Source of the DNA: Escallonia rubra
Lineage: Eukaryota; Streptophyta; Magnoliopsida; Escalloniales; Escalloniaceae
Reading direction: 5' to 3'
DNA: 64,000 nt
NCBI GenBank assembly: GCA_033065855.1
Contig: JAVXUO010001879.1
Span: 124,001 to 188,000, forward strand
Part shown: positions 1-64,000 of the stretch, one piece after another
Layout: each line of letters opens with the position of its first letter
How positions within the stretch are numbered: position 1 is the first letter of the stretch
The notes under the pieces: model-generated
The model's input: the letters and a program-made list of their open reading frames with translations, nothing else
What the model was told of the DNA's origin: nothing
Database searches by the model: none
Position numbers and translations under genes: made by a program

Positions 1-345
1 CGAACAGAATCGTTCCCCAGAAAAATTCTACCCGAGCAGAATCCCTTCCGAACACTCTGCCCGAGCAGAGTGATCTCTGCCGAACAGATTCGTGCCCGAG
101 CAGAATCCCGTCTGAACAGGACTCTGTCCGAACAGATTCATGCCCGAGCAGAATCCCGTTCGAACAGAATTCTGCCCGAACATAATCGTGTCGGAGCAGA
201 ATTCTACCCAAGCAGATTCGTGTCCGAACAGAACCATGTCCGAACCGAATCGTGCCCGAGCAGAATCCCGTCCGAACAGAATTCTGCCAGAGCAGAACCA
301 TGTCCGAACATAACCTTGTCTGAGCAGAGCACTCTTTGAATATTT
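1..345. repeat. Degenerate 15-16 bp tandem array, 3' region of a Tat-type LTR retrotransposon
   Basis: About twenty degenerate copies of a 15-16 bp unit (CCGAACAGAATCGTG alternating with CCCGAGCAGAATCCC-like units) run from the window edge to about 340. A polypurine-like stretch and an LTR follow, the same order (array, polypurine tract, LTR) as in the complete element at 41084-51426, whose arrays also use a CGAGCAGA core. I infer this is the 3' untranslated region of an element whose body lies before the window. Open frames across it are products of the repeat, not genes. Confidence 0.75.
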
Positions 346-437
346 GAAATGTCAGACAAACAGATTCAATTCTATTTTTGGCATATTTCGCTATCACCAG
401 TGGAAAAAGTGTGCTTCCACCCGTTTCATTAACGCTG

Positions 438-455
438 GTAAAAGCAGGGGGCATA
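438..455 (+). promoter_or_regulatory. Polypurine tract of the partial Tat-type element
   Basis: A short purine-rich run (GGTAAAAGCAGGGGGCATA-like) lies directly before the TG that opens the LTR at 456, where plus-strand DNA synthesis is primed in LTR retrotransposons. The complete element has a comparable G6 run in the same place. Confidence 0.6.
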
Positions 456-881
456 TGATATAACTAAAAATACCCCTCCAATCTATGGACAACACGTGGC
501 AGTTTTGACACATAACCCATACTTGCTCATTACTGATATGGCACTTACCATATCAATCACCGGGCATAATCCTAAAGAGGTTATGACTCTATCAGTTAAG
601 ATTGATATGAGATCCTCTAGGATCCTAATTAGATTCTGATTAGAGTTGGTCAAAACCCAGTCCTACTAGGACTCCTCCTTCTACCACTATAAAAAGGGGT
701 CAAGCCCCCTCAGGTAAGGACAAGCTCACACATATACACTATGTCTTATTGCTTCTTCAGAGTTCTACATTGTTAGCCATCTCTGACTTAAGCATCGGAG
801 CATTCCCCCGCCGGAACCCCACCCGGCAGTCACTCCATGTTCTCTTTTACAGGCCTATTTTCTGGTGTGGTTCCCGATCCA
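456..881 (+). mobile_element. 3' LTR of a Tat-type Ty3/gypsy element (body outside window)
   Basis: The LTR starts TGATAT, like the LTRs at 41084 and 51024, and appears to end in CA at 880-881. It has a TATA box (CTATAAAAAGG, about 686). The downstream block TGACTTAAGCATCGGAG at 784-800 is followed by a GC hairpin (CCGCCGG...CCCGGC, about 809-827). The same block and a similar hairpin occur at the matching place in the 41084 LTR, so the families are related although U3 differs. Right after 881, older retrotransposon coding sequence resumes in mid-protein, so this element inserted into the one described next. The target duplication cannot be checked because the 5' end is outside the window. 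Confidence 0.7.
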
Positions 882-2240
882 ATTTTTAGCTGCAATAGTA
901 GATATACATAAAGGACATAAGGTAGAACTATTCGTGGTACAGAAGAGAGATAAACCAGCTTATTGCTTCATGATAACAACTGTAGAGGAGGAAGAAGTAG
1001 CTGAACCTCGGGATACCGATGTTTAGAATCTTATCCGGGACGACAAGTACCCTTATGGATGTTCCACAAAAGATATAGTATCTTTAAGAAGGTGGACAAC
1101 ACAGTTCACCATGTGCGACTGGAGGTTATATAAAGACATTACAATGGAGAACATCTATTGTGTGTGACTGAGACATAGAGCAATCAAATCATGGAGGATA
1201 TACATGCAGGAGACTGTGGATTGCACATGAACTGCCAGATGTTAGCGAAGAAGATTCTCTGACAGGGATATTATTAGAGTACAATGAAGCAAGATTGTGT
1301 CAAGTATGTAAGAAGGCGGCACAAGTGTCAAGTGTATGCCAACCTGCAGCATTTCCATCCGAGAGCTATACAACATGACATCCCCGAAGCCGTTCTTGGT
1401 TCGGGGAATAGATGTGATACGGAAGATCTACCCTGAAGCCTCTAATGGACACGAGTATATGCTGATAACCATAGACTACTGCACGAAGTGGGTGGAATTC
1501 ACTTTGTATGTCGTGCTCAATGTCAGTAAGGTGACTCAGTTCATCCGGACTAATATCATTTGTCGATGCAGAGTACCCCAGGAGTTGATATCAGACAACG
1601 GACTACATTTCGAAGGAGAAGTTACGAACATAGCCGAGGAATATGGTATTATCCGACATCACTCATCACCATCCCGCCCACAGACCAATGGGGCTTTAGA
1701 AGCTGTCAATAAGAATATGAATAACATGTTGAGTAAGATGACAGATTCCTACAAGAGCTGGCTGGATAAGCTCTTACATGCCCTCTGGGGCTATAAGACA
1801 TGAATCAAGACCTTGACCGGAGCTACCCCATATTCACTAGTCTGCGGTATGCTCCCCGTAGAATCAAAATTCGATTCTCCGAGGTTATTATTGGAGAAAC
1901 AAATAGCTGAGGGATATTAGGTGAGACACATATTTGAAGAGTTGGCACTAGCAGATGAGAAGAGGCTGAAAGCGTTATACCACATTCAGGGTCACCATAA
2001 GCGAGTCGACAGGCCTTTATCAAGTGAGTGAATGAACACAGTTTGATATAAGGATATTTGGTGTTAATGGAGAACATTGGACAAATCTGGAAGCCCAAGG
2101 AAAGTTTGAACCCAACTGGTCAGGTCCCTGTATGATCAAACAAATCATCACTGGGGGTGCAGCGTTATTAGTCAATTTAGATGGAATCCAGTTGTCACAA
2201 TTAGTCAATCTAGACCGAATAGAGAAATATTATGCTTGAG
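882..2240 (+). pseudogene. Decayed pol fragment (end of RNase H region and integrase), Tat/Ogre-like
   Basis: Integrase-region remnant of a Ty3/gypsy polyprotein. Before about 1335 it is readable only by changing frame: a linker, then a degraded zinc-binding domain near 1191-1335 in which the CxxC pair has lost its first Cys. An open frame at 1336-1803 carries the catalytic core, with all three DDE acidic residues visible: Asp in GIDVI, Asp in ISDNG, Glu in QTNGALEA. A stop (TGA, 1801-1803) ends it, and the C-terminal part continues with several stops to about 2240. Sequence such as ASNGHEY and YCTKWVE is typical of Tat/Ogre integrases. The copy is clearly dead. Its upstream part was displaced by the insertion ending at 881. 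Confidence 0.85.
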
Positions 2241-2553
2241 TGAAATTTGTAATTGAACTATGAATGGCATGATCCTCCTCAAAAACATTATCCAGCACAC
2301 ACATATTGATGAAACACATAGATGAAGATACGTAGGCAGCCCGTAAAGTTATCTCGGGTGCGGTCAAATTTTAATAAATGACTTTTATTCCATTGGCTAA
2401 GATATACAACTACATTCCTGAGAAAAATAAAAATCACACAAGGACGAAAACCCTACACAGGGCGGCCTATGCAAAAGTTAGGGCCAAGAAAAAATGAAAA
2501 GAAAATCTATTTTTAGGTCATATCAGCAACCAACGAATAATCTATTAGCACAT
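2241..2553 (+). other. Post-integrase spacer with conserved Tat/Ogre motif
   Basis: No coding sequence. The motif GATACGTAGGCAGC at 2327-2340, followed by an ATCTCGGGTGCGGTCA-like stretch, is of a kind I associate with the region after integrase in Tat/Ogre elements. A similar TACGTAGGCA occurs near 9972. It separates the sense pol gene from the antisense gene that follows. Confidence 0.45.
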
Positions 2554-4300
2554 TTACTTCTTCTTCTTGGAAGCTGGAAGATCATCTTCATCTACACATA
2601 TGATTGACTTCCGCGTTTTCATATGCTCTTCTTGTTAGTCAATTTTTGAAATATCGGGATCACATCCTCTAACTCTTCTACCTTGAAAGCTAGGCGTTGG
2701 TCCGCTTTCTTAACCTCTTTACTCTTGCCACGCCTGCGATCAAACCGACCTTCATGATAAGCATCCATGTTAGCTTCCCGTTCTTGAGCATCTTTGATAG
2801 ACAGTGCCCTCTTCTGTTGTTTCTCCTTAGGCAATAAAAAAGGGTATCGCCGGGGCTTATCCATGAACAGAGACCGTATCGCATTCCCGTCCACATTGAA
2901 CTTCTTTTTGAACTTTTCGGAACCGATCCAAGACCGCCTGATCCATGTGACCCGAGCTTCTTCCTCAGCCTGAGGACGACGAAAACTCTGAACTATATTT
3001 TGAGAAGATCTAACAGAATCAGGCGCCTCGGCCCCCAACTCGGTAACAGCACGAACTTCCTCCTTAGCTCGCTCCAGAGACCTTATCTCACAGGCACTCG
3101 GAAAAATATCAGTTCAGCTCTGTCCTCAGCTTACTCTCCAAAGCCAGTGCTTTCTCTCGAATGCGGGTCCAAAGCCAATGGACATACTCCTCAGACAGCA
3201 AGGGAGTAACCAGATCCATACAGTCAACAAAGGTGTCACTCTCAACAAAACAATCAAAGTTTTTAGAAGAACCCCAACCCTGGGAAATAGTTTTGATCAT
3301 AGAAGGGCTAATGATATTCACCATAATAGCCAAGTTGCTGTAAAAATCTAAAACTTCGTGCTTGTATCCAAATTGTCTCAGAATCCGACAGGTGAAGTAA
3401 AAAGAAGAATAGTGCAATCCCAAGACACAGACACAGTAATATCCAGAAGTCTGCAAAGTGGACCCATGGACTCCCCACAAAGGACAATACCGATGTATGT
3501 CTTTGGACTCCCGCATGTAGAAAAAGCGAATCCCTTCATCTATGCCATAACAACCTTCAAAGAGCAAAAGCTGTGAACTAAAAGAATAAGGATGATTGGT
3601 TTCCTTAGCATGAGCAGATATCAGTTGCACGTGATCTAAGAGCCACATATACAAAAGCAAGGGGCTACCTTTAAATACAAGGCTTGGGTTCTCATGCACG
3701 TCAGTAATGCCATGAAGGGTCTCAACCACCATGATCGGAATCAGGGTTTTTCCTTCATTTGACTCCTGGATTAATATCTCGGTCAGCCTCACATCAGTAA
3801 TATCGGGGGAGTAAAAATGAGATATTTGGCCACCAGACACAGTGCTAGAGCAGCTACCTGACCACGTGCATTTCGCTGACCACGATTATCCGATCTAGCA
3901 GAAAAATAGTCTATTATGGGAGAAGGAAAAATACATTTACGTCGGAGAAAAGACCTAGCACGCTCATCCCTAACCTTCAGAAAACTCATTAGAGCCTTAA
4001 TATAACCATCTTGGATGACTGAAACAACAATGGGTATGTTAACATGAATGTCTACTGGGGCAGAGAATTCTTGACGAGTTGGGCAAAGTTCATCCAGGCA
4101 GAAATGCAAGACATTATCCTCAGAATCCCATAATTTGCATGTCGCCCTGAGAATGTCTTCATGGACAACCACATTCCGCAAGCTCATGACGCTTTTAAAT
4201 TGAAACACCCATCGAGATGAATGAGCTCAATCTTGTTAAAAGAATTAGCGAAGGCACAAAATTGGAGCTCGAAGATCGTTGGATCGTCTTTGAAAGCCAT
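2554..4300 (-). pseudogene. Antisense extra ORF, DUF7745-like protein, decayed
   Basis: Read on the minus strand, translation begins at an ATG at 4300 (MAFKDDPTIFELQF...), hits a TGA near 4192, and continues after a shift as an open block at 4208-3789. It goes on in another frame at 3840-3109, then a third block at 3038-2619, and probably ends in a lysine-rich tail (PASKKKK, stop at 2554-2556). Motifs such as VHEDIL, LDELCPT and SARSDNRGQ match my memory of plant DUF7745 proteins, whose function is unknown and which are common in retrotransposon-rich DNA. It lies directly downstream of, and antisense to, the integrase, where Tat-lineage elements carry extra ORFs. At least two frameshifts and a stop make it a pseudogene. 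The family name is from memory, not a search. Confidence 0.6.
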
Positions 4301-4356
4301 TGGGAGCTCTTTGAAGAGAATGAGAGTTGAATGTCATTCTGAAGGGATGAGTCCTG

Positions 4357-4368
4357 AATATATATAAT
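4357..4368 (-). promoter_or_regulatory. TATA box of the antisense DUF7745-like gene
   Basis: On the minus strand a TATATATATT block lies about 60 bp upstream of the ATG at 4300, a usual plant TATA-to-start distance with a short leader. The antisense ORF of the complete Tat element (47283-49241) also has a TATA box upstream, which supports expression from an antisense promoter. Confidence 0.45.
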
Positions 4369-4420
4369 GAGAGAGTTCTAAGTTATATAGACTTAGGAGT
4401 CAAAAAAATTAAAAATTAGA

Positions 4421-4977
4421 AATTGTTATCAGAAAAAACCGAACGATTTTCGATATATCTACCGGCTTCGTACTTGATTTGAATATTTGACAGTTCATCT
4501 CTCTAATCGACTGTCCGATTTAACCTTTAAATTCATATTTTCTTCTGATCAGCCGACCAATTTTATCAGAAAATTTGATTTTGATTCTGATCAACCATCC
4601 GGTTTTATCATAAAATCTAAGTTGGATTTTGACCAACTAGCTGATTTTTCTCGAAAAATTGGTTTAGCCATTGACTAACTGGACGGTTAGTCAAGTGTTG
4701 ATAAAAATTGGCAGGTTTGCCTATTTTTAGGCCAAACTCTGTACCTATAAAAAAAACTCAACCATATCCAAAAAAAATTAATCCAACTTTATCTCATCCT
4801 TATTTTGTTTCTGAGTAAGTGTGAGCATGCGTTTAGATTACACATTAACATATGATTAACTAAATAAAACCTTAAGTTTAAACACAAAAAATAAGAGTGC
4901 ATTGCATCAAGTGATTGAAATCAGTTCTTAAAGGGACTCTGAGGTTTACTTTAGGATCTAATCTAGGCTAAGCATCT
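4421..4977. other. AT-rich spacer with a short degenerate repeat
   Basis: No gene seen. At about 4535-4670 three degenerate copies of a roughly 45-bp unit occur (CTGATCAGCCGACC-, CTGATCAACCATCCGG- and TTGACCAACTAGCTG-like). Similar phrasing (ACTAACTGGCCAG, TAATCAGCTAG) reappears at 8040-8170, so both may belong to the same old element. Confidence 0.35.
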
Positions 4978-7345
4978 TTACAGCTTCCTTCGGGTCGTCC
5001 ACGGGCCAGGCTCCTCCTCATTGTTGGTTTCCTCAGCTTCTTCACTTGCCTCCTCAACCTCCTCAGCTTCATCAGCCTCATCTTCTTCTTCATTACCCTC
5101 TTCTTCATATTCTTCCTCCTCGTCCTTTGGTTCAGGAGACGACTCCATTACCACGGTCTCATTAAAATGGGCTTCTTGTAAATCTTCTTGAAGACCGCAA
5201 CATTCCCAGTAGACTTACGTCTCCACTTCGATGGAGGGATTGGGGTTTTTCTCTGGCTTTAGGTGGCAATTTCTTTACCCTTGGATTGTGCCAGCTCTGC
5301 TTTGCTCACTTTCTTCGTGAAAGTCTGGCTCACTGCCCTTGTCTTTACCCGAGTTCCCTTTCGAAGCACTGTGGTCACTCCTATAAGAGTATCAATAACA
5401 ACAATAGTAGGGGTTACGGGCTCCATGGAGCTCTATTGTCCACTCGACCCACCTCCCAAAGGTGGCACCAAGATGGTAGGAGTCGGTACCTCCGGTGTCT
5501 TGGCTGACGATCCGTACACCTGTAGTAAGTCACGGTATGTAGACACTATGTCCTTAAGACTAAGGATCATCCTATAGGCATCTCTTAACACTGAGCACGA
5601 TGTTAAGCTCAAGTAAGGTTTATAATTTACCGTTTAGACTTTAGCTAGCTCCTTGAGCCCAAAACCCTTGGAGTCTTTCTTTCGCTGGGGAATTGGCTCC
5701 TGCTCCTCAGTCTTGCTTTTCAAAAAGACTGACACTATTCAAGAAGAGAACGGGATATCTTCAGCCGACTCTGCCTCTTTTTCACTATTCTCATTTCAGT
5801 CTTGGGCCACCCCATCCTTCTGTACCTTCTTCAGCTACTCTGAAGTTAGTAGAGGGGCCAAGTCCTCCCTTACAAAAGCCTCGTAGGTATGAGGGTCGTT
5901 CTACCACCTTATGGAGGATACGGCGATTCCTCTAACCAGGCTCTGTCCCAACCCCCTGTCTAGGTTCCTCGTCTGGTACATATTTAGGGGAAAGGCATCT
6001 GGTACGTGAACTTTGACATCCATGTGACGCTAGAAGAGCACCTGCGGGGAACTACTCATGCGAGGGTCCCACTAATAGCATCTGGCATCGAGTGCGGGCC
6101 AGCTCCTAAATATAGGACTCAGTCATCCCCTTCTTGGACAGAGACACATGTAACAAAATAGGCAAACAGTAAGAATTCATAACCACGCATTGAGAAAAAT
6201 TCAAAATCCATTAAATTACTTATTGGATGTTGTGTCAACCCATTAAAACTATCCCGGTATGCCCCCTTAGAGGCACCAACCCGCTCGTCCCTAAAATTCC
6301 ACCACTACATGGTCGGCTTAGTCTTAGTAGTGTGCCCCTGACCCAATCGAGAAGCACGTGAACCTAGGACCTCGAAGGCCCAAACCTGTGAGAATAAATT
6401 TCATGTGAGGGAAAATGTCTAAACATGCATGAGAATAATTAGAAAATAACTCAAGAAACATATGCATACCTCTCATATGTCATAGTATCCTATGAAGCTC
6501 AAAGACTGGCCCCGAGACACCACGTTCATAGAGTAGAACAAATAAGTTATAGCAGGAGTACCCTAGTTGTACTCCTCAATCTCCCATATGTTCTTCAAGG
6601 CCTATAGGCACCACAGCTGCACGGAGTCATCCCCATTGTTGAAGAGGGTCTCCAACAAAAATAGAGTGCAGAAATCCTCAGACAAACTTGATTAATCATT
6701 GGATCCTCTGCCCCCTCCAAATCCATACCCATGTAGTATGCACAAAGGGTACCAAAAAAGATGGAACCGCCTTTTTTAAGTGATGGTTCATAGCCAAGCA
6801 ATCGGACCATGAGGTCTCGATCTTTGTCGAGATCATAGGCTCAAAGTACAGGTCTCTCGCGAGTGCGAATACCGATGATAGTCACAAAGTGAACGAGATA
6901 AGTGTTGTTTCCTCGAACGACATGTGAAAAGTGTTTGAGGAATCCCACCAACGCTCGGCTAAACATATAAGGTGTTTCTTGCTACGGGTCACATTGTTCA
7001 ACCCGTCAAGAATAAGGTCAAAATCGGTAATTGTTACCTTATTTTTTATCGGTTCGGAGATCTTGGCCCACCATTCCCTAACTAGATTGGGGGAGCCTCT
7101 ACATCATAATCGTAAGGAAGGGCTGCAAAATCAAGAAAAAAGGAAAAAATCTCAGGGAACCATCCGATTCGTGCATGAAGCGCGTGAAAACGACCATATG
7201 TGGGTCCTACTTTGCATGACATGGGGGGGGGGGGGGGGGGTGTGTATGTGTGTGTGAATAAGGTGAAATAGTGTTTAACTGATGAATTCCTTCATCTGGA
7301 GTTAACAGAGAATGATCATTCGGCTGATTCATTGGCCGGAATCGA
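4978..7345 (-). pseudogene. Antisense plant-mobile-domain (aminotransferase-like) protein, decayed
   Basis: On the minus strand this resembles plant mobile domain (PMD) proteins. The clearest piece is AERWWDSSNTFHMSFEE (about 6910-6960), the usual W(R/W)xxTxTFHxxxGE block. An open block at 6810-6595 follows (contains FFGTLCAYYMGMDLEGAEDP), then a basic region, and an acidic Glu-rich C-terminus at about 4985-5140 ending in PWTTRRKL with stop at 4978-4980. Several stops and frameshifts interrupt it, so it is not functional. A possible start lies near 7330, downstream of a (TA)n block at 7446-7465. PMD genes are often carried by plant transposons. Antisense orientation after a Tat/Ogre integrase fits a second extra ORF, but it could also come from a separate transposon. 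Confidence 0.55.
7223..7260. repeat. Poly-G tract with adjoining (TG)n
   Basis: Eighteen consecutive G bases at 7223-7240 followed by a TG-rich run. The exact length is unreliable in any assembly. It lies inside the decayed PMD gene. Confidence 0.9.
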
Positions 7346-7445
7346 GAAATTTTCCCAATTTGCATCCCTCAATCACGGTCTCTCTTCGTTCAAATAAACT
7401 CCACCATCTTAAGCAAATTAAGAGAGATTGGAGGGGATTGATAGA

Positions 7446-7465
7446 ATATATATATATATATATAT
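7446..7465. repeat. (TA)n microsatellite
   Basis: A simple AT dinucleotide run. On the minus strand it is upstream of the PMD pseudogene start and could once have served as its TATA region. Confidence 0.8.
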
Positions 7466-7635
7466 GCTAGATGTGTAATTGGGTTAGGATTACACAATTG
7501 AGAGTCCTCAGAAGAAAGAAATTTAAGAGAGATTGAGGTTGGATTGAGTTTAAAGTGTTGAAGAAAACCCTAAAATCACGCACAAAAACTGGATGGTTGA
7601 CACTCATTTTTTTTCCAGTTTTGGAAATTGAAAAA

Positions 7636-7965
7636 AAAAAGCGCGTTTGGTAACCATTTTTTTTTCTTCAGTTTAAAAAACCAGTTTTAAAACTGAAGAA
7701 GAAAAAAAACTCCAAAAATGAGTTTTTTTTTTCACTTTTGGTTTTTTTTTTAGACCACCTCAAGCGACCACTGCCGGCGACTGTCGGCGGCGGCTTGCCG
7801 GCAGTCACCGGAGGTTGCCTCCGGCGACTGCCAGCCGCCACCGCCGACAGCTACCGTCGGCCACCGCTACGCCCTACCACTACCATCACAAACCACCACA
7901 AAATAAAAACTGGGTTATCAAACACAAAAAAAAAAAAAAAAGGGTTATCAAACACCCACTTGTTT
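7636..7965. mobile_element. Possible MITE with GC-rich hairpin core
   Basis: GCGTTTGGTAACC at about 7640 and GGGTTATCAAACAC copies at 7911 and 7941 form an imperfect inverted pair. Between them is a GC-rich segment (7760-7870) made of self-complementary CCGGCGACTG/CAGTCACCGG blocks. Poly-A/T runs border it. This looks like a small non-autonomous DNA transposon, but I could not define clean ends or a target duplication. Confidence 0.35.
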
Positions 7966-8699
7966 TTGTAAAAAAAAAAATTTAACTGCTCTTTAATTTA
8001 ATTTTTTTTGGAAACTGAAGACCAAAAAAAAAGTTTTGTCAAACGAAGCCTAATCAGCTAGTTTTTAATTCAAAATTTCAAAAAGTTCAGAAAACCTACT
8101 AATTAACCGACCCGTTTTCAACTCAAAATTTTGAATTTTCAAAATTTTCTATCCTGTGACTAACTGGCCAGTTTTTGAACCAAAAGAATTAATAATAAAA
8201 TACATTTTTGCATCCTTGTGAAATACATGCTTATATGTCTGTATGCTTGCATGCTTTGTGTGCTTGCATAGCCAATCCATTACTTGAATTTGTGCATTTT
8301 GCATGCCTATGCATTTTGCATGACACTTAATTCATTCTGCCTAGCGCGTTTATCCAAGATTTGTGTGCTTGTATGCTTGCCTTTGTATGTGCATTATGTC
8401 ATTCCCGAATTGTTTTGTGATCCAAGTCTTCGAATCTGTTGCCCAGTTCAATGATTTGTATGCGGTGTAAAGCCAGTACAAGATCCCATCCATGTTGCAA
8501 GAAGTAACAATATCTTAATATTAAGTAAATTGATATTTTTGGCACTCAACAACTAATTGTCTTTGTGGCATTGTTGGTTCTTGCTTTGAGTGAAAATTTT
8601 GAAATTCTCTTTTTCTAAGCAACCAACCACTTCGACGCGTTGTTGGCTCCGACTCTTAAATAAGAGTTTGCTTTTAACTAAGTGACCAACTGCTATGAC

Positions 8700-9295
8700 G
8701 CGTTGTTGGCTCCAGCTCATAGTCAAACCTCCACTTTGTCCGTCGAACCTTTCAAATCAATTTTGGGGTTCCTGCAACGGCCGAAGTTATTTCCATCTTA
8801 TCTATCGACCCTTTCAACTCGTTTTAAAAGCTCCGACAACAGGCAAGATTCTGTTTATATCTAAATGGTCCTTTCAACTTGTCTTAGGGGCTCAGGCATC
8901 TAGATATATGACTCCACTTTGTCTGTCAACCCTTTCCAAAAGATTTTAGGGCTCTTGCAATTGTCAAAGTTATTTTGATCTTGTCTGTAGACCCTTTCAA
9001 CTCGTCTTGGGGGCTCTGGCAACATGCAAGATTATTTTTGGTATGTCTAGACGACCATTTCAACTTTTCTTGGGGAATTTGGCATCTAGATATACGACAT
9101 TGTCCGTCGAACTTTTCAAATTGATTTGGGGGCTCCGGCAACGGACATGATTATTTGTTTCTTTTACATGTCTAGATGACGCTTTTCAACTCATCTTGGG
9201 AGCTCCAATATCTAGATATGGGTTTTGTTTGGCGTCCCTTTTAACTTGTCTTGGGGGCTCCGACAACAGACAAAATTAGTTTTTAATTGTGGGAT
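8700..9295. repeat. ~60-bp degenerate tandem array
   Basis: About nine diverged copies of a ~60-bp unit, each with CCTTTCAACTCGTCTTGGGG and a following GCTCCGGCAAC-like stretch. Copies of CTTTCAA start at about 8749, 8811, 8871, 8932, 8994 and onward. The array lies within presumed non-coding sequence of the old Tat/Ogre-like element. No reading frame is credible. Confidence 0.8.
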
Positions 9296-9789
9296 GAACT
9301 GACTGGTTTTCGACTAACCGACTTGTGACTTTTATCAATTTGTGATTTTATCCAATATTCTGACTTGTCTCTAGTCTTGCATATTGGCATATCCAATCTT
9401 ATCAGATTTTGCAATTCATAGCTTAATAAGTAAGGCCCTTGGCCTTCATTTTTAAAGGTCTTTGTTCAAAAAAACTTATTTTCTTTAGAGCTTGTATACC
9501 ATTTTCATGTGAAGTGATACACTATCTCTCTCGAGAATTTTAACCATCCATACTCATTCTAAAAGTCTGTTTAGTCTTTGCATTGTGGATCCCTCAGAGA
9601 ACGTCCCCGAGTCTTCCAAGACAAGCGACTTCAAGAGGTAATTTTATTTGCTTTCTAGTTTAGAAAATCATATAGAATTGTCTCATATTCCCGTCGTCGT
9701 ATTTCTATTAAAAATCAAAAAGAGTCTTTTACATCTCTCAGTATAAGTCTAGGATTGGAAGGTAGATTACTTCCCGTAGGATCAGAGTC

Positions 9790-10290
9790 GAACCGTGATA
9801 TCCCACATCGGATGTGGAAAAATTTGTAATTGACCTTATAAGACCTCGCCTATGAACTCATAAGTACCTCATTAGCCACCCTTTTTGAGGGAGGCATCGC
9901 CATGTAGTGAGGCCGTGGACTGGTCGTTACACGAACTACGGCGGTTTTGATTCTGGTTAGTTCGATCGAATACGTAGGCAATTCAACCTCGAGTTCAAGC
10001 TAAAAATAGAAAAACAAACTTAGGGTTATGTTCATTGCATATTACATGTTTTTAAGGCAAAAAATCAATAAAAATGAAGTAGAGACCGAAAGGTGTGGCG
10101 GGTGCCTGACACCTTCACGCTGCAAAACTTAGTCCTCGAACCCATCTCCCGATTTTCGATAGATTAGTTGTTCTTTTGACATTTTCAAGTCATTGTTTAT
10201 TTTTCCCCTCTTTTTCCCTATTAATTAAGATGGTGACTCCTAAAATCCTCTTTAGCGGGGGATTTTTTTAGACGGTTCGCTACATTTATG
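9790..10290 (+). other. LTR/leader-like sequence of an Ogre/Tat-type element
   Basis: Non-coding. It includes TACGTAGGCA near 9972, GGTGCCTGACACC near 10108 and GCGGGGGATTTTTTTAGACGG near 10255, a style I recognise from long LTR or 5' leader regions of Ogre/Tat elements. Exact LTR borders are not visible. Assignment rests on recollection and on the decayed Tat pol and antisense genes upstream. Confidence 0.35.
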
Positions 10291-11596
10291 ATAGTCCATG
10301 GTACATGAAGACATTGAATTGAACTCAAATGATAATTATACATTGAAAAGTATGACTTGACAAATCAAGCTAAGATTAAAAAAAACAACAATAATGAATA
10401 TAGTCACTGAAAGGTACAAATCTATCATATAAATTTGCAATAAAAAAATTGAAGGAGTAAAATTCAATTGAATAAAACTTGTAAAAGATCAAAGGAGAAC
10501 AACATATGGAACCGAGGCAATAAAAATTAACCTTTGTATTTAAAGGTAGCTTTTAGGGACTCATCTATTATTGTCCCAACTTTCTTATGCTCGTTCCCAT
10601 CCTTTCGCTTATACGATGCCTTCATGTTCTCCATTTGACACGACGCCACATATTTTGGCCCATCGTGTAGAGCTAACCCACTTCCCTCTGCAAATCTCTC
10701 TCCTTTATTTAGGAAAATTTCAAACAACTATGTTTTCTTTTGATGTGATGGTATATGTTCCCTAGTTATTTTTATTGAACGATATCCAGAGGACAAACAA
10801 GGATTTCTAACCCATTAAACTAGATGTGAAATGACGCCATGATTTTTTATGGATACATTGTACATGTTTAGTGGCGGTAAATGGGGGCATAAAAGATTTG
10901 GGGAATCTGATTTTAGGCAGTTTTAAGAAAGCTCTTTATGTGAATTTAGAAAAGAAAAAAAGTATGAATATGTAAAAACACAGTGTGAGAGATCACCCGT
11001 AAAAGGACATTAAAATTTTTTGAATATTCGTTCGCATTTGCATATTTTTGGATTGAGTATTATGAAACATATATTCGACCCTTTAAAATCTGTATTCGTT
11101 GAAAAATATCTGCCTCTAAGCTAATACAGTATGATAAAGCTTATATCTGATTTTTTTATGTTAGTCTCATTACAAACTCAAATTTGTAACTGATGTACAC
11201 AAGTGATGAGAATCTAATTTGTATTTATAGACAAAATATAATTTAACAATTTATATAGTATAAGGTTTATAAGTATGATATGTCCTATTTCTTAATCCTA
11301 AAATATGTACTTGATTGAATGGATCTAATCATGCGCGCACGAAACCCAAACTGACTCATTCATATAGAAAAAAAATCCACTAGAACCTAAGCTTTCATAC
11401 AAAAAGACATAACATAGACACAATGAAGCATTTACTATTTGGAGGATCGTGCTCATTTGTTTATGGTCAAAAGGAACTCTAATGTTTTGAAATGGCCAAT
11501 TAGATATTCAATAAGGATACACATTTTTAGCATCCGGAGCATATTTGGATACGGTGACCAAGAAGTGGATAAGGATTTTGTTATACTAAATGTTAG
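10291..11596. other. AT-rich stretch without recognisable features
   Basis: No credible gene, repeat or element end seen on either strand. Small ORFs here lack family signatures. Confidence 0.6.
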
Positions 11597-13230
11597 TTTT
11601 TTTTTTTATAGAAAGGCAGAATAGCATAGATAATCATAAAGGTTTTTCACCCAGAGGTGATTACAGAAGACATAAAACAGTTTACACACTAGACTACACC
11701 AAGTCTAAATTACAAGAGTAAAGACAAACCAAAATACAAACATGCACACAAAGCAGGTGAATTAAAGATCTTGTTGCGGCAAAAAGTCACGCACCCAGTC
11801 CTGGAAGACATCGATACGTGCATGGCAGACAAAAGCAACTAATGATCTAGATTTCTTGAGCTGAGGCTTCATGGCTTTGTCAAAGCTAAACCGGTGGAAA
11901 TCTGATAATAAGTAGCAAAAGTCATACATAATCAGAGCGGTGGTATCAGGGATATCCGCCGTGTCCGATAGCTGTTCAAGCAGAAAATTGGAATTTGTTA
12001 GTAATGTTATGTGCAATAAATTATTCCTTTTAGCCCAACAACAAGTTGTTATTAATCCTTTTGAGAAAGCAGATAAATCATCAGAAGCATGAAAAGATAT
12101 CGTCGCGGATCAACAACGGAACCCATTCTCAGTCTGGCAGCGTATCCCTGATCCCGCCTTATAAATGCTTTTGTTGAAACATATATCAATGATCATCTAG
12201 ATGGGTCTCAACACATTGCACTCGCATCGGGTGAGAGTAGACAACCGTGGACCCAATAGAGCCAAATTTGTTTGTGTGGTGATATTAGTAGTATTCTTTG
12301 GGATCTTCTGTTTAGCGAAAGCTTCACCGATATTTTGCAAGAGTGTTTTGATGCTATCAATTTCAATGGAAGACTGGAAGGGGATATGTCGGAAAATGAG
12401 ATTATTTCTATGAATCCATATGCACCAGATGGTGGAGATGATTTGACTTATTTTGTCCCGTAGAGATGGTCGGCCTAATTGGTTTTGAATCTAAGCTATC
12501 AGCCATTCGGTAAATGATCTTCCAACATTTCTGCTATGAAGACATGTTAATCCTCCAAACCAGATTGGTCTCACCACCGGGCAATCAAAAAATAAGTGAT
12601 CAACGGATTCGGTATGGCAGAGGCATATGGGGCAGAGATCCGAGTTTGATATTGTGAGACGATATAGATTGCGGTAGAGAGGAAGCCTATCCCACAAAAG
12701 TTGCCAAATGAAAAAAAATTAGCTTAGAAGGTAGTGGTAACGCCAAAACTAGCCTATGAGTGTTCAGGTTTAAAGGAGGTGTGGAGGCTTGGAAGCCTCT
12801 ATTGGATCAGTTTTCTAGGTTTAGGTAATATAGCATTCTATAAGCAGAAGCTACTGAATAATCACCATTCTTTATGCCCTTCCACACGTGAGTGTCTTCT
12901 AAGTCGTGAGGAGAAACATGGATAGCGAGGATCTTGGCTGAGATTTCAGAGGGGAATAAAGAAGTGATCAATCGGCTATTCCATGCATGATTATGGATGA
13001 GGTCCTTAACATAGAGTATCCGATCATGATTGTTATTGGGTAAGGCGAGGGGGCGTAACGCTTCATTCGAAATCCAATCGTCATTCCAAATGGATATCTG
13101 GGAACCGTTGCCAACTTGCCATCTAAGGCTCTGTGTTATAACTCCATGTCCTACCAATAATCCATGCCACCCCCAAGAATAATTACCTCTCATAGGGCAG
13201 TTTTAAAAGTTAAATTTGTAACAGTATTTC

Positions 13231-13350
13231 CCTTTAAGAACGCGTGCTAGTAGGATATCCGGCTCTTACATAATCCTCTTGCTTGTTTTCCCTTTAAGAA
13301 CGCGTGCTAGTAGGCTATCTGGCTCTTTCATAATCCTCTAGCTTGTTTTG
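13231..13350. repeat. 60-bp tandem duplication inside the LINE
   Basis: Two adjacent 60-bp copies start CCTTTAAGAACGCGTGCTAG at 13231 and 13291 and differ at about six positions. On the minus strand they cover the LINE segment read as EPDSLLARVLKGK. Sixty is a multiple of three, so the duplication alone keeps frame. Confidence 0.95.
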
Positions 13351-14394
13351 GCTAACAGTGCTTGATTTGATAACCATATGTCCTTAAACCCGAGACCACC
13401 CGACAACTTCGGCGCGCAAAGAGCGTTCCAATTTATCCAATGTACAGAGGTTGAACTCTCGGAGCTGGCCCATGAGAACTTACACATGATCGAGTTGATA
13501 GCTTTGCAGATGAGTTTTGGGAACAAACATATATGTAGGTGATAATTTAGGAGCGTCATCCGCACCGAGGAAATAAGAGTTGATCTGCCCACTTTATTCA
13601 ACAGGACTTCTTTCCATCCTGCGTAATGCACTTGCATTTTTCCTACTAGATCTTTGAAAAATTGTCGTCGTTTGGTGACGATGTCAAGAGAGATGCCCAG
13701 GTAGGTACCAAAAGAAGTTGAGCACTGTAGGCCTATTCTTCGAGCAAGAGAGAGGGTCGTATGCTCATTTGAGTTGGAACTGACAGTGATTGCCGACTTA
13801 TGAAGATTAATCTGTTGTCTTGACTCCATACAATATCTATCTAAAATAGGCTTGGGTATATGTGAGGGAAGCCGATAGAACCTCTGCACATAAAACAAAT
13901 TGATAAGGTGACAAAGGATCTTCTTGCCTGAGAGGCCACGAGTTGGGTATAATCTACTAGAAGGAGAGTTGTTGACAAGGATTTGATACGATGCGATCGA
14001 CACACATTGCATAATGAGGCGAATCAGATGTAAGGGAAATTTAACTTTCCTAAGGACGGCTTCAAGAAAAGACCAATTCACTCAGTCATAGGCCTTACTC
14101 ATATCCATTTTGATGGCACTGAGTATGACTTTTCCTTTTTTGTTCAGTCTGATCTTGTTCGAAATCTCTTGAGCTAAAAGCACATTATCTCCAATATGCC
14201 TACCCCCGACAAAGGCGTTCTGAAATTCTGAGATGAGGGACGACATATGGGATTTGATTCGATTAGCGATGGTCTTAGAGATGACCTTGTATATGGTATT
14301 GCATAAGGAGATGGGCCTGAAGTCCTCGGGTTTGAGGGGGTTTGCACATTTGGGGATTTAGTTGAAATATCACCCGTCTAAAGACCTTGTAAGA

Positions 14395-14502
14395 AACCCC
14401 AAGGGATGATGGAGTGGCAAAGGGCCTTGAGGTATGAGTTTGAATCCCATACTGACGGGCCATATAAATTGCAGTTTTGACTATTTCAAAAAAGAAAAAA
14501 AA
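14395..14502 (+). mobile_element. tRNA-derived SINE, copy 1
   Basis: A 108-bp insertion starts near CCCCAAGGGATGATGG and ends in an A-rich tail. It contains a Pol III B-box-like GAGTTTGAATCCC and an A-box-like GATGGAGTGGCAAAGGG. It is flanked by near-identical 11-bp direct repeats (ACCTTGTAAGA at 14384, ACCTTGTGAGA at 14503). A second copy with the same start, B box and CATATAA-TT 3' section lies at 22710-22841, also with target duplications. It sits inside the minus-strand LINE, so it is younger than that LINE. Confidence 0.85.
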
Positions 14503-14981
14503 AACCTTGTGAGAGCATTGTACTAAATCCATTCCAATGAATTTTTCCAATTTTACCTTTTGCAATTTTTCTTGATAGATTTAGTACATCTAAATGTTGA
14601 CTTCACACCTTATTTTTACTTATCTTAACTTGCCAAGCAAAGCTTATTAAATGTGTGATTACGCTTTGAGTTTAATTTGATGTATATATGGTAGCATTGT
14701 ATGAAGGAAAAGATTAAAAATGCTTTTTCCACACCTTACTCCGAAACTCCTAGCTTCAGCCATCAAAGCTGCTACACCCAGGAAATCAATTCCTAAATAC
14801 TGGCAATACCAAAATAAATCTAGCTTTCCTAATTCAGATAATCTACAAAGGATCATAAACCCTTTCACCAGTTACGGGTTGGAGGTGATTAGCTGTGACT
14901 TCGGTTAAATGGATGTGGTTCGGTAATTAGTGAAAGATATTTGATCGGATAGTCGTTGAACAGAATCGAGGAATCGGTTTT

Positions 14982-16200
14982 ATGCCCCTACCTATGAGGA
15001 GGCTTCCCCAAAGTCAGCCTGCATTTCTAGACATTGCCGACGATGAAGCGCAACAACACAAGGGGGTCATATTGGAGAATGACGAAGTACCACCGCCACT
15101 GCATGGAAAAGAAGACACATTATCATTGGGTTTGAGTGACATCTCTTTAGTCCAGCCTACTCTCTTGACGACCTGATGGACATAACACCAAAATCACCTT
15201 CATTAAAAAGAGAAAGAGAGCAACTCATTACAGAGACTATCGATGGTAATCAGAAAAAACTAAAGATTATTGGCCCTTGTCGATCTCCAGATCATCAGGT
15301 GTCCATGTCAGAGATAGGTGCACAACTTAGTTTCTCCTCACGCTTACTTTACATATCTTTTCATAGTGTTCATTTTGTCTCTGGTGTCGTTTTCTCATTT
15401 CTCTGTTCACTACGTCATATGTTATCTTCATAGCATTTACTTAGTTCTTTTCATGATCATTATATATCTCGTGGAACTAACTGGACTTACAAAAGGAAAT
15501 GAACCCCTCGCCTGTCTTTAGATTCGGAGGAAACTAAGCTTGACATTCTTATGGCTAGGAAAAATCTAGAAAATCCATTGTCAAGTACATTCCTTTTATT
15601 TGTGCAATCAAATGCAAAAGAATGGAGTTTTACTCGGATCCAATAGTGAAACTCAAGCCTAAACTTTGTCACCAAACGTGTGCACATCTTTCTATCCCCT
15701 CCCGTATGCTTTTCGTACCCTTTATATATTTAATTTTGTATCTGGTGTTGTTGCCATACTTATCTGCTCACTGTATCATATTTTAATTTTGTACATATAT
15801 TTAGTTTTTTTTTCTCATTACCTTTTAACATTCCTTGGTAATATCTGGAATTATAAATGTAAATGAGCCAATCACATGTCCTTAGATCCGGAGGAAGATA
15901 GATTCGACGAACTTTTGGCTGGGAAAAAAACTAAAACTTTCATCATCACCAATCTTACACTTAATTGTATATTCAAACGTAAAAGAATAGAACCCTAATC
16001 GGTTGAGAATAAGAAACTCAAATCTAACATTTACTTGCTTAAGCCAGTGGTTTCGAGTGTTATCCCTCAACAACCCTTTCTCCCTCAATGAAAATTCTTA
16101 GCTGGAACTATCAAGGTCTTGGTCAATCTTAAATAGTTTGTGCAACACGCGAACTCATCATGCTTCTATCATCTTTTTCAAAGAAACTCATTGAGACTTT
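14982..16200 (+). pseudogene. Truncated LINE: ORF1 C-terminal region and first codons of ORF2
   Basis: Plus-strand L1-like remnant. At 14982-15290 an open stretch ends in a Lys-rich segment (SLKREREQL..., KKLKIIGPCR) that looks like the C-terminal end of plant LINE ORF1. A duplicated section follows, then at 16088 a typical ORF2 start, MKILSWNYQGLGQS, with a stop soon after. The ORF2 match fades at about 16200, where sequence of a different LINE begins. I infer a 3'-truncated or interrupted older LINE. ORF1 assignment is by position and composition only. Confidence 0.6.
15310..16060. repeat. Diverged ~365-bp tandem duplication in LINE ORF1/ORF2 junction
   Basis: Two successive segments share the same order of landmarks: a T-rich block with TCTGGTG(T)CGTT, then GTCTTTAGATTCGGAGGAA (about 15514) and GTCCTTAGATCCGGAGGAA (about 15880). 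A GGCTAGGAAAAA/GGCTGGGAAAAA stretch and an AATGCAAAAGAATGGA/AACGTAAAAGAATAGA stretch follow in each. The copies are well diverged, so the duplication is old. Confidence 0.65.
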
Positions 16201-19200
16201 GTAGCTATAGTTGGCAAGTTCATATCTTAAGGTTTCTCCAACTCTGCAAGAGTTACAACTAAACCCAAATCCCTCGAACCTTGCCGCAAAAATCCGTGAC
16301 CAACCCTCTAACCCCTGTGCTGGGAACGACACAATCTTAGACCCAAACAACAACCCTACCCAACCCATCTCAACAACATACCCCTCCGTCACCCAACATA
16401 ACCAACCTTCAACCAATGCCCCACTTCTCCGTAGGTAGTGCTCCGACACGTCCATCAATCCTGCGCACCCCTCGATGCAGGTTCGGACCAAACATCGCGC
16501 ACAGAACCCCTGCACGCCACACTCACAATACATGGCGCCTCCAATCTCTCCCAATTATGACAAACAAGTACTTGGCCCTCGGAGACCTCAAATTTTCGTC
16601 TTCACGCAAATCTCGAATCTTTAACCAACATCCTTTTCTCCCATATCATCCTTCCCATAGCCGTTACCGCCATATCCTCCGGCGTGCCAGAGGAAGGACG
16701 TCTGAGCTACCTCCTGAATGCTCAAAAAATACGAACTCAATTGGGGGAGACTTTTATATGGCCGGGATGGACCGAATACAATCTCAACCCCCAACCGAGG
16801 ATCATGAACTATGAAACTAGAATCTTTCCAGACCCTCTTATTATGAATATCATAGCCTAGAATTGTAATGGAGTGGGGAATACTCGCTTAAATCTTCATG
16901 CTCGAGACATGCTACAACGACACAAACCGGAAGCGCTCATCCTGTTGGAGAAAAAAATTACTTCTTCTCAAGCTGAAAGGATCGCCCGCACTCTTGGTTT
17001 CGACCGCAATCACTGCATTGATGGCAACGGCTACCCTGGCGGTATTTGGCTTCTCTGGCACTCTCAAAAAATCTAAATTGACGTCGTGCACGAATCACCA
17101 CAGGCCCTCGACGCTGTTGTCCAGATAAGTAACTCAGCTCCCTGGTTATTAACTGTTATCTATGCATCTCCTATTCGTACCAGAAGAGAAAATGCTGTGG
17201 AATGAGTTGTTAAATATTCAAAAATCTCAAAACTTACCTTAGATGCTCATGGGGGATTTAAATGAAATTATTGATCAAACTGAAAAGAAAGGGGATAGAA
17301 TGTTTAATCTCAATACGATGAGAACTTTCTTATAGTTTATAGACCAAGAAAATCTTATTGATCTGGGTTTTCATGGGCAACCTTTCACGTTGACAAATCG
17401 TCGTTTTCACAGGTCTGACCTTATTTATGAAAGGCTCGACAGAGCCATGGCCTCTCAATCATGGATCGAAAATCACCCAAACTCTCAGGTTCTTCATCTG
17501 CCTCGCACTCATTCCGACCATCACCCCATCCTTCTCCAATCCTTTAGTCAAAATCCTAGCAGGAGCGGGAATGTCACACAGCCATTCCGATTTGAAACGG
17601 CCTGGTTTTATCACCCTAGCCTCAAACCTACAATAGCCAGGACTTGGAATAGTCCTTCCATAAATTCGGGTTCTTTCGTAGCTAAACTTGAGAATTTAAC
17701 AAAAGACATGATAGTGTGGAAACAAACGGTTTTCGGGGACATTTTTAGGAAAAAAAAAAGAATATCCTTAATCATATTACCGAATTACAAAAAAGTTTAG
17801 CAGTGCGCTTCTCCCAGTTTTTGTGCAATTTAGAAGTCGACCTGCAAAACCGTTACAATTCTATTCTTTCTCAAGAACACGAGTATTGGAAGCTTAGAGC
17901 AAAAATTCAATGAAGTTGTGAGGGAGACCGAAACACTCATTTCTTCCACATATCCACCCTTAACCGCTGCAAGAAAAACAAAATTTGCCTGATAAAAAAT
18001 AACAATAATTGCTGGATTTCTGACGATCGAGAGATTCATCATCTCTTCCAGAACACCTCATGCATCTCTATGTGGGTAACCACATCGCGATCCATAATAG
18101 GGGCTGGGTGGTCTTTTCCAAACAACTTCCGAATAAACCCAAATTTCTCCGATCTAGGTAGCATCCCTTATTCTAAGGAGATTAAGCAATCCCTCTTTGA
18201 CATGGGTCCGGATAAGGCCCCGGGGCTGGATGGGTACCACCTGGGCGTTTTCCAAAAAATATTGGGATATATTCGGCAAAGATTTAATTACTCTTGTGCA
18301 AAGTTGTTTCTTCCAAAAGACTGTTCCGGAGAATCTTAATAAAACTCATATCGCTCTTATTCCTAAATGTCAGAACCCTGAGGTTGTATCCCAATTCAGA
18401 CCTATTAGCCTGTGTAATACGACTTACAAAGTTATTTCGCGTATTTTGGTTAATAGGCTCTGAACTCAGATCGACACCATTATTCACCTGAACCAAACTA
18501 GCTTCCTAAGAGGACGACGTGCAGCGGATAACGTTATCCTTGCTAATGAACTTCTCCATAACATAAGACGAAAAAAGGGTAAAGGAGGATTGTTCATGGC
18601 CAAGCTTGATCTGGAGAAAGCCTACGATAATCTGAACTGGACTTTCCTTTTCAATACTCTCCTGGAGTATGGTTTTGCTCAAGATTTCATCAGCCTTGTC
18701 ATGAGTTGTGTGACCTCAGTTCAATAAGCAATTATATGGCACGGCAAACCATCTACTTTTTTCCAACCCCATTGTGGCCTTAGGCAGGGGGCCCTTTGTC
18801 TCCCTACATTTTCATCGTATGCATGAATGTTCTATCCAAACATCTTCAACAGGGGGAAGAGATGAATACTATCAAACCAATCAAAGTTGCCTGTGCGGGC
18901 CTTGGCATTTTGCACCTTTTATTTGTGGACAACATTCTTCTTTTCGGCCGGGCAAATAAGGAAAATTTTCTTAACTTCCTGCACGTTTTCAACTCTTTTA
19001 GTGCTGAGTCGGGGCTTAGGATAAACATGAACAAATCAAAAATCCTCTTCTCGAAAAATACTCCCTGTGACATTCGTAGCTTTATTTGTCAACATGCAGG
19101 TATTCCGGCCACCAACCGGTTTGATAAATATCTGGGTGTCCCCCTTACGCACGGCTGGATTAAATCAGACTGCTTTTCTCACCTCATTACTCAACCCCGT

Positions 19201-21004
19201 TCTAAATTGGCAGTTTAGAAGATCCACTATCTTTCGTTAGCGGCTCGGACAACTCTTGTAAAATTGGTCCTCAACTTTATTCCTATCTATATGATGCAGG
19301 CCTATGCCCTTCCAACTAATGTCGCGGCTAAACTTGATTACATAAGCCGTAATTTCCTTTGGGGACACGCTGAAACTGAAAGAAAATGGCATGCTCTTAA
19401 CTGGGACAAAGTTTCTATTCCCCGGGCCAATGGAGGGCTTGGTATTCGTAAGGTTAGAATAACAAATGAGGCTATGTTTTTTAACCTTGTGTGGCGGCTG
19501 TGGGAATGCCCAAATTCTTCACAGGCTCAAGCTCTAAAGTCCAAATATCATCCAAATGGCTCGATCTGGTATGCTAAAGCCAAAACAAATAGCTCTCCTT
19601 TCTGAAAACAAGTTATTTTAGCGCGAGATACTCTCGCCAAACAAATCCGGTGGAAGGTTAGAAATGGGGAAAGTATCTCTTTTTGGCATCAAAACTGGCA
19701 TCCGGCTGACCCTATCAGGGGCCTCGTGATTGGTCCCCTTTCTTCTGATATAATTAACCTTAGGGTGAAGGATGTCATAGTAAATAATAGATGGGATCGG
19801 GAAAATTTGCTTAATATCTTACCGGCCAACACTGTTAAGCTCATTATAGCTATTCATCTCCCTCTTTATCATAATAGAAGCGACACGATTATTTGGCCTT
19901 ACGACAAAGGAGTTTGCACTGTTAAATCCGCATACAATTGCCTGCAAATGAACTCCATCCCTATTCAAGGTGATTGGCTGTGGATCTGGAAACTTAAATG
20001 CCCTCCTCGCATTCAAAGTCTAATTTGGAAATGCTGTCACTATGCTCTTCATGTTCGGTCCAATCTCTTCTGGCTGGAATCAAAACTCTGTCCTCATGAT
20101 TGCGGAAGCAATGAATCTGTTGACCACTATTTTAGGACTTGTCCCATTATTAAGAACATATGGAGCCAAGTTAACCAGGAGGCCATTAACACCCGCCAAC
20201 TTAACAAGCCCTTACACGTCTGGTTTAAAACCAATCTAGGGACTAGCACAGCTGAGCAACCTCCAGAAATTCCGTGGAACATTACTTATGCTTTCATTAT
20301 CTCCCATATCTGGACGTATCGCAACAAGTTGGCAATTCTTAATGAATCTTTTCCTAAAGCTCACATGATTATCACTCTAGCTAAGGCCCTCGCACAAGAC
20401 TATATTTTATTCACCAACCAAAGTCAGAAAAATACTCCAAGAGATATATTTTTTGTAGGCTGGACTCCCCTCCCCCTCATTGGCTGCAAATCAACACGGA
20501 TGGTAGTGCTCAAAATAGCCAGCAAATAGGAGGAGCGGCAGCTATCATTAGAGACCATAAAGGGAATTGGGTGGCTGGATGTACCCGCGGTCTGCTCTAC
20601 TCCGACAGCCACACCGCTGAATGGTGGGCGGTGAGAGATGGTCTCATGCTCGCATGGGACCAACAGTGCCGAAACTTTGTGTTAGACATTGATGATAAAT
20701 CTGTGGTTGATTTACTAACAAATCCCCCCCCCCTCCCTTATGGAAACTTTGGTTTTGGACTGCAGGGCACTCCTTAAACGTTCTTGGTAGGTAACCGTTT
20801 CCATAGGTATCGGGAAACAAACTTTTGTGCGGACTTCATAGCAAAACATGCGGTGGTCAGCGCTCCAGTTTTCATATATGGGAACACACGCCGACCTTTT
20901 TGGCAAACCACCTGTATTTTGACTCTAGTGGGAGAGTCACCCCACGTTGTGTGACTCATCAGTGTGTTTAAATAAATAAAATTCTCCGCTTTCAAAAAAA
21001 AAAA
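16201..21004 (+). pseudogene. Decayed L1-type LINE (ORF1 part, EN, RT, zf-RVT, RNase H, poly-A)
   Basis: Near full-length plant LINE. ORF1-like proline-rich sequence spans 16211-16830. ORF2 starts at 16843 (MNIIA, then TAG at 16858 where the family has Trp). Endonuclease motifs include HSDHHPIL (about 17500). RT: GPDKAPGLDGY (18206), FRPISLCNTTYKVISR (18395), the first catalytic Asp in KLDLEKAYD (18603) and GLRQG (18775). At the FADD site the sequence reads FVDN (18925-18933), so the second metal-binding Asp is lost. zf-RVT (CPHDCGSNESVDHYF, 20090) and RNase H with NTDGS and HTAEWWAV follow in another frame to about 20740. A poly-A closes it near 20994-21004. Several stops and frameshifts. 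RNase H at the C-terminus is typical of plant L1 lineages. Confidence 0.9.
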
Positions 21005-21101
21005 CTATGCCGTACTACTTGAAAATTCCAAAGTGTGTAGTAAGTATCATTCTGACACTCCTCTTGCGTAATATTCTTAACTCAGAAACTTCTAATTGCA
21101 G

Positions 21102-21219
21102 GTTTAGGCAAACTTTGAAACCTATTCTGATTGATGACTTTCTCATGAAAATCCAGGCTGTTTTCCCCGTAATAGCAGAAGTGCGTACAGCTTTAAGAGA
21201 AACATTCAGGCATTACAAG
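21102..21219 (+). other. Isolated exon-like segment of unknown gene
   Basis: Just after the LINE poly-A there is a possible exon: acceptor TTCTAATTGCAG at 21101, an open reading of about 39 codons (contains KPILIDDFLMKIQAVFPVI), and donor CAA|GTAAGT at 21219. The peptide is compositionally ordinary and looks like real protein, but I do not recognise the family. No partner exon could be identified with confidence. It could be a relic of a host gene interrupted by the LINEs, or chance. Confidence 0.3.
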
Positions 21220-22490
21220 TAAGTTATCTAGTTCTCCAAAGGATAGACTTTCTATGAGAGATTCTGCAGTCTTTTATCTTGGTCCCTTAAAACCCCGCCC
21301 CCGGTCCCAAACCCAAAATAAACCCAAGGAAGGAGCCTGGATAATTGGATATAGGCGGCAGCAATCTCTGGTCTCTTGGTAATGACGTAAAGAGGCTTAA
21401 TGCCTACAGTTAACTGAGATTCAACTCAGAATAGCTGTCTACTATACAGCTCTATCTGGCATAGACTGAAGCTCATATTCCGCTCATCTTGGGATGAAAG
21501 GAAAGATAACATAGTGCTACATTGAGCCTGTTCTCAGATGCTAACGGGTCTTTTCCTGAACCGGTTTCTTTCTTCTTCCTCTCTCTGTATCCCCTCACCC
21601 TCACCGTCCAAGAAACCCTCCGTCCTGTCCGTCTCTCCTCAGCACGTGTAACTTACCGACCTATTTAACTCGCCCAGTTGGAGGTAACTTGCCGAATATG
21701 ATAAAAAAAATAGGGGGTCTGCTAGTCACTTTGATCCAAGTGCACAGATAGGATACATTGGAAAGTCACCGGTGTAGAAGAGATGGAAGTGGAGATCGTT
21801 GGAGAGAGAACGGAGACTAGACTTGATTGAAATGAGGGTAACTTATCTTTTGATAATTTAGTCAATGCCGGCTAAAAGTAAATCAAACGCCCAAATCAAA
21901 GTAGATTTGACACGACGGTACAAGTCGCGTTCGCATCGGAACACGGGCTTTCTGCAGCATTACCTGGAAAGAAAGGAGTGTGAGCCTGCTAGCTGTTTAG
22001 TATTGAAACTTTGAGCTGATGACTGGCATTCTTTGTGCTTGTGAAGATAATTATGAGATTTTTGTCTCTCATTGATCTGAAATCCTCTCCGAGGATGTAA
22101 GTTATGGGGGTGAACCAGATCTGGTGGCCTGAGCATCTTCGCTGGGATGGGGATTCAGCTTAATGATTGAACAAGCTATCACTATGTCTATCTTAACAAG
22201 TTAACAGTACCGCGGCTTCAAGATGCTTGTTCCAACCTTGTACAAATGTTCCTAACTGATGCTGCAAACAGAGTGTACGTTGTATCATTGTCCACGCTTT
22301 TATTCACTGTGTATTATGTAAGACGTCGGTTTGCAATATATCTGAAAACTTTTGCTGCCTTGCTTGTGTTATTTCCAACGCTTACATCTTCTAAATTGGG
22401 ACAAAATGCTTTACGCTCCAGTAATAAAGAATATGTCCTTTTCATCGGCATTTCTGCCTAATTACAATCACCTTTTGCAGGGCCGCAGCT
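21220..22490. other. Unannotated intergenic stretch
   Basis: No element ends or convincing reading frames. Composition is mixed, with UTR-like parts. Nothing further can be supported. Confidence 0.5.
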
Positions 22491-22709
22491 AATGCAGCTA
22501 GGCCTATCCAATCCATGGGCTCTCTAGCCAGCCCAACCCAACCTTAAATCTTGAGATCACGGTTGGGTCAATATAATAATCCAGCCTAACCGACCCTATT
22601 CTTTAAATGAGTTTTAGGTTTCAGCCAGGGTCCAATTTTGCTGGGGCCGCGCGCTCTGTTTACCATTAAGAACCGTAGTATCATGTCTTTCAGAATTCAC
22701 ATCCACTCA

Positions 22710-22841
22710 ACCCCAAGAAGAGGGCGAAGTGACAAAAGGCCTTGGGGTGTAGTATCATGTCTTGAGTTTGAATCCTCGTACCGACGAGGCATATAATTTA
22801 CAATTCTAAAGTTATAAAAAAAAAAGGAATAAAACAAAAAA
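22710..22841 (+). mobile_element. tRNA-derived SINE, copy 2
   Basis: Starts CCCCAAGAAGAGGGCGAAG, carries the B-box-like GAGTTTGAATCC, then CATATAATTTACAATTC and an A-rich tail. Direct repeats of 18 bp with one mismatch flank it: AGAATTCACATCCACTCA at 22692-22709 and AGAATTCACACCCACTCA at 22842-22859. Compared with copy 1 it has extra sequence between the A-box region and the B box. Confidence 0.85.
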
Positions 22842-22859
22842 AGAATTCACACCCACTCA

Positions 22860-23440
22860 GCCACACCCCACACACACACTTTCTTCCCCTTCCTCCCTCA
22901 TCACTCACCGGCGCCGACCAAGGGGAATTCATCACTCACCGTAGCAAGCCAAGTGAAACCCATTGTCGCTGGCCAACACCCTTCCAACCGTTACTCAAAG
23001 TCGTTGTCCACCACAGCCATCGCCAGGCAACACCGCCCTTCCAACCACCACTCACCGTCGCCTCAATCACCACCCTTCCAACCACCGCCACCACCTCTGA
23101 AAACATTTCCCTTCTTAACCACCACCAACATTTTTTTATCGTCGTAAGCCACCAACTGCTCACTACCCATGACAACTACCATAGCCATTATCTACCGCCA
23201 TTGGCCATCACTCGTCGCCATCAACCACGACCATACATATGTGGATCTGCCCCAGACCTCTCTACCCATGTAGATCAACCATTGGTCTCATCGGGTTGCC
23301 TTTTTTGTTTTCTTTTTCGTACGCCAATCAATTTATTGGTTTTCTAAGGGTTTTTTCTCTCTATTGATTGATCCCGAGGTGGGCACCATGGCAGGTTTGC
23401 AGTAGAGGGCGACGACGGCGGCGGCTGCAGCAACGGAGGA
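22860..23440. other. CCA-rich low-complexity region
   Basis: Many CACC, CCACCA and CGCC blocks with no family signature. ORFs on either strand (for example 22953-23147) are compositional. Confidence 0.5.
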
Positions 23441-23447
23441 AAGAACA

Positions 23448-23672
23448 AACTTTGGCTCCTACATGGGTTGTAGGAATCTTCTTCCAACCCCGTATATAGT
23501 GACAATTAATAGTCACTAAATATTTTTAGTAACTTTTCTTCTAACACTTTCAGCGACAATTATTAACAGCACTTTTTTAGGATCACTAGAAACATTTAGA
23601 AACAATTGATTGTCATTATATAAGGAGTAGGAAGAAGATTCCTCCAACCGGGGTAGCAGCCAAATTTTTTCC
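23448..23672. mobile_element. MITE with ~60-80 bp inverted ends
   Basis: The left arm TTTGGCTCCTACATGGGTTG... and AGGAATCTTCTTCCAAC... (23448-23500) is matched in inverted order by ...AGAAGATTCCTCCAACCGGGG and TAGCAGCCAAA at 23630-23672. The inner parts pair as well (TAGTGACAAT against ATTGTCATTA). Total length is about 225 bp with no coding sequence. No clean target duplication was identified. Confidence 0.7.
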
Positions 23673-23770
23673 CGAAAGAAATGCCCTTTTTTGGCTCTAA
23701 TTAGCAAGGAAAAAATAAAATTTTTAGTGTTTACATAGCTAAAAAATCCTAAATTAAAAGAATAAAGATA

Positions 23771-24929
23771 AGAGTAAATTGCACCAATGGCCACTGAACT
23801 ATGACCTATTTTTCACTTAAGTCACCCAACTTTATTTTGTGCCATTTTGGCCACTAGACTATCAAATCTGACCGATTTCACCACTCCGTCTGCCAGTGTT
23901 AATTTCTCTCTGTTAAATGGTCATGCGCCGTGCACATGACCATTCAAATTAGGGGTAATTTCGTCCCTTCTTGTAAATCGTTCCCATAACTGACATTACC
24001 CTCTCATTTCCCTCCTTGTCATTTCATCATGGATAGGAGGAGCTTCAGAAACTGCTGTGCTTGATACCTCAAGAACTACAGAAAAGCTTCCACTTGTTGA
24101 CACATTAATTATCACTACCCAAAGATCTTCCGTCTTCTGTAGGGAAAAATGTAACTATTTCCTGTCCACCAAAGTCGCTAGATGTAGGTTCCGCTGCGGC
24201 AGGACAAGAAATGATATGTGCCTTAGTTTTTACTCCAACCGATGCCGGCTAATGCGAGGAAGACGTCAAGAAAGGTGTAGAAACACGATGGGGATGTTTG
24301 TGACTGAAGCGGTAGGGGCCCCCAGCGCCGCCGTGCTTCTCGCCGTCGGTTATTTCGTGGGTGTGCTTATGGTGTTCAGGGCTATGGGAAGTTTGCTTCT
24401 GCTCTTCGACCACAATCACCACCGTCTTCCTCCAGACCCACAAAGATCATCAAAATCCAATCACTTTCAGCCATAAAAACCACCACATCACAACTCAACC
24501 ACCGCCGGTCATCGATCCATGCCGTCACTGACACCCCGCTTGCCCAATCTCCGCTTCTTCGTCAATCCAACCCAAAAATTAGCCCATTCTACGTCATCGA
24601 AAGCCTCACCCATTGCCCCCTAACATGACGCGGAGGCTGATCTGATGGAGGTAGATCGCTGTGTGAGAGGGAAGGAGAGGGAGAGAGAGAAAAGAAAGAT
24701 AGAGAGAGAGAAAAAAGAGGGATTGGTGGGGAGGGACAGTTTTGCCCCTGCTTTGATGGGGCATGTGCTCGTCATGTGACCATTTAACGGAGAAAGTGTA
24801 ACCCTAACTGACAGAATGACTTGATTGAACAAAAGTGTGAGTCCAGTGACCAAATCGACACAAATTAAAGTTTAGTGACTTAAGTGAAAAATGGGTCATA
24901 GTTCGGTGGTGATTGGTGCAATTTACTCT
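23771..24929. mobile_element. Long-TIR (~180-200 bp) non-autonomous DNA transposon
   Basis: The left end AGAGTAAATTGCACCAATGG and the inverted right end (ATTGGTGCAATTTACTCT) begin terminal inverted repeats that can be followed for nearly 200 bp (23771-23970 against 24760-24929). AAAGATA directly flanks both ends (23764-23770 and 24930-24936), giving a 7-8 bp target duplication that suggests a hAT- or Mutator-like superfamily. The interior (23971-24759) contains a plus-strand start (ATGGATAGGAGGAGC, about 24029) quickly closed by stops and a cysteine-containing stretch near 24140-24200. I cannot assign that to a family. Confidence 0.75.
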
Positions 24930-24936
24930 AAAGATA

Positions 24937-25796
24937 AACACCGGTCGGGTCGATCTAGGTTGATTCAGGGCTAGGGTCGAATCAACAATGAGGGTTGTAA
25001 TTGTTGAAGGCAAAACCCATTGAGCCAGACCTAACCTGGCCAACCAACCCATGGACAGGCCTAAATGCAGAATACCAGTGGCTCTGTATTTCCTTCTGGA
25101 AATGAGGAGTTTCACAGCAGTATGACTGTACATCTTCGGAATTGCATCTTTTACATTTTTCAAACTCAATTAGAGTTATTTGCTTATAATGTTTTTAGTT
25201 GGATGTACAGCTGACTTCTTTAATTACGTTTCAGGAAGTATTTTCCCTTTAATTGTAGCATGTAACCATAACTTTGTGAACGAAAGACCATATATATCGG
25301 CTAACTACGCAATTCTAAGAAATACACATACCAGCTCAACCACTGTTGCACATGCGTGGGAAGAAAGAAGAGTATCCACAGATCATGACATAATGACATC
25401 AAATATTATCTATCCATCATGTCAATTTTATAGAATTATCATTTCCCTGATTCAGATGTCAACGTTACCTTTTTAATTTAGTTCCAAAATAACGAAAACA
25501 TCAGTCTGAAGTCAAATGCAGGGCCACACATTCCAACCTCAAAGACAACAATCTTTTAACCATGCTGAAAGCTTCAATCGACCATTATATGATGGATAAC
25601 AGGAAGGAATCAACTACTACTATTCAAGATAATGTATAACGGGGGCAATGCATTAAGCGAAGAGAACTTCCGCCACTACATGATTGAAGCAGCACGCGCA
25701 TTAGATGCAACTCCCAGGAATTACAAGAGTACCAAATTGACAAAGTTAAAGAGTTCTAATCTGGGCAGTAACGAATAGACTTATACAAACTCCACC
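24937..25796 (-). other. Downstream region and 3' UTR of the SmF gene
   Basis: Sequence immediately beyond the SmF stop codon (25797-25799) on the minus strand. No other gene seen. The transcript end cannot be fixed, although several A/T-rich signals occur between 25480 and 25640. Confidence 0.4.
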
Positions 25797-28700
25797 TCAG
25801 TCGCGATCAGCCTCTTCTATTTCCTCATCCTCCGGAACACCGCGTAGATACAGAACATTATTGCATCTGCAGAAGCAATAGGCAGAAAGTTAGATTTAGT
25901 AACTAGTAAGTAGTATCTACAGTGATAACAAATGACTATGTAAAAGGCCTTGTACACAAAATGCAATCTCAATCGAAGTTGTTTCCAGGAAAGACTTGTT
26001 CGACTTCATGGAAAAAAGTCAATATGCAAAAACTTTAAAGTTAAGACGGCAGGAAACATGATAACTTTAGGCAGTCGTTTCCTCTTAATTAGTTAAGCCC
26101 ACTGGACGTGTATTTGTGTGACGGAAAGCACCTTGCTTTCAGTGTTCCGGTGTACGAGGAAAAAGGTATTAAACCACTCAATTTAACAGTAAATTCCTAA
26201 AAGCCTAATCAGCTACTCTAATATACACCCCCTGTTTCACAATTTCCTCCTATTCCTTTTGGGGATGATGCTAAAGTGCCAGTGTTACCCTTTAAATAGA
26301 GAGCAATCTCTATGAGAGATGCATAAGCTCTATTACAGCAGAAGAAAAAAACCAGTAAGCACAATCGTCGCAGCCAAACAAGTTCTACTACACCTCCACC
26401 AACTTCAAAAATCATCAGCCAGCAGGCTACCACCAACCTGCAACGCTGTAATACTGCGAAGAACAACCCTATCCAGATCCACAACAAACTTCAGATCTAG
26501 TGAAACAAATCTCCACTGAGATTGGCCCATACTGCTATGCATAGCCGACACATCCATTGGCTCAGATATGAAAAGAGCACACGCTCACAGTTCTATTAAC
26601 TTGAATTGTCAAAATTATCGATAACATGTTTGACTTCCAAATGAGGACAAAGTTACAAAATGGATACAGCAGTTAATGTGTAAATACCTGATCAAGATCT
26701 CTCCAAGATTCCCAGTGAATTGCCCGTCAATGTATTCTTCAGAGTTTGCCAACTGCAATCGAGGATCCATAAATAAGAAGATGGAAATCACAAAAAAATG
26801 AAATACCATGCCAGAAGGTACATTGCCAGCATTTATACAGAGACTGTGTGTGGGTGTAACAACTAATCTAAATAGTACTCAGCTTGTTTCATAATATTTC
26901 CCCCATTCCTACTTGTTATGTTTCAGAATTGTCACCTTTCTCAGTTCTAATGAAAGTAAATATAGCTTGGTGGATGCCATGCCAATTTATAATCTTTGAG
27001 CTTTTGGGTTCAAACTCTGAAGCATCGGTGCATCATTTACGCCGATATACCAGCACCGGAAGCGGGTGCGGCTGGGTGCGCACAAGGTGCGTGTCCAACC
27101 TTAATTAATATCTCAAATAATTTTCTGAATTCCAGATGCGGCTTGGACACAGCTGGACACCTACCGGGTACTTCAGGGACACACACACACAGAGAGAGAA
27201 GGAGGAGAACTAGGAAGCACCGATACCTCTCCTAGGTGGAGGGGTATGGTGTCCTAAACGGATGGACACCCCGACACCGGCCGACACGTGTCGGACACCT
27301 CTAATCAGTGTGAATTTTTAAAATTTTTTTTAATTTCCGACACCATGTCGGACACTTCATCGAGGAGTGTCGAACACTGCATGGAGAAGTGTCGGACTGT
27401 TTGGGGCCAATATGAGATTTTTTGAACTAATTTCGGGGGTCAATCTGTAATAAATAGAATATATGGGGCTCTTTTCCAAAAAACTACTAAATATGCCCTA
27501 ATCTGTTAGAGCCATTACCGTCTCTCTCTCCTCACAGCTGCTGTCTGTCGACCACAACAAAGCCATCAAGGGCTGTCGCCGGATCTCTTGCTGCTGTTGC
27601 CGAAAGATCTCGCCGCCGTCGCCGAGAGATCTGGCGATTGCTGTCTCCGAAGATAACGAAGCCATCAACGGCTGTTGCGGCTGTCGCCAGAGGTCTCACC
27701 ACTATCGCCAAGGGATCTCGCCCCCGTCGCTGACCAACAGCTGCCTTTCTTCTCTCTGTACCGTCGACTCTCATTTCTTTCCTTTTTTTTTTTTCACTGT
27801 GGTACATATCTGTAGAACACCGAACCACTATGTTTTAGTGTTGTGGGAACATTTTTTGTTAAATATTTGATATTTGAGTTAGTTTTTTGTCCTGTACATG
27901 ACCAAATAAATGTTGCTTGTATATTTAACAGCCCCTTAACACTTAACAGGTTTCCCTTATTGACAATTTGACATTAAAATTTAAAGTATACATGAAATTC
28001 AAAAATTGGTGTCTAGGCAAGGTTGTTGGAACCTTGCTCCCATCTTACTTTTTTCTCTTTATCCTGTATTTGAATTCCTTGTTTTGGCAGTTCTTCATTA
28101 TTGTTTGCTATTTTAGATTGTGGAATGTATTGGATATATATATATATTAAAAAAATAGCGGTCTCCTGCGGTGTCCAAAATCTTATTTTTTTGGAAATTC
28201 CGGTGTCCCGGTTGGTGTCGGTGTCCGACGCGGTATCCGTATCCATGCTACCTAGGAGGAGAAACAGCAGCCATCCAATACCTTAGGTAGCGGCGACGAC
28301 CAGAGACCGATTGAGACTGACCATTGAAAGAGATGTCGATCCCTGTTGTTGATCCAGCAGTAGCAGCGGCATCCAACAAGAGGAAGAAGAAGATGAGGGG
28401 TCAAGTACATCTGTTTTTGTCGATGTGTTGGTTCTGTAACCCATAATCAACACAGGCTTGAATGCATGTGGTCACTCAGTAGCCATACCAGCAAACACAG
28501 AGTTAGGAGTTCTTTCTTCCTCTCCCGTATCACACCTTTCCCTCTCGGTCGAGTTACTCTCGTCACGACAGCCATATGGAACTAAATCTTGTCCCTACTT
28601 TCTAGTAAGGCACCCATTATCAGCCTAAATGTTTCATAGAATTACTGGTAACACCAGAACTAATACAATCTTTTACTAGAGTCAGCTATACAATTTTCGA

Positions 28701-31700
28701 TAATTCCAAAACAGCCCATCAGTCCAAAAACCCGCTCACTAATTTTGTTGGGAAGACAAAAAAAATTTCATAGAGACATAATTTATTAAATAGACTAAAT
28801 TAGTCGTATCCCCGCTACATCCGTATCCTGTACTTTTCAAAACATGACGTATCCGCACCCGCATATGTGCTTCCTAGGGTTCAAATCTCACCCGTATATG
28901 TGCACAGGAAGTAACTCCAGTTACCAGCTATCCATGTGCATGATAAAGTATCATTGCTAAAATTAGTATTGCAAAAGTAAATTTGGAATGTGAAACTTTT
29001 GTATAAGCTTATCTGAAAAGATATGAAGCAGCAATGTATATCAACATAGAAACTGTATACATAGACAACAATGTTACTAATAAATCAGGGTTGTGGATAC
29101 TTACCTGCAAGTTCATGTAGGAATCCACTGAGACAAGAAAACCTAAACGAAAAACCCCATAAAAAAATTAGCATCATTTCAGATGACAAGGGTATGAGAC
29201 TGTGAGAAAGAGGATGGGGGCAGAATGCAATTAGTACCTTTGTATTCCATCCCCCACTTGAGTTTCACAATGACAGGCTTTCCAGTCAAGTTGTTCAAAA
29301 ATGGCTTGGGATTAACCGGTACACTCTACATAATTCAAAACAAATTATGTGCAACAAAATTTTTCAAAGGGAATAAAGTAAAAACAAACATTTCAAAACA
29401 TGCATTACCATAGTAGATTACATATACCTAAAACTTTATCTTAGTGTGGCATAACCAGGCAATTCAGTCTAGTGCAAATAATTAAGAACAAAGACACAAC
29501 CAGGCAAAGGCGTAGAAAGGTTCGAGATGCAAAACATATAAGCTATCCCAAACACAAAACATTAAGACTGAACTCCCCCTTTTATCTTTGCACCCTGCAT
29601 GAATGATGATGCTAGCAGCATTTTTGTCAGAGCAACTAACCAAGTTTCCAGTGAAACATTTCTTAGAAATATTATTGATGCAAAAATCATGCAATTAAAG
29701 AATATGTGTATTCCTGTAATTTGCTCAGTGTTCAATACATTGCTGTTGAATCAGGTAGGGAGTAGCATTTCTGAAATCCAATCTAAGTGCCATATATAGC
29801 TATATAATTCTTATCCTGTCCAAGAAATATTTCCAATACCAATCCACTGAAGATTGCAGCCCGAAAATTTTATTCTTAAACTAGGTACGGGTGTAGGGAA
29901 AACTCATCCATGCTAAGCTAACGACGCCCATACCTACATTGTAAACCCTTTATTTGAAAACATAACGCCGTGGGACAAGTTCTAAACATATGTTTCCGAA
30001 GTAACGCCAATTTTTTTTATTACGACAACCGAGTTAGGAAAAAAAATATAAGCAACCATATTTTTCTCACCGCTCTCTCAGAAAAAAGTCAACATTGGCC
30101 ACCTCCACCTCAGATTCTAAGGATTTAGTATTTTCAAATCAAAGGATAACGCCATAATGATGAAAAGGGGCGTATAAACCAAATTCCAGGCATTATTAAC
30201 GACTGATATCATTACGCATCTTTCAATCATCTTACCAAAAATTAAGGCCATGCACAAAATAATCTCCATACATCTTACCTATATTCCACAAAAGTTTCAA
30301 TATAGCCCCAATGGAAACCCTAGCTGAGAAAGGGTTCAACTGAAACTTCTATGTGCTGCACTCTGTGCATAAAACACCAGATAATACGCGAGTACTCTCC
30401 CCCATGGACAGCCCCCATTTTCTTTAAATACATGGCAATCATTGTGGGAATGTATCCCTACAAGGACTATTCTCCGGAAAATTCAAACCCAAGCAATTGG
30501 ATGTCCAACTCGGGCCTGTATGATATAATCGATCAATAGAAACACTCCACCTTTGAAATATATTCCATACATCTTACTAGATAGATATCATATTCATGGA
30601 ATACGATTCACTTTCAAGATGCCTTGGTGGTGAAATGGCAGACACGCGAGCCCGAAAATCCCGTAAACTACTTTCAAACAACCATGTTCAAACTCCTGCA
30701 GATCACTCTAAACCTCAGGCAGCTGGCCAACCTTTCCTTCGATTAAAACCCCCACTTAGTAAAAAAACGGCTTTGAGCCCTGTTGTCCCCTGCTTCTTTT
30801 GATCCTTTCGAATCTACGGCTGCCAGCTTCAATGCACACAAGATGTCTTGGTTTCAGTTCTAACTTACCTTTTCTTTTTTTCTGAACTTTGAAATCAGAC
30901 TTATCCTCAGACGGATAGATGAGTCCGTTCTCATACATGTTCTCGTGTGAGTTAGGTGCCAAACATGCTGCTCTGCTGGACAACTACAGAGGGCGGTAAA
31001 TGATGCAAGAAAGTGGTTTAATCACATCTCCAAGAATCAGACATTAGGGCACTTGATTCGAAGAAAAAAGCTCATTGTCCGTGCTCTTCTATCCAAAAGG
31101 TGCCTAGCTAGCTAAATTTAAGGCCCCCAAATTGGATTAAACCCTAACTACACTGCTCCAGTATTCTTCAGTTACCGGATGAATATGCCTTATCTCTTTG
31201 TACTGCATAAGGCTGCTATGTATGAAAACAGATGAGTTTCGTTATTGGAACGTGATTGCAATTACTAGGATAACTATGTATGAATATGCCTTGTCTCTTT
31301 GAATTTTTGCATATTCCTAGGATAACTTTAGTACATGTAAACGTTGAGTTTGCTGATTTTTGTTACTTCATGATTGCAATTATAGTTCAATTTAATGTTA
31401 ACACGTACTCTAATTTATCCTGCTAATTGGCAAGACGTCAAAGGGAAAATCTAATGGAATGAAGGTAGTAATTCAAGTAATATTGGAAATTGTTTCGTAT
31501 CACTCCAGGGAATGATGCCATTGCTTCATGCATATGTATTATCTGCATGCTACTTTTTGAAATTAGTAGGAGGTGATTGATTGTATGTTAAACAACAGCT
31601 GAGAGAATGGGAGTTAAACCCAAAATAGACATCCATTTGCAGGCATTACTATATCGTAGGAGCAGTAATTTAGGTTGACTCAGCATGTAAAGGCTGAGCC

Positions 31701-32908
31701 TGGCTCAACGTTCGAAGTTTTACAGCAGAATTAGGATAATATACACTAGAGCTTGAAGGTCACCATTCGATGGTGCTTCAAGCAATTGACTGCAGCTTGG
31801 TGTAGGTTAGATTGGGACACGGTTGATCCTTTAAGCTCTGGTGAATTCACCTCAATAACATTATGCATTTGACTTCATGCTTCAGGGTCAAAGGTTGACT
31901 ATTGCTGATATGCAGAAGAAAGAGCTTTTTGGGCGAATGAGTATGTTGTCTAGGAATTAAGTTGGTGGTGAGCATATTTTGAGGTTAAACCCAATTAGCG
32001 TATTATTTCTAACTATCTTTTAACGAGGCCAAGGCCACGCCTAAGGCCCAGGTACACCCAAACCCTCGTGTCATTTAAAATTCTGGCTAATAGTCTCCAC
32101 TTGCATCACTCAATGACAATTACAATAAATGGATGACACAAAAATGTGCGCCACGCCAAAAAGATGCACCATCTTCAGAGTGTCACGTGTTCTCTTCCTT
32201 TGGCTCCCTAGTTTTCCTCTTCGACTATATAACCATCCCCGCGACAAATTAACCAAAAATAAACAAATAAAAAATAATCAGAATAAGTATGGAGTTATCA
32301 AGACAAATTGCTCCAATAGACTTAGATCAGTGTTCTTTATAAATCAATACCCGTTGTTCCTATAGTATTCAATATCGGAATATAGTTCGTAAAATGTGCA
32401 TTCTTTTCCATCTCAAAGCATCCATAGAACTCACAAACAAATATCACTCTTACAAACAATTTACATCTTTTACCATTAGAGATCCAACAGGTTAAGCAAA
32501 ACCAAATCCTACCCACTCTAAACAACAAGCAAATGTCAATTAATGAACACTCATTTCGACCTATTCACATGAAAGACAGTCGTATGTAACCACACACAAA
32601 ACACCAATATAGCAGAGACAATACAAGGGGATGAGGCTGAATCCACACCCCCTTTGTTACTAAAGGGTTTTACTAAGTATATGAGAAAACAATCATGGGT
32701 TTTACGAAAATAATTCGTGGTGACCAAAACCTCAGTATTTTTTCTTCTCAAAAAGTCTCAAATCAATAATCAGAACCCTAACACTAAAATTCAAAAACCC
32801 TCAAATCCATATATGAGCATTCACTGCAGATCAGAATTACGGTCAACAAATAACAATGAAGGCGAAATTAGTGAGTCTATGGGTTAGGGCTTGAAAGAAA
32901 CTTACCAT
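25797..32908 (-). CDS. SmF: Small nuclear ribonucleoprotein F (SmF), five exons
   Basis: Core Sm protein, part of the heptameric ring around the Sm site of U1, U2, U4 and U5 snRNAs in the nuclear spliceosome. CDS exons on the minus strand: 32908-32906 (ATG only), 29325-29238, 29142-29105, 26752-26688, 25866-25797; total 264 nt, 87 residues. All introns are GT-AG with good sites (ATG|GTAAGT, AAG|GTACTA, CAG|GTAAGT, CAG|GTATTT; acceptors TGTAG, TTTAG, TGCAG, TGCAG). The protein starts [20 protein letters not shown]. Sm1 residues include [20 protein letters not shown] and Sm2 includes [20 protein letters not shown], with the usual acidic C-terminus. Length fits plant SmF (about 88). No disruption seen, so it is probably functional. 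Introns of 3580, 95, 2352 and 821 bp; the long ones hold repeats. Sm-family membership is certain; F rather than a paralogue rests on these motifs. Confidence 0.96.
27210..28877. mobile_element. Possible inverted-repeat element in SmF intron 3
   Basis: CTAGGAAGCAC at 27210-27220 and its inverse GTGCTTCCTAG at 28867-28877 bound about 1.67 kb. Each is followed inward by variants of GGATACG/GTATCC and GTGTCCG/CGGACAC words. A palindrome CCGACACGTGTCGG lies at 27281-27294, and another inverted CTACCTAGGA end at about 28246. Inside is CGCCG-rich sequence without a convincing gene. This looks like a degenerate DNA transposon, possibly two nested copies. Confidence 0.45.
29326..32905 (-). other. SmF intron 1 (3580 bp)
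   Basis: Runs from GTAAGT directly after the ATG to TATGTAG before codon 2. Apart from the tRNA-Leu-like fragment I see no element ends in it. Near its 5' end (minus strand, about 32885) it has CCCTAACCC, similar to the telo-box found in promoters and leaders of plant translation and RNA-processing genes. Confidence 0.6.
30621..30664 (+). pseudogene. Fragment resembling plastid tRNA-Leu 5' half
   Basis: GCCTTGGTGGTGAAATGGCA followed by GACACGCGAG matches the acceptor and D-arm start of plastid-type trnL(CAA) almost exactly; similarity ends around the anticodon stem (CCCGAAAATCCCGT). No matching 3' half follows, so it cannot form a tRNA. It is either a small nuclear insertion of plastid DNA or the head of a tRNA-derived retroelement. 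Confidence 0.55.
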
Positions 32909-33130
32909 GGCTTGGAAAGGGTGAGGTCTGCTAAGAGTCGCAGAGAGGTCGGCGCTTCGGCTATCAAAAGTGAGAAAACCTAGCCGCTTGTATCTGAGGT
33001 TTGAAAGAAGAGTATAAGCAAGACTTTAGAAAAGGGAGAAGAGAAAACAAATGGCCAAAAGCGGACGGGACGGGAGCTTCGGAGCGGCGCCTTTTTCAAA
33101 GCGGCTCCGTCAGGCTTGATTTTAGAGTGT
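32909..33130 (-). promoter_or_regulatory. 5' UTR and probable promoter of SmF
   Basis: Upstream of the SmF ATG on the minus strand. No clear TATA box is present, as is common for housekeeping genes. The transcription start is not determinable from sequence. Confidence 0.4.
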
Positions 33131-33185
33131 TTTTGAAACCATTAAATTAATTGATGGAATTTCATTTTAAATTTTCAAATTTTGT

Positions 33186-33809
33186 TGTTTGGAACATTAA
33201 AAAAAATGAATTAGATTTCATGGAATTTGACTGAATTTGTTTCTTTAGTGTAAAATCCGATAAAAAAATTGTCGGATTTCATGAGATTTCGATTTACTTG
33301 AATTAAAAGTAATTATTTACATATCTTACCTTTTTTTTTTCTGGATCTCTCCAACAATGAACTAACCACTACCATTTTCATTGTCGCTACTGCTACACCA
33401 CTTTTACTACCACCACCGGTATCACTATTACCACCACCACCGGCATCACTACCACCACCGGTATCACTATTACCACCACCACCGGCATCACTATTGGCGT
33501 CAGTTGACAACACCAGTTACACCTTGTTACACCTCAATACCACCACTACCATCGTTACCATTACTTGACCACCCCACCACTTCCACCGTCGATGTTGCTA
33601 TCCCGTGCAGTGTTGCTGCCACCACCACCACCACCACCATGTGGTGACATTAGCACATTTGAAACCACTTACCGTAATTTATTTTTCATCGTAAGTCAAT
33701 GATATAATTGTCTAAAAATTTATTACCTTTCTATTTTATTTGTTCTCCAAACACAAATTTGGAATTCCGTGATTTGAATTCCCTTTCGTTCCAACCAAAA
33801 AATAGTGAA
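33186..33809. mobile_element. Possible MITE-like inverted pair around a trinucleotide repeat
   Basis: TTGTTTGGAACATTAAAAAA near 33185 and CCTTTCGTTCCAACCAAA near 33783 are roughly inverted. AAATTCC/GGAATTT words near each suggest a Harbinger- or hAT-like element of about 620 bp. The match is weak and no target duplication is seen. Confidence 0.25.
33360..33645. repeat. (ACC/ATC)n low-complexity repeat
   Basis: Repeated CACCACCGGCATCACTA- and CACCACCGGTATCACTA-type units give a degenerate 24-36 bp tandem pattern at 33410-33500, followed by CCACCACCACC runs. ORFs on both strands here are repeat products. Confidence 0.85.
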
Positions 33810-33889
33810 TTGAATTCTAAATCTGAAATTCAAATCCTAAAAAAATTGGTTTCAATTCAACTAAAACAAGAAAATAAACATAATACACA

Positions 33890-33926
33890 AATCTATATCT
33901 ATATCTATATCTATATCTATACTGCT

Positions 33927-33972
<46 letters not shown>
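33890..33972. repeat. (TATATC)n and (TA)n microsatellites
   Basis: Hexamer TATATC repeats at about 33890-33920 and an uninterrupted TA run at about 33931-33972. The TA run directly precedes a Helitron-type 5' terminus. Confidence 0.95.
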
Positions 33973-33975
<3 letters not shown>

Positions 33976-34051
33976 TACTTATAAAAGTTTGAATAGATGT
34001 AAATCATTTTTTGGACGAAAATACCCTTAAATAATTTTAAATTTTCATAAA
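33973..34051 (+). mobile_element. Helitron 5'-end fragment
   Basis: TACTACTTATAAAAGTTTGAATAG with following TGTAAATCATTTTTTGGACGAAAATACCC resembles the 5' end of the Helitron family defined by 34052-34860 (TCTATACTACCTATAAAAGT). It runs into the 3' end of that Helitron, so it is only a fragment. Confidence 0.45.
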
Positions 34052-34523
34052 CTAGTATAGAGCACGTGCGTCGCACGTGGATATTGTCGAGAGTAATGTT
34101 TGAAATAGTATTATTATCTTTTTTTGGAATCAAAATAATGTAATTTAATTATGTTCTTATTTCTTTTGTGACTTGTTTTAGAAAAAATGTATATTTGATG
34201 TTCACAATTGTAATCAATTCAATGTTTGAAAATATTCTTCGTAGACTTCTAAATTGAAGAAATGTTGGATGGTACTACTGAAAATAAAAGCAAATTAAGA
34301 AATTAAAAGAATAAATCTATGTCTTTATTTTTGTAATTTGTTAAATTGGTTTATGGTTAAGATTTGTAATTTTCAAGACCAGATGCTTTGCATTTCATCA
34401 ATAAGAAATACAAAACACCCCGTCTTCAACTGTAATAACCGAACATATTTTCAGTTCAAATTGGCACCATATTTAAGCCTTGTCTTTTTATGCATATTTA
34501 ACCCTTTTTCATTTTTTTTCTGT

Positions 34524-34567
<44 letters not shown>

Positions 34568-34860
34568 GCGCACGCACATATATATTTTTTGTAACCACAC
34601 ATTTTGTTTCCCAATGTGTAAATGTAGGTTTAGATTAAATTTATGATCTAATGTTCATTAAACGCATTACAAAAAACTAATTAGGGAAGGGTATGGTTGT
34701 CATTGGAATAACTAACGCAGGGTAAAATCGAAAATGATTACAAAATTAGTAATTAATAATAGTATTTATGAAATGGTATGATTCTTATTGGAGTGATTAA
34801 CGAAGGACAAAAACAGAATAAAATAATTTACAAGATTCATACTTTTATAGGTAGTATAGA
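34052..34860 (-). mobile_element. Non-autonomous Helitron A
   Basis: On the minus strand it starts TCTATACTACC (34860) and ends CTATACTAG (34052), preceded by a GC hairpin (CACGTGCGACGCACGTG) about 8 nt before CTAG. The flanks are A before TC and T after CTAG, the A|T insertion rule of Helitrons, with no target duplication. Length 809 bp. No RepHel coding sequence, so it needs a helper. It contains a (TA)n run at 34530-34561. The same family occurs at 40048-51641 in the opposite orientation. Confidence 0.85.
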
Positions 34861-34908
34861 TAACATTCAATCTCAAGCTTTGTGGTTTGACTTCCTCGCT
34901 AACCCTTC

Positions 34909-37222
34909 TCTAACGCCCCAGAAATCCGGAGCTCCGCCACCCCAAACTCCCGGGTTGTTAACCTACCGGATCACCTCAAACCTGTCAAATTTGTTCACTA
35001 ACACATACTTCAAAACATTTAATCCGATATCATCTCAAAATTCTTCAAACACAAGCTTACAAGGTTGCTCAAACGTAAACTGTTAAAACCTAAGTTCTTT
35101 ACAAACTCGAGTCCATATGAAACACGGTGACAGTACCGACCCACGTAGGGGTCTCACTACACTGTAATGGCGGGCTTGCCAGAACCTCACACAGACTATA
35201 ACTCATTCCCGAACCTGCTATAGCTTATCATCACCTGCAGAAGGGAGCCAAACGAAGGGTGAGCTTTTGAGAGCTCAGTAAGGTCGTACAAGGACTACAA
35301 AAATATTACAACACGATTTCTGAGTATCCAACCATCGATGATTTTCAAAACACTCCCAACGATCAAAACTCAATGATTTCCAAAACGATAAAAAATTCAT
35401 CATAAATAAAATACCAAAATCGCCAAATACAATCACGAAGGGGTCCAAAACGATCAATAAAAGATTCTTTTCAAAATGATCAATTCTAAAATACGATGAT
35501 GGTTTTTCAAAGGATTTCAAAACATACAAAGATCATCTGAGACAGTTCTTTCCAAAACACACTGAAGATTTCTCAAAGAGATTTCGACACGAGCACAAAT
35601 TATTTCAGAGAATACTTTCTAGGCATTTCCATAACAGTCATGGTGATATACAGAGCAGATAAAATCAAAAATCAATGTTGATCCTGGGCGATTGCAATGC
35701 CATTCTGGTAAGCTAACAGAGTGTACACATGTATGATATACCATAATAATTACTAGTCCACTTGGGTACTAGCCTGCGTTTCTTGCAGGATTCAGACCAG
35801 CCTTATTACGCCCTCCCATAGAACGGAAACCCAGGTCAACACAAAAAAATCAACAATACCAATGAGCATTAACATAAGCTTAATTTACCAGAATTAGATC
35901 GGATTTTAATAACCATAATATACCGGATAAGTCATCATTCGAAATTTCAGAAGAAAGTCATAAATAAACAGCAAAATGATTGTAAATAGTTATCGGATTT
36001 AGGCACAACAATTTGAAAGAACGGATAAAACAATTATCAGATTTTCTCGGCATGCAATACTGTGAGCATCACAAAAGATTTCCAAATAATCGATTCAAGT
36101 TCAACATTGGGGTTTTCTGGGCAATAACATGTTGATATCAATGCATAATTCAGAATTCGGCATTAACCATAAGTATATCAAAGGAGTACTTATGAGTATT
36201 AGTTATCAAAATAAAGGCTCGGACAAAAGTCCTTACCCAGGGTTCAGATAGAATCTCTTACCTGGATCCGTAGCTAATTTATCTTAACCGAAAGTCTTTA
36301 ATTTAGCTTTAACCTAGATGATATGATCAAATCATCAGAACATAGTCTACAGAACAATATTAGATAACTTAATACGGACTCACACATGTTCCTAAAATGA
36401 GCCTCCCTCACCGCATAGGTAATATTACCGAAACGCCCCTGGGGTGTAAAATTACCAATATGCCCCTCGGACTTAAATCACCAAAATAGTTTTCTTGTAA
36501 GTAGAATCACTATAATAACCTTACTGTACGAAATTTTACCTAAAAATACCTTTCTTAGGTCAAATTATCAAAATACCCCTTTGGGGTGATAAATTACCAA
36601 AATGCCCCTAGGGGCTTCCGGCACCGAAAAAAATCCAAAATATCCTAAAACGCTATTTTAATCATCCTGATATCATTTTTGGCCTAAAACGTATTTTAGA
36701 AAAGTTTCGCCTGAAAATCTCGAACCGGTGTCCGGACCGAGCGCTAAAAGACCAGTTTCGTGAAAAATACCTATTGGCCTCATAATGGGCCGAAATTTTA
36801 GAATATGAAACATATCAGTAAAATAATATTTTTGATAAATTTTCAAATCAAAATAGCTTGGTTTGCTATGCTAAATAATTTGATAAATGTCTTTAATTGG
36901 TACCCCAATTTAGCATTTTTCTCGGACCCCAAAAATTCCCAAACAATTCCAGAGAGTAGTTCTCATAAAAACATTGGGGGTTACAGTTTCGTACTTTATC
37001 TAATTTTGATCCTAACTATTTATAAAAATTCATTGAAAACCTGTTTAATTTAATGTCCATTTTTAGTGACAATTACACTTACTATTCACATTACCCACAC
37101 ACACTATTACACCTTCACCCACATGCAGTTGTCTTCTTCCTCGATTTTCTTCACTGCTGAGACCTTCACTTCACCCAACTCACCTACCAACTCTGAAATT
37201 CCTAAACACACACACTACAACC

Positions 37223-37257
<35 letters not shown>
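34909..37257 (-). mobile_element. LTR of a chromovirus-like element, distal part (split by insertions)
   Basis: Read on the minus strand this appears to be the 3' portion of a long LTR whose start is at 52798 (TGTAATATCC after a polypurine tract). It ends GGGGCGTTAGA at about 34909, close to the GGGGCGTTACA ends I associate with Tekay/Del-like LTRs. No coding sequence. The two pieces (34909-37257 and 51642-52798, about 3.5 kb together) meet at a (TA)n tract opened by other transposons. The lineage is from memory; the split is inferred from matching orientation and the TA tract on both sides. Confidence 0.5.
37229..37257. repeat. (TA)n tract at left border of element 1
   Basis: Pure TA dinucleotides directly abutting the inverted repeat that begins at 37258. 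Confidence 0.95.
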
Positions 37258-37259
<2 letters not shown>

Positions 37260-38774
37260 TGATCCGTTGAAAGTGCTAGCAAACTGAGTTAAGTTGCTAG
37301 CGCGATCTGGCCGTCCACGCGCGATTTGTGGACGGTCCAGATCTTTTTTTGGCATTTTTTTAAGTCCGTCCGCTACATTATGTAGCGGACTATTTTTGGA
37401 CAAAAATACCCTTCAGCTCCGTCCGCTACATTATGTAGCGGAGGAGTAGACAGCCACTATTTTTTTCTATCCTTTCTCTCATTAAAATTCCGACACGTTT
37501 CTCTCTCTCTCATTTCTCTCATCAATTTCTGACACACTCTCTTTCCTCGCTCTCTATTTCTCTCTCTCTCATCAATTTATGACACTTTCTCTTTCTTTCT
37601 CTCTCTTTTCTCTCACCATGATTTCTTTTATGGGTTCTGGATGTAACCAAAATGAAATTCATAGCATGGATCTTGTTCAGCCGTGAAGAAGAGACGTCGA
37701 AGAGCGGCGCCGGAGCAGTCAAATCTCTGTCTTCTCCGACGAGGAAGCCGGCGGATCTGGTTGAAGGATCTTGTTCAAAAGCACTTACAGCGCATTTCCA
37801 GAAGAGTGCCGTTACAGCCTCAATACGGGTTGGCTTCTGCACACCCAACCCGCTTGCTTCCTCCTTGAGTGCAACTAATGTCGACGCATCAAATACAAAT
37901 CTCCTTACAGCACGAGCGCATCAAATACAAATCGCCATCAATTTTGCACTCAAACCGTCACCGGCTGACGAGCTCTTCTCTGACGGCACTGCGACTCTCC
38001 AAACCATGCCTTGTCGTCCCATCACCGTCATTACCAGGCAATCGACGCACCACCAGGGCCAATCGGTGCAACCACCAGCGCTCTCAACCCAATTTTACCA
38101 CAGGCCCAGGCACCACAAAACCACCGCCATCACTGTGAAGCTGCCGGAGCAGAAATACAAACACAATAACTCAACAAAAAAAAGGGGAAAGAGATGAGAA
38201 TTAGGCAATTGCGGTATCCTCGTCACGAGGGCGGAGCTGTACATGAAGCGGGCGCGTGGCGGGGGCGCGTCGTCGTGGGTTTGTTGGTTGTGGTGGTCAG
38301 AGCTCGGGGAGGAGGCGAACGCCTCTGCTGCGGCGACGCCAGAGTCGAGCTCGGCCGTGTTGAGGGCTGTTGTCATTACTGCAAGGAGGATGGAGAGGAG
38401 AGAGAGAGAGAGAAGAAGAAGAAGAAAGGAGGGGACATGAGAGGCAGACATGTCAGGAGAGAAAAAGAGTATGTCTCTGTTTGATACATAATGTAGCGGA
38501 TAGATTTATGTCAAAAAAATTATCCGCTACATAATGTAGCGGACATGAAACATGTCAAAAAATTAATCAGATAAAGGAGAGAAAAAAGTACTGTCTCTGT
38601 CCGCTATATAATGTAGCGGACGGAGCTGGATGGTATTTTTGTCCGAAAATTGTCCGCTATATTACGCAGCGGACGGACTTAAAAAAAAAATCTGAACCAT
38701 CCACAGATCGCGCGTGGACGGCCAACTCGCGCTAGCAACTTAACTCAGTTTGCTAGCGCTCTCAACGGATCAGC
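37258..38774. mobile_element. Hairpin-ended long-TIR element 1
   Basis: Starts GCTGATCCGTTGA and ends TCAACGGATCAGC. The inverted repeats continue for about 200 bp (37258-37460 against 38575-38774). Each arm carries a chain of hairpins. The first is a GCTAGCAA...TTGCTAGC hairpin 17 bp from the end (37275-37301 and 38731-38757). The second is GATCTGGCCGTCCAC pairing with GTGGACGGTCCAGATC (37304-37343). Then come near-perfect palindromes of the form TCCGCTACAT, one base, ATGTAGCGGA. Both outer borders are (TA)n, so a target duplication cannot be resolved. The interior is CT-rich (left) and GA-rich (right). Short ORFs there (37652-38197 plus, 38451-38095 minus) match nothing I know, so no transposase is evident. 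Superfamily uncertain. Confidence 0.85.
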
Positions 38775-38827
<53 letters not shown>

Positions 38828-38845
38828 ATATATATATATATATAT
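38775..38845. repeat. (TA)n tract between elements 1 and 2
   Basis: Seventy bases of almost pure TA, with TATG and TATC interruptions, separate two unrelated inverted-repeat elements. Confidence 0.95.
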
Positions 38846-40047
38846 GGGAAAAGCGAATATAAGGCTAGCCTCACGCAACTTGCGTGAGGCTAGCAACTGA
38901 AACGACGTAGTTTTGGGAAAATCATACGTAATCTTTTTTTTTTCTTTTTCCTTTTTTCCTTTTTCTCTCAGTCCTTTCCCCCATGTTTTCCTTTTCTCTG
39001 CGTCTCTGTCAGGACCTAGCAACCCACCGCCGCAACCTTCCCTCGCATGCCACCATCACACCCACCACCGCAACCTTCCCGCGCATGCCACCATCACACC
39101 CACCGTCAACCATCATCGCCCCAAACTTCTTGCGCCGGCCACCGTCACCCATCACCGCCCCAACCTTCCCTCGCCGGCCACCATTTAACCAATTTATTTC
39201 CCTCGTTTTCTCTCTCTCCCTTCTCCCCGTTTTTCTTCTCTCTGCCACAGGCATTGGTTTCCTTCCACTATCAGTAATGTAATTGCCAGTTTTCACACTT
39301 TGTGTTGAGAGAGAAATCACTGGGTGAAGGATTACTTTCCTGCTAATGACCAAACTTCAATTCGGAAGGTAAACGAAATTTAATTCAAACAGATTCCTGG
39401 GTTGGGTCTCGATCAAAGGCAAAGCAAAAGCAAAAGGCAAATAATCCTTATGGCTTCCCTTCTGCCAATGAAATTTGATTTAAGAACCCAAATGAACATC
39501 GACCAAGGCTCTCTCTGCTAAAGAAATGAAACTCAGTAACGCCAAAATATATGGCAGTGATTAGTGACGGTGGGTTTGGTGGTGGCCGGCGCAGGAAGGT
39601 TGGGCGGTGATGGGCTACGGTGGGTGCGATGGTGGCCGGCGCGGGAAGGTGGGGCGGTGGCTTGTGACAGTGTTTGTCTATGGTGTTGGCGCCTTGGCGG
39701 TAACTATCGCGGCATGATGATGATTGTCGATGGGCGTGATGGCGGTTGGTGCTGGAAGGTGGGGCGGTGATTGGTGACGGTAGCCGGCGCAGGAAGGTTG
39801 GGCGGTGGGTGCAGGAAGATTGGGGAAGGTTGGGCAGCGGTTGAAAGTTGGGCAATGGTTGCGGCGGTGGGTTGCTAGGGCCCGACAGAGAGATGCAGAG
39901 GAAAGGAAAACAGGGGGGGAAGGGACCGAGAGAAAAAGGGAAAAAGGAAGAAAAAAAAAGACTACCTATGTTTTTCCCAAAACTACGTCGTTTCAGTCGT
40001 TAGCCTCACGCAAGTTGCGTGAGGCTAGCCTTATATTCGCTTTCCCC
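38846..40047. mobile_element. Hairpin-ended fold-back element 2
   Basis: Starts GGGAAAAGCGAATATAAGG and ends with its inverse. A perfect hairpin (GCTAGCCTCACGCAA, one base, its complement) lies 18 bp from the left end (38864-38894), with a one-mismatch version at 39999-40029, 18 bp from the right end. ACGACGTAGTTTTGGGAAAA follows on both sides. Complementarity resumes further in: the CTAGCAACCCACCGCCGCAACC region (about 39015) pairs with GGTTGCGGCGGTGGGTTGC (about 39857). Arms may therefore exceed 340 bp with a loop near 39200-39550. The arms contain degenerate CACCATCACACCCACC-type repeats. No transposase. (TA)n flanks both sides. Confidence 0.85.
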
Positions 40048-41083
40048 TATATATATATATACTACATATAAAAGTACGAATCTTGTAAATCTTTTTATTT
40101 CACTTTTGTCCTTCATTAATTCACTCTAATAACAATCTTATCCTTTAATAATTACTACTTCATTATTACCCTACCCTTTCATAAATACTACTCCATTATT
40201 ACCCTACCCTTTCATAAATACTATTGTTAATTACTAATTGTGTAATCATTTTGGGTTTTACCCTCCGTCAGTTATTTCAATAACAACTTTACCTTCCCTA
40301 ATTAGTTTTTTTGTACTGTGTTTAAGAAACATTATGTTATAACTTTTAATCTAAATCAATATTTACATATTGAGAAACAAAATATGTAGTTGTTAAAAAT
40401 ATATTTATATATATATGGATGCGTGTGTGTGGGTGTATGCGCGCCCGCACTACCTCTAAAAGTATAAATTTTATAAATTATTTTTTGACGATTATGTTTT
40501 CCGTTAATTACGTTAATTACATTCTTATCCTTCTTTTATTACTCATTTTTAAATTTTGATGAAATTAAAATAATATTGGGTAATGAATCTATTTTATACA
40601 TTGGTTGAAAAATGAAAAATGTGATGAGAAAGAAAAGCATAACAAAAAAGTTCATTTATTATATTCTTTTAATTTAGTTAAAATAAAATAAATATTAGAT
40701 ATTGACCTGGTTAATGAAAATTGTAATTTTTTTTTTTTTTTTTAGGTTAGTAAACAATTAACCAATTTAAATTCTGATAATCGAAAACAACATAAATAAA
40801 CTAAAATACGTGAAAAAACAATTGAGAAACAGAAAATTGTTAGGAAAACAAAAAAAGGGTTAAATAAAAACACAAGGCTCAAATATGGTGCAAATTTGAA
40901 TTGAAAATATGTTCGATTATTGCAGTTGAAGATTGAGCGTTTTGTGTTTCTTATTGATGAAACATAAAGGACCTGATCTTGAAAATTATAAATCTTAACC
41001 ATTAACCAATTTACTAATTTACAAAAATAAAGACGTAAATTCATTCTTTTAAGTTCTCTATTTGCTTTTATTTTTAACAGTAC

Positions 41084-41481
41084 TGATATGGGCAAAATTA
41101 TCAGAGCCAAGATGACGACACGTGTCCTCATCCGGAAGAACCATAACTTATGCATTGAATCCACTTCTCCATAAATGATGGTAACAGCCCATTAAAAGGA
41201 GATTAACGGATCATTAATCCTGGAATAAGTCTATTTAGGTAACCCCCTAATAAGGAGACATAACTACCCTCTGATCGGGAGCTCTATATAAAGGAAATGG
41301 AGACAAAGAAAGAGGGAAGTTTTCTGGTTCAACAACAATAGTCAAATTCAGACAGATTAACTGACTTAAGCATTGGAGTGTCTCCGCCGAAAACACTTCC
41401 GGCGAAGTAATCGGTGTCGTTTTTGCTGCGCAGGCTTACTTACGAATCATCGGAAGCGTGTTCCAGATTTCATCCACAACA
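41084..41481 (+). mobile_element. 5' LTR of the Tat element
   Basis: TG...CA ends; TATA box CTATATAAAG at about 41283. The TGACTTAAGCATTGGAG block at 41362-41378 and a hairpin CGCCG...CGGCG (about 41385-41404) lie downstream in the presumed R/U5 region. Length 398 bp. Confidence 0.95.
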
Positions 41482-41484
41482 TTT

Positions 41485-41501
41485 TGGCGCCATCCGTGGG
41501 A
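41485..41501 (+). promoter_or_regulatory. Primer-binding site
   Basis: TGGCGCCATCCGTGGGA begins three bases after the LTR. Its first seven bases, TGGCGCC, are complementary to the 3' end of plant tRNA-Asp (which ends GGCGCCA); the remainder diverges, so the primer tRNA is not certain. Confidence 0.75.
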
Positions 41502-41522
41502 CACGAAATTCGTAAGTAAATC

Positions 41523-44500
41523 ATGTCGCAGAATCCTAATCCGCAAGCTCAGTTAGGAGGAGCCCCTCCACCAGGGTCATCTTCAGTTCTAATACACGAC
41601 CCAGTTCGGGGGGTCTCCACATCTCAGCCGCCCAACCGCGGCAAAAAGATTATGGGTGCGCCATCCATCACTACTATGGCGCGAACCACTGCGGTACCTG
41701 TAATCCCTGCAGTAATACCAACTGTCGTAACGGCACCGGCATCTATTGCAGTGATACCGCCGGCGGTGACATTCACTCCAACATCCGTAAACACAGTCGT
41801 GCGTCCACTCCAAACTGTTGGCGTATCTGAACCTCCCTTTACCAGTGTCACCACAATGGGAGTGAACATCACTCCATCTACGGATAACCAAACCGACCTG
41901 ATGGCCATTATCCGAGCAATGCAACAATCTATTGAAAAATTGCAAGCTGCTATAGAACATCCGCCTCCCCAGCAGGCAACTCTCAGGACTCCGGGCACTT
42001 CAAAGACCCCGGAACAAACAAGTCACAACCAACACGAGACCCAGGTAGCAGATGAAGAATTTGACGACGAAAGGCGGAATCCAAGATCTAGAAAGCGTCG
42101 AGAAAATTATAATGAGGCTCACTCTTACCCCAATACTGGGGGTAATCGGGCGGAACAATACTCCAACGTTCCAATTATAACTGGACAGCCATTCTCCGAA
42201 GAGATCGATCTCTTCCCAACTCCTCCAAACTTCAAAATGCCTCCGTGCGAATCATATGATGGCAAGGGAGACCCAATGGAACACTTAGCCCGCTTTACCT
42301 CAGGGATGAATCTGCATCTGGTGCCTGATCAAATAATGTGCCGGGCTTTCCCTGTGACGTTAAAAGGAGCCGCACACGTATGGTTCCAGCACTTAGCTCC
42401 TCGTTCCATTTCTTGCTGGGCCCAGTTGGCCGAATCCTTCCGAAGCAATTTCCTCACAAGTCGCATTCAGAGGAAGAATTCTTCGGCCCTTTTTCGTATA
42501 ATTCAGGGACCAAGGGAATCCCTAAAATCATACTACGCTCGCTTTAACACTGAAAAGCTCCTTATCGATCATTTGGATCCAGGAGTAACCTTTGCAGCGA
42601 TGGCTAGGGGAGTCAGGCCGGGAACGCCTCTACGTTTCTCTTTGAACAAGCGCCCACCAGAAAATATGTCAGATCTCCTTAACAGAGTGGAGAAGTATCT
42701 TCGGGCAGAGGAGGATTCGACATCGTCACAACAAGAAGAGATTCACTCTGGGCAGAAGAGGCGCGATCGTCCGGAAGGGAACAATCAGGATGAACCCAAG
42801 CGTCCGCGAGCGCCCCTCTCAAAGTCATTTACTCCTCTTAATACTACACGCGGACATATTCTTCACCAAATCAAGGGCCAAAACATCCTCAAATGGCCCA
42901 AGCCTATGAGAGGTCCAGCGAAGAGAAGGGATACTCAAGTATACTGCCATTTCCACAAGGACCACGGTCACACGACAGAAGAATGCAAGGTGCTTCAGCG
43001 AGAAATAGAGAATCTCATCGCCAGGGGACACCTTAAGCAGTTCGTCAAAAGCAACCATCGGCAGCAGACTGGGGGAAGAGGTAACCCTCGAAGAACCGAC
43101 GAAGCACCCCCAAAGGATCCGCCTGTTATCCATACCATCTCTGGAGGACCCAGCGCCGGCGGCCTATCTAGCTCTTCACGAAAAGCCTATGCTAGACAGG
43201 TAAATCTTGCACAAGGACCGGCAAAGCGAGCAAAAGAACTCACCTCGCTAGAATTTGACGACGCAGATCTTGAGGGAGTGAGCCTTCCACATGATGATGC
43301 CCTCGTCATCACTTTGAGGATAGATGCTTTCCAGGTCAAACGCATCTTGGTCGATACAGGAAGCTCGGCCGACATCCTTTTCGACGATGCATTCAATCAA
43401 ATGGGGATCTCTGAGGATAGGGTAAAGCCAATATCTTCTCCTTTGTACGGCTTCACAGGTGCTTCTGCACCGGTAAAAGGGATTGCCTCCCTTACGGTCG
43501 TCGCAGGAGAAACGCCTCGTCAGGCGGTGCATACACTCGATTTCCTTATTGTCAAAGTTAAATCGTCGTACAATGGGATTTTGGGACGAACGGGCCTCAA
43601 CAAACTGCAGGCAGTGGCATCAACCTACCATCTCATCATGAAGTTCCCTACGCCAACGGGAGTTGGTTATGTGAAAGGAGATCAGATTCTAGCCCGAAGG
43701 TGTTACGTGGCATCGTGCAAGGCCGAAGAGACTCTCTCTATTGACGACCAGCGAGACGAAAAGACTTTGAGACGCGCGGAGCCTGTAGAAGCTCTTGTTT
43801 CTGTCCCAATCAGAGAGGGGGATGAAGAGCGACAAGTGAGGATTGGTTCAATGCTGGAGCCAAGAGTTAGAGATCAGCTAGTCTCCTTCCTTCGATCCAA
43901 TATGGACGTCTTCGCGTGGAGTGCTGCGGACATGCCGGGCATTGATCCGTCAGTAATCACTCACCAACTTTCAGTCGATCCCAAGTTCAAACCCGTCAAG
44001 CAAAAGAAGCGACCTTTTGCCCCAGAAAGACAGGCGATAATCAAAACCGAAATCGATAAGCTTCTGACTGCTGATTTCATCAAGGAAATTGACTATCCCG
44101 AGTGGATAGCCAATGTTGTTATGGTACCGAAGGCGGGAACAAACAAGTGGAGAATCTGCATTGATTACACGGATCTGAACAGGGCATGTCCCAAGGATAG
44201 TTACCCACTGCCTCGCATTGATACGTTAATCGACGCTACGTCGGGTCACCAACTGCTTAGCTTCATGTATGCGTTTTTCGGATATAACCAGATCCGCATG
44301 CATGCAGACGACGTAGCCAAGACGGTCTTCATCACTGATCAAGGCTTATTTTGCTACAACGTCATGCCCTTCGGGTTAAAAAATGCTGGTGCCACGTACC
44401 AACGGTTAGTCGATAAAATATTCAAACCCCTCATTGGAAAGGGCATGGAGGTCTATGTCGACGACATGCTTGTCAAAAGCCTTCAGGCGGAGGACCACAT

Positions 44501-45518
44501 TACTGATCTACGACAGTGTTTCGCACTCCTCCGCGAGTATCGCATGCGCCTCAACCCTACTAAGTGCGCTTTTGGTGTATCGTCCGGGAAATTCCTTGGG
44601 TTTATGATCTCCGAAAGGGGGATTGAAGCTAACCCCGAAAAGATCCAAGCAATTCAAGAAATGGTTGCTCCAAGACGCGTCAAGGAAATACAAGTCCTGA
44701 CGGGAAGAATAGCTGCCCTCAGCAGGTTTCTCTCTAAGTCAGCTGAGCGTTGCTTGCCGTTCTTTAAGGCGTTAAAGAACATCAAAAATTTCGAGTGGAC
44801 GGACGAGTGTCTAAATTCCTTCTACAAACTGAATGAGTATCATACGTCACCGCCTCTGCTCTCTAAGCCCCTCCCTGGAGAAGATCTTTTCCTTTATTTG
44901 GCCGTTTCAGAATCCGCCGTCAGTGCGGTTTTAATTCGAGAGCAAGATGGTCGACAGCTCCCCATCTATTATGTGAGCAAGATTCTTCAGGGAGCTGAAC
45001 AGAGATATCCGAATACAGAAAAGTTGGCGTTTGCTCTTTTGATCGTCGCAAGGAAGCTTCGTCCGTACTTTCAATCTCACACAATGGTCGTGCTCACCGA
45101 CAAACCTCTTAGGCGAATACTGCACAAGCCTGATCTCTCGGGTCGTCTCGTTCCGTGGTCGATAGAATTGGGCGAGTTTGACATCCATTATCGACCACGG
45201 CCTTCAGTTAAGGGACAAGCCTTGGCTGACTTCGTTGTTGAGTGTACTTTCCCCATTGAAGACGAAGAACCGCTCCTCGTTCAACCCGAATTGTTCGCTT
45301 GGACACTCTTCGTGGATGGATCCTCAAACACACATGGGAGTGGTGCGGGATTAATTATTAACGGACCAGAGGGCCTGATCATTGAGTACGCTCTTCGTTT
45401 TGATTTCCAAGCTTCGAACAATGAAGCTGAGTACGAAGCTTTGATAGCAGGGATGCACCTCGCTCACGCCATGCGGGCAGCGTCCTTCATTCGTTCAGTG
45501 ATTCAGCGCTCGTTGTAA
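41523..45518 (+). CDS. Gag-pol polyprotein (gag, protease, RT, RNase H, start of second RNase H)
   Basis: A 1331-residue frame starting 21 bp after the primer-binding site. Gag retrotransposon domain about 235-400. Nucleocapsid knuckle near 475-488, C-X2-H-X4-H-X4-C (CHFHKDHGHTTEEC), with His at the usual second Cys position. Aspartic protease with DTGSS (Asp611). RT about 830-1010: the first catalytic site reads SFMYAFFGYNQI, so Asp is replaced by Tyr916, while YVDD (978-981) is intact. Gypsy RNase H about 1090-1220 (AVLIREQDGRQLPIYYVSK). Second RNase H begins with FVDGSSNTHGSGAG (Asp about 1265) and loses frame after MHLAHAM; the stop at 45516-45518 is therefore artificial. Presumably made from genomic RNA and cleaved by its protease. 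The Tyr916 change should abolish reverse transcription by this copy. Confidence 0.95.
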   Translation: MSQNPNPQAQLGGAPPPGSSSVLIHDPVRGVSTSQPPNRGKKIMGAPSITTMARTTAVPVIPAVIPTVVTAPASIAVIPPAVTFTPTSVNTVVRPLQTVGVSEPPFTSVTTMGVNITPSTDNQTDLMAIIRAMQQSIEKLQAAIEHPPPQQATLRTPGTSKTPEQTSHNQHETQVADEEFDDERRNPRSRKRRENYNEAHSYPNTGGNRAEQYSNVPIITGQPFSEEIDLFPTPPNFKMPPCESYDGKGDPMEHLARFTSGMNLHLVPDQIMCRAFPVTLKGAAHVWFQHLAPRSISCWAQLAESFRSNFLTSRIQRKNSSALFRIIQGPRESLKSYYARFNTEKLLIDHLDPGVTFAAMARGVRPGTPLRFSLNKRPPENMSDLLNRVEKYLRAEEDSTSSQQEEIHSGQKRRDRPEGNNQDEPKRPRAPLSKSFTPLNTTRGHILHQIKGQNILKWPKPMRGPAKRRDTQVYCHFHKDHGHTTEECKVLQREIENLIARGHLKQFVKSNHRQQTGGRGNPRRTDEAPPKDPPVIHTISGGPSAGGLSSSSRKAYARQVNLAQGPAKRAKELTSLEFDDADLEGVSLPHDDALVITLRIDAFQVKRILVDTGSSADILFDDAFNQMGISEDRVKPISSPLYGFTGASAPVKGIASLTVVAGETPRQAVHTLDFLIVKVKSSYNGILGRTGLNKLQAVASTYHLIMKFPTPTGVGYVKGDQILARRCYVASCKAEETLSIDDQRDEKTLRRAEPVEALVSVPIREGDEERQVRIGSMLEPRVRDQLVSFLRSNMDVFAWSAADMPGIDPSVITHQLSVDPKFKPVKQKKRPFAPERQAIIKTEIDKLLTADFIKEIDYPEWIANVVMVPKAGTNKWRICIDYTDLNRACPKDSYPLPRIDTLIDATSGHQLLSFMYAFFGYNQIRMHADDVAKTVFITDQGLFCYNVMPFGLKNAGATYQRLVDKIFKPLIGKGMEVYVDDMLVKSLQAEDHITDLRQCFALLREYRMRLNPTKCAFGVSSGKFLGFMISERGIEANPEKIQAIQEMVAPRRVKEIQVLTGRIAALSRFLSKSAERCLPFFKALKNIKNFEWTDECLNSFYKLNEYHTSPPLLSKPLPGEDLFLYLAVSESAVSAVLIREQDGRQLPIYYVSKILQGAEQRYPNTEKLAFALLIVARKLRPYFQSHTMVVLTDKPLRRILHKPDLSGRLVPWSIELGEFDIHYRPRPSVKGQALADFVVECTFPIEDEEPLLVQPELFAWTLFVDGSSNTHGSGAGLIINGPEGLIIEYALRFDFQASNNEAEYEALIAGMHLAHAMRAASFIRSVIQRSL

Positions 45519-45739
45519 AACAGATGTCAGGAGAGTACGAAGCAAAGGATCCTAAGATGGCCACTTACCTGTCTAAAGCCAAAGAAGTAGCTCGCATATT
45601 TACTCTCTTCAAAATCACACAAATCCGCCGCGAGGATAACACTTCCGCAGATGCACTTTCAAGGTTAGCCTCTCAGGATCCATCCGGTTTTGGCCGCACC
45701 ATTCATCTCAACTTCTGCATGAGCCGAGTATTACAATGA
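45470..45739 (+). pseudogene. Frameshifted end of the second RNase H domain
   Basis: The second RNase H continues in a different frame (ALVVKQMSGEYEAKDPKM from about 45510; DNTSADALSRLASQD near 45640). The shift occurs at about 45470-45505. A second shift near 45700 moves to the integrase frame, where HEPSIT precedes the first Met of the next ORF. In related elements these parts form one polyprotein, so I read both shifts as mutations rather than programmed frameshifting. No slippery heptamer was recognised. Confidence 0.85.
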
Positions 45740-47007
45740 GGGAAGTCATGCAAACCGAACATGAACCGTCGTGCATTGATCCCACCAAGGCCTACCTTCA
45801 GAACGACACATTGCTTGCCGACTGGAAGCAAGCCATGAGCATCATTCTTCGCTCGGCTCGGTATGCTGTTGTGGACGATGTATTATACAAGCGTTCCTTC
45901 ACACTTCCTTACCTCCGTTGCCTCACACCGACAGAATCGAATTATGCTATGCGGGAAGTTCATGAAGGCATTTGCGGACAACACTTGGGAGGACGCGCCT
46001 TAGCGCACAAAGTTCTTCGACATGGGTATTATTGGCCGACAATGCATCGTGACGCTTTGGACTTCACTAAAAAATGTGATGCTTGCCAACGTTTTTCTTC
46101 AATCCCCAGGCAATCACCAAGCCCCTTGTCATCGTTGAGTTGTTGCATACCTTTTGCTATGTGGGGAATGGACATCATGGGTCCTTTCCCCACAGCAACG
46201 ACTCAGCGTCGATTCATAATCGTGGCAATTGATTATTTCACTAAGTGGGCAGAAGCAGAAGCCCTGGCAACGATTACTGAAAAGAAATGTGAAGACTTTT
46301 TCTGGCGCGCCATTGTTTGCCGTTTTGGAATTCCACGGGTGCTCGTCACAGATAATGGCAAACAATTTGACAACTCAACTTTTCGGAGTTTTTGCACTAA
46401 TCTATCGATCGAGCAACGCTTCACTTCCGTGGCACACCCACAGACGAATGGACAAACTGAAGTTACGAACCGCACACTTCTTCAGGGGATAAAGAAGAGG
46501 CTGGATGAAGCGAAAGGTTTGTGGGTCGAAGAGTTACCCAAAATTCTTTGGGCCTACAATACCACCACCAGAACTCCTACTGGCGAAACCCCCTTCAGTC
46601 TGTTTTTCGGAACGGAAGCTCTCATACTTGTGGAAGTAGGGTTACCTTCTCTTCGGCTCACATCGTATGACCCGATACAAAATGAGGAGGCTCTCCGGGC
46701 TAATCTCGACCTCCTTGATGAACGCCGTGAGCAAGCGGCCATGCGCCTCGCAGCTTACCAGCATCGTGTATCCAGGTTTTATGACCAGAGAGTTCGTCCA
46801 CGGGCTTTCCGAGTGGGCGACTTAGTCCTACGCCGCATAGAAGCTTCAGCCCCGCGCGAAGCCATTGGCAAGTTAGCACCCAACTGGGAGGGCCCTTACA
46901 GGGTTGTGAGATTAGGAGGCCCAGGGGCCTATCACTTGGAACAATTGGATGGCAAGGCAATTCCTCGAACATGGAATGCGATGCATTTAAGGCGATATTA
47001 TCCATAA
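45736..47007 (+). CDS. Integrase
   Basis: 423-residue frame. N-terminal HHCC zinc domain about 75-125 (REVHEGICGQHLGG, then KKCDACQRF). DDE core: Asp in WGMDIMGPFP, Asp in VTDNGKQFD, Glu in GQTEVTNR. C-terminal GPY/F module near 390-400 (LAPNWEGPYRVV), ending MHLRRYYP. It inserts the cDNA into the host chromosome, producing the 5-bp duplication seen here. All catalytic residues are present. The annotated Met is simply the first in the frame; the natural product would come from the polyprotein. Confidence 0.95.
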   Translation: MREVMQTEHEPSCIDPTKAYLQNDTLLADWKQAMSIILRSARYAVVDDVLYKRSFTLPYLRCLTPTESNYAMREVHEGICGQHLGGRALAHKVLRHGYYWPTMHRDALDFTKKCDACQRFSSIPRQSPSPLSSLSCCIPFAMWGMDIMGPFPTATTQRRFIIVAIDYFTKWAEAEALATITEKKCEDFFWRAIVCRFGIPRVLVTDNGKQFDNSTFRSFCTNLSIEQRFTSVAHPQTNGQTEVTNRTLLQGIKKRLDEAKGLWVEELPKILWAYNTTTRTPTGETPFSLFFGTEALILVEVGLPSLRLTSYDPIQNEEALRANLDLLDERREQAAMRLAAYQHRVSRFYDQRVRPRAFRVGDLVLRRIEASAPREAIGKLAPNWEGPYRVVRLGGPGAYHLEQLDGKAIPRTWNAMHLRRYYP

Positions 47008-47012
47008 ACAGA

Positions 47013-47030
47013 CCGAAGGGGGGGCAATCC
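47013..47030 (+). promoter_or_regulatory. Internal polypurine-tract-like sequence
   Basis: CCGAAGGGGGGGCAATCCC, six bases after the integrase stop, resembles the true polypurine tract at 51012-51023 (G6CAAA). It may be a second plus-strand primer or a relic of the former 3' end before the extra region was gained. Confidence 0.5.
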
Positions 47031-47033
47031 CTT

Positions 47034-47101
47034 CTCAGCCTCAGTCTGTTTATGTTTTAAGTTGATCTCTCAGCCTCAGTTTGTTTATGTTTTAAGTTGA
47101 T
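47034..47101. repeat. 33-bp tandem duplication
   Basis: Two adjacent copies of TCTCAGCCTCAGT(C/T)TGTTTATG and TTTTAAGTTGA differing at one base. Confidence 0.9.
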
Positions 47102-47282
47102 CGCCTTAATTTTTAGTTGACTCCAGAAGCATATTTTGATATGAATAAAAATCAAAATACATGAAATTTGATTGCGTCAATAAAAACCTGATTGCATTAA
47201 AAGTCAAAAGTTACGAGGATCCCAGGCAGTACAACAGGAAATCTTAAAATCTAGCCTACTCTGCTAGACAAATAAATCCTAT

Positions 47283-49241
47283 CTACTCATCCTGATCAGC
47301 AGCATCTCCCGGCACCACCAGCTCATGAGAAACCTCAGGCATAGGTATCGATTGCCTTGGAATCATTCCCGATCCTAAAGCACCCAGACTGCGACTAACT
47401 GAGGAACTAGGCACCCGCAGACCAACAGTTCTACGTTCGGCTTCTTCAGCCCGAAGAGCATCCTCTGCAGCAGCTTCGCGAGCAAATTTATGCTCGTAGA
47501 TACTCAAGTCGTATTCAGGATGATCCTTCAAAATGTCCGCCTTGCACTCCTTATAACCATGAACAAGTGCCCTTTTTGAGTCGCGGTAACGCAGGTCCAT
47601 GAAAAACTGAGACTTCTTGAACTGCTGCACGGCCTGAGCAGCAATCGATGACTTCTCAGCCTTGAAGCAGTTGACTCGAGTCGTTAGATGCTCCACCTTC
47701 TTGCCCAAGTCCTCCACCTTCTTCTCTGCCTCTCGACGAAAGTTGTTCTCTATCATAACATTTTTCTTCTCCTCGTCCAATACTTTGTCAGCGGCAATAA
47801 GCTTCTCAGCCCCGATTTGCACCTGTGCCATGGCCTGAGACATCAGCTGGACCATGCCATTGGCCGTCTCATTGACGCCGTAGCCCGACAATGTCTTGCG
47901 GTCCATGGGAATGATTGCATGACTAGACCAGTCCCATGCCGTACGAGGAGATTTGAAGACAGACTCATCAACCGATACTCCCCAGGCCGGACGATGCGGA
48001 GTGTCAGGACGAACAGAAGAGGAAGTAGCTCTGCTCCCACCTCTACCAGAGATTCTTCGTTTCTTGGTACCTTCTTGTGACTTGTCTACCCTAGACAAAG
48101 CCAAAACAAAATCTTCGAATTGTGCCACCTTTGGCTGTGACCCAGAAACCAAAGCTCCAAAATCCAGGTCCTGCACTTCCTCCTCAATACCGTGAGCGGT
48201 AGCCAGCTCTTCAGGAATGATCTCCCCCAAAACGCCTTGGGCATTGAACAATGGAGGATCCCCTTGTGCGCGCGACGACATGTTTTCTGCACACGAAACA
48301 GAGTTAAGTACACCATTCAATATTAGGTAAATATAAGCTTTGATAAGAGCTTTACCAGGATCATTCTCGCCCTCCTCTTCCTCCTCATCAAAATCTTGAG
48401 GCTCAAGGGGAAGAATGATGCCGCACTCACGGAGCTGGGCATTGCTCAAGGGATATCTGGATTCTAAAGGCTCAGCATCCTTAAGCTTCGCAATATGCTC
48501 AAGGTCAGTTTCCGACAAGTCCTTTTCTTTCAATCTATTACAAGCCCTCGTCTCACATTCTGGGAGCCATACATTACAGACCTCGCCCCTTTGGGACTTG
48601 GGCAGCTTAACAAACAAAAACCTCTCCTTCCAATTATGGTTGGATGATGGGGGGTGTGGAAACAAGTTGGCTTCGGCCTTTGGACGACGACTTAAAAAAT
48701 ACCAACCTACTTGTTTAGTGATTGCACAGATGGTAAAGAACCATCTGAATACCCTAACTCTAGGGTTTAATCCTAGCTTATGGCATCGGTAGATGAAGAA
48801 ACTCATAAAATGCCACGCGTGGGGGGAAAGTTGGCCGGGTGCAAGCCCGTAAGTATTTAGAAGCCTAACAAAGAAAGGGTGGAGGGGAATTCTAAAACCA
48901 TTGATACACATGTCCAAATAAACACCTACTTCGTCAATTGTAGTCATGTTTGCCGCTTCATCCTTGTCTGGAAGCCTTAATTTTACAATCGGCGAAATTT
49001 CACAACGATCGCGTAGAAGCTTCAGATCATAACTACTTAGCTTGCTTCTTAGCGTGTGCGCGTCGAAAGGCTTGGGAGATTGGGCGTTCTCCGTTAAAAC
49101 TTCCTTAGCAAGCACACCCCTAGATTCTTGAAAAGGAACCAATGGATCGCCGTTTTCTAAGATTAAGGGATCAAAGGTAGGCTCTATCCTAAAACCTAGA
49201 GGGTCAGGTTCAGAAACATGTTCCTCACCTTCATTAGACAT
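47283..49241 (-). CDS. Antisense extra ORF (aORF), 'putative gypsy type transposon' domain protein
   Basis: A 652-residue frame opposite to gag-pol. Residues about 105-185 (GVYLDMCINGFRIPLHPFF..., APGQLSPHAW) match the plant domain known as putative gypsy type transposon (PF04195), found in extra ORFs of Tat-lineage elements; function unknown. An acidic run DEEEEEGEND lies near 290, a Ser/Arg-rich basic part near 400-420, and a probable coiled coil about 480-560. A 69-nt segment (48355-48287) with GTAAAG donor, CTTAAC branch-like site and TGTGCAG acceptor lies within codon phase, so both spliced (629 aa) and unspliced products are open. The start at 49241 is preceded by a CT-rich leader and a TATA box. 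No disabling mutation is seen although pol is broken. Confidence 0.85.
   Translation of the reverse strand: MSNEGEEHVSEPDPLGFRIEPTFDPLILENGDPLVPFQESRGVLAKEVLTENAQSPKPFDAHTLRSKLSSYDLKLLRDRCEISPIVKLRLPDKDEAANMTTIDEVGVYLDMCINGFRIPLHPFFVRLLNTYGLAPGQLSPHAWHFMSFFIYRCHKLGLNPRVRVFRWFFTICAITKQVGWYFLSRRPKAEANLFPHPPSSNHNWKERFLFVKLPKSQRGEVCNVWLPECETRACNRLKEKDLSETDLEHIAKLKDAEPLESRYPLSNAQLRECGIILPLEPQDFDEEEEEGENDPGKALIKAYIYLILNGVLNSVSCAENMSSRAQGDPPLFNAQGVLGEIIPEELATAHGIEEEVQDLDFGALVSGSQPKVAQFEDFVLALSRVDKSQEGTKKRRISGRGGSRATSSSVRPDTPHRPAWGVSVDESVFKSPRTAWDWSSHAIIPMDRKTLSGYGVNETANGMVQLMSQAMAQVQIGAEKLIAADKVLDEEKKNVMIENNFRREAEKKVEDLGKKVEHLTTRVNCFKAEKSSIAAQAVQQFKKSQFFMDLRYRDSKRALVHGYKECKADILKDHPEYDLSIYEHKFAREAAAEDALRAEEAERRTVGLRVPSSSVSRSLGALGSGMIPRQSIPMPEVSHELVVPGDAADQDE
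48287..48355 (-). other. Candidate 69-nt in-phase intron of the antisense ORF
   Basis: On the minus strand: donor CCTG|GTAAAG, branch-like CTTAAC about 21 nt before the end, acceptor GTGTGCAG|AAA, AT-rich interior. It interrupts codon 296 after its first base. Removal deletes 23 residues without changing frame. The boundaries are correct only in antisense orientation, so genomic (sense) RNA would not be spliced here. Length is near the lower limit for plant introns. Confidence 0.6.
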
Positions 49242-49415
49242 AATTTCAGATCAAAACAGAAGATTTCAAAAGAAAAAGTTTGAAACTTACTTGAAAAAAA
49301 GAGAGTAGATCTTCAAACTCAAAGCTTAAAAATCTTCAAAAGCCCCAAGACGATCTCTCTCCCTCACTCTCTGAGAAAATGAAGCAAGTAGTGAAGTGGG
49401 TAAAAGGTTTCACTC

Positions 49416-49423
49416 CTTATATA
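49416..49423 (-). promoter_or_regulatory. Antisense promoter TATA box
   Basis: TATATAAG on the minus strand, about 175 bp upstream of the antisense ORF start. The following CT-rich leader looks like a plant 5' UTR. It lies between the ORF and the tandem arrays, so the arrays occupy the upstream promoter region of the antisense gene. Confidence 0.6.
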
Positions 49424-49559
49424 GAAAACAACAGACCCATCCAATGGATGAGATCTCATGACCAATCAAGTCACTTGACACGTGGCACACATCTAAAAAA
49501 TTTTAACAGGAGAAAATTTACCTATTTACCCCATGACGGTAACTACAATAGAGCCGAGG

Positions 49560-50335
49560 AGACGAGCTACTTTGGTCCTAGCCTCTGCCGAGTAGACGAG
49601 CACAATGGACCCCACGCCTCTGCTCTTGACGAGTAGACGAGCTACTTTGGTCCTAAGCCTCTGCCGAGCAGACGAGCACAATGGACCACACGCCTCTGCT
49701 CTTGACGAGCAGACGAGCTACTTTGGTCCTAGCCTCTGCCGAGCAGACGAGCACAATGGACCACACGCCTCTGCTCTTGACGTGTAGACGACCTACTTTG
49801 GACCTGGCCTCTGCCGAGCAGACGCGCAAAATGGACCACACGCCTCTACTCTTGACGAGTAGACGAGCTACTTTGGTCCTAGCCTCTACCGAGCAGACGA
49901 GCACAATGGACCACACGCCTCTGCTCTTGACGACTAGACGAGCTACTTTGGTCCTAGCCTCTGCCGAGCAGATGAGCGCAATGGACCGCACGCCTCTGCT
50001 CTTGACGAGTAGACGAGCTACTTTGGTCCTAAGCCTCTGCCGAGCAGACGAGCGCAATGGACCGCACGCCTCTGCTCTTGACGAGTAGACGAGCTACTTT
50101 GGTCCTAAGCCTCTGCCGAGCAGACGAGCCCATTGGTCCGCAGGCCTCTGCGCGTGTCGGGTAGACGAGCTACTTTGGTCCTAAGCCTCTGCCGAGCAGA
50201 CGAGCGCAGTGGACCACACGCCTCTACTCTTGACGAGTAGACGAGCTACTTTGGTCCTAGCCTCTGCCGAGCAGACGAGCGCAATGGACCACACGCCTCT
50301 GCTCTTGACGAGTAGACGAGCGTAATGGACCACAC
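49560..50335. repeat. Tandem array A, 75-76 bp unit
   Basis: About ten copies; CTACTTTGG recurs at 49567, 49642, 49718, 49793, 49868, 49943, 50018, 50094, 50170 and 50246. Each unit includes CTCTGCCGAGCAGACGAG and GGACCACACGCCTCTGCTC. Long ORFs on both strands are repeat products. Tat elements are known for such arrays in the 3' region. Confidence 0.95.
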
Positions 50336-50339
50336 CTCA

Positions 50340-50905
50340 AACAAGGGCAATAGGCCACGTCTCTGCTCGGCCAAGCCGAGTAGAAGTCCCTAAGTCACTG
50401 CTCGGCCAAGCCGAGTAGACGACTTCCAAAGGTATCTCTGCTCGGCCAAGCCGAGTAGAAGTCCCTAAATCACTACTCGGCCAAGCCGAGTAGACGACTT
50501 CCAAAGGCATCTCTGCTCGGCCAAGCCGAGTAGAAGCCCCCCAGTCACTCTTCGGCCAAGCCAAGTAGACAACTTCCAAAGGCATCTCTGCTCGGCCAAG
50601 CCGAGTAGAAGTCCCCAAGTCACTGCTTGGCCAAGCTGAGTAGACGACTTCCAAGGGCACCTCTGCTCGGCCAGGCCGAGTAGAAGAGCCCCTAAGTCTC
50701 TGCTCGGCCAAGCCGAGTAGACGACTTCCAAGGGCACCTCTGCTCGGCCAGGCCGAGTAGAAGATCCCCTGAGTGTCTGCTCGGCCAAACCGAGTAGACG
50801 ACATCCAAGTACATGTCTACCCAGCCAAGCCGAGTAGAAAGAGTTCCTATAGCATCTCTACTCGGCCAAGCCGAGTAGACGAGTCCCCAGTCTGATCTGT
50901 TCGGC
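50340..50905. repeat. Tandem array B, 35+40 bp alternating monomers (75-bp dimer)
   Basis: CTCGGCCAAGCCGAGTAGA recurs at 50366, 50401, 50441, 50476, 50516 and onward, with spacing alternating 35 and 40 bp, about fourteen monomers. Each core can fold (TCTACTCGGC, three bases, GCCGAGTAGA). The dimer length equals the unit of array A. Confidence 0.95.
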
Positions 50906-51011
50906 CCCTACAATATTTCTCTTCAGCTCATATTGGCCAAATAGTTTTTAATCAGGCAGAAGAGAAAGCATTCCAACATTCCATAATCCTCTTCAGAAAA
51001 GGGAACATGGA

Positions 51012-51023
51012 ATGGGGGGCAAA
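51012..51023 (+). promoter_or_regulatory. Polypurine tract
   Basis: ATGGGGGGCAAA directly before the 3' LTR; primer site for plus-strand DNA synthesis. Confidence 0.9.
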
Positions 51024-51426
51024 TGATATGGGCAAAATTATCAGAGCCAAGATGGCGACACGTGTCGTCATCTGGAAGAACCATAACTTATGCATTGAAT
51101 CCACTTCTCCATAAATGATGGTAACAGCCCATTAAAAGGAGATTAACGGATCATTAATCCGGAATAAGTCTCTATTTATTAAGGTAACCCCCTAATAAGG
51201 AGACATAACTACCCTCTGATTGGGAACTCTATATAAAGGAAATGGAGACAAAGAAAGAGGTAAGTTTTCTGGTTCAATAGTAATAGTCAAATTCAGACAG
51301 ATTGACTGACTTAAGCATCGGAGTGTCTCCGCCGGAAACACTTCCGGCGAAGTAACCGGTGTCGTTTTTGCTGCGCAGGCTTACTTACGAATCATCGGAA
51401 GCGTGTTCCAGATTTCATCTACAACA
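51024..51426 (+). mobile_element. 3' LTR of the Tat element
   Basis: 403 bp, TG...CA, homologous along its length to 41084-41481 with about 14 substitutions, one single-base indel and a 6-bp difference (CTATTTAGG against CTCTATTTATTAAGG). AGTAC follows. Confidence 0.95.
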
Positions 51427-51641
51427 AGTACATCAAACATTTCTTCAATCCAAAGCTTACAAAGAATATTTTCAAACATTGATTACAATTGCGATCATCA
51501 AATAACATCTCTTCTAAAAAATTCACAAAAAGTTGAGAACGTAATTGAGTTACATTATTTTTTATCCCAAGTAAGATAATAATATCACCTGAAATATTTC
51601 TCTCGACTATATTGTCGTGCAACGCAAGTGCTCTATACTAG

Positions 51642-52798
51642 TATATATATAAGTGTGTGTGTGTGTACCACCTATAAAACACAATAACACCCGATCAAAC
51701 ACATGATTCACACACACAAACACACCCGAAACTCACACACTAAAGAACACACACTACACAGTCGCACAACACATACTCAGTCACTCGGCTATCCCCTCAA
51801 CCACTTCCAATCACTCTCGTTCTCTCCCAAACCTGCAATATCACCACATAAAATCAACACCCATAATCATTCATCAATCCACACCTGAATGCATATTCTC
51901 AACATACACACTGTAAACCCACCTTGCACCCCCTATGTAGCTGTATTTCCCTCTCCCTTACCCCCTACAAGCATGCAAGCCATCAACCAACGACCCATAA
52001 ACTGAAATTTCACCAAGCCACAACATTAATCCCTCAACCGAAACCTAAAAATCCCAGAAAACACTTCCCTTCACAGCCATGTTCATGGCTTCCCCGCGCG
52101 CTTTACGATTACGAAACACACATATAAATTCCACAAACACACACTAGGGTATGCACACTAGAGATTGGTGGGGTTTACCTGTTGACTTGGCCTGAATCTT
52201 CCTCCTTGATCTTTGTTTTTCTCCCCCATCCATGGTGCTATGTTCTTCCTTTATCTGTTTCCTTCTTATCGTGTTCTTAATTTTCTTTTGTTTCTCTTCT
52301 TTCCCTCATCCCCTTTGTTTTTCTTTTGTTTTCTATTTGGTCTACGCTTCCGTAGTCACCACACAAAAAGAGTAGGAGGTGGCATTAATCAAGAGGGTTT
52401 TCTCCAAGAATTTGACACCTAGGTACAAAATTTCAAGAATTGCAAATTAACCCCCAATTTTCCATAATTGCAAAATAGACCCCAAATCTTATATAATTAC
52501 AATTAAGCCCCAAAATTAGTCTAATCTGGATTAATTAAATCAAATGTCACTAAAACATATACCACTACCCATTTGATTATTTTTCATCACTAGAAAACAT
52601 AAATTTATAATTATGCCCCCAAAGTTTTCCAAAAATCACGAAAATACCCCCAAAATTTCAAAAATTATATTTTTGCCCCAAAGTCTTTTTAAGCTCATAT
52701 GCACTACTAATATCCGAGCATTGCCCAAATTTAACGCCTATTTATTTTTCGGAGCACAGATGGTTATTTAACCCGCTCCCAAAGTTCAGGATATTACA
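51642..52798 (-). mobile_element. Chromovirus-like LTR, proximal part (5' portion)
   Basis: On the minus strand starts TGTAATATCCTGAACTTTGG at 52798, directly after a polypurine tract. It continues to the TA-rich tract at 51642, where Helitron B begins. The rest of the LTR is at 34909-37257. It contains runs like CCCCCAAAATTTC and CACACACA, no genes. Confidence 0.5.
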
Positions 52799-52815
52799 TC
52801 TTCCCCTTCCTCCTC
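52799..52815 (-). promoter_or_regulatory. Polypurine tract before the minus-strand LTR
   Basis: On the minus strand, GAGGAGGAAGGGGAAGA immediately precedes TGTAATATCC. This supports reading 52798 as the beginning of a 3' LTR with the element body lying to the right. Confidence 0.6.
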
Positions 52816-53933
52816 ATGCTCTAATTTCATCCATTTTGATTCTCTATAAAAGTGTTCTGATACATCCTCCCGAACTTAATTGGTAGAGTTCTTCAAAAGG
52901 ATGACTCTCCACCTCCATAGCATGAAGTCTCACAAACTCTTCCTCTTCAAAATGCGATTCTATCGCAAACGACTATCACCACAAGAAAAATGACTTTTAG
53001 CGACGGATATTTCCGTCGCTAAAACCCTAAATCCGTCACCAAAGACTTTTAGCGACGGACACCCCGTCGCTAAAAGTCCGTTGCCTATAACCCTGTTGCT
53101 AAAAGATTAGCGACGAAATTATGTCATCCGTAGGAAAAAAATTTACTTTTACCGACAGAACTAGTTACTTTTAGCGACAAAAGTTTCCGTCGCTAAAACT
53201 ATTTTCTATATATTTTTAAAAAAATTTGAATTTCTGAAGAAAAAGTTTTTAAAAACATTTAGCGACGAAAAGTCCGTCGAAAAAAGCTTTAGCGACATTT
53301 GTTCCGTCGCTAAAAGTCTATCTCCAAAAAACATTGACTAGTCTGGAGGACTTTTAGCGACAAAATTCTGATTTTTGTCGCTAAAATCTTGTCTTTAAAA
53401 AATTTACTAGTCTGTTGAAAGACTTTTAACGACGGAATTTCGTCGTTAAAAAAAAGTGAAAAAAGCCTTTTTTATTTTATTTTTTATTGTTTTTTAAAAA
53501 CCCAAACCTGTTTCAGACAATCCGACAATAATTTAATTCTCTAAACTAGCATCCATCTTTTACTAAATTTCAAGTAACACAAATAAGATTTATCGTCATA
53601 TATACTACCAACTAACACTCAATACTTTAACTACCAAAATTACATGTTCACCAAAAATATGATATAAAAGCGATCACATCTACAAATCCCAATAATAAAA
53701 TTACAAGTTTCACTAAAACTAAAAACAAAATATAAACCAGACGCCCAGCGTACAAGTAAAGAAACCGTAAAACCCATTCAAGTCAGGAACAGTTCATTGC
53801 ATGTTGCAGTTCCTAAGACTCCTGCATGGTTGAATGCAATTGCATTTGAGATTATATAAATCTGCAAGCTCAGCAATAGGCAATAGCAGCAGACAACCAT
53901 CAACAAGATAAAAATAGAAAATGTGATTCTACT

Positions 53934-54577
53934 TCACTGTTCTTTTCGAGCTTTAGAGCCAGGTTTTGCTGGTTTAATCACATGGCTTAGGAGGATCAAA
54001 ACTATGGGAATAATGGTTCCGATGTAATGTACACTCCCGTATGCCGCAAGCGTTTCACGCAAGCTCAATACCTGAGATGGATGAAAAGAAGTATTAGAAT
54101 TTCACCTTCGCTTTTAGGCTGTGTAAGTGTGAATTAGACTTATCTTGCACACACGCCAGCAAGCACACACGCAGGTGAGCACACATAGGCAAGCAAACAC
54201 ATACGGAAGCCCACAGGACCCACAAGCATGCAAGCACACACGCGTGCGCGCGAGCATACATACACAGAGACTAACCATGAATCCAACACAGGAGTAGTTC
54301 AGAACTAGAAGCGTGTAAGCAAAGTTCAAAAACACCAACAACTTCTTAACCAGAGTCATACTCAGGGGAATAGCTTGCTGCCATCGGTAAATAGCTGTTG
54401 ACAAATGAACATAATAAGGTTGAGCAATCAGAGCAGGGATTTGACAACAGATTACTTAAAAGAACTTTCTGCAAAAGTTTTTTAAACTTACATGCCAAAC
54501 AGCACTGACAGTCTGTGTTGCCAGCAACCGAAAGAAACCAGGTTTCTTTCCACTTTGAATAAGCCTCTCATAAACAT
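53934..54577 (-). pseudogene. Captured fragment of a lysophospholipid acyltransferase (MBOAT) gene
   Basis: Three consecutive exons near the C-terminus of plant LPLAT (membrane-bound O-acyltransferase that reacylates lysophospholipids in the ER). Exon 54577-54492: VYERLIQSGKKPGFFRLLAT...VWH, including the conserved MBOAT His. Exon 54394-54276: IYRWQQAIPLSM...NYSCVGFM. Exon 54071-53934: VLSLRETLAAYGSVHYIGTI... to KARKEQ and stop. Splice sites are intact. The exon that should lie between the first two (GLYPGY... region) is missing, and joining them directly breaks frame, so no normal product can be made. Good reading frames inside the exons suggest a recent capture. Confidence 0.85.
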
Positions 54578-55915
54578 CTAGAAGAACAAGAAAGTACTAG
54601 AAATTTTTTCTTGAATCATCACATTCTTCATTCACAACAATGCAAATTCTCAAATCAAATGATGAAATCCATCTCACTAAAACAATTCCAATTCCAGTGA
54701 GAAGTAGAATGAAGTTCCCAGCTATCCGGCAAGCTGTGCAAATTGTGCAATGGAGATACCTCTTTATTAGAAACTACATTATGCAAAAATGTGGTAGAAG
54801 TCAACCAGGTATGTAGTACACTACATTCTTCTCCTCTGTTAACCAAATGACACAGACTAGAGGAGAAGATTAAAATAGGAGAAAGAGGACACAACTTTTG
54901 CTGGGTGAAGAATAGAGGCATTCTAATTTTTGCTTGCTCTTTCTGAATTCTTATGTTGTATTTTCAGTCCTCACTCCATTCCAGAAGTAATTCTATCATT
55001 CATTCTTGTTATATTACTCCGAGACCTCAGCATATGATTGACCAATGTGCACAAACAATTACCAAATACGTAGGCAGAGCATAATTTTGTTTTGAACTAA
55101 AAGAAATTCAGCCCTAGTAATTAAAACTTATTTCATTTACACCAATAAATATGAAAAAGGCCCCTTTAGAATTATGTCAATGCTTGTGATATTGAACTCA
55201 CTCAATAAGGTGCACATACTTTATGCAGGGACCACCTTTGAACAACTGACCATTCTTTTGAGGTTCTTTCCCAAGTGATCATCCATATGACAATATTTTA
55301 AGGTTCCTTCCTAGGTGATCATCCACGTGACAATCACCAAACATCGATTAGCTATAAACTGAAAGACAATAATTCCTTAGTGCTATCAATAATCTCTTAT
55401 TAGAAGATACATGTTCAGGAAGACTACAAAAATATCAGCAAAACAGACATAAAAAGAGAAAGGGAGCCTCTCAACTCTGTACAGTTTCAAGAAACATTTA
55501 TATCAAATTCAAAACTTATAAGCTCACCTGTACTAACATACATGTTTTTTTCATTTAGAGTTTAACATCCATCCAGAGTCTAACAAACATGTTTTTTTCA
55601 TTCACAAATCTTTCCCCTCAAAGGTTTAGTCCAGCGTCTCTTTATCCATGCTGTATGAACGTCATTGATGCTCTATGTACACTACGAATCCCTTGGCAAT
55701 ATAAGCTGATTCACTACTTTTTTTCCTACGGGATTTCTCGTGCATTGTAAGACCAAAATTAGAGCCATGAAAAAAATGCTAGGTAATGTAATTCGCAAAA
55801 GATTGGATAGATAATCTTCGAAAAGAAAATGAAAATTTTCAGAGACAGAAAGAGAGAGAAAATAGTCAATTACATCAATCGATCGAGAGTGAGACCAAAA
55901 GGGAGAGCGACATAC
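54578..55915 (-). other. Interior of the CACTA element, intron-like
   Basis: AT-rich sequence between the captured exon candidates, with no recognisable domain. A short inexact repeat (AGGTGATCATCCA(T/C)(A/G)TGACAAT) occurs at about 55275 and 55315. Confidence 0.4.
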
Positions 55916-56014
55916 CTGGGAGACATACGAGAACGCAGGTCGATACATGAGGTGGAAGAGCTTATGGCGGTGCGTGGTGATCATCAATTTGAGGGAGATC
56001 AGAGAGTGAATCAT
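55916..56014 (-). pseudogene. Captured first-exon candidate with ATG, unknown gene
   Basis: On the minus strand an ATG at 56014 opens 33 codons (MIHSLISLKLMITTHRHKLF..., FSYVSQ) ending at a good donor (CAG|GTATGT). The upstream sequence resembles a C-rich plant leader. It lies in the same orientation upstream of the acyltransferase exons, so a chimeric transcript is possible. I do not recognise the source gene. Confidence 0.45.
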
Positions 56015-56591
56015 GGATTTGGGTAAAATGGTGGTGCTGTATCGGCGAGCGGTAGAGGCGGCGGGGTGGGGGTACGGTAGCAGGTTGGGTGTGTGGGAGG
56101 TGAGTGGTTACGATTTAGGGTTAGAGAGAGAGACTGAGAGAGAGAAGAGGGGGAATGGTGTGAGCGGCGGGGATAAAAGAACGAAGGGGTAGGGTTTTTT
56201 TTATTTTAAGGACTTTTAGCGACGAATTTTGACCGTCTCCAAAAATCAGTCGTTAAAGGCCATAAAAAATTTTCAAAAATTTTGACTTTTACCGACGAAT
56301 TTATTCCGTCGGCAAAAGTCCGTCGGTAAAAGTCATTTTCAAGTTTTTTTGGCAAAAGAAAAAAAGGGAGAATATCGAAAATAAAAATTAGCAACGGAAT
56401 ATTCCGTCGGTAAAAGTCCGTCGGTAAAGATCTGTCGCTAAAGATCTTTACCGACGGAAAATCCCTCGAAAAAGGTTTTTTAACAACGGACCTTTACTGT
56501 CGGAAAATCCGTCGCGAAAAGTGACTTTTAGCGACGGACTTCAATCCNTCGCTAAAGTCCGTCGGAAAATACTGTTTTTCTTGTAGTGTAT

Positions 56592-58798
56592 ATGCATCTT
56601 TCATGAACTAATTGCAGCAATTTCTTTGAACGGACGAAACCCAATCTTCACGGCAACAAGGACCTAGATAATTAGAGAGGCTTCCCACCATGTAATTGTT
56701 CTATTCACCTCCAAACATGTACAACTTTGCTTACCATTCTTATAATTAGAGGTAAACTGAAAAATCAAACTGTTTTTTTCATTTAGGAATGATTAGCATA
56801 TGCGGTTTCTTGGTTCCATCACCCCGACTGCTCAGTTTGAAGAAGTATCAATTTTTACGTTTCTATCCGTGCAGGCAATACCAACTTCTGATCCTTTAAA
56901 TGCAGGTTTGTCCATTTTCATGACTTGTTTAGGATTCATTATTGAAATTATCTTTTGTTTTGAATGGTGCACTGCTTTCTAATTTGTATTTCTTCCACTT
57001 GTTTGGTTATATATTTTCTACTATGATTTTTGTTACATTTCTATGGTCTATTGCTGCTCCAATGGGTTTGACAATGCCTTGAGGCAAAAGCCTATAGTTT
57101 TGAAACATATTGCACCCACTTGATAGTTTAATTTTTGAAAATGTTTTAGTGAAAAAGTTATCGTACTCTTTGACTTGTTTCCATAATAACCCAGCTGATT
57201 CGTTCTTTTAGTTATAGCTGGCCCTTTAAAGTAGTTGAATACTGCCTAATTGCAATTTAACGTTTTCTGTTTATGCAGGTCTAAAGCTGTACCAACTTCT
57301 GATGCTTTAAAGGTGAGTTCACCCATTGTTATAACTTACTAGGAGCTTTAAATTAGCTAAACGCAAAAATTTTCCTATGCAAGTGACTAAAATCTCAACT
57401 GCATTGTTCAGTGGCATTTTCTTTTGATTTGTACTGTTCTGGTTGGTTTTATAGGTACAAAGTATAAGTAATTTGCGATATAGCTTCATAAAACTTGAAT
57501 GCCAGGTTGACATGCCTGAATGAACAATATTTTGGTCCCATATGATGCAAAGTAGCTTCAGTTTACAAGTCTATATTTATTTCAACCATATTTGTTTTCA
57601 GGGTTATGGAAAGAATTGACCTCCAATTTAGATTCATAATGCTTTCACTTTCTGAGCTGCACATTGGCTCACAATACTTAATCTCAACTTACTAAAACGA
57701 AGTTTTGGCATGCACAATCATGAAAATAGGATTTCATGTTACCAAAATCTTCCAACATGTGTATTAAATATACTACGTACATGTGTGTATGCAGAAATTG
57801 TACATGTTTGTTGTTAGAACCAAGTTGTTAGCTTGCATTTAATGTAATAACATTATAACTCTATCCTTCTAGAGTGAAACCAGAGTTAAATAGTACGGTA
57901 AATATTAAGAACATGACATGTTACCAGAAAAATCTTCTGGAACATGCCTCTCCTTCGGGATACACTACAACCAATCAATGAGGGGTGTCTGTATGTGGTG
58001 GTGGTGGTTTGGAAATGGGGATGACTTTATTTCAAAATGTACCAGTTATTTATTATGTCCTTTTTTTTGGATCCGATCCGCAATAGAGGGAAGAAATTTC
58101 TCAGAATTTCTTTCTTGGTCATTCTTGTTCATCTCATTTGTAGTGTAATCACCCTTACTGATGCAGCTTGTAATGTGTTGCTGCATTGATCCATTTAATC
58201 TGTTTTAGTTTGTAAAAGTTGCCCAACAGTTCTGTAAATGTTCATGTCTAAGAACACGTTCTTCATGTGCATATCCCACATCTACTTTGCGAGTGTATCC
58301 CTCATATTCCTATGTATTATAGCAGAATCTTAGACAAATATGTCCAAACAACTATTTACTTGTAGCAGCGGTCATAATGACAGCAACAATTTCGAGTCTT
58401 GTAGTTACAATTAAAAGTTTTGGATTTCTTCGACGAATAATTTATTAATTAATGTGGCAGCTTAGCTAGCTTAAAGTTTACGTCGTGAAAGTATTGGTGA
58501 TTTTTTTTGGATCCAAGGCTACCATCACAGGTGCAACAATATTTCTAACTATAGTGTTCATAGTGGACAACTAATAGGAGCTGTCTTTCTCCTCCCTCAT
58601 GTAGGTTTGTGTTTCAGGAGTCAACCAGTTTTGCCTCCATCAACTTGAGCTTTCTACCTCATAATTAAGGCATGCAAATTACAATGGGTGGGTTTATGCA
58701 TACTTTCAGTTGATATAAAATACTAGTTAGGTATCCAAAGTCACGTTCTCTATCTTAGTTCTCCTCCGCTAAAATTTCCTCATTTGTTGTACTATGTA
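56592..58798. other. Intergenic or intron-like stretch with two similar micro-exon candidates
   Basis: No gene recognised. Two acceptor-flanked short stretches resemble each other: 56875-56904 (read AIPTSDPLNA) and 57279-57312 (read SKAVPTSDALK, followed by GTGAGT). They may be a duplicated small exon of a lost gene, or coincidence. Confidence 0.3.
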
Positions 58799-60064
58799 TG
58801 TTGACTTGTTGATTTTGATGATTTCAGACTTATCTTATCTAACATTAATCTGACAATATTATTAAAGTTAAAACATTTCAGGCTTTATCTTAATCAAACA
58901 AAGACATAATCTTGACATGGATGACAGAGACTTTGCACGACCTTGACATGGATGACAAGGATTTTGGACTTGTTTGGACTCAAGCTTTGGACTACAGATA
59001 AAGATGCAAGATCTTGAAGTATACTTTTTCTTGATTAGTTTTTTCTTTAAAGCCTTTCTTAAAGGATCTAACAGAAATTCTAGTAAAGAACGAAGCCAAG
59101 ATTTTTAGTCGAAGTCAAGTTTTTGAGTCGAAACCAAAATGTTTTAGTCGAAGCTAAATCTTTGAGTCGAAGCTAAAGTTTTGAGTCGAAGCTGTGACTT
59201 TCAGTCGAAGCTGTGACTTTCAGTCGAAGCTAAGACTTTCAGTCGAAGCTAAGACTTTCAGTCGAAGCTGTGACTTTCAGTCGAAGCCAAGACTTTCAGT
59301 CGAAGCCAAGACTTTCAGTCGAAGCTGTGACTTTCAGTCGAAGTCAAGTCGAAGCCAAATATTTTAGTCGAAGGCAAGACTTTCAGTCGAAGGCAAGACT
59401 TTTAGTCAAAGCCAAATGTTTTAGTCGAAGGCAAGACTTTTAGTCGAAGCCAAAAAGTTTTAGTCGAATCCTTCTTGTTTGGTTTTTCTTCCTAACGATC
59501 CTCTATTTCCTTCCTGTATAAATAGGGAATCCGTTAGAGCATTTATTACCTTTTTCTCTCGCGCAAATTTTTACTCTGAAAAACTCTCTCATCTCAATCT
59601 CTTATTCTTATCAATTATCTTTTGAGTGAGTTTACCTTTGAGAAAGTTCTGTGTAAGCTTCTTGGTTTTGTTCTTGAAAGAATATAGATCTTCCCGCCTA
59701 AGAAGGCTTAGCCTTAAAACTTTCATTGTACTATCTGCTCAAGAAGGAGCATGTTTATTGTATTCAAATTGTAATCTCCTTTCATTTGTAATATGTTGGA
59801 AACCTTGGAAGGGTTTCGGATATTGTACTGAGGTTTGAGCTAGCACCCGAAGCTAGTTGGTTTAGTGAAAGGCTCGAGTAGGTCTCCCTTGTGTGGAGTG
59901 CTCGAGGACTGGACGTAGGCTGGTGGGGCCGAACCAGTATAAATCTCTGTGTTAAACTTGTTACTGTTATATCCGTCTTTACGTTGTAATCTTAATTTTT
60001 AAATTCATACTCTAAGTTGTAAATCATCTATTCACCCCCCTCTAGGTGTATTTAGGGACCTACA
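58799..60064 (+). mobile_element. 5' LTR of a SIRE-like Ty1/copia element
   Basis: TG at 58799 (TGTTGACTTGTTGATTTTGA) to CA at 60063-60064, about 1.27 kb, followed by an initiator-tRNA-Met primer-binding site. TATA-like GTATAAATAGGG lies at about 59516, downstream of a 19-bp array. Length and style fit the SIRE/Maximus lineage. The 3' part of the element is missing. Confidence 0.75.
59098..59468. repeat. ~19-bp tandem array in the copia LTR
   Basis: About eighteen copies of AGTCGAAGC(T/C)(A/G)(A/T)GACTTTC, often spaced 19 bp (for example 59165, 59184, 59203, 59222). It lies just upstream of the LTR TATA box, so it may influence LTR transcription. Confidence 0.95.
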
Positions 60065-60066
60065 AG

Positions 60067-60078
60067 TGGTATCAGAGC
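60067..60078 (+). promoter_or_regulatory. Primer-binding site (initiator tRNA-Met)
   Basis: TGGTATCAGAGC, two bases after the LTR, is complementary to the 3' end of plant initiator tRNA-Met, the standard copia primer. Confidence 0.95.
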
Positions 60079-60132
60079 CGTGTGCTCTGGTATTCTTCTG
60101 TGACTTAATCGTCAAGAGCTAAAGATCGTGTT

Positions 60133-60463
60133 ATGGAAGAAGGATCAACAACCACCAGGCCACCCTTGTTGAAAAATGACAACTACAGCTACTGGAAAAA
60201 TCGCATGAGAAATTTTCTGAGGCAGGATACTCACGAATGGTATGTTGTTGAAAAGGGTCCTATAATTGCTATGAAGGATGGACCGGATGGAACCAAGATT
60301 CCGAAAGGAATTCTTGAAATGGATAATCATGAGGCAAAACTTTTCGCCATGGATGATAAAGCTAAGAACATTATCAGCTGTGGCCTCGACATAAATGAGT
60401 ACAATCGAGTCTCAGCATATGAGATAGCTAGAGAAATGTGGAGATTGTTGGAGGTTACTCATT
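60133..60463 (+). pseudogene. Truncated copia gag
   Basis: Starts MEEGSTTTRPPLLKNDNYSY and continues YWKNRMRNFLRQDTHEWY, the usual start of SIRE-type gag (DUF4219/UBN2-like capsid). Similarity stops after REMWRLLEVTH at about 60463; the rest of the frame to 60516 is unrelated. The zinc knuckle and all of pol are absent, so the element was cut off by a deletion. Confidence 0.85.
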
Positions 60464-61319
60464 TAGATCTTTCACGTCCATTATCAAATTGCCTCTTGGT
60501 TCTTTTTTTTTCTTAATTACAACAGCGAATCTTTGCTTCTTACTAGCAGTCAAAATATGGTAATAAATTCTTGTACATGGTTTTCATTGACATATCCATT
60601 AGCTCCAGGGAAAATTTCTAACACAGTTGTCGTGCGATATAACAAGAGAGAGGACTATATTTGCGACTCTGTCTCTTAAGAAAATGATTTTTCCACTCAT
60701 TGACCAATAGTAGTCTCTATTCATCCACCTCTGGCACCGTCCGCACTACCGCACTTCTCTATGAGTCATGAAGAAGGGTTTTCCCTCTTCAACCATGCAA
60801 ATCCATCGCAATGATTTGATACCGGTACTTCTTCTCAACCTTAAGACTGCAATATCATCAACCCAATTCCATGTTAAACCTACCGTAAATAGCTTTATTG
60901 GCATAGTGCAAACTTTGATTTTCTTAGTGCAAACTTCAATCAAGCCCATACAACAAATATTTTAACATTTTTACTGTAACACACTATCTGTAGAGTTATA
61001 AGAATTAATTACAAAAGCCTTCTTACATGGAATGAACATGCATCTATGAATTAAAAATTTCCAAAGAATAAAGATAATAGAATTAACTCTACGTGATTGT
61101 AACTAGAGAGGTTGTAAGTTTGTTTCTTAACTAGGAAAGCAACACCAAAATTAGAGGGGGGGTAGTATTGGGGGGTTGGGTTTGGTACCTTTTACAAGAG
61201 ATTCTAATTTATATATTGTTCCCAACCCATTCTGGTCGTACCCAAAGGCCCACCAGAGGTCCCGCTTCACGCGAGCACGTTGACATTGTCAACGATCAAT
61301 TTTCCAACGCATCAAACCA
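60464..61319. other. Unannotated spacer
   Basis: No domain or element end recognised. A G-rich run at about 61153-61180. Confidence 0.5.
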
Positions 61320-62320
61320 GTCAGCGCCCGCGCGCCCAAGACACGTATTTTTCTCGTTCCGCGCACTTCGTGCGTGACTTAGACATTTTATTTCACGTCG
61401 ACGTCACTAACGCTAGCGCGATCGTCACGCCGAGACCATCCGAACACCTTTTCATCAAAAATGTCGGCCGACGGCGCATTTGGAGAAATGGGGTCAAGGG
61501 GGAAAATGGCCTTGGCCAACCCCAGGGGGTCGGCCTCGGCCTTCCCCAGGCCATAGGGGTCGGCCTCGGCCTCCTGGGGGGCTTGGCCTTGGCCACTTTC
61601 CCCCGGTGGTTCACCCCTTTCCCGCATACCCGTTTTTCGTACTTCTTTCCCCTCGTACGGTTCGTACGTAATCTAGACACTTTGATCGCTACAAGGGTAT
61701 GATTCTTGGCAACACGCTCGTCATAACACAACTTCCAGATTCGTCATTGCTTATCAAAACACCTACCGACGGCGCACCCAAAGTTCGCAAAAGAAGAAGT
61801 GGCCTTGGGCTCCGAAAAATGGAAGATGGCCAAATGACCTTGGCCAACCCCAAGGGGTCGGCCTCGGCCTTTCCCATGCCATGGGGGTCGGCCTCGGCCT
61901 TCCCCAGGCCATGGGGGTCGGCCTCGGCCTCCTGGAGGGCTTGGCCTCGGCCATTTTCCCCCGGTGGTTCACCCCTCTGCGCAAACCCCTTTTCGCACTT
62001 TTTTCACTTCGTACGCTTTGCACGTGACTTTGACATCTCGTTCGTCATGTAGGTACGATTTGCGTCGACACGCTTGTCATAATGCAACTTTCGGATTTGT
62101 CTTTGCTCATCAAACCACCTACCGTCGGCGCGCCCGAAGTTCACCAAGAGGGGGGAGTGGCCTTGGGCTCCTTCATGGGAGTTGGCCATTTGGCCTTGGC
62201 CAACCCCAGGGGGTCGGCCTCGGCCTCCACGAGGGGTTAGCCTTGGCCTTCCCCCCATTTTGGCCAATGGTCTCCCCTCCCGCGCGCACTTGTTTTCTCA
62301 AGTCTTTGCACCTCCGCGAT
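61320..62320. repeat. ~300-360 bp GC-rich tandem repeat, three units
   Basis: Landmark CCCCGGTGGTTCACCCC occurs at about 61600 and 61959, with a weaker counterpart (CCAATGGTCTCCCC) near 62263. Each unit also has a (T/C)CGTACG(G/C)TT(C/T)G-type block and GGCCTTGGCCAACCCCA. Inside, a 30-bp sub-repeat (GGGGTCGGCCTCGGCCT) appears twice in unit 1, three times in unit 2 and once in unit 3. Overlapping ORFs on both strands are repeat products. Similar arrays characterise 3' regions of Tat elements. Confidence 0.85.
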
Positions 62321-62425
62321 GTTCACGGACGTTCGTACATCAACCTCGCGACGTTCGTCGTGCATCAACCTCACGACGTCCGTCGTGCATCAACCTCGGG
62401 ACGTCCGTCGTCCATGACCGCACAC
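62316..62425. repeat. 25-bp tandem array, about four units
   Basis: CAACCTCGCGACGTTCGTCG-type units start at 62341, 62366 and 62391, with a degenerate one before. Confidence 0.85.
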
Positions 62426-62599
62426 CGCTCCCGCGATGCCCATCGCCCAAAGTCGCGCACTATCACCGAATGACCCGTCGCCGACGACCGCATACCATAA
62501 CTACCAACTTTGTCATTACTATATGTTGCATTCATTATCTTGTTATGACAGGCACACTCAGCTCACATCTCGTCTTCGGGACACCCGATGCGCGCCCTT

Positions 62600-63015
62600 G
62601 CTCCATCGTCATGATACGTGCCTCCGGCACCCACTGTTGCTCCGCGACGTTCGTCGCCGCGCCCTTGCGCCATCGTCATGATACGTGCCCCCGACACCAA
62701 CTGTTGCTCCGCGACGTTCGTCGCCGCGCCCTTGCGCCATCGTCATGATACGTGCCCACGGCACCAACTATTGCTCCGCGACATTCGTCGCCGCGCCTGC
62801 GTGCATTCTCATGATACGTGCCCCGGCACCAAGTATTGTCTCCGCGACGATCGTCGCCGTGCCTACGTGCATTCTCATGATACATGCCCCGACACCAAGT
62901 ATTGCTCCGCAACGTTCGTCGCCGCGCCCGTGCGCCAGTCTCTTCATACGTGCCCCGGCACCAAATATTGCTCCGCGACGTTCGTCACCGCACCACTTTC
63001 ACAACACGTGCCCCA
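62600..63015. repeat. ~66-67 bp tandem array, about seven units
   Basis: ATGATACGTG recurs at 62611, 62678, 62745, 62811 and, with changes, 62877 and 62942. Units contain GCTCCGCGACGTTCGTCGCC. Confidence 0.95.
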
Positions 63016-63071
63016 GGCACCAGGTATTGTCTCGTGCTATAGGCACCGCGCTCATGCGCCACAATCATGTT

Positions 63072-63525
63072 GCATACTACCGGGATGGGCTCACAACCTT
63101 ATAGCCATCGCCGTCTCAATCACAAGGGGGGCTTCGGCCTCGTACCGGGATGGGCTCACAACCTTATAGCCATCGCCGTCTCAATCAAAATGGGGGCTTC
63201 GGCCTCGTACCGGGATGGGCTCACAACCTTATAGCCATCGCCGTCTCAATCAAAAGGGGGGCTTCGGCCTCGTACCGGGATGGGCTCACAACCTTATAGC
63301 CATCGCCGTCTCAATCAAAAGGGGGGCTTCGGCCTCGTACCGGGATGGGCTCACAACCTTATAGCCATCGCCGTCTCAATCACAAGGGGGCTTCGGCCTC
63401 GTACTGGGATGGGCTCACAACCTTATAGCCATCGCCGTCTCAATCACAAGGGGGCTTCGACCCTCGTACCGGGATGGGCTCACAACCTCATAGCCATCGC
63501 CGTCACAGTCACAGGGGGCTCCGAC
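63072..63525. repeat. 65-bp tandem array, seven units, highly homogeneous
   Basis: CGGGATGGGCTCACAACC starts at 63081, 63146, 63211, 63276, 63341, about 63405 and 63470. Adjacent units differ by only a few bases, so this is the youngest or best homogenised of the four arrays. Period and repeat-repeat adjacency rule out a CRISPR array. Confidence 0.97.
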
Positions 63526-63960
63526 ACAAGGACCCCTCGCCACAGACTCGGAGCACTGAGCTGCGACCATGTCCGCTCATGTTACTATCGATCTTCGACA
63601 CCACCAGGGCAATGACCCCCGGGTCACTCCGGGACGGGAGCAGGTCCTTGGAGGGCATCGCGCCTAGTCCGCCTGGCAGTTGGCTACAGGGGTAACCCTC
63701 ACCACTGTCAGGTTATCTGCGCGTCTCTGTAGGCACTGCATGGGATTCAGTAAGGGCTTGGATTGGTGGCTGGGGCAACGGGTTTACTCTGACCATGCCG
63801 TCATGGTATGGTCAGTCTTCTCAGACAGGCAGAGCGACGCTGTGCGAGGCAGGCAACGCGAATTTGGGAACCGGCAGTCCAACGGAGAACCGGTATTTTG
63901 GGACCCCCTGGTGACGTGTCACTCCCGGGGGACGACATGTGGCACTTTATGACATAAGCA
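63526..63960. other. GC-rich unique sequence after the arrays
   Basis: No gene recognised. CCCGGGGGACGACA at 63925-63937 is weakly purine-rich before TGTGGCAC and could be the border of an LTR, but the evidence is thin. Confidence 0.35.
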
Positions 63961-63969
63961 CATTGTTTT

Positions 63970-63979
63970 CTATAAATAG
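63970..63979 (+). promoter_or_regulatory. TATA box near the window end
   Basis: TCTATAAATAG at about 63970 is a strong plant TATA sequence. It could be the promoter of an LTR that continues beyond the window or of a gene to the right. Confidence 0.5.
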
Positions 63980-64000
63980 TGAACTTTACAACTCAAAAAA

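Follow-up and report, generated by a model that had tools for sequence, protein, structure and literature searches.

Two elements of differing sequence, each bordered by TA repeats and each carrying a small hairpin near its ends, lie next to one another in the genome of Escallonia rubra, and the locus raises the question of what kind of transposon they are and how such elements find microsatellites. In this study, we report the analysis of the window, a 64,000-nt stretch of contig JAVXUO010001879.1, together with a search of the window's own genome (566 Mb). The two elements, here called A and B, are very probably non-autonomous, microsatellite-targeted Mutator-like elements (MULEs), which would be moved in trans by a MULE transposase and inserted with a 9-bp stagger into (TA)n, building mixed arrays.

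Elements A and B and their TA tracts

The features of the locus are as follows, the hairpins being located by folding.

37226..37257: (AT)16 host tract, left flank of A
37258..38774, plus strand: element A, classed as non-autonomous Mutator-like, with inverted arms
37273..37303, plus strand: left hairpin 1 of A, GCTAGC-based
37304..37343, plus strand: left hairpin 2 of A, CGTCCAC...GTGGACG
37368..37390, plus strand: palindrome TCCGCTACATTATGTAGCGGA, present six times in A (the remaining copies begin at 37422, 38480, 38523, 38600 and 38653)
about 37771..37908, minus strand: BAHD acyltransferase gene fragment in A
38729..38759, plus strand: right hairpin 1 of A
38775..38824: host part of the TA tract, right flank of A and probable Helitron target
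38825..38845, plus strand: probable Helitron 5' terminus TC(TA)9T, the tract entered by B
38825..51641, plus strand: Helitron (start probable), holding B and a Ty3 element
38846..40047, plus strand: element B, classed as a non-autonomous Mutator-like foldback element, with inverted arms
38864..38894, plus strand: left hairpin of B, a 31-nt palindrome on GCTAGC
39999..40029, plus strand: right hairpin of B, outer word GTTAGC
40048..40061: (TA)7, right flank of B, continuing into the Helitron 5' end CTACATATAAAAG

The arms of A (37258-37350/38682-38774) are 93 nt long and 91% complementary, with a continuation at 37355-37442/38600-38687, and those of B (38846-38942/39951-40047) are 97 nt long and 94% complementary. 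Both elements thus have the long terminal inverted repeats of MULEs, which extend further at lower identity. Arms, folds and flanks agree with the initial annotation, which described two elements with inverted repeats and subterminal hairpins lying in (TA)n, and the hairpin words lie where it had placed them: GCTAGC at 37275, 37296, 38731 and 38752 in A and at 38864, 38889 and 40024 in B, with GTTAGC at 39999. TA tracts of at least 14 nt make up 0.34% of the window, and all four ends of A and B adjoin TA.

Inward of the terminal hairpins, the six copies of the A palindrome are spread across 37365-38690, two on the left and four on the right. When viral contigs were searched with the palindromes, that of A gave one isolated match and that of B none; among genome contigs, the B palindrome gave two bacterial matches. 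All of these matches were taken as chance.

The fragment in A matched PF02458, the BAHD family, at E=1.4e-6 (above cutoff), and its frame also matched the ferulate monolignol transferase structure 7w26 in the PDB (E=5.9e-4). A 181-aa plus-strand frame of A gave no matches in a protein search, the BAHD frame gave none against plasmids (tblastn), Rfam gave none at the gathering threshold and NCBIfam none for four frames. No transposase domain was detected among the A frames scanned, and no MULE domain at E 0.01 among the 44 stop-to-stop frames of at least 110 aa in the window that start outside the Ty3 element (two of them scanned partly), in keeping with the earlier observation that neither A nor B shows a transposase.

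A and B had been described as sharing one 70-bp TA tract. Both do adjoin this TA, but the tract is probably composite, host TA followed by the 5' TA of a Helitron, because B probably lies inside the Helitron terminus. The Helitron entered between A and T within TA, and its 3' part, which follows the Ty3 element, terminates in CTAG (51638-51641) and then TATATATATA. A sibling Helitron on the opposite strand (about 34052-34860, minus), 80-84% alike in the main aligned blocks, starts with TCTATACTAC and has only TATA at the position of the B insertion, where the Helitron of the window reads TC(TA)9T[B](TA)7CTAC. The TC at 38825 is the sole candidate for a Helitron start between A and B; this start is likely, not proven, because a single A-to-C change would look identical. 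Judged from sequence, the likely though unproven order is that A lay in a host TA tract, that the Helitron entered the same tract, and that B came last, into the TA at the Helitron's own terminus. The TATA of the sibling suggests that TA would expand after an insertion.

Members of this Helitron family have a TC start, a CTAG end and a terminal hairpin, and the TA tracts at their 5' ends range from 2 to 21 units; another 5' end lies near 33974, and a 3' end from another copy adjoins an A copy (L013). The Ty3/gypsy LTR element (41084-51426; 10,343 bp) has a 5-bp duplication, AGTAC, an LTR match of 94.6% and internal 75-bp tandem arrays at 49555-50882. A possible CACTA-type element, with ends CACCACAAGAAAAA / TTTTTCTTGTAGTG and many stem-loops on TTTTAGCGACGGA, occupies 52977-56588. 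Element C (23772-24928), which is of Mutator type and lies outside TA, has a perfect 9-bp duplication, TAAAGATAA, and 198-nt inverted arms with no terminal hairpin.

Genome-wide copies, relatives and classification

At least 203 matches to A (best 40 of 2871 candidates scored) and at least 178 to B (best 40 of 545) were found in the genome, both counts being lower bounds with 40 candidates scored per search. For A, 40 places were taken from the match list, and 39 of them, with the window, gave 80 ends from 40 places, one place yielding no end by the rule used; these are the best-scored copies, truncated ones lacking an end being left out. Because several places (L030/L031, L024/L025, L041/L042) are probably copies of each other, the A ends are not all independent. 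For B, 29 of 30 best-scored loci (L078-L106), together with L052 and the window, gave 36 distinct ends.

Under a lenient rule (TA at 8 of the 10 flanking nt), 73 A ends were flanked by TA, 5 by GT/CA and 2 by an imperfect TA tract. Among B ends, 31 were flanked by TA by the rule and 3 by eye (the plus end of L087 and two in L093), 1 by GT and 1 by neither (one side of L078, outside repeats); the minus end of L087 scored as TA but is AT-rich rather than a clean tract. Most copies are therefore not outside TA repeats (73 of 80 A ends and 34 of 36 B ends lie beside TA), and the suggestion that TA targeting is a property of both families is borne out. Microsatellite flanks in most copies, a trait of the SaTar and MiM elements, were seen at 80/80 A and 35/36 B ends (2 A and 3 B by eye). 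Copy numbers and flanks rule out a chance pairing of A and B.

Microsatellite-joined, uninterrupted arrays of unrelated families were also observed. Thirteen A-A junctions are joined by at least 10 bp of TA, some with GT/CA; A-B junctions occur in the window and at L041/L052, with L086 and L093 added by eye. A copies are also joined to further TA-bounded ends, of which seven distinct ones in four groups (D1-D4) were found beside them.

Target duplications are unreadable inside pure TA. Among 27 complete A elements the only informative one was that of L045, the element with both ends in the imperfect tract, which has a perfect 9-bp duplication, ATATGTAAT; no informative duplication was seen among the B copies examined. 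Seven of the 27, by our own trimming, have no common flank of 4 nt or more, and some of these have unlike microsatellites on their two sides (GT/TA in L026, TA/CA in L036), which simple cut-and-paste does not predict.

Copies that lie in GT/CA repeats, or between a TA tract and a GT/CA tract (L092, L036, L038, L039, L026, L027), are similarly hard to explain by simple cut-and-paste.

A search with the 150-bp end of D2 gave at least 41 matches (best 40 of 505 candidates scored), and 40 of these cover nearly the whole query with 98-100% identity. On eight contigs these ends pair in inverted orientation, 9.3-14.6 kb apart, and six of the eight paired elements lie in (TA)n on both sides. A 12.5-kb D2 element on C2908, in plain sequence, has a 9-bp duplication, TAGTTGCAT, and at a TCTAT-rich site on C2186 eight of nine bases agree by eye. 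The large D2 elements resemble A and B in end layout and are of a size fit for autonomy.

A 527-aa frame with FAR1 and MULE transposase domains (PF10551, E=2.7e-33) was located at C542:7158-8738, 3.5 kb inward of a D2-variant end (C542:12209), which an A copy adjoins across TA. This end is the L024 variant, 89% identical to the D2 query and with a damaged hairpin 1, and belongs to an element known from one end. Since C542:2978-5637, beyond the frame, is 98% identical to the interior of the D2 element on C1958, the frame lies inside a D2 element or in an insertion therein; judged by distances, C542 holds about 3 kb there that is absent from C1958. The 9.3-kb C1958 copy has Ulp1 protease and plant mobile domains and, within the 2.6 kb examined, no match to the C542 transposase. 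Apart from the C542 frame, neighbouring-locus frames gave no MULE domain, including five of the six frames of one scan set; among the loci examined no element combined A or B ends with a transposase, the one FAR1 and MULE frame lying inside the D2-variant end.

Frames with a plant mobile domain (L074, L124, L053) or an Ulp1-like protease C48 domain (L076, L124) lie near or inside large D2/D3 elements; the stretches inward of the D3 ends (L074, L076) are among them, and L053, with its plant mobile domain, adjoins an A copy.

A and B are classed as Mutator-like because of the 9-bp duplications, which fall in the 9-11 bp range typical of MULEs, and because of the FAR1/MULE transposase frame inside a related end. 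The GGG(G) outer ends, the gene fragment in A, the mixed A-B junctions and the occurrence in the window of C, with its own 9-bp duplication, also favour the microsatellite-targeted MULE reading. The 9-bp duplications rule out the poorly described new superfamily that had been proposed, and TA-targeted MULEs are already in the literature. The TA on both borders of A and B would also fit TA-target elements of another superfamily, Tc1/mariner-like or new, in which TA is the duplication itself. We regard this as highly improbable in view of the 9-bp duplications, the GT-flanked copies, the long ends starting with GGG and the MULE transposase frame inside a related end.

In the proposed mechanism, a MULE transposase supplied in trans, possibly a D2-like one, would bind the long, hairpin-modular terminal inverted repeats of A and B, excise the elements and, cutting with a 9-bp stagger, insert them by preference into (TA)n and sometimes into (GT)n. 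Every insertion would leave TA on both borders, and since this places the next element beside rather than inside the previous one, uninterrupted mixed-family arrays would result. A different account attributes microsatellite targeting to homologous recombination of circular intermediates with microsatellite filler, and not to target choice by the transposase (an ancillary recombination system proposed in the passages compared of PMC5907723). It would accommodate the copies whose two flanking microsatellites differ, and the use of GT as well as TA tracts. It is hard to reconcile with the perfect 9-bp duplications, in a TA tract for L045 and in plain sequence for D2, or with the position of B in a Helitron end whose sibling has only TATA there, and we consider it unlikely.

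Structure or sequence at the element ends

DNA folds of the four A and B ends in the window gave z values of -5.6, -2.1, -6.9 and -5.5; the weakest is the right end of A, where 6 of 200 shuffles folded equally well. A hairpin with a stem of at least 8 was present in all four ends, compared with 69 of 5000 random 60-mers from the remaining window and neither end of element C, used as control.

The initial annotation gave each hairpin 17-18 outer bases. This is correct for B, whose stem starts 18 nt from the end, but the 17 of A is peculiar to the window copy. Among A-family ends, 51 of 80 have GGGA directly before GCTGATCC, and since the window copy lacks GGGA on both sides, the true distance from the end to the A stem is 19 nt (copy L013).

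The GCTAGC word common to A and B is weak evidence, because 286 of 5000 shuffles gave a common run of at least 6 at ±1 register. When the co-positioned ATCTTTTTTT run was also counted, the longest run (±3 register) was reached by 0, 5, 8 and 11 of 2000 shuffles for the four possible A-B end pairs; both tests were post hoc. The hairpin keeps its position among family members as had been supposed, but its words vary: no more than 27 of the 80 A ends retain both unaltered, as do 25 of the 36 B ends, 35 of which keep one or both. The GCTAGC word as such was accordingly set aside.

The layout recurs in the D families. D1 (L070, a 1.85-kb element) starts with GGGAGCCGATCC and has a hairpin 1 unrelated in sequence to that of A, followed by a hairpin 2 resembling that of A by eye and then TCAGAT and a T run; A and D1 have in common the outer GGGAGC(T/C)GATCC, hairpin 2 and the T run. 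D2 and D3 carry hairpins 1 and 2 in tandem, and some paired stem changes separate D2 from D3 and D2 variants from each other, e.g. CCAACCGC/GCGGTTGG and CCAATCGC/GCGATTGG (by eye, in few sequences). In folds, the distance from the end to hairpin 1 is 19 nt in A, 18 in B, 21 in D1, 22 in D2 (L025), 21-22 in D3 and 17 in an A-like end (L027). In the damaged D2 variant L024 the first stem is at 25, and D4 has only the inner hairpin and no stable hairpin 1. The ends of element C have z values of +0.4 and +1.2, against -3.9 to -7.0 in the hairpin-ended families; in the random control for these folds 12 of 57 were at z -3 or lower, which is no clean background because its loci are rich in these elements. 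TA-adjacent GG starts at L009/L016 and L032 folded weakly and were left out of the family count.

Covariation within families was at shuffle level. In A (54 ends), 92.0% of stem cells were paired, a share that 35 of 500 shuffles equalled and that is biased upward because 10 of the 64 distinct ends, with shifted, shortened, duplicated or lost hairpins, were omitted; the covariation score was reached by 188 of 500 shuffles and the number of cells changed on both sides by 45 of 500. In B, the paired share was reached by 122 and the number of paired changes by 97 of 500 shuffles; the test took the 15 of 19 distinct 31-mers in which 11 or more of the 15 pairs form, and the four left out have deleted or shifted arms. 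As neither family exceeded its shuffles, within-family conservation looks like sequence conservation. Recognition by end structure, as first proposed, therefore stands in part: the layout recurs in TA-bounded families of other sequence, but pairing within families gives it no backing. What structural evidence there is would lie between families, in the same place with different letters, and comes from an informal comparison of few families.

That the hairpins have no role, the palindromic modules being a by-product of foldback-end inverted duplication while the transposase uses ordinary sequence motifs, has in our estimate not quite an even chance. The shuffle results fit it, as do TA-bounded A copies in which two stem pairs are mismatched (GTGGGC..GCAAAC type), TA-bounded B copies in which one arm is deleted (L082, L095), the lack of a stable hairpin 1 in D4 and its damage in L024. 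The start of hairpin 1 at 17-22 nt in A, A-like, B, D1, D2 (L025) and D3 despite differing sequence speaks against it, as do the paired changes between D2/D3 variants. If the hairpins do act, they may be paired (dimer) binding sites whose placement some 20 nt inside the end is what counts, their sequence drifting from family to family. In a bolder version, which we think improbable, a hairpin or cruciform lying some 20 nt inside each end would be the feature by which a whole clan of TA-targeting MULEs is recognised, hairpin 1 would be swappable, and the same transposase would prefer (TA)n because these tracts extrude similar structures; hairpin 1 could then be replaced by unrelated sequence, as between A and D1, without loss of mobility. 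Because families here differ in the hairpin while the rest of the end is common, structure and sequence can be tested apart, and the genome offers large elements with 98-100% alike ends, small partners in the same tracts and a candidate transposase.

Comparison with known systems

A Pack-MULE consists of MULE-type ends enclosing a host gene fragment, with no transposase. A, but not B, resembles one in its BAHD fragment; it differs in lying in (TA)n, and one fragment was found. Pack-MULEs are named in PMC5907723.

MULEs that target TA, arrays joining unrelated families, and ends of foldback type have all been described before (PMC4486113, PMC5907723, PMC8449440, PMC8227079), and in the passages compared PMC8227079 calls it unclear how MULEs find microsatellites, the question on which this genome bears. 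In the parts of this literature compared, there is no account of a fixed-distance hairpin with sequence turnover between families, which is not proof of absence.

MuTAnT and AutoMuTAnT of Medicago, as described in the passages compared of PMC4486113, are MULEs in (TA)n with foldback modules in their ends, a variable outer G run, which the GGG(G) outer ends here resemble, a 9-bp duplication and a mudrA/Jittery-like transposase. Unlike A and B, 90% of MuTAnT copies are 200-300 bp long. Against the MuTAnT end mask GGGGTTTGCTAGAACA, with the limit of 3 mismatches set for TIRfinder in PMC4486113, the B right end, GGGGAAAGCGAATATA, matches 9 of 16 bases by eye (7 mismatches), and A, GGGAGCTGATCCGTTG, is further off.

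The pineapple Ac-mMITE (PMC8449440) and carrot MiM (PMC8227079) are, like A and B, Mutator-like and located in TA microsatellites, and Ac-mMITE is likewise clustered by adjacent insertion, with no autonomous relative found in pineapple; the passages compared do not mention a hairpin layout such as that of A and B. Rice Micron (rSaTar2 in PMC5907723) shares the (TA)n flanks and Mu-like-element ends of A and B but is 380 bp long.

Another close description is that of SaTar in guayule, rice, sorghum and citrus (PMC5907723, main text), non-autonomous MULEs of up to 1.9 kb in (TA)n, some copies with 9-10 bp duplications, which form uninterrupted, microsatellite-joined arrays of unrelated families as here. 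The words hairpin, palindrom and Helitron do not occur in that main text, whereas A and B show hairpins at a fixed place and an insertion into a Helitron end.
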